Shown here one piece after another: positions 1 through 41,286 of a stretch of DNA of 41,286 bases. Source of the stretch: Desulfomonilaceae bacterium (GTDB lineage Bacteria > Desulfobacterota > Desulfomonilia > Desulfomonilales > Desulfomonilaceae); the NCBI GenBank assembly GCA_031082285.1, contig JAVHLK010000042.1:1-41286 (forward strand). Reading direction: 5' to 3'. Below the pieces are notes generated by a model. The model was not told where the DNA came from. It searched no databases and was given only the letters and a program-made list of their open reading frames with translations. The position numbers and the translations under genes are program-made. How positions within the stretch are numbered: position 1 is the first letter of the stretch; every line of letters begins with the position of its first letter.

Positions 1-102
1 CATCTCGAATCGGTAGGCTTGTAGGCAACCGATGTTCACGGTGCCCAGCCAAAAGATATGGGACACGCTCAGGGCGGAGCCTGGGAACGAGAAACAATTC
101 CC

Positions 103-177
103 TCACCTTTCGAGATTGCCGTTCAGCGCGGGACCCAAATATTCCTCAAGTGCCTCCGGATGGAAAGAGTCTCTCAC
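103..177 (-). pseudogene. Truncated RelE/ParE-type toxin remnant
   Basis: A GTG codon overlaps the stop of the upstream antitoxin by 4 bases (GTGA), the usual layout of these two-gene modules. It opens a frame of only 24 residues reading VRDSFHPEALEEYLGPALNG and a few more, then TGA. The FHPEALEEY stretch resembles the N-terminus of RelE/ParE-family plasmid-stabilisation toxins, which normally run to about 90-100 residues. Immediately beyond the break lies sequence with the dispersed motif GAGCCTGGGAAC (about 78-90), so the rest of the toxin has probably been lost or displaced by a repeat. Family assignment rests on a very short stretch. Confidence 0.55.
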
Positions 178-407
178 TTCTTGATGATTCTACGCGCCAT
201 TACCGAAGCGTCGTGACCGTCGATGGGCTCGACCTTTCCGCTTTTCATTTCATCCCGACGGCGTCTTACGGTGTCGAGATGCGCACGCTCCAGATCGGCT
301 GCCACATGCGTTTCCAGGTATTCAACAATGCGTTCGGCCAACACTGCCTTGGATTCATCCGGAAGTGTCAAGGCATCCTCGTAGATTTTGTCAAGGTTAG
401 AGGACAT
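174..407 (-). CDS. Addiction-module antitoxin (Unstab_antitox-like)
   Basis: A 77-residue acidic protein starting MSSNLDKIYEDALTLP. The helical pattern with LPDESKAVLAERIVEYLE near residues 15-33 resembles the putative addiction-module component family (TIGR02574/PF09720), small antitoxins that neutralise a RelE/ParE-type toxin encoded directly downstream. The start was chosen at the second in-frame Met because GAGGAG lies 5 nt upstream; the longer frame begins 33 nt earlier without a good ribosome site. Its partner survives only as a 24-codon stub overlapping the stop codon, so this is probably an orphan antitoxin. It could still repress its own promoter or neutralise a related toxin elsewhere. 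Confidence 0.75.
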   Translation of the reverse strand: MSSNLDKIYEDALTLPDESKAVLAERIVEYLETHVAADLERAHLDTVRRRRDEMKSGKVEPIDGHDASVMARRIIKK

Positions 408-500
408 CGTATCTCCTCGATCGCTGCGGTGGACAAACATTTCTCACCACGCGTGAGCGTAGATTGGTCGAATGATCTTGTCAACTTCCGATTGGGGTGC

Positions 501-528
501 CCGGGCTCTGATTCCTCATCAGACCCGG
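501..528 (-). terminator. Strong hairpin downstream of asparaginase gene
   Basis: An 11-bp stem with a one-base bulge (CCGGG-TCTGAT against ATCAGA-G-CCCGG) and a 5-nt loop lies about 100 bp past the asparaginase stop. No T-run follows on either strand, so it may be a transcript-end or processing structure rather than a classical intrinsic terminator. Confidence 0.35.
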
Positions 529-630
529 AGAAAAGTGACAACCGCCGGAGAGATCCATTGCAATTCGGTGAGGTGCGTTTCTTAGTTTTTTTAAGGGCGT
601 CCCGTAGTTCCCGGGAATTGGTGACCTGGA

Positions 631-1740
631 TCACTGGTTGTACTCAAAGAGCTTCTCCAGCGCTGACCGGTCTTTGCCGTTTGCCAAAGCAAGCATGAGG
701 AGAAGGCGTGCTTTCGGACCGTCCAGATCCCAAGCAAGTATGGCCCCGTGCTTCTTGAGGGTCATTCCGCCTCCCTGATCTCCGTAAACGGGATAGACGG
801 ATCCGTGGCTCACTCGGGACGTTATCACCACCACCACGTCTTTTGAGATGGCGTACTGAAGGGCTTTGTAAACCTCAGCGTTCACGTTGCCGGCGCCCAC
901 GGCCTGTACGACTATTCCCTTGGCTCCCGTATCCACGGCATAACGAACAAATTTCCCATCCGCTCCGGCGTATGTGGCCAGTAGTGCCACAGGGGGAAGC
1001 TTTTCAGGTAAGGCCAGCTTGATGCGTTTCGGCCGATCGTTGAACCGGTATACGTTGCCGCTCTGAATATAACCGAGATAGCCTTTTTCACCGGAGTCAA
1101 AGGTCTGGACATTGGTGGTTTCGGTCTTCTTCACGTATCGTGCGGAATTCACGTACTGGTTCAGCGTCACGGTGGTACCCCATCCTCGGGCCTCTTTGGA
1201 GCACACCTGGATCACGGCATTGTAGATATTGAACGGGCCGTCCGGGCTCATGTCGGACGCATCTCTCATGGCCCCCACGAAAACGACCGGTTTATTACTG
1301 TCCACGGTCAAATCGAGAAAGTACGCACCTTCAGCCATCGTGTCGGTGCCATGCGTTACAACTGCTCCGCTCACCTCCGGATCCTTCAGGACTTCGCTGA
1401 CCTTCTTGCTCAGCTTGGCCCATAGCTGGGGCGTCATCTGAGAACTGTCAATGTCGGAGAGATTGATGACCTTGATACGGGCTATTCGTGCGAGGGAAGG
1501 TACGGCCGCGATGAGATCTTTGCCGGACACTGCCGGGACGGCTCCGCCGGTCTTCTTGTCCGTCTTCTCTGCGATCGTCCCTCCAGTCGTGACAATTACC
1601 ACCGTAGGCAACTCACCGGTCGCGGGGGACTTGACACCGGCAGTGCCGGCACCTTGGGCGCTCGAGAGACTTATCGGGCCAAGCGCAACGAGGAAAAAGA
1701 GGCCCGAAATGATACCCCACGTCATTATCCGATTCATCAT
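631..1740 (-). CDS. ansB: Periplasmic type II L-asparaginase
   Basis: Hydrolyses L-asparagine to aspartate and ammonia. The 369-residue protein begins with a Sec-type signal (short basic N-terminus, hydrophobic residues about 8-27, cleavage probably near SSAQG), so it is expected in the periplasm. Both catalytic motifs are present: TGGTIA at 52-57 with nucleophile Thr55, and THGTDT at 129-134 giving Thr132-Asp133. Lys182 in CSKEARG matches the family's catalytic Lys. The C-terminal part (YLGYIQSG, KARLLLMLAL) aligns by eye with E. coli AnsB. AAGGAG lies 9 nt before ATG-ATG. The gene follows aspT by about 70 bp on the same strand, so its product aspartate would be made exactly where the neighbouring antiporter can take it up. 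Confidence 0.93.
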   Translation of the reverse strand: MMNRIMTWGIISGLFFLVALGPISLSSAQGAGTAGVKSPATGELPTVVIVTTGGTIAEKTDKKTGGAVPAVSGKDLIAAVPSLARIARIKVINLSDIDSSQMTPQLWAKLSKKVSEVLKDPEVSGAVVTHGTDTMAEGAYFLDLTVDSNKPVVFVGAMRDASDMSPDGPFNIYNAVIQVCSKEARGWGTTVTLNQYVNSARYVKKTETTNVQTFDSGEKGYLGYIQSGNVYRFNDRPKRIKLALPEKLPPVALLATYAGADGKFVRYAVDTGAKGIVVQAVGAGNVNAEVYKALQYAISKDVVVVITSRVSHGSVYPVYGDQGGGMTLKKHGAILAWDLDGPKARLLLMLALANGKDRSALEKLFEYNQ

Positions 1741-1809
1741 CCTGTTTTCTCCTTACTACTGACGTTTCCGGAGCACGGTGCAGCTCTCCCGGGTTGAATC
1801 AACCCAGCT

Positions 1810-3489
1810 CTACATGACGTTGATCACAACCGTTCCCCAGACCGTCAGGAGTACATTACCGAATGCATAGGTTACCGTGTACCCGATTACCGGCATCATG
1901 CTTTCGCACTCTTCTTTCACCGCATTCAGAGCTGCAGTGCAGGTTTCCGCACCCGTTAGGGCACCAAACAAGAACACATGGTCCATTTTGAGTACCAACC
2001 TGCCGAAGATCAGGCCGACGATTGCCGGCATAAGTGTTACGACAACTCCGGCAACAAATATGGATATCCCCGCCGTCTGCAGGGCATGTACCGCTTTCGG
2101 TCCTGCATCCAGTCCCACGCACGTGATGAAGAGATTCAGGCCAAGGTCGGTGAATATCCACTGAGCAGGGCCCGGCATCTCTCCAAAGGTGGGATGAAGG
2201 CTACGCAGCCGGCCGAAGACCAACCCTGAAACCAGGACCCCACCGCCTACTCCCAGAGTTATGGGAATTCCCATCACGGGGAAGGCCAAGAGTCCCAAGA
2301 GGGTCCCCAGGACAATTCCCATGCCAACGATAATCAAATCGGTTGTATTCGAGGGACGCTCTGGATAGCCCAACGTTTTGACAGCGCGCTCCACGTCATC
2401 ACTGGAGCCGATCAACTGCATGACATCGCATTTGTGAACGATCGTTTCCCTGGTAATCGGCAGCTCATGGCCCTGACGCGTCATTTTCCTGAGAAACAGA
2501 CCGTGGCCCATTGATTTGTCGAGTTCTCCCAAGGTCTTACCCACAACAGCCGGTTTGGTGACACATATTTCCAGGTTTTCACCGACCAGTTCCATCACGC
2601 TCTGATCCCGGACCTCCGGGCCGATAGTCTGTTCTGCCTTGAGAAACGAGTCTCGAGGACCCAGCACGGCCAGGAAATCGCCTGCCTGAATGCGGGTTCC
2701 CGGTTCGGGAACCACAACCTTGTCTCCGCGTTTCAGTCTTTCGATGGCCATCCTGCCGGGAAGGAGCGATTCCAGGTCTTTTGCCGTCACATCTACCGCT
2801 GATTTGTTCTCCACTCGATACGTGCGGAGGTCCAGCCGCTTGTACCAGGAAAAGAGTGCCGGACTTTCCGTGCTTTCAGCCTTTCCCGACATCCTTGCTT
2901 CGAGTGCCTTGGCCTGCCCTTTCAAGTCGATCTTGAGAATCTTGGGAAGCGCTTTGAAGAAGATGATCAAACCGGCAGTCCCGAACACGTAGGTAATCGC
3001 ATACGCGACGGCAACGTTGCTCTCAAGGGTCGCTTTTTCTGTAGCTGAGACTGCGAGATGCTTGATGGCTCCTTCCGCGGTGCCGATTGTCGCGGACTGA
3101 GTCATGGCTCCGCTCAAAAGCCCCGCGGTTGTTCCCGCATCGAAACCGAGTATCTTGCCCAGAATGATCGCCGTCGCCAGCCCGGCAATTGCTACTACCA
3201 GGGATATCCATAGATAGTTGAGCCCCTCCTTCTTGAGGCCGCCAAAGAACTGTGGCCCCACTTTGTAGCCTATTGCGAAGATGAACAGGGCAAAGCCCAC
3301 AGTCTTGAGGAGCCCCGGAACCTCAACGCCAATCTGCCCCACGAGCAGGGCGGCAAGCAGACACCCTGTGGTGGCCCCAAGGTTGAATCCGTGGACCTTG
3401 ATTTTACCTATGAAATAACCGAGTGCTATTGCGATGAAAATGACAATCTGAGGATACGTGCGACAAAGATCGACGACATCATGAACCAT
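1810..3489 (-). CDS. aspT: Aspartate:alanine antiporter, AAEX family
   Basis: Inner-membrane exchanger that imports aspartate and exports alanine; coupled to intracellular decarboxylation this generates a proton motive force. The 559-residue protein has the family plan: about five N-terminal membrane segments (for example YPQIVIFIAIALGYFIGK and ALFIFAIGYKVGPQFF), a central soluble part (about 200-365) with two TrkA-C-like regions, then a second block of membrane segments. Sequences such as GLLSGAMTQSATIGTA and GALTGAETCTAALNAV are the paired conserved motifs of this family. The start was set at the internal ATG because GGAGG sits 5 nt upstream. It lies between asdA and ansB. YidE/YbjL-type transporters share the fold, but the asdA neighbour favours AspT. 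Confidence 0.88.
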   Translation of the reverse strand: MVHDVVDLCRTYPQIVIFIAIALGYFIGKIKVHGFNLGATTGCLLAALLVGQIGVEVPGLLKTVGFALFIFAIGYKVGPQFFGGLKKEGLNYLWISLVVAIAGLATAIILGKILGFDAGTTAGLLSGAMTQSATIGTAEGAIKHLAVSATEKATLESNVAVAYAITYVFGTAGLIIFFKALPKILKIDLKGQAKALEARMSGKAESTESPALFSWYKRLDLRTYRVENKSAVDVTAKDLESLLPGRMAIERLKRGDKVVVPEPGTRIQAGDFLAVLGPRDSFLKAEQTIGPEVRDQSVMELVGENLEICVTKPAVVGKTLGELDKSMGHGLFLRKMTRQGHELPITRETIVHKCDVMQLIGSSDDVERAVKTLGYPERPSNTTDLIIVGMGIVLGTLLGLLAFPVMGIPITLGVGGGVLVSGLVFGRLRSLHPTFGEMPGPAQWIFTDLGLNLFITCVGLDAGPKAVHALQTAGISIFVAGVVVTLMPAIVGLIFGRLVLKMDHVFLFGALTGAETCTAALNAVKEECESMMPVIGYTVTYAFGNVLLTVWGTVVINVM

Positions 3490-3769
3490 GTGTGCCTCCA
3501 GGTCCCTCTGCTGATGGGTGCTTGTCAATGAGTCCGCAGTCTACGTAGAGACGGCTTATCGTGTCATGTTTCTTTGGGAGTCCCGGCGGTTGTGCACCAG
3601 TGAGCCGTTCATTACGCGAGGTGTTCACGTCCGAGCATTCAAGACTCTCACACATGCCATTGGCTTACCATCAAGGTCAGGTCTCCGTACAAGTCTTTGT
3701 CCAGGACCGGTCCACAGAAGCTCTTCCACGTGTGCAAGGTGGCTGCACCCTCTTCGGCTCAAAGTACCA

Positions 3770-5365
3770 TCACTCCTTGTGCTCCTTCCACCGTGCGTGG
3801 TAATCGGCGAGGAGGTCACTGATTCCCCTTCCGATTTCCCCGTATGCCTCGGTCGCCAAATTGGCAAGCGATACCCGCACCGACATGTTCGGAGCTTCGA
3901 ATCCACCTCCGTCAAGAAGTACGATTGACTTCTCTTCCGCTAGACGCCAGACAAAATCTATTGGCTCGTAACTCCTGACCAAATGGTCAGCGAACTCATG
4001 TCCGTATCGGTCACGGGCAAGGTTGGGAATATCGATGGTGGTGTAGTAGTCGGCAGAGTGGGGATTCTTCGGGCACGGAATGCCTATGTTTTTATAAAGG
4101 AGCACATGCCGGTTTCTGATGATCTGTTGGGCGTTCTTCTTGTAGGGATACCCCTTTTTCTTGTCAAGTAAGCCCGATAATGAAAAAAGCACCATGAGCA
4201 CCTGCTGCGGCGTCGAAAGGCCGGCCGTATGGTGCAACGCCACAGTCCGGCTATCGGCTACCATCCGGTCGATAAGTTTCATGCCGGCCGGATCGAGTGC
4301 TACGGTGTGGTAGCGGTCGTGCAGGGCCTGTTGGTCTACTTCCGGGAGTGCCGCAATTTTCTTGTCCAGGATGTTGTCTTCGTGGAGTCCTATGACGCCG
4401 AGACGCCAGCCGGTGGCACCAAAATACTTCGAATACGAGTAGACGAGAATTGTGTTGTATGGGGCAGCCGCCACGAGGGACTTGAAACCGTTGACAAAAG
4501 TCCCGTACACATCATCCGTAAGGAGAATCAGATCCCGGCGTTTTTCCTTGATGAGATCCGCTATTCTTTGAAGCGTCTCTTCGTGCATAGCCACAGAGGT
4601 CGGATTGGACGGGTGAACGATGAAAAAAGCCTTCACGGATGGATCCGCCAGCTTGTCTATTTCCGAATCCGGGTATTGCCAGACCAAATCCTCTGACTGG
4701 GCAACCTGGAGCTCGACCAACTCGAAGTCGTTCAAATGGGGAATCTCGAGGTAAGGAGTGAAAATGGGGGAACCTATGGCAATCTTGTCGCCTTTGTGGA
4801 TGAGCCTATTCTCCATCAGACTGTTGAAGATATACGCCATCGCAGCTGTTCCGCCTTCAGTGGCAAACAGGTCGAACTTTCCGGGTGGCGGATCGCCGGC
4901 GCACATTTCCAGATTCAGGTACTCTAAGATAACCTTTTCGGCGCACGTCAGAATGCGGTCCGGCACGGGATAGTGGTCTCCGAGAATGGCGTCACTCATT
5001 TCATGCACAAACAGATCCGCGTCGAGCCCAATTCTCTCCCGAGCGTAGGCAAAGGCCTCTTGAAGGAATGCCGTTCCCTCCGATTGCTCGTTATCGGCGA
5101 TGAATGAGCCGAAGCGATTCGCTATGCCCTCCCGCTCACAGGTTCCACCAAACCCGCTCCCGAAGCCGGATCGTTCCGATTCCTGAAGAGCAAAGCGCAA
5201 GAGCTGGGCGTATCCTTGCCGAGGGGCTACAGCCACCCAGTTGGGGTTGCCTCGGCCCGCATTGAGCATGATCCTTTCGAAGTGGGATGAGGCCATTTTG
5301 ATGAGTTTGTCTTTCACCTCGAATGGACTGAGGCCTTCGTATTTCTTCTCTTCCGCACGCGTCAT
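3770..5365 (-). CDS. asdA: Aspartate 4-decarboxylase (bifunctional with aminotransferase)
   Basis: PLP enzyme converting L-aspartate to L-alanine plus CO2, with side transaminase activity; family members form large oligomers in the cytoplasm. The 531 residues match the usual length (about 530). Visible motifs are FATEGGTAAMAYIFNSL (about 167-183), HPSNPTS (251-257), TDDVYGTF (283-290) and the PLP lysine Lys313 in YSYSKYFGATGWRLG. NMSVRVSLANL near the C-terminus holds the carboxylate-binding Arg. GAAGGAG is placed before the ATG. A 280-bp gap separates it from aspT on the same strand, so the two may share a transcript or aspT may have its own promoter. The proton consumed by decarboxylation, with electrogenic Asp/Ala exchange, is the basis of the known AspT-AsdA energy cycle. 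Confidence 0.93.
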   Translation of the reverse strand: MTRAEEKKYEGLSPFEVKDKLIKMASSHFERIMLNAGRGNPNWVAVAPRQGYAQLLRFALQESERSGFGSGFGGTCEREGIANRFGSFIADNEQSEGTAFLQEAFAYARERIGLDADLFVHEMSDAILGDHYPVPDRILTCAEKVILEYLNLEMCAGDPPPGKFDLFATEGGTAAMAYIFNSLMENRLIHKGDKIAIGSPIFTPYLEIPHLNDFELVELQVAQSEDLVWQYPDSEIDKLADPSVKAFFIVHPSNPTSVAMHEETLQRIADLIKEKRRDLILLTDDVYGTFVNGFKSLVAAAPYNTILVYSYSKYFGATGWRLGVIGLHEDNILDKKIAALPEVDQQALHDRYHTVALDPAGMKLIDRMVADSRTVALHHTAGLSTPQQVLMVLFSLSGLLDKKKGYPYKKNAQQIIRNRHVLLYKNIGIPCPKNPHSADYYTTIDIPNLARDRYGHEFADHLVRSYEPIDFVWRLAEEKSIVLLDGGGFEAPNMSVRVSLANLATEAYGEIGRGISDLLADYHARWKEHKE

Positions 5366-5894
5366 GAAGATGCTCCTTCGAAATGGGTTGCGATGGTATC
5401 AAGAACAACACCACTGTGAGCTGATGAGGGCTCTCGGAAATACTACCCCCGGTTGAGCGCTTTCTGGAACGGGAAACGTGACCGGATTCTTGTGCTTCGC
5501 GTTTGGCTGCACAATTTCCCCTATTGTCTTGCGAAAGGGACTCTGGCAGCCGATCTTGACCATAGCACCACATTCTCGCCCTGACAAGGGAAATCTGATA
5601 GTTGAACTGGGGTACGCCCTCAGTAACTAGACTCTCATGAAACGCGAATTGACGGAACGGCTTATGCCGTCCCGAGGAGCAAGAACGGACTGAACCACAA
5701 AGACACCAAAACACAAAGAAATCAAAGGCAGCGCACTGTTTTTATCCGGCATTTCTTTATCTGCGTAAATCCGTGTCATCTGCAGACAGACCTCTTATCT
5801 TTCTTCTCTTCTTGGTGCCTTTGTGTCTTTGTGGTTGCCTTTTTCTTTTCTTCTAAAGAAGTACCGTGCAATCGAAATTGAGCGAGGGTTGTCT
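5366..5894. other. Gene-free stretch upstream of asdA
   Basis: No credible coding region is seen. It contains the palindromic element at 5693-5836 and a small hairpin around GACGGAACGGCTTATGCCGTC (about 5651-5671). Any promoter for asdA should lie in the part nearest 5366-5500, but no convincing -35/-10 pair was recognised. Confidence 0.5.
5693..5836. repeat. Palindromic dispersed element (ACCACAAAGACAC arms)
   Basis: Perfect 14-bp inverted arms AACCACAAAGACAC at 5693-5706 and GTGTCTTTGTGGTT at 5823-5836, followed inward by imperfectly matched A/T-rich arms. The centre includes CTGCGTAAATCCGTGTCATC. This arm type occurs as an intergenic repeat in many environmental bacterial genomes. It has no coding capacity, and other copies in this genome were not checkable. 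Confidence 0.6.
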
Positions 5895-6066
5895 CGTTCC
5901 GCGGTGCACCCTCACACAACCGGCTTCCTCGGAACGCACGCCTCCCAGAGCATCGAATTGCTCTCCTTGTCGAAGGATGCCTTTACCCACGCATCGCCTC
6001 TAAATCGGTTCGCCAATAGACCGCACATGAGGATCATGGACAGCGTCATGGCCCACCATACTCCGG
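5895..6066. repeat. Direct repeat copy 1 (duplicated MATE 3' end)
   Basis: 172 bp matching 13177-13348 with 7 mismatches and no gaps (about 96%), counted by eye. The match starts and stops abruptly at both ends. It covers the last 51 codons of the MATE gene plus 17 bp beyond its stop, and marks the left edge of the GTPase island. Confidence 0.9.
5912..6066 (-). pseudogene. MATE transporter C-terminal fragment
   Basis: Encodes the last 51 residues of the MATE protein found intact at 13194-14615 (GVWWAMTLSMILMCGLLANR and on to PRKPVV, stop). Only a few residues differ, including AWV for TWV and RKPVV for KKPVV, and the frame is still open. There is no start or upstream part: at 6066 the match ends and unrelated sequence leads to the end of the DUF445 gene. 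It is a by-product of whatever event created the island boundaries. Confidence 0.85.
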
Positions 6067-6154
6067 GTGGATGCTGACAATGGAGCAGTAGCCAAGCCTT
6101 AAGGATCGCCACTGTACATCCATCCCCCAGGCATCCTATATTGCGCAATGGCGT

Positions 6155-7948
6155 CTACCATCTTCTCTCCACTTCCTTATACTTGAAAACCCTGTAAGCA
6201 AGAAGCAATACGCCCCAAACCATAATGGTCCCAAATGTGCCGGAAACACCCTGAAGTATCAGCGAGAGAAAGCCCACGGCGGCCCCGTAACTTATTCCCA
6301 GATTAATCAAGATCTTGAATTGATCTTCCATGACGCTTAGTATTGATTCCTGCATCTGTTCATTGGTCATGGCATTCCACAGATCTTGTAGCCGTTCCCG
6401 AATGGGAAATCTTTCGACGAGACTTGGACCATATTCGCGAAGCCTGTCTGTAACAACATCGCCGGCTGCTACTGCGAGAGCCTCAACACCCTGTGACTTC
6501 ACGAAGGGCAAATCAATTATTTTGGGAAGCGGAGCGTCCAAGAAGCTCACCACCCACCTCCGCATTAGTATCCTGCTTTGAGGGTAAATGCTGCTTCGAG
6601 TCGCAGGGTCAGCCAGAACCTGAGATATTCTAGCCGATATGAACTTCAGAGCTCTATCTCTCGTTTCTCCATGATGAAACAGTGCCGGAGCGAGAGTGTT
6701 CAATTCTCGTCCCTCAAATCTCGATAGAAACTGGGCCAATTCCATTGAAATCTCTTTGCACACAGATTCAGATCGAATAAGCCCGGCTCCAGATTCCACG
6801 ACATACCGCACAAAGTCGGGTGGCATCAGAGCATGCAAATCTCTCAAACGCAAGCCCCAAAGTCCGGAAATCAATCTCACAATTGCAGTGCCGAGATATT
6901 CCTTGAACTCCGGGCGTTCAATAAACTCTGGGATTTTATTAAGAAAACGATCAAGGTCTTTTGGAAGCGTCGCCAGAAGTTCGTTCACGGTCTTCTTTCC
7001 AAAGGTTCGCAATAACCATCCTTTAAAACCGTCAATCCCGGCAATCTTTGACTGGAGTAATTCATCCACCTCTTTTTGGATCAGAGGCACAATCTTCGCG
7101 CGAAAACCGTCATCCGCAAGGAGTGAACCGATCTCTCGCAAGATGACGGTCAAGGCATAGGTTCGAGCCATGTCCTCCATTTGTCTTTGGACGTAACCAG
7201 GCACCAATTCCCCAAGCGCATTACTGGAATTCAGTAGGCGGGAGAGTTTCTTAGTGGCCCATTCCTCGAAAGAAGCGAACGCGCCCTCGGTCAAATGCTC
7301 GGCCACTATACGCTCGATAAGGGTGGCAATTCTCTCACGATCGGAGAACCATGTTACTTGGGTATGACCGATATTGTCCAGACCTACCCGAAGCAAACGG
7401 AAGATTCTCTCTTCGGAGCTGTTGTCAAACACGACTTGGGCCGCATGGTTTCCAAGAGCCGCGGCAATTCGGTCAAAGAGTTCCTCCCGATGCTCCCTCT
7501 CAGGGAGAACGCTGGACAAGAAACTCCTGGGGGTGACCAGCTCTCGTGAAGCCAGATCGATGATTGCACTGCGAACACTCGAATGCAACGCATCTTCTAC
7601 TGCCGGGTCCTGAATGAGCTTGGTGAACAATTCGGGGTTGAGAAACTTTTCACACGAGCGGTCAATGAGGGTGTTTCCGAACACGTCACGGCGTTTGAAG
7701 AAGACCCCCTGCAGCATGCCACCCAGTTTCGGCTCGGTCGGCCAGAGTAGAATTGTGATTGCCATGTCGCTTGTGAGGTACCCGGCCAAGGCTCCGGTTG
7801 CCACGATGAGCCCCGCCTCGAACCAATCCGTTCCGAGCCGGTTTGCAAGAACGGCGGCGAGACCGGTAAATGCCAAGGCTATGATCCAATGAAGGGACTC
7901 ATGTGCAAGGAGCGGCCTTTGTTTGTCGTCGCTTCGCTCTTGTTTCAT
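6155..7948 (-). CDS. DUF445-type membrane protein of GTPase operon
   Basis: A 597-residue protein of unknown function. The N-terminus has two likely membrane segments (about 19-36 and 43-66); the second holds the DUF445-like signature GALAGYLTSDMAITILLWPT followed by GVFFKRRDVFGNTL. A long middle part of about 450 residues is rich in amphipathic helices. Near the C-terminus two more membrane segments follow (about 545-585). DUF445/YheB/YjiN proteins share this plan, and none has a settled biochemical role. The start ATG overlaps the upstream GTPase stop by 4 bases (ATGA), which strongly suggests translational coupling. Sequence is visibly more AT-rich than carB or lepA. The long soluble middle could bridge to the GTPases or across the periplasm; that is inference. 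Confidence 0.7.
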   Translation of the reverse strand: MKQERSDDKQRPLLAHESLHWIIALAFTGLAAVLANRLGTDWFEAGLIVATGALAGYLTSDMAITILLWPTEPKLGGMLQGVFFKRRDVFGNTLIDRSCEKFLNPELFTKLIQDPAVEDALHSSVRSAIIDLASRELVTPRSFLSSVLPEREHREELFDRIAAALGNHAAQVVFDNSSEERIFRLLRVGLDNIGHTQVTWFSDRERIATLIERIVAEHLTEGAFASFEEWATKKLSRLLNSSNALGELVPGYVQRQMEDMARTYALTVILREIGSLLADDGFRAKIVPLIQKEVDELLQSKIAGIDGFKGWLLRTFGKKTVNELLATLPKDLDRFLNKIPEFIERPEFKEYLGTAIVRLISGLWGLRLRDLHALMPPDFVRYVVESGAGLIRSESVCKEISMELAQFLSRFEGRELNTLAPALFHHGETRDRALKFISARISQVLADPATRSSIYPQSRILMRRWVVSFLDAPLPKIIDLPFVKSQGVEALAVAAGDVVTDRLREYGPSLVERFPIRERLQDLWNAMTNEQMQESILSVMEDQFKILINLGISYGAAVGFLSLILQGVSGTFGTIMVWGVLLLAYRVFKYKEVERRW

Positions 7949-10128
7949 GATAGCCCCTGATCATGATTACGGCCTGCACTGGCCGCATCTGCAGGTCTAG
8001 CCTTTTCGATCTCCATCTCAAGTTCTTTGAGCGATTCTCCAACTACTTCACATTTGGTGATGAAGGATTGCAGTCTCTCGTCAGCGGCTTCCTTTTGTCC
8101 TGCGGTAGCTTGAGTCAATTTGATAGAGTGTTGGATACGGTCTTTGACTTGTTTGTCCAGAGCAACGAATTTCGTGCGGACTTGATCACTGAACTGTCTC
8201 TTGTCGGCATCGACCCAGCCCCTGATGTCTTTGGCGAAACCTTCTCTAAACAGCCCCTGGAAGTTTTCGTTAAGATATCCAATTGCCAGACTCTTGTATC
8301 TTTCAGCGGACGATCTCAAACCAGAAAACATAAATGCTTTTGCCTGCTGCCACCAATCCAGCTTAATCTTCGAGAAACTCTGAATTGCCGTTCTCTCTGC
8401 GAAAGTGAAGTCCTTTTGGGTAAGCTTCCAATCGATTTCTGGGTAATCGCGCAGTATTTTGGGAATTGTTTCACGGATCGCTTCGTCCCTTATTGTGCGG
8501 TATCTGTTTTCGTACTTATCTCTAATTTGTTTAATCTTTTTATATACTTCCTCACGACTCTCGTCCACAACCCAAGCCCAGTAACGATCTGGGTAGATTT
8601 CGACCTTCTTCATGTTCTTTGAAAAAGTCTTGACAAGAATCTCGAAAGCCTCGTCCACTGTATCAGCGACGGATTTCGGCAAGTCTTTGTACTGTTCGTC
8701 AATTTTTGCCTGCATCGTATAGTCCAGATATTCGTTGAGTAGCTTGTTCACTTTGTCGCTATGGCTCTGGTGTTCAGCCAGTTTCTTCTCCAGAGCCTCA
8801 AGAGTCCGCGTAAGGTCTGAAAGGGCTAGGCTGCATTCGTTCTGGTACGATCCATTAGCGGTCTTGAGTCTATCCAGTCTATTTGCAAGAAAACTGTAGT
8901 ACCGTATCGAAGTAAGGTGCTTTATGAGGCCCTCTTCAAAATCCGCGAGCCCGGAGGTTTTGAGATTGGCTTGAGGGTCGTCTTTGCAATGAACAAACGC
9001 GTAGTGTCTGAAGTTATATTCTGTTGCGGCGTCCCCTGGGTCAGCTAGGTGACATCGAGTCCAACGTCCGGCTGCAGCGTCTACGGGATATAGGGTCGTG
9101 TCGTCAATACCGACCTCGGCAAGGCGCTCACGGAGTCTGTCCACTTCTTCGGCAACACAAGCGTCGAACTGGTCTGGAGGCCTCGGCGGATTCGATTGGA
9201 GCGGGTTGATTCTGCTGATCTGATTCAACGCGAACACGAGATTATGCCGATCTTGCATCCTTTGAACGTCTAAGGCGTCACGAACGAACCGGCGATCCGG
9301 AGGCATGAATTTGTAATCCACCTTGGTCACGAGAACGGCAGCGTCCACCCTGCGTGCGAGGCTGACGGCTTCCTGTGTATGCCGGGCGTATGATGACCCA
9401 ATTCCTGGAGCGTCAAAGAAAGTAAAGCCGTCCCGAGTGATCTCGTTATCATGATAGATAATGCGCTCACTGATGTATGTTGCCACGTCTTCGTGGCCAT
9501 GGACCAGCTCGTCACTCTCCTCGATGGACAGGGTCAATTCCGAGCCAAGGTGTGTCTCGGATTTATCCCAGCCATTCAGAAGGTGCCTAATATATCGGCA
9601 CGTAATATCGATTTCCGAGTCACAGTCTCTGTTATTCCTCAGAATCGCTCGCAGATCTGCTCGGAAAGCAGGGTCGGCGAGGTTAATTCTTAAGCCCTCC
9701 TTGAAACCAAATCCGGATACTTTGAGATGTTCATCGAGTTCCTGATGTATGCTCTGGAGTGTTTTGTATCGAATAACGACTGTACCGTGAGGATGATTTT
9801 CATCCGAGGCACAGATCCGTGTTAGGGTTCGCGTGGTTTCGCCCATACCTTCCCGTAGGATTGAATCTCGTAGAAGTGCGTTTGTCAGAGTGGACTTTCC
9901 GGCAGCAGTAACACCGAATAGACCTATCTTGAACGTGTTGTCTTCCAGATCCTGAATAACCTCGCCTAAATCAGACAAGAGAACATGTGATTCACTACCT
10001 GCCTGAACAAAGTTGTAGATTTCTTGTGCTTGATGCCGGAGTGCTTTTCGCAATCGGTGATACCGCTGTACTGGTGTCTCCAGATTGTTGTCATGTCGAT
10101 CCAACGCAGTTCGGGAGTCCCGATTCAT
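7945..10128 (-). CDS. Dynamin-like GTPase B (soluble, coiled-coil)
   Basis: A 727-residue large GTPase. An N-terminal helical stretch precedes the G domain: G1 GVTAAGKST at 72-80, switch threonines near 98-99 (ETTRT), and G3 DAPG at 239-242. About 160 residues separate G1 from G3, longer than in small GTPases and typical of dynamin-family proteins with insertions. The expected G4 on strand beta5 reads ALNQIS (300-305) rather than N/TKxD, so base recognition may be altered. The remainder (about 420-727) is helical, with coiled-coil at 435-465 and near the C-terminus, and no membrane segment. Starting at the ATG 6 nt inside the longest frame puts AGGAGG at proper spacing. It lies 156 bp after GTPase A and overlaps the DUF445 gene. 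Parts near 8400-8620 are notably AT-rich. Confidence 0.78.
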   Translation of the reverse strand: MNRDSRTALDRHDNNLETPVQRYHRLRKALRHQAQEIYNFVQAGSESHVLLSDLGEVIQDLEDNTFKIGLFGVTAAGKSTLTNALLRDSILREGMGETTRTLTRICASDENHPHGTVVIRYKTLQSIHQELDEHLKVSGFGFKEGLRINLADPAFRADLRAILRNNRDCDSEIDITCRYIRHLLNGWDKSETHLGSELTLSIEESDELVHGHEDVATYISERIIYHDNEITRDGFTFFDAPGIGSSYARHTQEAVSLARRVDAAVLVTKVDYKFMPPDRRFVRDALDVQRMQDRHNLVFALNQISRINPLQSNPPRPPDQFDACVAEEVDRLRERLAEVGIDDTTLYPVDAAAGRWTRCHLADPGDAATEYNFRHYAFVHCKDDPQANLKTSGLADFEEGLIKHLTSIRYYSFLANRLDRLKTANGSYQNECSLALSDLTRTLEALEKKLAEHQSHSDKVNKLLNEYLDYTMQAKIDEQYKDLPKSVADTVDEAFEILVKTFSKNMKKVEIYPDRYWAWVVDESREEVYKKIKQIRDKYENRYRTIRDEAIRETIPKILRDYPEIDWKLTQKDFTFAERTAIQSFSKIKLDWWQQAKAFMFSGLRSSAERYKSLAIGYLNENFQGLFREGFAKDIRGWVDADKRQFSDQVRTKFVALDKQVKDRIQHSIKLTQATAGQKEAADERLQSFITKCEVVGESLKELEMEIEKARPADAASAGRNHDQGLS

Positions 10129-10284
10129 ATCCACCTCCTGGAATTGATCAAAACGACGGCTTCGGGGGCATTAGGCCGGACAGGGAAGAAGCACTGAACT
10201 CTCTACCATAGTGTTATTGGGCATGAAATTCAGGCTCCCTCTCTAGACCAAAGCAGATCAAAGTTGGACCCGGCTTCCCATTTC

Positions 10285-12189
10285 TCAGATGTCGACGCTT
10301 TCAGCTCTTGTTCCGTCTCCGCATGTCCGCCAACATCTTGCTTCTCGCAGCAAGTGTTCCTCGAGTGCTGTCCTCAGAATGACTTCCAGGCCAACGTAGT
10401 GTTCGCCACTAAGGAGCCTAACTGGTCTGCCGTCGCTGTGACGACCATCCCACAAGACCATCGAAGTCTCCCGTGCCAAATCCCGGGTACTTTCTTTCCA
10501 AATCTCAGCCAAGAACGTTTCATCGATATGGGCATCAATCTTTCCTTTGAGTTTGGAACGTAAGCGATCCTTCAGTGAGAAGATCCTGGATCCTGCAGTG
10601 GCGGCAATGATTGCCCCTATGGCAAATAAGATTGCCATGACGGGGTTGAGGCGAGTGGCGGTAAAGAATAGCAAATACTTCGTGGTCTCCATGAGGAACA
10701 TGGCGCCTATCGTACCCATGACTCCACCAGCCAGAAACGCCCCTATGGAGCCACGAAGATCTACCGAAGATTTGTTCAGCGTGCCGCCTAAACCAGCCGA
10801 CAGTACCTGGAGATCCAGATCCAGTCGTTGCCTTCTGAGTTCACCGATTAGGTTCTCCAGGGACTTCTCCAATTCATTTCTGACCAGATCCATGTAATAT
10901 TTCAGACTCTCCTCGAAGAAGCCTTTCAGCTCTCTGAGCAACTTAGATTCTATGTCGCGCTGGAATCTTTTCGCCAGCTTGTCCGTCTTGAAGAGTTCAA
11001 GCAGGCTGAAATCCACCGCATCGATCGATTCACGAGCAGCTCTTTTCAATTCGCGGACGTGCGTCGAGTCAACGAACTTTCTCCGAGTTTGGTCGACACA
11101 ACGACCTAAGGCTTCATCAAGTTTCTTTTTTTCTTGGACTACATATGTCTGGAACCGGTCTTCCGCTGACTCCAACCATGCTCGTCTTCGTTCCGCACAT
11201 CTCGCGCGGGCGCGGGCGATATGATTCCGAAAAGTTGAGAAGAAGCGATCCATCTCCGATAGTAAGTTGTTCTCCATCCATTCCGGCTCGATAGAGGAAT
11301 AGCGTAGACGGCCGGCTCCAAAAAAGACTGACATGTTTTCAACGCCGGCAATCCCCTCCTCTGTCAGACGCTCTCGCACATGCTTCTCGAATCTGTTCCA
11401 CGCTTCAGCCCCGTTTGGTTCGTGTCCAGGGACTTGAGAGGAATTGAATGTGTCCATCTGGGAAACAAACATCGCATCCGGGTAGCCCTCATCTCTTCGC
11501 CTGCGGATGAATTCCAGCCCTCCTCCTAAGAATATCTTCGTTTTCTCCATAACATGGATTGCGCAGTCAGCCTCTCCCATCCAAGTCATCACCAGGTTGT
11601 GCAACTCCGGGCTATCTTCCGGGAACCAACCCTCGTATCCTGGAACGTCAACCAGTCTGACACATTCAGGAAGCCACGCAGCTGGAATCGTCGCTTCGAT
11701 GCAGGCGCAATCACCCGCTTTCGCTGCTTCAAATACTGGACTCCAGAATTCATACCAGCGGGCGCTGATAGTATTGAAATCGTCGTCACGATACAGGCGC
11801 GTCAGGAGCGAGTTCGCATCCGAGGGGAGATCTGGTGCGAGAATGGTCTCATCGACCTTCAAGTGGGGCAGGTGAGAGATTTCTTTGCCATCTCCGCCCA
11901 ATGCCTTGACATGGGACTCCTGCCCGTGCCGGATGAGTGTCGGAACGGGAGTTGTATGGTCGGTCCCCTCGGGAAGTAGCGAGAAACCGATCATGGAGTT
12001 GAGCAACGCAGTCTTCCCGCTACCGGTAGGTCCGACCATCACAATCGTGGGGCCTTGTCCAAAGGACGAAGCTATCTCTCGTGGGGCGCTTGTATCGGCC
12101 TTGTCCAATGCCTCAAGAAAACGCTTTACCACGTCATGCCACTTGTCGACCTCGATAAGTGGCCTACCCTGAGATCTTCCCGCTTCCAT
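10285..12189 (-). CDS. Dynamin-like GTPase A (membrane hairpin)
   Basis: A 634-residue large GTPase, first gene of the island operon. G1 is GPTGSGKT at 53-60, G2 threonines lie at 79-80 (HTTPVPT), G3 is DVPG at 181-184, and G4 is the variant SQMD at 243-246 on a hydrophobic strand (AMFVSQMD). Residues about 320-460 form a long helical stalk. A membrane hairpin follows: roughly 482-502 and 516-533, separated by a short NP-containing turn, a layout seen in bacterial dynamin-like proteins that insert in membranes. The C-terminal 100 residues are helical. The start was set at the internal ATG preceded by GGGGGAGGG; the longer frame upstream lacks protein-like sequence. It differs clearly from GTPase B, so the pair is not a recent tandem duplication. 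Confidence 0.78.
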   Translation of the reverse strand: MEAGRSQGRPLIEVDKWHDVVKRFLEALDKADTSAPREIASSFGQGPTIVMVGPTGSGKTALLNSMIGFSLLPEGTDHTTPVPTLIRHGQESHVKALGGDGKEISHLPHLKVDETILAPDLPSDANSLLTRLYRDDDFNTISARWYEFWSPVFEAAKAGDCACIEATIPAAWLPECVRLVDVPGYEGWFPEDSPELHNLVMTWMGEADCAIHVMEKTKIFLGGGLEFIRRRRDEGYPDAMFVSQMDTFNSSQVPGHEPNGAEAWNRFEKHVRERLTEEGIAGVENMSVFFGAGRLRYSSIEPEWMENNLLSEMDRFFSTFRNHIARARARCAERRRAWLESAEDRFQTYVVQEKKKLDEALGRCVDQTRRKFVDSTHVRELKRAARESIDAVDFSLLELFKTDKLAKRFQRDIESKLLRELKGFFEESLKYYMDLVRNELEKSLENLIGELRRQRLDLDLQVLSAGLGGTLNKSSVDLRGSIGAFLAGGVMGTIGAMFLMETTKYLLFFTATRLNPVMAILFAIGAIIAATAGSRIFSLKDRLRSKLKGKIDAHIDETFLAEIWKESTRDLARETSMVLWDGRHSDGRPVRLLSGEHYVGLEVILRTALEEHLLREARCWRTCGDGTRAESVDI

Positions 12190-12749
12190 GATACCCTCCC
12201 CCGGTCGCGGCCCGCCAAGCACCCGGTCTGCTAAGATGGGACACGGAATCCATCTTCGCACTTCTCCCCCTCGTAGGCAATGATTATCGCTGGGCCAATG
12301 GAAAAGGACCTGTGGGAAGCCCTTAGAAAAGCAAGAAACCAACTACACAGAGTTGTTGTGGTCCTCCCGCGCGAGGATAACGGCCCTCCTATCGGCCTAA
12401 GATGAGAGTGCGCCTGATTGGGAACCAGAGCCCAGGCATAACGGGCCGTTTGGGTCTCAGGCAATTGCGCTCCAAGCCGATTCTACCGGCCGTCTCGATA
12501 CTGACTGTCCCTGAACATCCTCTTGCGTTCAAGCCCCCGTATCATTGCCGGGTGGAGTGCACCGGGCGTCCGGGGCTTCCCCTGGGTGCGTGAATCTCCG
12601 GGACAATGGATGAATCTCAGAGCGGTGAATAAAGCATCGAAAGCGAAAGGCCGGGAAGAAAACCGAGGAAGAGAATTGCTTCAGGCAGATCAATCCGGCG
12701 TCGCTGCACCGCGAGAGGGGCCGACGCCTGCTACGAATTTGCGTATGCT
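12190..12749. other. Gene-free stretch upstream of GTPase operon
   Basis: About 560 bp with short open frames on both strands but none with a ribosome site and protein-like composition. The promoter for the minus-strand GTPase operon should lie toward 12190-12400. An imperfect inverted repeat (AACCAACT...AGTTGTTG, about 12337-12357) could be an operator. No clear sigma-70 pair was recognised. Confidence 0.4.
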
Positions 12750-13085
12750 TTACGCGGTGGCTCCGACCGATTCGTTCCGTTCTATCGGTATGAGATGAAC
12801 CTCTACCCTTGTTTGGAGCGCAGTGGCTATCTTTGACGCCATTGCGAGAAAGTCCCCTCCGTAATCCGCTTCTTCGATGTCGTCGATGACCGAAGCGTCG
12901 GTTCCCACCAGTTCGGCCAGTTGCTCCTGAGTCAAACCGGCCTGTTCACGTAGGCCATAAATTTCCCGGGCGATCTCGGCTTTAGTCATTTCTTCCTGAA
13001 AAGAAGCCACCCGAGCAGGGTCATCCTTGATGTATCGGCGGTACATCATTTCAAAAGCATCGGAACCGCGTTGCCTCTTGTACAT
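12750..13085 (-). CDS. HigA-like XRE-family antitoxin/repressor
   Basis: A 111-residue helix-turn-helix protein. The HTH spans about residues 40-80: REQAGLTQEQLAELVGTDAS is the recognition region, followed by DIEEADYGGDFLAMASKIATALQ typical of Cro/CI-type domains. The N-terminal MYKRQRGSDAFEMMYRRYIK extension fits antitoxins that follow a HigB/Gp49-type toxin. The start follows GGGAG at 7 nt spacing, and the stop of a toxin remnant lies 1 nt upstream. The toxin reading frame is broken at the MATE junction, so this is probably an orphan antitoxin. Its position just upstream of the GTPase operon on the same strand leaves open that it now regulates that operon. Confidence 0.75.
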   Translation of the reverse strand: MYKRQRGSDAFEMMYRRYIKDDPARVASFQEEMTKAEIAREIYGLREQAGLTQEQLAELVGTDASVIDDIEEADYGGDFLAMASKIATALQTRVEVHLIPIERNESVGATA

Positions 13086-13086
13086 T

Positions 13087-13176
13087 CTAGAACTCCCATC
13101 TGAACGTGTGAGCTTCCAGGGCTGATTCAAATTTCTTCCTCAACGCCAAAGCCTTGTCTATTTCTCTCGAGGGTTC
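13087..13176 (-). pseudogene. Truncated HigB/Gp49-type toxin C-terminus
   Basis: A frame directly upstream of the antitoxin reads PSREIDKALALRKKFE and on to HTFRWEF, stop TAG, with one base before the antitoxin ATG. The P-x-R-E-I-x-K-A pattern is the C-terminal signature of HigB/Gp49-family toxins, which normally have about 100-120 residues. Upstream, the frame runs into the MATE 3'-end repeat at 13177, so the catalytic N-terminal part is missing. The break coincides with the right boundary of the island. Confidence 0.6.
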
Positions 13177-13348
13177 CGTTCCGCGGTGCACCCTCACACC
13201 ACGGGCTTTTTCGGAACGCACGCCTCCCAGAGCATCGAATTGCTCTCCTTGTCGAAGGATGCCTTTACCCAGGTGTCGCCTCTAAATCGGTTCGCCAATA
13301 GACCGCACATGAGGATCATGGACAGCGTCATGGCCCACCATACTCCGG
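13177..13348. repeat. Direct repeat copy 2 (3' end of intact MATE gene)
   Basis: Right-hand copy of the 172-bp repeat found at 5895-6066. This copy is continuous with the complete MATE gene. Mismatches cluster just inside the stop codon (4) and at ACCCAGGTGTCG (3). Confidence 0.9.
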
Positions 13349-14615
13349 TCGCGCTGAATCGGAAAACGTGAATTATCGCGAGGATGAAAGGTATCCTGAA
13401 GAGCCACATGCCGGTGAATACGATGCGCATGGTTGCCATGGTGTCGCCTGCGCCCTGCAAGGCGCCCGACAGCGAGATTCCGATGGCCAGAAACGGCATG
13501 CCGACCATGTTGATGCGAAGGTACCGGACCATCTCGTCGATTACCGCCCGATCCTGTGTGAGCCACGACGAGATTTGAGGTGCGAAGACGAAGACGGCAA
13601 CGACCGGCAGAAGAATGATGGTAAGGCTCAGCGCGGCAACCACCTTTGCACCGTATCGGGCCCCTGCCTCGTCCCCGGCTCCCAACTTGTTGCCGGTGAG
13701 CACGGCGCACGCCATGTTGAGGGCAAAGATGGGAAGGAATATGAGGGCCTCAATGCGCACCCCTGCCGTCATGGCTGCCAGAGCGGTGATTTCACCGCCG
13801 CGAAGCTGTCCCACGAGGAAATACACAACGAGAGTACCCGCGTTCCACGCGGTCTGCTGAAGTGCGGACGGAACGCCCAATCTCGCAAGGTTTTTCATGC
13901 AACGGGGGAGAGGGTGCAGGAGGCAGGAGAGCCGCAATCCGGACGGTCCTCGGAGGATGAACACGAGGTTCAGAACCATCCCCAAGGTTGTGCCCGCGGC
14001 CGTCGCCCAGGCGATACCCTTGTAACCCAGTGCCGGGATGGGTCCCCACCCGAAACCGAGAATCAGATCGCCCGCTATGTTGACCACGGAGGCGACGAGA
14101 CTGTTTATCATGGCGACATGGATTCGTCCCGATGCTCGCAGGACCCCGCTGGTAATGACCATGACATAGGTGGGAATCAACACGAGGGAGAAGATGCGAA
14201 TGAAATCTTCGGCGATGTCGCGAATGTCGCCGGGCATGCCTGCAATGCGGACTATTGAAGACGGAAACGCCAGCGCGAAGGCGGTCAGGACTCCGGAAAT
14301 GGCGATTCCGAGCACCAGCGAGTGGGCCGTCACACGACTCACGCCTTCACTGGAATTCGCTCCGTAAGCCTGTGAAATCATGGAGACGGCGCCGACGGTA
14401 ATACCGTTGGCAACAATCAACAAGGTCCAGTAAAGCTGGCCCACATAGCCCACCGCGGCCAGCACGTTCGTTCCCAGGTATCCCGCCACATAGACGTCGG
14501 CCATTCCAATCGAGAAATGGAAAAACATGATCAGGATCATGGGCCATCCCATGGACCACGATTCCGCCAGAAACCGTTTCACCTCATCGAAGTTATAATG
14601 AACGGACGTCTTCAT
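13194..14615 (-). CDS. MATE family efflux transporter
   Basis: A 473-residue inner-membrane protein with about 12 hydrophobic segments in two related halves. It is expected to export cationic drugs or metabolites using Na+ or H+. Family features include the N-terminal GWPMILIMFFHFSIGMADVY, the GAVSMISQAYGA stretch near 80-90, and SGALQGAGDTMATMRI near 400. The substrate cannot be told from sequence. It is divergent from carB, with 229 bp between them that should hold both promoters. Its last 51 codons are duplicated at 5912-6066, making its 3' end the apparent insertion site of the GTPase island. Confidence 0.9.
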   Translation of the reverse strand: MKTSVHYNFDEVKRFLAESWSMGWPMILIMFFHFSIGMADVYVAGYLGTNVLAAVGYVGQLYWTLLIVANGITVGAVSMISQAYGANSSEGVSRVTAHSLVLGIAISGVLTAFALAFPSSIVRIAGMPGDIRDIAEDFIRIFSLVLIPTYVMVITSGVLRASGRIHVAMINSLVASVVNIAGDLILGFGWGPIPALGYKGIAWATAAGTTLGMVLNLVFILRGPSGLRLSCLLHPLPRCMKNLARLGVPSALQQTAWNAGTLVVYFLVGQLRGGEITALAAMTAGVRIEALIFLPIFALNMACAVLTGNKLGAGDEAGARYGAKVVAALSLTIILLPVVAVFVFAPQISSWLTQDRAVIDEMVRYLRINMVGMPFLAIGISLSGALQGAGDTMATMRIVFTGMWLFRIPFILAIIHVFRFSATGVWWAMTLSMILMCGLLANRFRGDTWVKASFDKESNSMLWEACVPKKPVV

Positions 14616-14844
14616 CCTGCCTCTGGACCGCGAAGGTGCAGCACCCGAACGAGGAAGACAATAGCACTATTTCCTCGCCTTTTCGACCGCGGTCGGAACG
14701 TAACTCGCACAGGAGGCTCTCGGAGTTTCCCTTGAATTTTTGACCGAGTGACCCTATAGTCTCAGGGGCCTCACTGTAAGGGCCGTTTTCAAGCAAGAAC
14801 CTTTGTTCGGATAGTGTCATTGTACTGAGAGAAAAGACAGACGA

Positions 14845-17800
14845 ATGCCAAGAAGAACCGATCTCAAGTCCATACTGCTCATTGGATCAGGGCCGATCGT
14901 CATAGGCCAGGCGTGCGAGTTTGACTACTCGGGTACCCAGGCCCTGAAGGCCCTCAAGGAAGAGGGATACCGTGTTGTCCTGGTCAATTCCAACCCTGCG
15001 ACCATCATGACCGATCCTGAATTCGCGGACGCGACCTACATTGAACCGCTGAAGGTCGACATCCTCACCACCGTTATCGAAAAAGAGCGTCCTGACGCGC
15101 TGCTTCCTACCTTGGGCGGCCAGACCGCACTGAATCGTGCAATTGAACTTCACGATCACGGCGTACTCGACAAGTACGGCGTGGAGTTGATCGGCGCGGG
15201 AGTTGAAGCCATCAACAAGGCGGAGGATCGAGATCTGTTCAAGAAGGCCATGAGCAACATCGGTCTGGATCTTCCACGGAGCGGTTACGCGGAATCTCTG
15301 GACCATGCATGGGAGATCGCGCGGGACGTGGGGTTTCCCAACGTGATTCGGCCCTCGTTCACACTGGGAGGCACCGGAGGCAGCGTCGCGTTCACCGAGG
15401 AACAGTTCGAGCGCCTGGCCAAATGGGGACTGGATATTTCTCCCGTGAACCGCGTGCTGATCGAAGAGTCCGTCCTGGGATGGAAGGAATTCGAGCTCGA
15501 GGTGATGCGTGACGGTGCGGACAATGTGGTCATCATCTGCTCCATTGAGAACTTCGACCCGATGGGCGTTCATACGGGCGATTCCATCACGGTTGCGCCT
15601 GCGCAGACGCTGACCGACAAGGAATATCAGATACTCAGGGATCAGTCGATTGCGATTATCAGAGAAATCGGCGTGAACACCGGAGGTTCCAACATTCAGT
15701 TTGCCGTTCACCCGGACAACGGACGCGTCGTGGTCATTGAGATGAATCCGCGAGTGAGTCGTTCCAGTGCCTTAGCCTCCAAGGCAACGGGCTTCCCGAT
15801 CGCCAAGATTGCGGCCAAACTCGCGGTGGGGTACACCCTCGACGAGCTGGCAAACGATATTACGCTCAAGACGCCCGCTTCGTTTGAACCCACCATTGAT
15901 TACGTGGTGACCAAGATCCCGCGGTTCACTTTCGAGAAATTCCCCAGTGCGGATACCACGCTCACCACACAGATGAAGTCGGTGGGCGAGGTCATGGCCA
16001 TCGGACGAACGTTCAAGGAGTCTTTGCAGAAGGCGATTCGCTCGCTGGAAATCGACGTATACGGTCTGGAACCGCGGCTTAAGAAAGGATTTTCACGCAG
16101 TGAGATTCTGGACCGCCTAAAGACTCCCACGCCGGACAGGCTCTGGCACATCGCGGACGCATTACGGCAAGGAATCGGGATAGAAGAGATCTACCGCTCC
16201 TCGGCAATCGACCCGTGGTTCCTGAACCAGATTCAACAGATCGTTGAAATGGAAGCAGACATAGGAAGGGATGGATTCCTGACCGGCGATGATGGTAAGG
16301 AGCATCTCGCCCGCGCCAAGGCCTATGGCTTCTCGGACATTCGACTGGCGGCCCTCGCCGGAAAGACGGAACCGGAAATCCGTGACCTGCGCACGGCGTA
16401 CGGCGTGCGACCCGTCTTCAAGCGTGTGGATACGTGCGCGGCGGAGTTTGAAGCCTTCACCCCGTACCTGTACTCTTCGTACGAAGAGGAGGACGAGTCC
16501 GGCACGACGGACGAACGTAAGATCATGATACTCGGCGGCGGACCGAACCGGATAGGTCAGGGGATCGAGTTTGATTACTGCTGCGTTCACGGGGTGTTTG
16601 CGCTCAAGGAGGACGGATACGAGACCATAATGGTCAACTGTAACCCCGAAACCGTGAGTACGGATTACGACACCGCGGACCGCCTCTACTTCGAACCACT
16701 CACGCTCGAGGATGTGCTCGAAATCGTGGATCGAGAAAAGCCGGACGGAGTCATTGTTCAATTCGGCGGCCAGACTCCTTTGAAACTCGCGGTTCCGCTT
16801 TGGAACGCGGGGGTTCCAATCATCGGCACGTCGCCGGATGCCATCGACCGGGCAGAAGATCGTAAGCGTTTCAAGGACATGCTTCTCAAGCTCGGGCTTA
16901 ACCAACCGCCCAATGATATTGCCCATTCATACGGCGAGGTGATCGAAGTCGCTCGGCGTATCGGGTACCCGCTGGTTGTACGGCCGTCGTACGTACTTGG
17001 CGGCCGGGCCATGGAAATCGTTCACGGTGAGGACGACCTGAAAGAGTACCTCACATCCGTGGTGCAGGCCTCACCGGATCAACCCATACTTGTGGACGGA
17101 TATCTCACCGGTGCGGTGGAAATCGACGTCGATGCCGTGGCCGACGGCGAAGACGTGGTGATCGGCGGGATCATGGAACATATCGAGGAGGCCGGCATAC
17201 ACTCGGGTGACTCGTCGTGTTCCTTGCCGCCGTACAGTCTCGGCCGCTATCATCTCGATGAGATCAGGAGAATTACGAGGCTGCTGGCATTGGAACTGGA
17301 GGTCAAGGGACTCATGAACCTCCAGATCGCAATCAAAGACGGCGAGATCTATGTGTTGGAAGTCAACCCGAGAGCTTCCAGAACCATTCCGTTCGTGTCC
17401 AAGGCCATCGGTATACCGCTGGCCAAGATGGGCGCTCGAGTGATGGCCGGGAAGAAGCTCAAAGAACTGGGGTTCACGCGAGAGGTCATCCCTGCACACG
17501 TAAGCGTCAAGGAAGCGGTGTTCCCGTTCATCAAGTTCCCCGGGGTCGACGTGCTGCTCGGTCCGGAAATGAAGTCGACCGGCGAAGTGATGGGAATCGA
17601 CTGCGAGTTCGGTCCCGCGTTCCTGAAATCCCAATACAGTACGGATTTCCCCATTCCCCGAGGAGGCAAGGTTTTCTTGAGCGTCGCCGGGCGGGACAAA
17701 GGCCTGGCCGTAATCGTGGCCCGTCGGCTGGCGGGGTTCGGGTTCACCTTTGTCTGCACGGAGGGGACAGGAGCGGCACTCGAAAGGGCCGGCATTTCCT

Positions 17801-18087
17801 GCACTCTGGTCGGAAAGGTGCATGAGGAGGAAAAGTCCGACGTTATCGACCTGATCAAGAACAACGAAATCGTCCTCTTGATCAATACCTCGGCGGACAA
17901 GCAATCGCTCAAGGACTCGTACCACATCAGGCTCGCGGCCCTTAATCACAACGTCCCGTATTTCACCACCATGGCCGGGGCCAATGCATTGTCCTTGGGC
18001 CTTCGGTCGCTGCATCGAGGCGAGCCGTTCAGGGTGACTTCGCTTCAAGAGTACCACAGAGTGAGCAAGGACATGTGCGTGATCTGA
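14845..18087 (+). CDS. carB: Carbamoyl-phosphate synthase large subunit
   Basis: Makes carbamoyl phosphate from bicarbonate, ATP and ammonia delivered by the small subunit, feeding pyrimidine and arginine synthesis. The 1080 residues match the usual length. Two homologous ATP-grasp halves are visible, each opening with a nucleotide-binding signature ([20 protein letters not shown] at 10-29 and [18 protein letters not shown] near 564), and each with a glycine-rich loop ([21 protein letters not shown]) and [13 protein letters not shown] / [14 protein letters not shown] motifs. The C-terminal 140 residues ([20 protein letters not shown] onward) form the MGS-like allosteric domain. No carA is adjacent, so the small subunit gene must lie elsewhere. 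Confidence 0.97.
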
Positions 18088-18125
18088 TCCTGTGCTGCGC
18101 AACGCACTTCCAAAGAGGTGACAAC

Positions 18126-18518
18126 GTGAAATGTCGCATGGATAGACCGGACGCAAGACGGACCCTCGGACGATGGTCCGTCGCTCTATGCGTGGCTCTC
18201 ATCGTGACGGTTCCATGTGCGTCCCCGGCCCTGGGGGAGGACGACAACTACGAGGCGATGAAGAATTACCTACGTGCGTACACGTCCGTCTGCAAGGGGT
18301 TCCAAGGCGTGGATAGAGCCGCACGGCTTGCCCACATCAAACAGAAATATGACCACCTGGTGTACAAGATGACCGCGGAGGGTCGAGACATGCTGTCCCG
18401 GTTCGGCGAGAGCGCCGAGAACTGCGCGGACGGAAATGCGCGGGCGTGCTCGATCGCGGACGATCTCGCACGCACCCTCTTGACGCTCGTAGACGACATG
18501 CCGGATCATCGACCCTAG
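18126..18518 (+). CDS. Small secreted protein of unknown function
   Basis: A 130-residue protein I do not recognise. The GTG start was chosen because AGAGGTG lies 7 nt upstream; it begins 38 bp after carB, so co-transcription is likely. The N-terminus is basic, then a hydrophobic core (WSVALCVALIVTVPCASPALG) ends at a plausible signal-peptidase site. The mature part, about 90 residues, is helical and charged, with cysteines in TSVCKGF, ENCADG and RACSIAD that could form disulfides in the periplasm. No catalytic motif is seen. Confidence 0.65.
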   Translation: MKCRMDRPDARRTLGRWSVALCVALIVTVPCASPALGEDDNYEAMKNYLRAYTSVCKGFQGVDRAARLAHIKQKYDHLVYKMTAEGRDMLSRFGESAENCADGNARACSIADDLARTLLTLVDDMPDHRP

Positions 18519-18533
18519 CGGCCGGCGACCGGG

Positions 18534-19172
18534 CTATTGGTTCAGCAGCTTGATAAAATCCGGATGAACCGCGTAACCAAGGTTCAGGGCCTGGTTCATA
18601 TGCTCCCGGGCCTTTCCGACGTCTCCCTTGTGGTGAAAGGCCACGGCCAGATTGTTGTGAGCCATGGCAAACCGGGGATCCATCTCGATTGCCTTGGAGT
18701 TATGCTCGATACTTCGATCGATGTCCCCCAACGCGAGGTAGATGTTTCCCAGGTTCAGGTGCGCCGCCAATGACCGGGGATTGATGGCAAGAGCCTTGTG
18801 AAAGCTCTCCAAGGCAGGTTCCGTCATGCCCTTGTGCACATAGGCGATGCCGATGTTCACGCAGGCTTCGTCCAGATCCGGGCGAAATTCCAAGGCCCGG
18901 AGACTCTCGTTTATACAGCCGTCGTAGTCTCCTTCCCGCAGCAGGATCGCCGCGAGGTTGACCCTCGCCTCAAGCAGGCCCGGTTTGAGTTTGAGTGCTT
19001 TGCGAAACTCCTCCTTGCTGCGCTCTTGATCTCCGCTCTTCGACAATGCCAGACCAAGGTTGTAGTGGGCATTGGCCGAATCCGGTTGTGCGGCCACGGC
19101 TTGCTCGGCTCGTGCAAGCCGATCGTCCCCGGCCGGCCCCTGTATGTGTGTGTCGGAATGATTCTCCGTCAT
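18534..19172 (-). CDS. Tetratricopeptide repeat protein
   Basis: A 212-residue protein made almost entirely of TPR units, about five 34-residue repeats from residue 35 onward, each with the A-x-x-x-x-G-x-A pattern (AHYNLGLALSKSGDQERSKE, ARVNLAAILLREGDYDGCIN, ACVNIGIAYVHKGMTEPALE, AHLNLGNIYLALGDIDRSIE, AHNNLAVAFHHKGDVGKARE). It is a protein-protein interaction scaffold; no enzyme domain or signal peptide is present, so it is probably cytoplasmic. The start is at the ATG preceded by GGGAGG. It converges with the small secreted protein, with only 15 bp between stops. The partner is unknown. Confidence 0.88.
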   Translation of the reverse strand: MTENHSDTHIQGPAGDDRLARAEQAVAAQPDSANAHYNLGLALSKSGDQERSKEEFRKALKLKPGLLEARVNLAAILLREGDYDGCINESLRALEFRPDLDEACVNIGIAYVHKGMTEPALESFHKALAINPRSLAAHLNLGNIYLALGDIDRSIEHNSKAIEMDPRFAMAHNNLAVAFHHKGDVGKAREHMNQALNLGYAVHPDFIKLLNQ

Positions 19173-19398
19173 TATTCCTCCCGGTTCCACAGAGTGTGTG
19201 CATTAGAGATAGACGTTCGGAACCGTTGAGTCAAGCAAAGACCCCATGAGATTCATAGGTCTCGGCGGGCGGTAGCGGCGTAAACGTCCTGATCCAAAGG
19301 GAACTTCATACGGTGCCCGTCGCTATGTGGATTTCTTCGGCCGCTACGACTTCCATGGCGTACTGGACGCACGAGCGTACGTCTTCGAGTACAATTCT

Positions 19399-20178
19399 CT
19401 ACGCAGCATCGGCCAGAACCTCAGAGAATTCATCCGGCCGCGACCATCGGGCCACCGTAGAAAGCTGCTCCGCAAGTCGAAAATCCTCGTCGCTCCAGAC
19501 ATCGGCCGTATCGTCGAACAAAGAGACGAACTTGAGAGCTTCCGGTCCCGCGGCAAGATGGTTCAAGTCATACCACGCGGTATGAACATGATTTACGATT
19601 GCGCGGGCAGCCGATTTGCTGCCGGTCGAAAGAACGTAGACTAGCGAACTGCGGCGCAAGGAGCGGACATGAAAATCCGGTGTCCATATCTTCCCTGAAC
19701 GACCGGCGAGTTTCTCTCCTCGATCATATTGGAAATCACGTTCCGTCAGAAAGTCAGACACCTCATCGACAACGGATTCGACGGCTCGAGTCCGAAAAGT
19801 GAACCAGATGTCCGACACGCGCAGAGCAGCCTGAGCCACGCGCAGCGCGACAGCTGCGAGGAAGTCGTTCGGACGATGCCTGGCCTGGAGCATTCCTCTG
19901 TAAAACTCTACACCATGCGTCAAGCAGATGTCTTGAATGAGCGCCTTCTGTTTAGGGGAACGCCTTGGCGACAGAGTCTGCATTCGCAACCATCGAGATG
20001 TCTCACCTAAATCCGAAATTGTGACCACATCACCCTCGAGCTCGCAGAACAGATCAATGTTGTCCCCGTCCGGGTAAAGATAAGGCGTCCGTATTCGGAC
20101 ATACCGTCCATGATCATCGCAAATGAACAGATCACCGAGGCCTCCCTTGATGTGACTGCATATGAGCTCTTTTTCCAT
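19399..20178 (-). CDS. DUF1828/DUF1829 domain protein
   Basis: A 259-residue protein of unknown function. The N-terminal about 95 residues contain YLYPDGDNIDLFCELEGDVV and ISDLGETSRWL, the signature of DUF1828. The C-terminal part (about 120-250, with FTFRTRAVESVVDEVSDFLT and WTPDFHV) corresponds to DUF1829. This pairing recurs in bacterial accessory regions. The start ATG overlaps the stop of the upstream gene by one base (TAATG), so the two are translationally coupled. Base composition is lower in GC than carB. A role in a mobile or defence-related module is inferred from context only. Confidence 0.75.
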   Translation of the reverse strand: MEKELICSHIKGGLGDLFICDDHGRYVRIRTPYLYPDGDNIDLFCELEGDVVTISDLGETSRWLRMQTLSPRRSPKQKALIQDICLTHGVEFYRGMLQARHRPNDFLAAVALRVAQAALRVSDIWFTFRTRAVESVVDEVSDFLTERDFQYDRGEKLAGRSGKIWTPDFHVRSLRRSSLVYVLSTGSKSAARAIVNHVHTAWYDLNHLAAGPEALKFVSLFDDTADVWSDEDFRLAEQLSTVARWSRPDEFSEVLADAA

Positions 20179-20633
20179 TAGAATAGATCTCCTTGTCCTG
20201 GCGGCAGGGGCTTGAGCTCTCCCTCGTGGGTCAATTTCGCCTCAGAGCAGAATTCACGCCATACTTCGACCGGATCCGTTACCGGAGCCCTAATATCTTC
20301 GGCAATATAGGCCTCTTTGTCCCGGAACTGTTCGCTCCATCGATGCTTGTGCTTCTCTCCTGCCTGATCGCATGCAGGATTATGGTGATCCTTGCCCAAA
20401 TCAAGTCCGTACACCCTTCCGGCGGTCTTGAGTATCATCATATAGGACAAGGCCGGGATCAATGGGTTGTAGCTTCCTCTCACAAAAAGCGGCCATCCCG
20501 GTTCGGTGAATACTTGAGCGCGAAATTCGAACGAAGGGGAGTGGTCTTCGTCCTCACACCAGTCGAGATCACCCACAATTTTCTTTGACTGATCCTCCAT
20601 TATAGCTGCAAATTCGCTGTTGGTGAGCGGCAT
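20178..20633 (-). CDS. Conserved hypothetical partner of DUF1828/1829 protein
   Basis: A 151-residue soluble protein. Recognisable stretches are EDEDHSPSFEFRAQVFTEPG, GRVYGLDLGKDHHNP and GEKHKHRWSEQFRDKEAY; the last is rich in His, Lys and acidic residues, as in a metal or nucleic-acid site. I believe this is a conserved family found next to DUF1828/1829 genes (possibly DUF6978), but this is from memory. The ATG is preceded by GGAGG at 4 nt. It is the first clear gene of a two-gene unit, possibly preceded by a small frame at 20600-20776. Confidence 0.65.
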   Translation of the reverse strand: MPLTNSEFAAIMEDQSKKIVGDLDWCEDEDHSPSFEFRAQVFTEPGWPLFVRGSYNPLIPALSYMMILKTAGRVYGLDLGKDHHNPACDQAGEKHKHRWSEQFRDKEAYIAEDIRAPVTDPVEVWREFCSEAKLTHEGELKPLPPGQGDLF

Positions 20634-20776
20634 GAATCCTCCACCGCGTCATGAGCGGTCTCCTCAGTGTTGTAGGTCTCGGCGGGCTCTTTCTCGTCTA
20701 TAGACTCGAGATTTTCCAGACTCTCGGTCTGATCTACGTCGGGCAACCATGCGCCGCTCACATCCAGCTTCCTCAT
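20600..20776 (-). CDS. Possible small acidic ORF leading the DUF1828 unit
   Basis: A possible 58-residue acidic protein (MRKLDVSGAWLPDVDQTESL onward, then many Glu and Asp). It overlaps the next gene's start by 34 nt. Codon choice looks like neighbouring genes (GAG, CTG, GAC), but the ribosome site is weak and I recognise no family. It may be an unrecognised leader gene, a remnant, or not real. Confidence 0.3.
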   Translation of the reverse strand: MRKLDVSGAWLPDVDQTESLENLESIDEKEPAETYNTEETAHDAVEDSCRSPTANLQL

Positions 20777-20919
20777 GACCATATCCGGATGATGGACGTG
20801 ACGTATTCACATTCCTGCCCTTTCTATCTACGATAACTTTCGCATCTTTCCCCCCTTCCAGCAAGCCATTTCAGGCTGTTGGCCTGCCGAAATATCCTCC
20901 TTGGATCGTCTGGGGAACT

Positions 20920-20941
20920 CTTTGTCTTAGTATCGACAAAG
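20920..20941. promoter_or_regulatory. Inverted repeat, candidate operator
   Basis: Perfect 7-bp arms CTTTGTC...GACAAAG with an 8-nt spacer, between the DUF1828 unit (minus) and the antitoxin remnant (plus), about 58 bp upstream of the latter. TATTAA follows at 20942 as a weak -10. Ribbon-helix-helix antitoxins commonly bind such palindromes in their own promoter. Confidence 0.35.
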
Positions 20942-20998
20942 TATTAACTGAACGGTGGCCTATGAATGGATAAACGACCCGGAAACAGAGGCGTGAAT

Positions 20999-21295
20999 AT
21001 GAAGAAGATGACTCGTTAGAAAGACCGTGCGACGAAGTCAATCACGATCCGCATGCCTGCAGACCTCATTGAAGACCTGAAGCGTGTGGCTCCCACCAAA
21101 GGTATGTCCAGGTATCAACCTCTCATGAAGTTTTACATCAGTCAGGTGCTCAGACAGGATTTGCAGCAACTTTGGGAAGCAGAACAGCAATTGAAGAAAT
21201 TGGAAGCCCTGCTCGAGAAACTTCGACTCAATGATGAAGAAAAGCACGAGATACGGCAATTTCTCCGGGATATACCCAAGGCACGGACTGCCTGA
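20999..21295 (+). pseudogene. CopG/RHH-type antitoxin with in-frame amber codon
   Basis: The frame from ATG at 20999 reads MKKMTR, TAG, then KDRATKSITIRMPADLIEDL and on to KARTA, stop. The segment TKSITIRMPADLIEDLKRVA followed by GMSRYQPLMKFYISQVLRQD is a ribbon-helix-helix antitoxin core: beta strand, two helices, then a leucine-rich tail. The TAG at codon 7 (21017-21019) interrupts what looks like the original start. Restart at ATG 21053 would give 80 residues but would cut the beta-strand, and no ribosome site precedes it. It is therefore probably inactive. No toxin gene is visible next to it. Confidence 0.6.
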
Positions 21296-21382
21296 CCGAC
21301 CGGAAAATACGGGCTTCTCGAAACCGCCCCAGAAGGCTTGTAGTCCTTGCCTTTGTCCTTTCTTCGGCCGCTGAAAGCAAAG

Positions 21383-22402
21383 TCAGAAGGTGATCACGCC
21401 GGAGAGGCCCACCATGGCGAGATGGCTGATCGTGTCCATCGAGAACCTGGTCGTACTGAGAACACCGCTCTCCGCGCTCGTAACCGTCGCTCCGCCGGAA
21501 AGCTCGAGGTAGTTGTAGTTGACGAACACGCCGATGTAGACTCCGTCGGACATTGGTTTGGACCATGAAAAGAACGACTCGAACCAGAAACCGGTGACGG
21601 AATCCCCCTCGAATTGGGTAATTTCCCCGGTCAGGTGTCGCTCCGCATCCATTCTCGAAAAGGTGAACGGCGATGCATTGATGTCCAGCCTCACCAGCGA
21701 CCCTACGAAGTCCTCATGAGCATAGTGCACGCCTATGTAAGGGATGTGAATGTGAAAGTGGTCGTGAAACGTCCCGGTCGGTGTGGTGCTCCTTGAAGAT
21801 CGGTAATCGAAATTCACGTACCGGTACCCTGCAGCCAGAGCAGCGGTGTACGGCATTCCTATGCTGTCGAAACGGTTGCGATGGTATCCGAAAGGCCCCA
21901 GATGATAGATCGCGGCCACATCCGCAGCCAGGTACCGGGACTGGGTCTCCCAGGAACGAGAAATGAGCGCCTGCCCTTCACGGTCCAACTGGAAATCTCC
22001 TCGCGTGGTCTGGGGCAGGTTGATCCAGCCTTGAACGCGGAGCGCAAGGTCGTCGGTGACGGCACGCGTCTCGCCCTGGACACCGAACACCGGGCTCTCC
22101 AGGCTGACTTCTTTCTTTCCTGGAGGCAATAAATGGTTATCTCCGTCGCGCAGCCACATGGTATTGACTCCCCACATATACCCGGTCCGCGCCTCCACCA
22201 TGGACTTATTCTTGGGGTACGCCGCGAAGTGATCGGTGCCTTTGGGCATTCCGGGCAACCCCTTGAGGAAGGCTTCCGCGTGACAACTTTGGGCGGGTAC
22301 GATGACCATCGTCATGACCGCGATGACGATCGCGGGGACGACACGGAGCGCGCCTGCACGGTAGGCTCGTTCTGCGGCGGCAGTGTGATGGTTTATTGCC
22401 AA
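21383..22402 (-). CDS. Putative outer-membrane beta-barrel protein
   Basis: A protein of about 339 residues I cannot assign to a named family. A hydrophobic segment (VVPAIVIAVMTMVIVPAQSCHA, about 21-42) ends at a plausible signal-peptidase site. The mature part is rich in aromatic residues and alternating strands (AALAAGYRYVNFDYR, HIHIPYIGVHYAHEDFVG, VYIGVFVNYNYLEL), and the last residue is Phe, the C-terminal signal typical of outer-membrane barrels. The start appears to be TTG with AGGA about 10 nt upstream; an internal start near the hydrophobic segment is possible. It stands alone on the minus strand. Confidence 0.65.
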   Translation of the reverse strand: MAINHHTAAAERAYRAGALRVVPAIVIAVMTMVIVPAQSCHAEAFLKGLPGMPKGTDHFAAYPKNKSMVEARTGYMWGVNTMWLRDGDNHLLPPGKKEVSLESPVFGVQGETRAVTDDLALRVQGWINLPQTTRGDFQLDREGQALISRSWETQSRYLAADVAAIYHLGPFGYHRNRFDSIGMPYTAALAAGYRYVNFDYRSSRSTTPTGTFHDHFHIHIPYIGVHYAHEDFVGSLVRLDINASPFTFSRMDAERHLTGEITQFEGDSVTGFWFESFFSWSKPMSDGVYIGVFVNYNYLELSGGATVTSAESGVLSTTRFSMDTISHLAMVGLSGVITF

Positions 22403-22543
22403 GAGTTACTCATCCTGAACTGCGAGTCGCTGATTGCGAAGGTGTATGGGGCGGAGTTGCAGGAGCCCCGACGCGCATGGTCATCCGTGATTCCGATACT
22501 CGAATCCTCCCTGTGTAGCGCTAAATGCCGAATTTGTCAATGT

Positions 22544-23086
22544 TTAAACGGTCTTTGAGCCGGCTGCACCGGTGTGGTCGCTCTTCGTTGAACCGAACGC
22601 GTTCCAGAGCAACACGAATGCCGGCACAAAATCCTCCGGGTCCGCGCTCATGAGTTCGGACAATCGCTGGGGCGCCATGAACTCTCCCCACACGATCTCA
22701 TCGGCATTGGGACGAGGCTTCTGCCGAGCGACGGCCTTGAAAAGCGCGACGTGTTCGAAGTCGGTCCGCTCCGAGGCCGGCACGCGGAGCACTTCCTCGA
22801 CGTCCGCACGAATCCCCAGCTCCTCCTGCAATTCTCGCACCGCGGTCTGTTCGTACGTCTCTCCGGGGTCCACATGACCGGCCGCGGAACTGTCCAATTT
22901 CAGCGGATGCCTGTCTTTCGAGGCCGAACGACGCTGGACATAGATCTCTCCGCGACTATTGAACACGAAAACGTGGGCGGCGCGATGCATGAGCCCTCTT
23001 TGGTGAATATCCTTCCGCGTTGTCGTGCCGACGACCCGGTCCTGTTCGTCTACGATCTCGAGTATCTCGTTGTCGGTGGAGTGCAT
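22544..23086 (-). CDS. Nudix hydrolase (YfcD/IDI-like)
   Basis: A 180-residue Nudix enzyme. The full Nudix box GX5EX7REUXEEXGU is present: Gly70, Glu76, Arg84-Glu85, Glu88-Glu89, Gly91. The N-terminal EILEIVDEQDRVVGTTTRKD and the MHRAAHVFVFNSRGEIYVQR stretch are typical of the isopentenyl-diphosphate isomerase-like Nudix subgroup (YfcD). The substrate is unknown; a nucleoside-diphosphate derivative is likely. AAGGAG lies 5 nt before the chosen ATG, and longer upstream frames are ignored. The 180-bp gap to the next gene upstream holds a GAGCCTGGGAAC-type repeat. Confidence 0.88.
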   Translation of the reverse strand: MHSTDNEILEIVDEQDRVVGTTTRKDIHQRGLMHRAAHVFVFNSRGEIYVQRRSASKDRHPLKLDSSAAGHVDPGETYEQTAVRELQEELGIRADVEEVLRVPASERTDFEHVALFKAVARQKPRPNADEIVWGEFMAPQRLSELMSADPEDFVPAFVLLWNAFGSTKSDHTGAAGSKTV

Positions 23087-23266
23087 CGGTCTCCTTGGTG
23101 TGCAGGCAGAGCCTGGGAACTGGAACAATCCCTCCCGATCATCCCCATAGGCGCTAACTTTGGACGACAATGCCTCCCACCCGGCCTTGAAAGACCGGTC
23201 TACTCTCATGCAGTCCCTCCGGGCCGCAAATCCTTTCGAGCCCCGGAGAGGCGGCCTCTGATCAAT

Positions 23267-23560
23267 TTAGCCCAGTTTCTCCCGGACCGACTCGACCTTC
23301 TTTCTGATCGTTCCTTCGTGACCCTTCCTGTCGTCAATCTTTACGTAGGTCACCACTCGGTCGCTCTGGGCCGCCATGTTCTCATGACACTTCCGGATCA
23401 CCTCGAAGACCTTGTCCGTCGGCCCTTCGATGAGTGTTCCCAGTGCGTGCATCTCATAATCCAAACCGCTCTCTTCGATAATCCTGATCGAACCGGCCAC
23501 GTATCGGCTCAGGCCCTCTGCGCCCTTGTCAAGGGGAAATACGCTCAGTTCCGCCAGCAT
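23267..23560 (-). CDS. MTH1187-family thiamine-binding protein
   Basis: A small ferredoxin-like alpha/beta protein of about 97 residues starting MLAELSVFPLDKGAEGLSRY. ALGTLIEGPTDKVFEVIRKC and RVVTYVKIDDRKG are typical of the DUF77/Thiamine_BP family (PF01910; YkoF- and MTH1187-like), whose members bind thiamine or HMP; no transporter genes are adjacent. Three clustered ATGs compete (23569, 23566, 23560); the last has GGAGG at 9 nt and matches the family N-terminus. Confidence 0.83.
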   Translation of the reverse strand: MLAELSVFPLDKGAEGLSRYVAGSIRIIEESGLDYEMHALGTLIEGPTDKVFEVIRKCHENMAAQSDRVVTYVKIDDRKGHEGTIRKKVESVREKLG

Positions 23561-23618
23561 GGGCATCATCCTCCACGACTGATTGATTTTGTCATACTCC
23601 AAATCTTTGTGCACCGTT

Positions 23619-23634
23619 GCACAAATACGGTCGC
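23619..23634. repeat. Copy of 16-mer GCACAAATACGGTCGC
   Basis: Identical, in reverse orientation, to 34042-34057 at the edge of the REP-like element near lepA; its 12-bp core also occurs at 33925-33936. This suggests a dispersed repeat arm. Confidence 0.55.
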
Positions 23635-23701
23635 GTATTCTCGCAAACGCTCAGTAGCGTCCCGTCTCGCGTCCTGCGCGGGATGCCGGGCACGTGTGTA
23701 G

Positions 23702-23747
23702 GGGCACCCCCCAGTGGGTGCCCGGGGTAGGCACGGGGGCCTACCCC
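23702..23747. repeat. Tandem perfect hairpins (GGGCACCC / GGGGTAGGC)
   Basis: Two adjacent perfect stem-loops: GGGCACCC...GGGTGCCC (23702-23709 with 23716-23723) and GGGGTAGGC...GCCTACCCC (23724-23732 with 23739-23747). This is the kind of GC-rich dispersed palindrome common between genes in environmental genomes. It lies between the acyl-CoA synthetase and the thiamine-binding gene, with no T-runs. Confidence 0.75.
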
Positions 23748-23830
23748 TATCCAAGCCGTCACGGAGGCCGGTGCCGCCAAAGAGGGTCAGTCTACCGCGA
23801 ATTCGACACCGTATTTACGCCGGCGTGTGC

Positions 23831-25441
23831 TTAGTTGACCTTCTTGTCTCTGCCGGCCCATTCCCTGTTCCTCAATTCGTTCTTCATGACTTTGCCCGTG
23901 GCGGTCTTGGGCAGGTCTCCGAATTCGACGCTCTTGGGGACCTTGAAGCGTGCAAGGCGTTCTCGGCAGAACGCGATGATGTCTTGCTCGGACGGGTTCG
24001 TGCCCGGCTTGACCACAATAAACGCCTTGGGTACTTCGCCCCATTTCTCGTGTGGTACGCCGATAATCGCGGCCTCCAGCACATCGGGATGGCGGTAGAT
24101 GACGCGTTCCACCTCAACACTGGAGATGTTCTCCCCGCCGCTTATGATGATGTCTTTTGCCCGATCCCTGATCTCCACGTACCCGTCCGGATGGACCACC
24201 GCGAGGTCCCCACTGTGGAACCAACCGCCTTTGAAGGCCTCTTCCGTCGCCTCGTCTTGCCTGTAGTAGCCCAACATCACGTTGTTGCCGCGCATAACGA
24301 TTTCACCGAGAGTCTCACCGTCCCAGGGCACTGGATTCATGGACTCCGGATCGACCACTTCCATGAACTGAGCCGTCACATAGGGAACTCCCTGGCGTGC
24401 CTTGAGTCGAGCCCGTTCCTCGGCGGGCAGGTCCTTCCACGCAATCTGGTTGGCGCAGATACTGTGCGGACCGTACACCTCCGTCAGGCCGTAGACATGC
24501 TCGACTTCCGCACCCAGATCCTCGATGTTCTCGATCACCGTAGGTGCGGGAGGAGCGGCCGCGGTAATCACACTGAGCTTACGCTTCAGCTTGACGTCCC
24601 GAGCGCCCGGAAAACTCGTCATGGTGATCAAGACGGTAGGAGCTCCACACATATGAGTGACGTTTTCTTTCTGAATCAGACGGAAGATCTCTTCAGGGGT
24701 CGCTCTGCGCAAACAGACGTGAGTGGCTCCCACCGCGGTCACGGTCCACGGAAAGCACCATCCGTTACAGTGGAACATGGGAAGGGTCCAAAGATAGACC
24801 GACTCGTAATTTATGGAGAACTCCAACGCCTCTCCCAGCGCGTTGAGGTAAGCTCCGCGATGGTGACACATGACTCCTTTCGGCTTACCCGTCGTGCCGC
24901 TCGTATAGTTTATGGATATCACTCCTCGTTCGTCATCGACGTCGCACACAACAGGTTCATCGGAAGCGCCGGCAAGAAACGCTTCGTACTCCATTCCGTC
25001 CAAAGGGGTGGAGTCGTCTATGTCGCAGATATTGACGGAAAAACGCAAGTCCGGGATCTCATGTATCTTGGGCTTCACCAAATCAGCAAACTCATTGTCC
25101 ACGAAAACGGCCTTGGATCGGGAATGGTTGAGGATGTAGGCTACCTCTGAAGCCGTCAGTCGGAAATTGACGGGGACGAGAACAGCACCGATGAGCGGCA
25201 CTGCAAAGTGCGCTTCAAGCATATGAGGCGTGTTCGCACAGATGACCGCCACCTTATCGCCTTTGTGTATTCCCGCGTTCTTCAACCCTTGAGCCAATCG
25301 GTGGACCCTGTTGTGAAACTCCCCGTAGGTATGCCTGCGGTCACCATTGACGATTGCATCCTTGTCCGGGTACACCCTGGCCGTTCGTTCCAGGAAACTC
25401 ACCGGAGTAAGAAGTTCATAATTTGCCGATCTTTCGTTCAT
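23831..25441 (-). CDS. Fatty acyl-CoA synthetase (AMP-forming)
   Basis: Activates a carboxylic acid to its CoA thioester via an acyl-adenylate. The 536-residue ANL-superfamily protein shows the phosphate-binding loop YTSGTTGKPKGVM, the YGLTEVYGP adenylate motif, the hinge HSGDLAVVHPDGYVEIRDRA, the GGENISSVEVE motif, and the catalytic lysine in PKTATGKVMK near the C-terminus. MFHCNGWCFPW is typical of the medium/long-chain FadD-like (FadD3/acs-acyl) subgroup rather than acetyl-CoA synthetase. The ATG is preceded by GGGAGGG at 7 nt. It stands alone but fits the acyl-CoA dehydrogenase, CoA-transferase and thioesterase genes found within 10 kb. Confidence 0.92.
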   Translation of the reverse strand: MNERSANYELLTPVSFLERTARVYPDKDAIVNGDRRHTYGEFHNRVHRLAQGLKNAGIHKGDKVAVICANTPHMLEAHFAVPLIGAVLVPVNFRLTASEVAYILNHSRSKAVFVDNEFADLVKPKIHEIPDLRFSVNICDIDDSTPLDGMEYEAFLAGASDEPVVCDVDDERGVISINYTSGTTGKPKGVMCHHRGAYLNALGEALEFSINYESVYLWTLPMFHCNGWCFPWTVTAVGATHVCLRRATPEEIFRLIQKENVTHMCGAPTVLITMTSFPGARDVKLKRKLSVITAAAPPAPTVIENIEDLGAEVEHVYGLTEVYGPHSICANQIAWKDLPAEERARLKARQGVPYVTAQFMEVVDPESMNPVPWDGETLGEIVMRGNNVMLGYYRQDEATEEAFKGGWFHSGDLAVVHPDGYVEIRDRAKDIIISGGENISSVEVERVIYRHPDVLEAAIIGVPHEKWGEVPKAFIVVKPGTNPSEQDIIAFCRERLARFKVPKSVEFGDLPKTATGKVMKNELRNREWAGRDKKVN

Positions 25442-25827
25442 GTGCCATCCCTCCCTGCATCCGGAGTCTTCACTGAACTGAAACCCAGCTCCTTCAGACA
25501 CTCCGTTCGGAGCCTACACCGGATCATGCCGATAAGAAACGGTCTTGAGCGACTGCCTTATCAAACATAACGTATCGAGTCCGGGAACCCAAATGTTTTT
25601 GACGTGTACGTATGGTCTGAGAGAGGTGACTGAATGACGGTTTGGGGTTATGTCGCGGTTTGCAATGTTGACGAGCGGGAAAACGGCCGGCGTGTGTGTA
25701 TCCGATTTCCGGTTCGGTGAACAGGATTCAAGTCTCTGAACGGGCCTTGGGATTACAACCGGAAAGGCGCGCGGTTTCGTCCCAAGCGTGATGTCCGTGC
25801 GGGCCGGGGGTACTTGGGGCCTCCGAC

Positions 25828-25867
25828 AAAAAAATACCCCTGGCGCCCTCTCACTGGCGGCCAGGGG
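25828..25867 (-). terminator. Intrinsic terminator, minus strand
   Basis: GC-rich 11-bp stem (CCCCTGGC-GCC arms with one bulged base, 25837-25867), followed on the minus strand by TATTTTTTT. No minus-strand gene lies upstream of it, so it may end an unannotated RNA. Confidence 0.65.
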
Positions 25868-25942
25868 AAACAAGGAGCAGAACCGTTCTCCGTTTGTCTT
25901 ACCATAGAGCAAGTAGCATGCCGTATTCGCGGACACGACGGG

Positions 25943-25965
25943 AAAAAACCGGTCCTACTGACCGG
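25943..25965 (-). terminator. Second hairpin plus T-run, minus strand
   Basis: Six-bp stem CCGGTC/GACCGG with a 5-nt loop, followed by TTTTTT on the minus strand. An extra copy of the CCGGTCC arm at 25980-25986 could form an alternative pairing, as in attenuator-like switches. Confidence 0.4.
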
Positions 25966-26181
25966 CAATTCCGGGAAAACCGGTCCGGATCGGGGTTGTC
26001 GTCCATGTGTTCTTTGTCGGGGGGAACGTGGAAACAAGGGAGGAGTCCATCGTGACGTGCCAAAACGGTGCAGAGAGCACCATGGAGAAGGCATCAGTAT
26101 TTCGTTTTGCACCTGATTCGCTTCGTTGCGGGGAGCGCGATGTGGAGCCGCTTTTCCGTGCTTGTAACCCGCCAAGGTCTC

Positions 26182-26925
26182 ATGGTATCACCATGGGCAA
26201 TGATCAGATCGATTCAAATCGTACTGGGGTTTCTCACCGGAATCAAGACCACGATCCGACCGATTCCCGATCTGGACGAAATCGGCAGATCGGCCTGGGC
26301 CTTCCCCGTAGTCGGTGCTCTGATGGGGATACTTCTTCTTGTAGCCCACTCGTTGATTGGGGATCACTTTCCCGGTGCGGTCCGGGCGCTGTTGATCGTG
26401 ATCGTATGGGTGGTGGTGACCGGAGGACTCCATCTGGACGGCTGGACGGACTGCTGGGATTCTCTGGCCGCATCGGTCCCCCAGGAACGCCGAAGGGAAA
26501 TCCTAAAGGATTCTCGCCTCGGGGCTTATGGCGCTTTGGGACTGGTTCTGCTTCTGGCATTGAAGGTTGCGGCCGTTGCCGATCCCGAATTCCCTCTCGC
26601 AGCCCTGGTATTGGCCCCGGTGGCGGGTCGTGCTATGATGGTCATTGCGTCGTACGGATCTCGTCACGGTGAGACGGGCATGGCGGCCGTCTTCATCTCG
26701 GGTTTGGATCCACGATCGGTGAAGTGGGCATGGATAATCGTGCTCGCCGTCGCCCTGCCGGCCGGAATCATCGGGTTTGTCGCGGTCGGTTGCGCATACC
26801 TGGGTGCCGTGGGGTTCAAACGTTTTGCCGAATCGCGTCTCGGGATGGTCAACGGGGACGTCATCGGTGCAATGTGCGAACTCAGCGAGACCGTTGTGCT
26901 CTTGGTCTTCTGTGTGAGATGGTAA
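26182..26925 (+). CDS. cobS: Adenosylcobinamide-GDP ribazoletransferase
   Basis: Joins adenosylcobinamide-GDP to alpha-ribazole (or its phosphate), the last assembly step of adenosylcobalamin, in the inner membrane. The protein of about 247 residues has the CobS signature GGLHLDGWTDCWDSLAAS (usual form GGLHLDGLADxxDG), then DSRLGAYGALGLVLLLALK, and about six membrane segments. The start is uncertain: ATG 26182 (MVSPWAMIRS) is chosen over ATG 26200 on a weak AAGG. It is followed 5 nt later by the probable cbiR gene on the same strand, so both are presumably one transcript. Other cobamide genes are not in the window. Confidence 0.9.
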   Translation: MVSPWAMIRSIQIVLGFLTGIKTTIRPIPDLDEIGRSAWAFPVVGALMGILLLVAHSLIGDHFPGAVRALLIVIVWVVVTGGLHLDGWTDCWDSLAASVPQERRREILKDSRLGAYGALGLVLLLALKVAAVADPEFPLAALVLAPVAGRAMMVIASYGSRHGETGMAAVFISGLDPRSVKWAWIIVLAVALPAGIIGFVAVGCAYLGAVGFKRFAESRLGMVNGDVIGAMCELSETVVLLVFCVRW

Positions 26926-26930
26926 AAACC

Positions 26931-27689
26931 ATGCGACTGGGAACGACCTCCTACATCTATCCGGCCGACTTGATTACCAACGTGCGCCATTTGGCCGGAT
27001 CCGTGATGGATGTCGAACTGGTGATTTTCGAGTGTGACGAGTACGGCAGCAATCTTCCCGACAAGGACACGATCGACGAGCTTATTGAGCTTGCCGCGCA
27101 ACATGACATGACGTATACGGTTCACCTGCCGCTAGACCTCCGATTGGCCGATGCCGACCCCCGGATCGAAAAAGCCGTACGGGTGATTCACTGCACCGAA
27201 CCGCTCTGCCCGCATGGATACATTGTGCACCTGGATGGAGCGCAGGGGGGAGAAGCTTTAGGCATGTCTCCTTGGACGGAAAATTGCCTGCGGTCTCTGG
27301 AAGCTCTCATAGAGGAGGTTGCGGACGCGGAGACGCTCTGCGCGGAGAATCTTGACGATCAAAGAGCGGAGAGGCTCGATGCGGTATTGGACCGAATCGG
27401 CGTTTCATGCTGCATAGATCTTGGACACCTCTGGAAACAGGGCCTCGATCCACTTCCGTGTCTGGACCGATGGCTTCCCCGGGCGCGGGTGGTCCATCTG
27501 CATGGAGTCGGGAGCCGCGATCACAAGCGACTCTCTCTTGTTCCGCAAGAGGAACTTGACAGGGTGGTCGGACGCCTTCACGGGAATTTCGAGGGAGTGG
27601 TTACTCTCGAGGTTTTTGACAAGGAAGATATGGACGAATCATTGCGGGCATTTCGGGCATCTGTTCGGAGGCTGACGGGCAGCACGTGA
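26931..27689 (+). CDS. cbiR: Probable cobamide-remodelling phosphodiesterase
   Basis: A 252-residue TIM-barrel protein of the xylose-isomerase/AP-endonuclease-like superfamily. MRLGTTSYIYPADLITNVRH at the N-terminus, ELVIFECDEYG, TVHLPLDLRLAD, CAENLDDQ, CIDLGHLW and VHLHGVGSRDHKRLS resemble CbiR, described in Akkermansia muciniphila as cleaving the lower ligand from cobamides so that a different base can be installed. Metal ligands would be the Glu, His and Asp residues in those segments. An alternative ATG at 26919 overlaps the cobS stop. Adjacency to cobS, which adds the new lower ligand, supports a remodelling role. Assignment is by remembered family features, not a search. Confidence 0.7.
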   Translation: MRLGTTSYIYPADLITNVRHLAGSVMDVELVIFECDEYGSNLPDKDTIDELIELAAQHDMTYTVHLPLDLRLADADPRIEKAVRVIHCTEPLCPHGYIVHLDGAQGGEALGMSPWTENCLRSLEALIEEVADAETLCAENLDDQRAERLDAVLDRIGVSCCIDLGHLWKQGLDPLPCLDRWLPRARVVHLHGVGSRDHKRLSLVPQEELDRVVGRLHGNFEGVVTLEVFDKEDMDESLRAFRASVRRLTGST

Positions 27690-27719
27690 GTGCGCACTGT
27701 GCGCATCGAGGTACACACG

Positions 27720-27745
27720 AAAAAACCCGACAACGCGTTGTCGGG
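27720..27745 (-). terminator. Intrinsic terminator of tRNA-Leu
   Basis: Perfect palindrome CCCGACAACGCGTTGTCGGG (10-bp arms) followed on the minus strand by TTTTTT, 15 bp after the tRNA 3' end. Confidence 0.9.
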
Positions 27746-27760
27746 CAGTGCTCGAATTCA

Positions 27761-27847
27761 TGGTGCCGAAGAGGAGACTCGAACTCCTACAGGCTTACGC
27801 CCACCAGACCCTGAACCTGGCGCGTCTACCACTTCCGCCACTTCGGC
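27761..27847 (-). tRNA. tRNA-Leu (anticodon CAG)
   Basis: An 87-nt class II tRNA with encoded CCA. The acceptor stem GCCGAAG pairs with CTTCGGC; the D-region is GGCGGAAGTGGTAGACGC; the anticodon loop TTCAGGG sits on stem CCAGG/TCTGG, giving anticodon CAG for CUG codons. A long variable arm typical of tRNA-Leu is present, and the T-loop is GTTCGAGTC. It has its own promoter and terminator, so it is an independent unit. Such tRNA 3' ends are common integration sites, but no flanking repeat was seen here. Confidence 0.97.
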
Positions 27848-27855
27848 ATCTTTGA

Positions 27856-27884
27856 ATTGTCCCATCATTGAGCCGCGGTGTCAA
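27856..27884 (-). promoter_or_regulatory. Sigma-70 promoter of tRNA-Leu
   Basis: A perfect -35 TTGACA (27879-27884) and -10 GACAAT (27856-27861) are separated by 17 nt, placing the start of transcription just ahead of the mature tRNA 5' end. Confidence 0.8.
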
Positions 27885-28294
27885 GCTCGAAAATTTTGAC
27901 CCCGCGATGTGGAAAAATTACACACGAAGAGGTGGTGCAGGCCAACCGAGGTATATAGGATAATCTTAGTAATATTGGTGACTAATCCCGTACCCCGACG
28001 GAGCGAGTGTGTCATTTTGACTCATAGCGCATTTCGATCTCCATGCACCGCGAACACGGGCTTCTAGGTATCTATCTGAAAATAGTGATGAATACCGTCG
28101 TGTTTATCTCAAGGCCTGCGTGGCATGGATGTTGCTCCAACTTAGGCTCAGACTGAAGGATCTCTCATCTCGCCGGTAAGTATACAACATGACGAGATGT
28201 TCGCATCACGACTCCAGAGGCTGCCGCAGCCTCCATGAAGCAGGTACCGACGTTGCCGCACCGACCGCGGCATGAATTCAACACGAGGCCGACA
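27885..28294. other. Gene-free, relatively AT-rich stretch
   Basis: Nothing coding is recognised between the tRNA promoter and the small ORF at 28295. Several A/T-rich patches (around 27950-27985 and 28070-28110) could hold plus-strand promoters for the small gene, but none is clear. Confidence 0.4.
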
Positions 28295-28513
28295 ATGAAA
28301 GCTTACGATCAGACAACGGTGGATGCCCTCGCAGAGCAAATATGGTGGAAGGCATTCCAGAAGCATCATGCCGAAGAACTTCATCTCTACGACGAGGAAA
28401 ACATGCCTACCTTCAGTCGTATGGCGAAACGCAGACGGGAACACTATCGCAAGAAAGCGAACGAGATGCTGGAAGTGATCCAAAACGCCGGATTTAAGCT
28501 CTCGCGGAAGTAG
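28295..28513 (+). CDS. Small basic protein of unknown function
   Basis: A 72-residue, strongly helical and basic protein (MKAYDQTTVDALAEQIWWKA onward; RMAKRRREHYRKKANEML in the middle). No family is recognised. The start is the internal ATG preceded by CGAGG; an intrinsic terminator follows about 170 bp downstream, consistent with a monocistronic gene. The basic central helix might bind nucleic acid, but that is a guess. Confidence 0.55.
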   Translation: MKAYDQTTVDALAEQIWWKAFQKHHAEELHLYDEENMPTFSRMAKRRREHYRKKANEMLEVIQNAGFKLSRK

Positions 28514-28683
28514 TAGGCGAGCACGGCGTGTCCCCGGTGACCTCTCCAAACGGCCGGGCATGAGGCCCTTGTGGGCCATGGCCTGGAGCGGACGTCCAAA
28601 GGATTGACGGACACTACGCGACGGTCGAGGATCGCGGTCGGGCGTCCCGACGGATGTGCGACCCTCGTGCCGTGAGCCGTATC

Positions 28684-28715
28684 AAGGACCGGTACCATGC
28701 CGGTTCTTCCTTTTT
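28684..28715 (+). terminator. Intrinsic terminator after small ORF
   Basis: Nine-bp stem AAGGACCGG/CCGGTTCTT (one G-U pair) with a 7-nt loop, followed by CCTTTTT on the plus strand. Confidence 0.7.
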
Positions 28716-28779
28716 GGGCCCCACCGGATTGGAAGTGCGGTCTTCCGTGCGCGATGCAACACGGACCTTTGCGTGTGCC

Positions 28780-28934
28780 GAACGACTCGAGACGGCCGTG
28801 GGCCGCACGATTGCGCGCACGGACGAGGGCGATGCTCAGACAGGAGGTCGTAAGCTAGGAATCTCAGCCGCACGATTGCGCGCACGGACGAGGGCGATGT
28901 GGTGGGAACGACTCGAGACGGCCGTGGGCCGCAC
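28780..28934. repeat. Mirror-order direct repeats A-B-B-A
   Basis: Unit A (29 bp, GAACGACTCGAGACGGCCGT and on to GCAC) occurs at 28780-28808 and 28906-28934. Unit B (33 bp, GCCGCACGATTGCGCGCACG and on to GATG) occurs at 28802-28834 and 28867-28899. All copies are identical and in the same orientation, with A1 overlapping B1 by 7 bp. No protein gene covers the region. Spacing is irregular, so it is not a CRISPR array. Confidence 0.85.
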
Positions 28935-29083
28935 CCTCTCAATAACAAGATTGACGAAGTCCTTGTAAGGAGGGGAGCGACCAAGCCGCCTCGGCCGCAA
29001 CAAATCCATGTGCACAAACGAACCGGGAAACAAGAGTACTCGGCGTTCCGAGCACTCATCAGCGGGTCCCCAGGTCGAGGTTC

Positions 29084-30223
29084 TTAGAAAAGCCGACGGG
29101 CAATAGTCATTTTTTCCGCTTCCTTTGCGCCTTCGTAAATCTCAAGTATCTTGGCGTCACGATAGAAGCGTTGCACGTCGTACTCGTCGATATAGCCATA
29201 ACCGCCGTGCATCTGCAGGGCCTTATCACACACCCACACGGCCATTTCTCCGGCAAAATACTTGGCCATGGCGTTCAAGGCCGGATTGGTCCGTCCTTGG
29301 TCAACGAGCCATGCGGCCTTGTAGGTGAGCGTGCGCGCCAGCTCTATCTTAGTGGCCATCTCTGCGAGCTGAAACTGGATTCCCTGGTTGGACGCGAGAG
29401 GCCTGCCGAACGTCTTGCGTTCCTGAACGTACTTGAGGGTCTTGTCCAGAGCGCCTTGAGCCAGCCCGACGCCTTGCGCGGCCACCATGGTTCGGGTTGC
29501 GTCGAAGAACTCCATCAACTGGTAGAAGCCGCGGCCTTCCTTCCCGATGAGATTTTCCTGAGGCACCCGTACGTCCTCGAACGCGATTTCCGCCGTGTCG
29601 CTTGCTCGTATTCCCATTTTCCCCTTGATCTTGTTGGCCGTGATCCCCGGACGGTCCGCCTCGACCACAATAATGCTGTGGCGCTTGTGCCGGATTTCGG
29701 TCTCCGTGTCCGTTACGCACAGGACGCACATATAGTCGCAGATGGTGCCGTTGGTGATGAACATCTTGTTGCCGTTGATGACATAATCAGTACCGTCCTT
29801 TACCGCTCGGGTGCGGGTCGACGCCACGTCCGTTCCCGCGTCCGGTTCGGTAAACGCTCCTGCCGATATGGCCTCGCCGCTGACGAGGGGCGGCAGGTAC
29901 TTCTTTTTCTGCTCATCGGTTCCAAAAAAGAGGATGTGCTCGGACCCGAAAACCGAGGCCGTGACACAGAGGCAGAGTCCCAGATCAATGCGGGCGAACT
30001 GTTCGGTGATGATTGCCTGCTCCACCCAACCCAGTCCCGCACCGCCGTATTGTTCAGGTATTACGGGCCCCACCAGTCCGGCCTCGCAGGCCTTCTCCAA
30101 GACCGCTCGCGAGTACTTTTCCTCCCGGTCGCACTCCTGCGCGACCGGAGCCATTTCGTTCACGGCAAACTTGTATGCCGTATCTCTTATCATGCGTTGC
30201 TCTTCGGTCAGGTCAAAGTCCAT
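29084..30223 (-). CDS. Acyl-CoA dehydrogenase
   Basis: FAD enzyme introducing an alpha,beta double bond into an acyl-CoA, passing electrons to electron-transfer flavoprotein. The 379 residues match short/medium-chain members. MDFDLTEEQRMIRDTAYKFA is the family N-terminus; AGAFTEPDAGTDVASTRTRA (about 116-135) and ITNGTICDYMCVLC line the flavin site; MGIRASDTAEIAFEDVRVP follows. The catalytic base is Glu364 in EIYEGAKEAEK, as in short- and medium-chain enzymes. The ATG is preceded by AGGAG. It is an orphan on the minus strand, divergent from the CoA-transferase gene across about 785 bp. The exact substrate (butyryl, glutaryl/pimelyl or alicyclic CoA) cannot be told. Confidence 0.93.
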   Translation of the reverse strand: MDFDLTEEQRMIRDTAYKFAVNEMAPVAQECDREEKYSRAVLEKACEAGLVGPVIPEQYGGAGLGWVEQAIITEQFARIDLGLCLCVTASVFGSEHILFFGTDEQKKKYLPPLVSGEAISAGAFTEPDAGTDVASTRTRAVKDGTDYVINGNKMFITNGTICDYMCVLCVTDTETEIRHKRHSIIVVEADRPGITANKIKGKMGIRASDTAEIAFEDVRVPQENLIGKEGRGFYQLMEFFDATRTMVAAQGVGLAQGALDKTLKYVQERKTFGRPLASNQGIQFQLAEMATKIELARTLTYKAAWLVDQGRTNPALNAMAKYFAGEMAVWVCDKALQMHGGYGYIDEYDVQRFYRDAKILEIYEGAKEAEKMTIARRLF

Positions 30224-30485
30224 TTGTCGTCTCCTGTGCTGATATCTGTTTCCGCCTTCTCACGCCGCGCAGTCGGAGAAGGGCCTCGAGATCGCCTTCC
30301 CGCGGATCGTCCGCCATGGACACGTTTCGGTGCCGTACCGCATCAGGGTACGGAATGCCGTGCACGTCGCTCTTTGACATCTTGTACGGGGGAAAGCGTC
30401 ATGCCGGGTCACCCGTAGTCCATTGTACTACGGGGCGGAACACTTCACGGCGATAAGCTACCAGAAAACAGGCCCGGCTTCATGC

Positions 30486-30516
30486 AAAAAAAAAGCAACC
30501 CTAAAGGAGGATTGCT
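30486..30516 (-). terminator. Intrinsic terminator of candidate sRNA
   Basis: Minus-strand stem AGCAATCC/GGGTTGCT (8 bp; the T-G wobble is only tolerated on this strand) with loop TCCTTTA, followed by nine T. The run TCCTCCTTTA across stem and loop is complementary to a Shine-Dalgarno sequence. Confidence 0.8.
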
Positions 30517-30573
30517 AAGAGGATATGGTTAGGTTTCTTCTGTGCCCATAACTATAGCAAGGATAATGCCAAG
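30486..30573 (-). ncRNA. Candidate small RNA with anti-SD loop
   Basis: A free-standing transcription unit: a sigma-70-like promoter (30581-30608) is followed about 85 nt later by a strong terminator, with no open frame and no overlapping gene. The terminator loop exposes TCCTCCTTT, which could pair with ribosome binding sites. The 5' end is estimated from the promoter, and I recognise no known sRNA family. Confidence 0.45.
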
Positions 30574-30580
30574 TTATCTT

Positions 30581-30608
30581 ACTATTGAATATTACAGGGA
30601 ATAGTCAA
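30581..30608 (-). promoter_or_regulatory. Promoter of candidate sRNA
   Basis: -35 TTGACT at 30603-30608 (5 of 6) and -10 AATAGT at 30581-30586 (4 of 6) with a 16-nt spacer, in the most AT-rich part of the intergenic region. Confidence 0.45.
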
Positions 30609-31008
30609 ATCAACCTCCCAAGGGACCCCGAGAACGCGAGCAATTCCTTCACAGTTCTCCCCATGTTTTCAGACCACTGTGAAAAAAATTCGCAAGTCCA
30701 TTCGAGGCCGCTGTTGGAGCCATTAAGCCCACACGGCGACGTAATGGGTGCGAAGATGTTACCCAGGGCGGCGTGCGGCCTCCGACTATTATTGTCTCGC
30801 CATGTCCGGCAAGATGCACTATACATTGAGGACCGATTCTGAGTCTCCCCTATCAGGAGTCGCACGAGCGGAACGTGCCGTAGGCGCTCTTATGGGCCGC
30901 GCTCAGTCGACTCGGCACCGGGGTCTGCGCGTCTGTTTTCGCCTTCCGCGGGAATGCGACATGACGGGGATGTCCGCGATTCTTGTTTCCCTTAAGGAGT
31001 TGCACGAT

Positions 31009-32160
31009 ATGTCCAAGGCACTTGATGGTCTGACGGTCCTCGATCTGAGCATGAATTTACCGGGTCCGTACATGACTTGGTTCTTGACCCAGCTGGGAGC
31101 CGAGGTGGTCAAAGTGGAGAATCCCGACGGGGGCGATTATGCCCGAGCCCTGGGCGGCGACACCAGTTCCCCGTTTTTCGCGGCGGTCAATCGCAACAAG
31201 AAGAGCGTAGCCGTCAACCTGAAGCATCCTGAGGGTCGCCGGATACTTCTGGACCTGCTCGACAAGTACGACATACTTGTCGAGGGGTTCAGGCCGGGCA
31301 CCATGGAACGCCTGGGACTGGGCTTTGAGACGACCAGCGCCCGTAACCCGCGGCTGATTCACGTGTCCATAACGGGTTACGGCCACGACAGTCCCTATCG
31401 GGACCGGGCCGGGCACGATGTCAACTATCTTTCTCTCGCAGGCATCATAGGAATGACGGGGTCGAGAGACGGCCGGCCCGGAATTCCCGGGATTCAGGTG
31501 GCCGATCTGGCCGGAGGGAGTTTTCTGGCTCTTACGGGCCTGCTCGCGGCGATCGTTCAACGAGAGGCAACGGGTCGGGGGCAATTCGTCGATGCAGCCA
31601 TGTTTGACGGAGCTTTGTCCCTGGCCACGATGGTTTTTGCTGGGGTGGACGCGGGCTTGGAGGTTCCCGAACCGGGCAAGATGCTCCTGAACGGCAGGTT
31701 TCCCTGCTACGGATTGTACCAAACCAAGGACGGCCTTTACATGTCGCTCGGCGCACTTGAGTTCAAGTTTTGGCGCAATTTTTGTTCGGCCGTGGGAAGA
31801 GAAGACCTTCAGGGAAAACAATTCGGGGGGCCGGAGGTGACGGCGGAGTTGCAGCGGATCTTTGCGGAGCGGACGAGGGACGAATGGACGGAACAAATGA
31901 AGACGGCCGACGCGTGCTGCGAACCCGTATTGAGTCTGGCCGAGGCGGTTGGGTCTCCGCTTACCGCCGCGCGAGGAATGATCAGGTGCATGGACCAAGG
32001 GAGACGCTTCCTCGGTTTTCCCCTCAAGATGTCCGACTCTTCGATCTCCGAGGATGAACCGGCTCCCGAACTGGGAGAGCACACCCGGGAGATTCTTACC
32101 CGGCTGGGAATGACCGATGACGAGATAGAAGCACTCCGTCTGCAGAAGGTAATCTTGTGA
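31009..32160 (+). CDS. Family III CoA-transferase / AMACR-like protein
   Basis: A 383-residue CaiB/BaiF-family protein. Such enzymes move CoA between carboxylic acids or racemise 2-methylacyl-CoAs. The N-terminal LDGLTVLDLSMNLPGPYMTW, AEVVKVENPDGGDYAR, NRNKKSVAVNLKHPEGR and VEGFRPGTMERLG are classical family blocks. The GHDVNYLSLAG motif (135-145) carries the conserved Asp137; its Tyr-Leu form resembles alpha-methylacyl-CoA racemases more than formyl-CoA transferases. AAGGAG lies 11 nt before the chosen ATG; upstream in-frame ATGs lack protein-like context. Divergent from the acyl-CoA dehydrogenase gene, it may feed branched acyl-CoAs into oxidation. Confidence 0.88.
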   Translation: MSKALDGLTVLDLSMNLPGPYMTWFLTQLGAEVVKVENPDGGDYARALGGDTSSPFFAAVNRNKKSVAVNLKHPEGRRILLDLLDKYDILVEGFRPGTMERLGLGFETTSARNPRLIHVSITGYGHDSPYRDRAGHDVNYLSLAGIIGMTGSRDGRPGIPGIQVADLAGGSFLALTGLLAAIVQREATGRGQFVDAAMFDGALSLATMVFAGVDAGLEVPEPGKMLLNGRFPCYGLYQTKDGLYMSLGALEFKFWRNFCSAVGREDLQGKQFGGPEVTAELQRIFAERTRDEWTEQMKTADACCEPVLSLAEAVGSPLTAARGMIRCMDQGRRFLGFPLKMSDSSISEDEPAPELGEHTREILTRLGMTDDEIEALRLQKVIL

Positions 32161-32420
32161 GCGATCAAGCTCATTTCGGTTCAGTTTTTTCGTTCGCCGC
32201 GCCATAATAAAAGGAGATTCACAGCGGAGGAAATGTTCGGCGCACCACCTGATACCAATGCGCTTTCCAGAATCTGATTTACCGGCCTGCAAACGGTTAC
32301 ATGGGCGTCAAACGTATTTCCCACGCTTGAAAGCGAATTGGTCTGAGAACGCATGGACGGACATCACTCTCGGACGCTCGCCTCGGCATGGGGCCGGTCT
32401 CAAAGAAAAAGGAGTGAGAA

Positions 32421-32963
32421 ATGGATTACAAGAGCATCGACGGAATCGTTTATTCTCGCTATGCCTCATCTCCGCCGGTCATCAACTCGGACCTTGCATC
32501 ACAGTACGGCATTCAGGTTCCGTGTACCATTGAACCCAGCCACTATTCCGGATTCACGGAAGGCCGTAACATGAAACTCCGCATGGTCTTTGCCGGCGGA
32601 AAGAAGAAAATAACGTGCCACGCTCAGATCGATTGGGTGGAAAAAGACCGGGACACAGGACTGTGCATGGTGGGCTTCGGTCATCTCTCCTTGACGGATG
32701 AAGAGTTCCGGGTACTGGAGAATTTTTTCACCGACAAGTCCGATCTTCCACTCGAGTTGGCGGAGTCGGTCCGGGACAAGGGCCGTGAGGCCGAATCCGT
32801 GGTCGGAACGGATACGGCACGGGAGATAATGAGATTGAAGGCCGTGAACTTTCCCGTCAGCGTCATCGAAGCGATCGATGAACACCGGGGGAGCACGGCA
32901 TTTTCGGAGTACGTCACCAAGGCGGTGAGAGCTTACATCAAACACGAGGACGCCGGCACATAG
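32421..32963 (+). CDS. PilZ-like protein with RHH-like C-terminus
   Basis: A 180-residue protein. Residues about 1-107 look like a PilZ-type barrel (MKLRMVFAGGKKKITCHAQI, then VGFGHLSLTDEEFRVLENFF, a common PilZ ending), but the RxxxR and D/NxSxxG c-di-GMP contacts are not evident, so ligand binding is doubtful. After a charged linker, residues 138-176 (LKAVNFPVSVIEAIDEHRGS, TAFSEYVTKAVRAYIKHEDA) resemble a ribbon-helix-helix unit: beta strand, helix, turn, helix. AAGGAG lies 8 nt before the ATG. No operon partner is seen. Both domain calls are by eye. Confidence 0.5.
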   Translation: MDYKSIDGIVYSRYASSPPVINSDLASQYGIQVPCTIEPSHYSGFTEGRNMKLRMVFAGGKKKITCHAQIDWVEKDRDTGLCMVGFGHLSLTDEEFRVLENFFTDKSDLPLELAESVRDKGREAESVVGTDTAREIMRLKAVNFPVSVIEAIDEHRGSTAFSEYVTKAVRAYIKHEDAGT

Positions 32964-33031
32964 GACGCGGTTCGTGCGCATTACAGGTGAAGGAACGTGC
33001 CGACTCCAGTCCGCGCGGGCATGCCGGACTT

Positions 33032-33523
33032 TCAAGCCCGGTCTTTGGAAGCCAGCTCCCGGACTTTTTCCGCCAGTCGTACCTCTCGCCTTTTCTTGGC
33101 CTCGTTATTGCGGCGGACCTCCTCTTCGCTCTCCAGGATCAACGGCGATACCGCCGCGGGCACGCCGTTCTTGTCCAGGGCCACGAAGGTGAGATAGGCG
33201 GACGCGGTGTGTCTTACTTCGCCGGTGAAGAGGTTTTCCGCTTCCACCCGCACCCCCACCTCCATTGAAGTCCTTCCGACCATGTTCAGGCTTGCCTTGA
33301 CCACAAGGAGATCGCCGATGAATACCGGACTGTGAAAATCAAGTCTGTCTATGGATGCGGTAACCGCGTTCCCTCTCGCGTGCCGAATCGCCACGACCCC
33401 TGCGGCCGTGTCCACATGTTTCATGATGACTCCGCCGTGAACGTTTCCGGCCGGATTCGCGTCTTCGGGGAGCATTTGGTACACGATCGTCGAGCTCGTC
33501 TCACTCACTTTCTTTCCGTCCAT
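33032..33523 (-). CDS. Hotdog-fold acyl-CoA thioesterase
   Basis: Hydrolyses acyl-CoA to free acid and CoA. The 163-residue protein has the hotdog pattern of the BACH/YciA acyl-CoA hydrolase group: MLPEDANPAGNVHGGVIMKH followed by VDTAAGVVAIRHARG (the N-x-x-G-x-x-H-G-G helix motif with catalytic acidic residue), then VTASIDRLDFHSPVFIGDLL and GRTSMEVGVRVEAEN. The C-terminal 35 residues are a charged helix (EEEVRRNNEAKKRREVRLAE). The start was set at ATG 33523, with GAGG 8 nt upstream; ATG 33529 is also possible. It fits the surrounding acyl-CoA genes as a release valve for CoA. Confidence 0.88.
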   Translation of the reverse strand: MDGKKVSETSSTIVYQMLPEDANPAGNVHGGVIMKHVDTAAGVVAIRHARGNAVTASIDRLDFHSPVFIGDLLVVKASLNMVGRTSMEVGVRVEAENLFTGEVRHTASAYLTFVALDKNGVPAAVSPLILESEEEVRRNNEAKKRREVRLAEKVRELASKDRA

Positions 33524-33695
33524 TTTCATTACCTCGCAATGCAGTGGAAGGGGGGAAGTTTTCCGCGACCGTTGAGGTGGGGGATGTCCTGCTTCACTGC
33601 AGGATCGGCACAACGGAGTATTGTTCCCGTCTACCGGGGGCTTCCATTTTCCGACAAAATAAGTAATATTTAATTGAGGAGCAAGGAGGAGAACC

Positions 33696-33857
33696 ATGAG
33701 CCTGGAACACAACTGCGGCGCGTGCTCTCAAACCACCGGATGCGCGGCCCGAAAGAGCGAGGAAAAGAACTCGGAAGAAATCAGCGCGGCACCGTATCTC
33801 ATCCTCTGCGCAGTGGTCATCGTTGCGGCCAGTGTCGTGGTGAAGTGGATTTTCTAA
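33696..33857 (+). CDS. Tiny cysteine-motif membrane protein
   Basis: A 53-residue protein with an excellent ribosome site (AAGGAGGAGAACC-ATG). The N-terminus has a CxxCxxxxC motif (NCGACSQTTGC, Cys8, Cys11, Cys16), like metal- or Fe-S-binding tails. A charged linker follows, and residues about 32-51 form one membrane helix (APYLILCAVVIVAASVVVKW). No family is recognised. It would be a single-pass protein with a cytoplasmic or periplasmic Cys cluster. It is divergent from the thioesterase and followed by a REP-like repeat, so probably monocistronic. Confidence 0.65.
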   Translation: MSLEHNCGACSQTTGCAARKSEEKNSEEISAAPYLILCAVVIVAASVVVKWIF

Positions 33858-33924
33858 TGGGACCCCGCGTGCCGGCGCGGCGCAGCATTTTCAACGACCT
33901 GACTTACTTAGGGCTCCGTTTCCT

Positions 33925-34057
33925 AAATACGGTCGCGGATTCCGGCGAGCTGAGATTGCTTCGCTTTGCTCGCAATGACAACCTTTACCATGTCTTTGCG
34001 AGGAGCGAGGCGACGAAGCAATCTCGACGCGGAAGAAATGTGCGACCGTATTTGTGC
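33925..34057. repeat. REP-like palindromic element
   Basis: Nested inverted repeats. The outer arms AAATACGGTCGC (33925-33936) and GCGACCGTATTT (34042-34053) enclose inner arms GAGATTGCTTCG...GCAATGACA (33952-33980) and TGTCTTTGCGAGG...AAGCAATCTC (33991-34025). The inner module is a type seen as intergenic repeats in many bacteria. The outer arm recurs at 23619-23634. It lies between the small membrane protein gene and lepA, where both transcripts end or pass. Confidence 0.8.
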
Positions 34058-34134
34058 CACTGAGCACTTAGGGCGAACCGCGACGCCCGATGGGATCGCC
34101 CTCGGCGTGCGACCAATGGGGCCCCGACGGGTGT

Positions 34135-35934
34135 CTACTCGTCTTCGTCGGATTTCAACACCGCGAGAAAGGCCGACTGGGGAATCACTACCCCTCCTAC
34201 CTGTTTCATCCGTTTCTTGCCTTCCTTTTGCTTTTCCAGCAGCTTCTTCTTTCGCGTGATATCGCCTCCGTAACACTTGGCCGTGACGTCCTTTCTCAAC
34301 GCGGAAACCGTCTCTCGTGAAATGATCTTCCCGCCGATGGCTCCTTGAATGGGCACCTTGAACAACTGCCGCGGGATTTCCTTCTTGAGTCTCTCGCACG
34401 CTCGACGCGCTCTCTGGTACGCCCTGTCCGCGTGCACGAGCATGGAGAGCGCATCGACTTTTTCCCCAGCGACAAGGATATCGACCTTTGCGAGATCGGT
34501 CGTGCGATACTCGAGGAAATCGTAATCGAAGGACGCGTATCCCCGGGATACGGACTTCAGCTTGTCGTAAAAGTCGAAAAGGACTTCCGACAGCGGGAGA
34601 TCGAAGACCAACTCCACCCTGGTGGAATCCAGGTAGTTGATGTCCTTCTGGACTCCTCTCCTGTCGATGCACAGTGTCATGACGCTTCCAAAATACTGTT
34701 CCGGGAGTATGATGGAGGCACGTATGAAGGGCTCCCTCGACTCGTCGATGAACACCGGATCGGGATATTTTGCGGGGTTGTCGATGATGATCTCGGTTCC
34801 GTCCTTGAGTCGCAAGGAGTACTGGACGGACGGAGCGGTCAAGATCATGGAGAGGTCGAACTCCCGTTCCAGCCGTTCCTGAACTACCTCGAGATGGAGC
34901 AGACCGAGAAAACCGCACCTGAAGCCATGCCCCAAAGCGGTGGAGTGATCCTTCTCATAGGTCAGGGATGCGTCGTTGAGCTTCAACTTCTCAAGAGCGT
35001 TTGCCAGGTCTTCGTAGTCATCTGAGGAAATCGGGTAAAAGGATGAGAAGACCACCGGTTTCACCAATTGGAAGCCCTTCAGCGGCTGTAGGCAGGGGCG
35101 ATCGTCCAAGGTGACGGTGTCTCCGATCCTGGTGTCGCTGACGGTCTTAATTCCCGCGATGACGTACCCGACTTCGCCTGCACTCAACACCGGGCAAGGT
35201 CGACGGTCGATAAGAAAAATTCCGGTCTCCTCAACCCTGTACGTGGTGCGATTCGACCAGAATCGAATGATGTTTCCGGGTTTGAGCGTTCCGTCGAATA
35301 CGCGGAGATTGACGATCGTCCCGCGGTACGGATCCCAGTGAGAGTCGAAAATCAAGGCTTTCAGCGGTTCATCCGGGTCGCCCTTCGGCGGAGGAACGTG
35401 ATGGACCACCGCCTCCAGTACTTCTTCGATGCCGATTCCTTCCTTGGCGGAAATGTTCACCGCAGTGTCGGGGTCCAGTCCCAAATCCTTTTCTATCTGG
35501 GCCTTTACACGATCCACATCCGCGGACGGCAGGTCGATCTTGTTGATTACCGGGATCACTTCCAGATCCTGCTCCAAAGCCATGTAGAAATTGGCCACGG
35601 TTTGAGCCTGGATTCCCTGACCCGCGTCGATCACCAGCAGGGCGCCTTCGCATGAAACCAACGCCCGGGACACTTCATACGAGAAATCAGCGTGACCCGG
35701 GGTGTCGATGAGGTTCAGCGTGTATTGCTTTCCGTCCCGTGCCCGGTACGGAAGCGCGACGGTTTGACTCTTGATGGTGATGCCCCGTTCTCGTTCAATA
35801 TCCATGGTGTCGAGCATCTGGTCCCTGAACTCATGAGAACCGACAACCCCGGTCAATTGAAGGAGCCGGTCCGCAAGGGTGGATTTCCCGTGATCGATAT
35901 GTGCAATAATGCCGAAATTCCTAATATGCTTCAT
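34135..35934 (-). CDS. lepA: Elongation factor 4 (back-translocase)
   Basis: Ribosome-binding GTPase that acts on post- or pre-translocation ribosomes under stress. The 599 residues match the family. G1 AHIDHGKST (11-19), G2 region [13 protein letters not shown]3 DTPGHADF, and G4 NKIDLP are intact. The C-terminal LepA-specific domain is present ([20 protein letters not shown], near the end). The next gene upstream on this strand is over 400 bp away, so lepA probably has its own promoter; lepB (signal peptidase), its usual downstream partner, is absent here. Confidence 0.97.
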
Positions 35935-36352
35935 ACAAATACTCCGGCTGAGTTCGGGCCGAGACGCTCAAAGCTCCGCGAAACGCGGCCTGCACCATGT
36001 CTCCGGTGCCGGCGACCTCGGTCCTTTGTCTTGGTGAAATCGGTCTCGCCTCATTTCCGGCCAATCGTAGCCATCCGGTCGTGCACCAAGAAGCAACACC
36101 ATTCCTCCGGACCTCGGCGTACACCAGGGAGACGATTTAGGCACAGTGCATTGTAAAGTGGAAAGCTCTGTCGTTCAAGACGTGCGAAGGTCGGTGAGTC
36201 GAATGAGTGCGAAGTTTCGCGCGCCTGCACGCGTGCATTCACTGTTGCCCGATCACGGCCAATCCCGCGGGCCGTGGAATCGTCGCCCCAGTGCCGCCGG
36301 CGGATTGTACGAGCTGAGAACAGGGTTGCCGAATCGCGTCGCACCACGTCCC
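35935..36352. other. Gene-free stretch upstream of lepA
   Basis: About 420 bp with no supported gene on either strand. It should hold the lepA promoter on the minus strand; no clear consensus was recognised. Confidence 0.4.
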
Positions 36353-37927
36353 TTACTTTGATGATGCCTCCATTCCCGGCAGAGACCGGATGGGAAGCGT
36401 ATGGACCTGTCCGGCCCTCGACAGCATGAACAATTCGTCGCCCTCGGACACCGGACCCAAGGCATCCCTGTCGGGCGGCCGAAAGGACGCCTCGCCGGCA
36501 TCCAAGAGGTTCTTTCCTTTGACCAGGTTCTTCAGCGAAGCCTGATATATCAACGCTTCCAAGGGGGACTTGTTGAACTCAAAAACCGTGTCTCCGTACA
36601 CGGTCATGCCTGAAGGAAACGCACCATTGGTGTATGAGGCGACCTTTCCGCCCAGGATGTATCCCTGTCTCAATGCCTGTTCCGGATCCACTACATAGGT
36701 CTTGCGCGTATACAGATAGTTGGCTGCAAGCCAGACCCGTTTCCCGTTCCAGGTTGTCACGGTTCCGGCCGTGACGGAAAGGTAGCGAACCGGCAGATTC
36801 ATTACCGTGACCGCGTAATTTCTCGCGAATGATGCGTCCAGATCGATTCCAAGAATCAACCGCGTCGAACTGTCGGCGATCAGAACGACGTTGCCGTCAA
36901 CGGGAAGCGTGCTGAAAGCCGGGCACACGTAACTCGGGACCACGAAGGATTCGTGCGGAGACGTTCCGTCGGGAGCGATGCGTCTCAATTCAAGCGTATC
37001 ATCCGGCAAACGAACCAACACGAGAAACGCCCCCTTATGTATCCCGAAGCACAACGGCTTTATGTCCGCATTATTACCGAGGATGTTTGGCCCCTTGTCC
37101 CATTTCGCCACGAAATCGGGTTTGTCGAACAGTGCGCGAAGGGGAATGACGTTGGCACCGATGAAGATGATCGCGAGTACCGTGATCGGAACCGCCGTAT
37201 TCAACGCATAGTTGAGGCGACCCGAATAAGGGTCCCCTTCGGTGAACCGGACCTCGGTATCGAACTTGCGTCTGATGCCCCTCTTCAACCGAAGATATCC
37301 GATGACTACTTCCACGGCCATGATGGCGGAAAAGAAATACATGAGCGGGGGAAAGAGGTTTGTCCCCCAAAACGCCCATATCGCGAACACCAGATAGAGA
37401 AAATACTTGCTCGTGATCGTGATCCGGGTTCCGATGCCCAGCACGTTGATGATGACTCCGAAGACCACCACGATCAGGTAGAGAGCCACGTATACCGCGC
37501 CAAGCAAAGGGGACACCATGTGGTGGAGGATGGCCATCATGGCCACAACGACCATGCCCAACTGATCGCACACCAGATCGGTAAAGGCCCCGGACTGTGA
37601 CGGTTTCCCGGTGTGCCTGGCGTAGGCCCCATCAACCCCGTCGCAAATGACATGGCCCGCGAGAAAGAGAACGGCGATGACGGGGCTGCGGACGAAGTAC
37701 AGGACCACCCCGATAAGAAAAGCAATGCCGACATACGATATCGTGTCGGGAACAAGACCGAGCTTGTTTAGCGGCGGCACCACCACGGAGACAAGCCGGG
37801 TGCGTTTTTCCGCCAGCCGCGCGTGTATCCATCGGTCTTTCCCGAAATAGTTCAGGAACACCTTGGGGGATTTCGACTTGAATCCTCCCGTCCCATCGCC
37901 CGGAAATTGTGGGGATTGAGCAGCCAT
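36353..37927 (-). CDS. CDP-alcohol phosphotransferase with extra beta-rich domain
   Basis: A 524-residue two-part protein. Residues about 40-240 are a membrane CDP-alcohol phosphatidyltransferase: the full motif D(x)2DG(x)2AR(x)8G(x)3D(x)3D is present with Asp96, Asp99, Gly100, Ala103, Arg104, Gly113, Asp117 and Asp121, within six hydrophobic segments. Such enzymes transfer a phosphoalcohol from a CDP-linked donor in phospholipid synthesis and normally end near 200-240 residues. Here a further membrane segment (about 255-275) leads to about 240 residues of short beta strands (FLVLVRLPDDTLELRRI, VVLIADSSTRLILGID, RVWLAANYLYTRKTYVV) resembling a beta-propeller. The start ATG 37927 has AGGG close by; a GTG 42 nt upstream is less likely. 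The lipid product is unknown. Confidence 0.78.
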   Translation of the reverse strand: MAAQSPQFPGDGTGGFKSKSPKVFLNYFGKDRWIHARLAEKRTRLVSVVVPPLNKLGLVPDTISYVGIAFLIGVVLYFVRSPVIAVLFLAGHVICDGVDGAYARHTGKPSQSGAFTDLVCDQLGMVVVAMMAILHHMVSPLLGAVYVALYLIVVVFGVIINVLGIGTRITITSKYFLYLVFAIWAFWGTNLFPPLMYFFSAIMAVEVVIGYLRLKRGIRRKFDTEVRFTEGDPYSGRLNYALNTAVPITVLAIIFIGANVIPLRALFDKPDFVAKWDKGPNILGNNADIKPLCFGIHKGAFLVLVRLPDDTLELRRIAPDGTSPHESFVVPSYVCPAFSTLPVDGNVVLIADSSTRLILGIDLDASFARNYAVTVMNLPVRYLSVTAGTVTTWNGKRVWLAANYLYTRKTYVVDPEQALRQGYILGGKVASYTNGAFPSGMTVYGDTVFEFNKSPLEALIYQASLKNLVKGKNLLDAGEASFRPPDRDALGPVSEGDELFMLSRAGQVHTLPIRSLPGMEASSK

Positions 37928-38353
37928 TACCCTACCGGTGAAAAAAACGTCTTCGTCGTCGTGATTCACGCATGGAAAAGCCCGACGGGAAAACCCGGCC
38001 CTGCGGGACGCGGGGCCTTTCGTGCCGAATCGGACCGCCGTAACATCTCAGGACGGTTCGGCTTGTAGTCACTGAACTTCGTCGATCCTTCCGTGCGGCA
38101 ACCCGAATCTGCGAGTTCATCGCACTGTCCAGGGGAGTGCCGGCATTCCGCCGGTCGTCTTTACGGGGGATATCCTCTGGAATGGGCAGCCACCCGCCCG
38201 GTAGACGATTATGTCTCTTGGTGCAGATCCGACCGCGCATGACATCATTCAGAGGTACACCTCACCGCCGGATCTCGAATGGTCTTCAAGCAGGCGGCAA
38301 ACAGCACTCCCACGCGCGTGTCGCCCTTCGTGACGAACGTCGGCAGAAAAGAA
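37928..38353. other. Gene-free stretch between CDP-alcohol transferase and HIT genes
   Basis: About 425 bp with no supported gene. A small hairpin (CCGGCATTCCGCCGG, about 38132-38146) is visible, without a T-run. Confidence 0.4.
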
Positions 38354-38782
38354 CTACCCGGACAACTTGCGTTTGATCGTCTCCGCAGTTTCCGAGATCT
38401 CTTCACTGTCGCCCATGACCGGGTCCCAGGCCGAAATCGTCAAACCGTCTCCCTCCCATCTGGGGACAATGTGCATGTGAAGGTGGGGAATCACCTGATT
38501 TGCCGCTTTGCCATTGAGTTGGAGAACATTCATCCCGTCAGGTTCCACTGCCGCGTTGACCGCCTTAGCGATCGTGCAGATGACGGACGCCAGGTGTCCG
38601 TAGATCTTCGGGTCGGCGTCGACAATGTTCTCGAGATGTTCCTTAGGAATGACCAGAAGATGGCCTTTGTTCAATGGCATAATGTCCATGAACGCAAGGA
38701 CGGTCTCATCTTCGTAAACCTTGGTGCAGGGGATGGTTCCGGCAACAATCTTGCAAAAAATACAGTCTTCGACGGTCTTCAT
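38354..38782 (-). CDS. HIT-family nucleotide hydrolase
   Basis: A 142-residue HINT/FHIT-like protein hydrolysing AMP-lysine-type or dinucleoside substrates. The histidine triad is His100-Leu-His102-Met-His104 in PHLHMHIVPRW, and CIFCKIVAGTIPCTKVYEDE is the family N-terminus with the zinc-associated CxxC (Cys7, Cys10). FMDIMPLNKGHLLVIPKEH is also conserved. The gene sits 54 bp downstream of cysK on the same strand, so co-transcription is possible. Confidence 0.93.
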   Translation of the reverse strand: MKTVEDCIFCKIVAGTIPCTKVYEDETVLAFMDIMPLNKGHLLVIPKEHLENIVDADPKIYGHLASVICTIAKAVNAAVEPDGMNVLQLNGKAANQVIPHLHMHIVPRWEGDGLTISAWDPVMGDSEEISETAETIKRKLSG

Positions 38783-38836
38783 TCGTTCGGATCCCTTTCG
38801 TCTTGTACCACATGATCGGCCGACGCACGGCCCGAG

Positions 38837-39796
38837 TTAATCCTGCAAACCTTCGAACAGGACCGAACTCAGGTATCTCTCGCCCGCGCTGGGAAGTATA
38901 ACGACAATGGTCTTGTTACGATATTCTTCTTTCCGGGCGAGTCTTGCGGCCGCGCACGCTGCGGCGCCCGATGAAATGCCGCTGAGCATGCCTTCTTCGC
39001 GAGCCAGGCGACGGCTGAACGCGACCGCCTCCTCACTGGAGACTTGCTCAACCTCATCGATTACCGACAGGTCGAGGATATCGGGGACGAACCCCGCACC
39101 GATTCCCTGAATTTTGTGAGGGCCGGGAATAGGCTCTTGTCCCTGCAATGTCTGAGTAATAACCGGGCTCTCCGCCGGCTCCACGGCCACGGATACGATT
39201 TGCTTGCCCTTCTCGTTCTCTATGTACCGGGACACTCCCGTGATGGTTCCACCGGTCCCGACCCCGGACACCAGGACGTCGATTTCGCCGTTGGTCTCTT
39301 CCCAAAGTTCCGGACCGGTCGTCTCGTAATGCGCCGCGACGTTCGCGGGATTTTGGAACTGCTGAGGCATGAAGTAACGATGGGGATCGCCGGCAACGAT
39401 ATCTTCGGCGGCCTGAACAGCTCCTCTCATGCCTTTGGCCCCATCGGTCAACACGAGCTTGGCCCCAAACATTTTCAGTACCATACGCCGCTCCACGCTC
39501 ATGGTTTCCGGCATGGTGAGGGTCAGCCGGCAGCCCTTGAGTGCGCACACATAGGCCAGTGCTATTCCCGTGTTGCCGCTGGTCGGTTCGACGATCTCAA
39601 CTCCGTGGCGAAGCAACCCCTTTTCTTCAGCATCCTTGATCATATACACGCCTATTCGGTCCTTTACGGAGTAGGCGGGGTTGCGCCCTTCGACCTTCGC
39701 GAGGACCACGGCCTCGCCGTCGCCACAGATCTTGTTCAGCCGTACCAAGGGCGTGCGTCCCACAGCTGCTGCATTGTCCTGAAAGTAGCTCTTCAT
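38837..39796 (-). CDS. cysK: Cysteine synthase A (O-acetylserine sulfhydrylase)
   Basis: PLP enzyme making cysteine from O-acetylserine and sulfide. The 319 residues match the family. The PLP lysine is Lys45 in [11 protein letters not shown]; the substrate loop [14 protein letters not shown] and the PLP-phosphate loop [13 protein letters not shown] are intact, as is GISSGAA near the C-terminus. A GAGG-containing site precedes the ATG. A sulfide-using route fits an anaerobe that lives with sulfide. The upstream PhaE-like gene is 164 bp away on the same strand. Confidence 0.95.
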
Positions 39797-39960
39797 TGCT
39801 CACGCCTCACGTGTCCATGGATTCCAAGCGGTGATTTCACATCACGAGAAGATTCGCAGGCGAATAGTGCTCTCACGAATGGGCCTATGCCGGGGCCTGG
39901 TCGATATGGAACGTCCCGTTCGGTCAAGGCTTTGCCCGGAAGCCTCTTACGGCTTACTCC

Positions 39961-41001
39961 TTATTCGAGCGCCTCGTTGCTCCTGCCAAGCGCGGACTTC
40001 AGGGCCCGGACCTCTTCTTCCAATGCCTCGACACGATCGCTCAGCACGCGAACTTCTTGCCTCACGACGTCAATGTCCCGCGTGCTCGGAACGTTCCAAG
40101 GCGACATGACCGCGGCCGTGAGATTGTCCATTTCCTTCTTCGCGTCGATTCCTCGCCGGATCATGTCGAGAACGGCGTTGCCGAAACTCTCCGAGCGGAA
40201 AAGTCTTGTGATCGCCTCCTCATGGGTTGATATCCACACCCGGTAAAATTCCCGATATGTATCCGAACTAGGCTTTTCAGGCCCGAGCGAAAGAATCTTG
40301 CCGATTACTTTCTCCAACCCTTTGCCTGCCGCAGTGACGATTTGTTCCTGAAAACCGGGTAGAGCCTCGAGAAACCCGGTCTGTGCGTCGATGGCTCGCT
40401 TAATTCGGTCGTCACGAAGATCAATCCGGTCCCCTCCAAGAAAAGGGAAAAACGGGCCAAGCATCCGCTCGCAATAACGGTTCCACGCGGTGACGCCGGT
40501 AAGTCCCGATCCGGGTTCACGATAGGACTCCGGCCAAGGAAGCATCGAGGAAAAATCCGGAAACAGGCTCTTGGGACTTCCCGATCCGGTTCCGGAGAAG
40601 GCCCCGAAGAACGTGCGCCACTGGTCGAGAACGCGCTCGGCCTCGGACTGTTGGGGAATTCCCAACATCTCTCCGAGGAGACTCCGATACGAACGTAACC
40701 ACTTGTCCCTTATGCCTTTGACCGTCTCCTCGTTGCGGCCGTGCATCATAAGTTCCGGCAGATCTCGTGCGGCCGCATCGATCATTTCCTGAAATCGCGC
40801 CGACGCGTACGGCGAGGTCACGATAGTCTGAAACGCCCATGGATTCATCCATCCGTGAACGGCATTGTACCGAGTACCCGGTACGACGTCCCGACACACA
40901 CCCTCGATGGATTCCGACCACGCTCGTGAAAGCCGATCCCACGATTCTTTCGTTTGTGTCAGCAAATCCCGCCGCATATCGGGGGAATCCGAGATTCCCA
41001 T
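39961..41001 (-). CDS. phaE: PhaE-type subunit of class III PHA synthase
   Basis: A 346-residue protein of the PhaE family (PF09712-like), the non-catalytic partner of PhaC in class III polyhydroxyalkanoate synthases. GVTAWNRYCERMLGPFFPFL, YREFYRVWISTHEEAITRLF (about 255-275), LTAAVMSPWNVPSTRDIDVV and the C-terminal coiled coil (VRVLSDRVEALEEEVRALKS) match that family. The start ATG 41001 is preceded by AGAGGAG; the longer frame is not protein-like. No phaC lies downstream (cysK does), so it would have to be upstream beyond the window or elsewhere. A PhaE homologue with another role is possible. Confidence 0.72.
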   Translation of the reverse strand: MGISDSPDMRRDLLTQTKESWDRLSRAWSESIEGVCRDVVPGTRYNAVHGWMNPWAFQTIVTSPYASARFQEMIDAAARDLPELMMHGRNEETVKGIRDKWLRSYRSLLGEMLGIPQQSEAERVLDQWRTFFGAFSGTGSGSPKSLFPDFSSMLPWPESYREPGSGLTGVTAWNRYCERMLGPFFPFLGGDRIDLRDDRIKRAIDAQTGFLEALPGFQEQIVTAAGKGLEKVIGKILSLGPEKPSSDTYREFYRVWISTHEEAITRLFRSESFGNAVLDMIRRGIDAKKEMDNLTAAVMSPWNVPSTRDIDVVRQEVRVLSDRVEALEEEVRALKSALGRSNEALE

Positions 41002-41244
41002 GTGTGCGCTCCTCTGACTCTTATCAATGCTTCGTAATTCTTGCAATAAGGAGAAACGCCGTCGGCCGAGGGGCTCCGGATCACGGCGACTCACGGTCGT
41101 CACCCGCAAGAGAGATTCGTCGGAAACCGCCGATGACCGTCGAACCTTAGTACTCTGATTCCTAAGTTCGGTCGTACATTTTTCACCGTCCCGGCTGTTG
41201 TAGGGGACACGCGTTCTTCGCGGAATGCCCGCCGTCTCCCCGGC

Positions 41245-41286
41245 GAAGGCCGGGGCCCAGTCTTGCTTTTCTGGACCCCGGCCTTC
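41245..41286. repeat. GC-rich palindrome at window end
   Basis: Arms GAAGGCCGGGGCCCAG (41245-41260) and CTGGACCCCGGCCTTC (41271-41286) pair with one mismatch around a 10-nt loop. This is a common type of intergenic repeat; it may extend past the window edge. Confidence 0.75.

What the first reader, a model, noticed from the sequence alone, without database searches (positions are those of the whole stretch)
6155..12189. Operon of two unlike dynamin-like GTPases and a DUF445 membrane protein
GTPase A (P-loop GPTGSGKT, membrane hairpin about 482-533), GTPase B (P-loop GVTAAGKST, no membrane segment, coiled coils) and a 597-residue DUF445-type membrane protein lie on one strand. B and DUF445 overlap by 4 bp (ATGA), and A precedes B by 156 bp. 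Paired bacterial dynamins (DynA/B, LeoABC) are known to act together on membranes, and some bacterial dynamins are linked to phage tolerance. I know of no described system joining such a pair to DUF445. A membrane-remodelling or defence role is inference.
Basis: partly seen in the sequence, partly recalled or inferred. Interest (0 to 1): 0.78.

Follow-up and report, generated by a model that had tools for sequence, protein, structure and literature searches.

The report
Dynamin pair with DUF445 membrane partner
An uncultured bacterium carries three neighbouring genes, two different membrane-bending GTPases and one membrane protein of unknown role, apparently inserted as a block; the GTPase pair is of a known kind, the third partner is new, and no second copy of the trio turned up.

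Summary
The three genes are there, at the stated coordinates. A (634 aa) and B (727 aa) are unlike dynamin-family GTPases; A has a membrane hairpin, B none. The third protein is a divergent, full-length DUF445 member. I read this as an inserted block. Dynamin pairs are known (PMC6104087, passages); DUF445 and dynamin occur together in no paper of the library. But the trio did not recur: no orthologue in the genomes searched from its phylum; of the contexts examined, 0 of 34 DUF445 loci had a dynamin within about 6 kb and 0 of 35 dynamin loci a DUF445. The Leo/Eleos resemblance is generic: other dynamins score as high. Most likely a horizontally acquired membrane-remodelling module; phage defence is possible but unproven. 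A new variant of a known kind, for now a singleton.

The parts
10285..12189 (-). GTPase A, 634 aa: dynamin G domain (G1 GPTGSGKT, G3 DVPG), helical region, membrane hairpin about aa 482-532
   Evidence: Dynamin_N 2.1e-11; phmmer to 5owv_C of the Campylobacter pair 8.2e-4, BDLP 2j68 1.9e-3
7945..10128 (-). GTPase B, 727 aa: soluble bacterial dynamin-like protein (G1 GVTAAGKST, G3 DAPG, G4 position NQIS not canonical)
   Evidence: Dynamin_N 5.7e-15; SynDLP, mitofusin, IniA, BDLP; Z about 18-23
6155..7948 (-). DUF445-family membrane protein, 597 aa: hydrophobic segments near both ends, mostly helical; overlaps B by ATGA
   Evidence: hhalign 99.4%, E 2e-21, 488 columns
12750..13130 (-). XRE-like HTH protein, 126 aa, inside the repeat-bounded segment; possible regulator (inference)
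   Evidence: HTH_31, HTH_3; match in 10 of 18 family genomes, own included
13177..13348 (-). Direct repeat copy 1: last 155 bp of the intact MATE gene plus 17 bp
5895..6066 (-). Direct repeat copy 2: orphan MATE 3' end, 165 of 172 bases identical
6067..13176 (.). Segment between the repeats (repeat-to-repeat spacing 7282 bp); no recombinase among the genes recognised in it

Best explanation
A horizontally acquired membrane-remodelling module. A sits in the inner membrane through its hairpin; soluble B joins it through G-domain contacts, as in known heterotypic bacterial dynamin pairs; the DUF445 protein, held in the membrane at both ends with a long helical body, serves as their membrane partner (anchor, tether or lipid-contact rod). 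GTP-driven assembly at damaged or stressed membrane (envelope stress, or phage-induced lesions) would seal, tether or stabilise it. Shown: gene identities, order, overlap, repeat-bounded position. Inferred: that it was inserted as a block from elsewhere, that the proteins act together, topology, trigger and outcome.
For: Dynamin_N in both A and B; B's model matches SynDLP, mitofusin, IniA, BDLP and the Campylobacter pair; a hydrophobic hairpin in A only; DUF445 homology over 488 columns, with the conserved GAxxGYxT...AI and ExQFK...G ends largely kept; ATGA overlap and 156-bp gap; 172-bp repeat bounding the segment; GC3 0.51-0.57 for A, B and DUF445, at or below the lowest of 14 other window genes measured (0.57-0.73); none of HTH, A, B, DUF445 found by tblastn in the eight downstream stretches of relatives. 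In another genome of the phylum an 809-aa dynamin is followed by a 577-aa GTPase with, by eye, a hydrophobic stretch near its C-terminus, a parallel to the A/B split (L156). Known: most bacterial dynamins are side-by-side pairs in operons, and the Campylobacter pair forms a 2:2 complex (PMC6104087, passages).
Against: No recurrence of the trio: 0 of 34 DUF445 loci near a dynamin, 0 of 35 dynamin loci near a DUF445. No expression, complex or function data. The DUF445 model is poor (pTM 0.30) and matches no solved fold convincingly. B's G4 position is not canonical. Composition is only suggestive: A's GC3 of 0.573 equals that of gene 19399-20178. The HTH gene inside the segment belongs to a family at home in this bacterial family, and both repeat copies come from this lineage, so at least part of the segment is not foreign.
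Confidence: 0.5

Rival explanations
1. A dedicated anti-phage system of the dynamin kind (as DynA, or the systems called Dynamins/Eleos): A and B cluster at the membrane on infection and delay lysis or release; DUF445 is the membrane sensor.
For: DynA of B. subtilis delays phage lysis (PMC8844932, abstract); Dynamins and Eleos are counted as defence systems (PMC11811056, passages); B hits PADLOC LeoBC at 1.6e-14 and A at 1.6e-9; repeat-bounded block; a PADLOC candidate defence pair PDC-M24A/B lies about 6 kb beyond the segment at 19399-20633.
Against: The Leo hits are not specific: 8 of 9 other dynamin-like or GTPase proteins from the phylum hit LeoA or LeoBC at E <= 0.001; two exceed B's LeoBC score and LeoA scores reach 82 bits. 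No known defence gene within the segment; ten ORFs downstream of MATE in six relatives show ordinary Pfam families or none. No experiment.
Confidence: 0.27
2. A and B are a working dynamin pair and DUF445 is an unrelated neighbour or a passenger of the same insertion.
For: DUF445 elsewhere in the phylum stands without a dynamin in the contexts seen; a known dynamin-pair operon putatively carries an unrelated third gene (Campylobacter: HcpA-like beta-lactamase; PMC6104087, passage).
Against: ATGA overlap with B; DUF445 shares the low GC3; this DUF445 is far from the lone copies (18-27% identity over most matches, up to 33% over short pieces), and no other DUF445 was found in the own genome.
Confidence: 0.18
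3. A decaying or chance insert with no present role, or a misassembly in a metagenome-style genome.
For: Singleton; repeat ends; genome in 314 contigs with 4.18% contamination.
Against: All three frames are long and intact with G1 and G3 motifs kept; the repeat copies differ at 7 of 172 positions, so not a simple duplicated-end artefact.
Confidence: 0.05

Closest known systems
Cj-DLP1/Cj-DLP2 dynamin pair of Campylobacter jejuni (PMC6104087)
   Same: Two unlike dynamins side by side in one operon; A finds chain C of that structure by sequence (5owv_C, 8.2e-4), B's model matches its chains (5oxf/5owv)
   Different: No DUF445 named in the passages seen; the putative third gene of that operon is an HcpA-like beta-lactamase
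Bacillus subtilis DynA (PMC8844932)
   Same: Two dynamin units; effect on phage lysis; B aligns with the dynamin gene of a B. velezensis record at 27.5% over 34% of B and with NCBIfam DynA positions 567-823 (79.8 bits, far under its cut-off of 1600)
   Different: DynA is one fused chain; the abstract names no DUF445 partner
LeoABC / Eleos / Dynamins defence systems
   Same: Dynamin-like GTPases; PADLOC LeoBC and LeoA matches
   Different: Matches no stronger than those of other dynamins of the phylum; I recall no DUF445 member
DUF445 (PF04286) proteins; E. coli and B. subtilis are among the 4 of 14 control genomes that ring; I recall YjiN and YheB as these members
   Same: Full-length homology and conserved ends
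   Different: Those seen in the phylum have no dynamin beside them; [quoted passage not shown]

Membership tests
Dynamin-like proteins (A) | Dynamin_N G domain with G1 and G3 | tested here: met
   Pfam 44.6 bits vs cut-off 27; GPTGSGKT, DVPG
Dynamin-like proteins (A) | Membrane-binding segment between helical parts | tested here: inconclusive
   Hydrophobic 482-500 and 514-532; binding itself not tested
Dynamin-like proteins (B) | Dynamin_N G domain plus long helical bundle of BDLP/mitofusin type | tested here: met
   Pfam 56.2 bits vs 27; SynDLP, MFN1/2, IniA, BDLP at Z 18-23; model mean pLDDT 62.3, pTM 0.46
Dynamin-like proteins (B) | Canonical G4 (N/T-K-x-D) | tested here: not met
   NQIS at the aligned G4 position; G4 varies in the superfamily (recalled), so I do not take it as defining on its own
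DUF445 (PF04286) | Score over Pfam's cut-off | tested here: not met
   25.9 vs 33.8 bits; hence I call it a divergent member by homology, not a Pfam-certified one
DUF445 (PF04286) | Homology to lone DUF445 proteins along the chain | tested here: met
   hhalign 99.4%, 488 columns, E 2e-21 against 13 of them
LeoABC / Eleos | Specific match to LeoA and LeoBC models in two genes | tested here: inconclusive
   B LeoBC 52 and LeoA 30.2 bits, A LeoBC 35.5 bits; other dynamins reach LeoBC 65.4 and LeoA 82.5 bits
Bacterial dynamin pair | Two dynamin genes adjacent, same strand | tested here: met
Bacterial dynamin pair | Heterotypic complex | not testable with these tools
   only single chains could be modelled
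Anti-phage defence system | Protection against phage | not testable with these tools
   needs a plaque assay
Site-specific integrated element | Recombinase in the element | tested here: not met
   recognised genes between the repeats are HTH, A, B and DUF445; ORFs of 30 aa or more in 12190-12760 were listed, not searched

The most novel reading that the evidence does not exclude
A three-part, horizontally moving membrane-protection system in which a divergent DUF445 protein is the dedicated membrane anchor or lipid-contact rod of a dynamin pair: a first partner, and a first hint of a function, for the DUF445 family.
Probability: 0.28. Interest if true: 0.75.

Novelty: new variant of a known kind. 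Interest (0 to 1): 0.42.

Why it matters
DUF445 proteins are common in part of this phylum (98 of 257 genomes in one class), and the papers I could find assign them no role (listings; 111, passage); a dynamin pair whose gene overlaps one would give a testable hypothesis. It would also add an integral membrane component to bacterial dynamin systems, whose link to phage tolerance is a live question (PMC8844932, abstract). The case is weakened by being a singleton.

Tried and rejected
Phage or plasmid origin: tblastn of B and A in phages, no match; DUF445 was not searched there. In plasmids DUF445 and A none, B two partial matches (27.5% and 36%). Seven viral-contig scans gave no relative; one search used a pattern with a wrong spacing (it does not match the window) and counts for nothing; one search is its corrected form (one search shows that it matches the window).

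Eleos/LeoABC membership: the matches looked promising, but the control shows them to be generic. Nine other dynamin-like or GTPase proteins were given there besides P0003: eight hit a Leo model at E <= 0.001; for LeoBC two score 63.6 and 65.4 bits, two 51.5-51.7 (B: 52), two 19-30, three are not listed; the 577-aa GTPase P0004 hit nothing.

Weak DUF445 hit inside A (aa 308-453, E 0.045): under the cut-off, not pursued. DUF445 fold: the model is poor (pTM 0.30); Foldseek had no match at E <= 0.001, VIA-align no Z of 8 or more; a missing match is no evidence of a new fold. Rfam: nothing at E <= 0.1 in 5300-13400. Promoter and terminator scans: not above shuffles. Defence hotspot at the MATE 3' end: ten ORFs chosen downstream of MATE in six relatives (L086-L090, L093) showed ordinary Pfam families (nine) or none (one); they were not put to PADLOC. 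A second copy of 12190-13176 in the own genome: none.

Limits. Sensitive searches cover one phylum: B in 60 genomes and 395; A in 395; DUF445 in 395, 42, each of these counts with the own genome, and in 12 and 257 without it; the sets overlap. In some searches at most two or three first-look candidates per genome were scored. One search has no positive control and by the tool's own note shows nothing. A and B were not searched in the sets as such. The two scans of the 84,980-species collection rest on two short motifs each, had no positive control and would miss orthologues that vary there; each had 21 pattern matches, none a relative. Contexts were fetched for selected matches: 21 DUF445 matches (one, L114, dropped because it did not hit the profile) and 14 of the 98 matched genomes; 19 dynamin loci. 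Several were cut by contig ends (for example L095, L156, L193). The dynamin profile hits A (6.5e-14) but not the GTPase P0004, so GTPases of that kind beside DUF445 could be missed. Two weak dynamin-profile hits near DUF445 were not counted: one reads as Era (L100; name by my reading of the sequence), the other is a 303-aa ORF at E 9.8e-4 about 5.4 kb away (L192), not examined further.
Full report
What is there. On the minus strand lie GTPase A (12189-10285, 634 aa), GTPase B (10128-7945, 727 aa) and a DUF445-like protein (7948-6155, 597 aa). The gap A-B is 156 bp; B's stop and DUF445's start share ATGA. B's ATG is preceded by AGGAGG. A and B both pass Pfam's Dynamin_N cut-off (44.6 and 56.2 bits against 27). 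They are unlike each other: the one significant BLASTP piece is 45 residues around the P-loop, 38% identical, E 8e-5. A has two hydrophobic segments, 482-500 and 514-532; B has none.

The DUF445 call. Pfam's model scores below its cut-off (25.9 against 33.8 bits), and a family search in the own genome does not ring. But the protein aligns with lone DUF445 proteins of the phylum along its length at 18-22% identity, and a profile comparison with 13 of them gives 99.4% probability over 488 columns, E 2e-21. The conserved ends (GAxxGYxT..AI near the N-terminus; ExQFK...G...G near the C-terminus) are largely kept, whereas the RMLFRP..TPGIIP stretch is changed. It is a divergent member. Hydrophobic segments lie near both ends; that the long helical middle faces the cytosol would be inference.

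What B is. Its model (mean pLDDT 62.3, pTM 0.46) matches SynDLP, mitofusins, IniA, BDLP and the Campylobacter pair (Z about 18-23). By profile it is related to a family of this phylum with G.VKSGKS...LKRGAGI..T (98.8% over 359 columns), but B keeps a canonical G3 (DAPG), where that family has DCQG. At the G4 position B reads NQIS.

Setting. The window is a whole 41,286-bp contig of a 5.6-Mb genome in 314 contigs, 99.9% complete, 4.18% contaminated. I recall that the relative G005 (6.5 Mb, 2 contigs) fits Desulfomonile; no call named the organism. The segment lies downstream of a MATE gene. In 13 of the 15 relatives' loci with a close MATE (60-72% identical, L067-L081) the next gene on the other side is carB at 85-90%; of the other two, L068 begins near a contig end and L077 has a more distant carB half. 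The last 155 bp of the MATE gene plus 17 bp recur, 165 of 172 identical, 7282 bp away, 88 bp beyond the DUF445 stop. The orphan copy encodes a C-terminus almost identical to the own MATE and unlike those of the 15 relatives, so both copies come from this lineage. Between the copies I recognise HTH, A, B and DUF445 and no recombinase. Such a repeat is what integration at a gene's 3' end, or recombination with a diverged copy, could leave; I cannot tell which, and no empty site in a close relative was available. GC3 is 0.573, 0.511 and 0.545 for A, B and DUF445; the 14 other window genes measured (HTH, 0.551, apart) span 0.573-0.726. In the eight downstream stretches fetched from relatives tblastn finds none of the segment's genes; two of these stretches end about 0.5 kb after MATE (L091, L092). 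The HTH family is at home in this bacterial family (match in 10 of 18 genomes, own included; best relative 66%), which speaks against the whole segment being foreign.

Recurrence. No orthologue was found: B in 60 genomes and in 395 of the phylum (70 genomes with a match, own included; best other E 1.4e-11 over aa 56-290, 29%); A in 395 (45 genomes, own included, short matches mostly around the P-loop); DUF445 in 395 (21 other genomes, 21-27% identity), in the 42 held genomes of the class (own only), in 12 of another class (none, no positive control) and in 257 of a third (98 genomes, 18-33%). Contexts of about 6 kb each side, several cut by contig ends: 0 of 34 DUF445 loci had a dynamin gene by profile (20, 14; two weak GTPase hits more than 5 kb away not counted), and 0 of 35 dynamin loci had a DUF445 gene (19, 16). 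The same profiles recover A, B and DUF445 in the window (B and DUF445 are members of the profiles, A is not). One case is instructive: in L156 an 809-aa dynamin is followed by a 577-aa GTPase with, by eye, a hydrophobic stretch near its C-terminus and by a 199-aa GTPase-like ORF, a parallel to the A/B split without DUF445 on that 5.1-kb contig; its resemblance to A is limited to the P-loop region (E 5e-4).

Literature. Side-by-side dynamin pairs in operons are described as the rule in bacteria, with a 2:2 tetramer in Campylobacter (PMC6104087, passages). DynA delays phage lysis (PMC8844932, abstract and outline). Dynamins and Eleos are treated as defence systems (PMC11811056, passages); a defence island with LeoABC dynamins is reported in Pseudolactococcus (PMC13335696, passages). 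No paper of the library holds both DUF445 and dynamin, and none both Eleos and LeoBC. Nine papers hold DUF445 (listing); of one I saw a passage, which did not bear on it (PMC3355149). [quoted passage not shown]

Defence? PADLOC's LeoBC matches B at 52 bits and A at 35.5, but other dynamins of the phylum reach 65 bits for LeoBC and 82 for LeoA, so this says little more than 'dynamin'. A candidate defence pair, PDC-M24A/B, lies at 19399-20633, outside the repeats and beyond carB and a TPR gene.

Judgement. The pair is of a known kind; the DUF445 partner is new; the block looks inserted. Because the trio is a singleton in what could be searched, joint function rests on gene order and overlap at one locus. 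I favour a horizontally acquired membrane-remodelling module acting at stressed membrane (0.5), with dedicated phage defence as the main rival (0.27).

Noticed in passing
5895-6066 and 13177-13348: 172-bp direct repeat (7 mismatches) of the MATE gene's 3' end bounding the whole block.
   Followed up: yes
19399-20633, minus strand: Adjacent genes matching PADLOC candidate defence pair PDC-M24A (6.8e-67) and PDC-M24B (3.5e-108).
   Followed up: no
631-5365, minus strand: Asparaginase, Asp-Al_Ex (aspartate:alanine exchanger-like) and an aminotransferase-fold gene that I read as aspartate 4-decarboxylase (inference): a likely aspartate-to-alanine energy cluster.
   Followed up: no
L156 (G082:C252), 115-4967: Three GTPase genes in a row: 809-aa dynamin, 577-aa GTPase with a C-terminal hydrophobic stretch (by eye), and a 199-aa GTPase-like ORF.
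   Followed up: partly
5693-5720 and 5809-5836: 28-nt inverted repeat, 86% complementary, 88 nt apart, beside the orphan repeat copy.
   Followed up: no
L094-L113, L190-L203: DUF445 stands as a gene of mostly 530-560 aa without a dynamin beside it, with one match per genome, in many genomes of this phylum.
   Followed up: partly
22544-23209, minus strand: Protein with a weak match to PADLOC PDC-S07 (1.3e-8).
   Followed up: no
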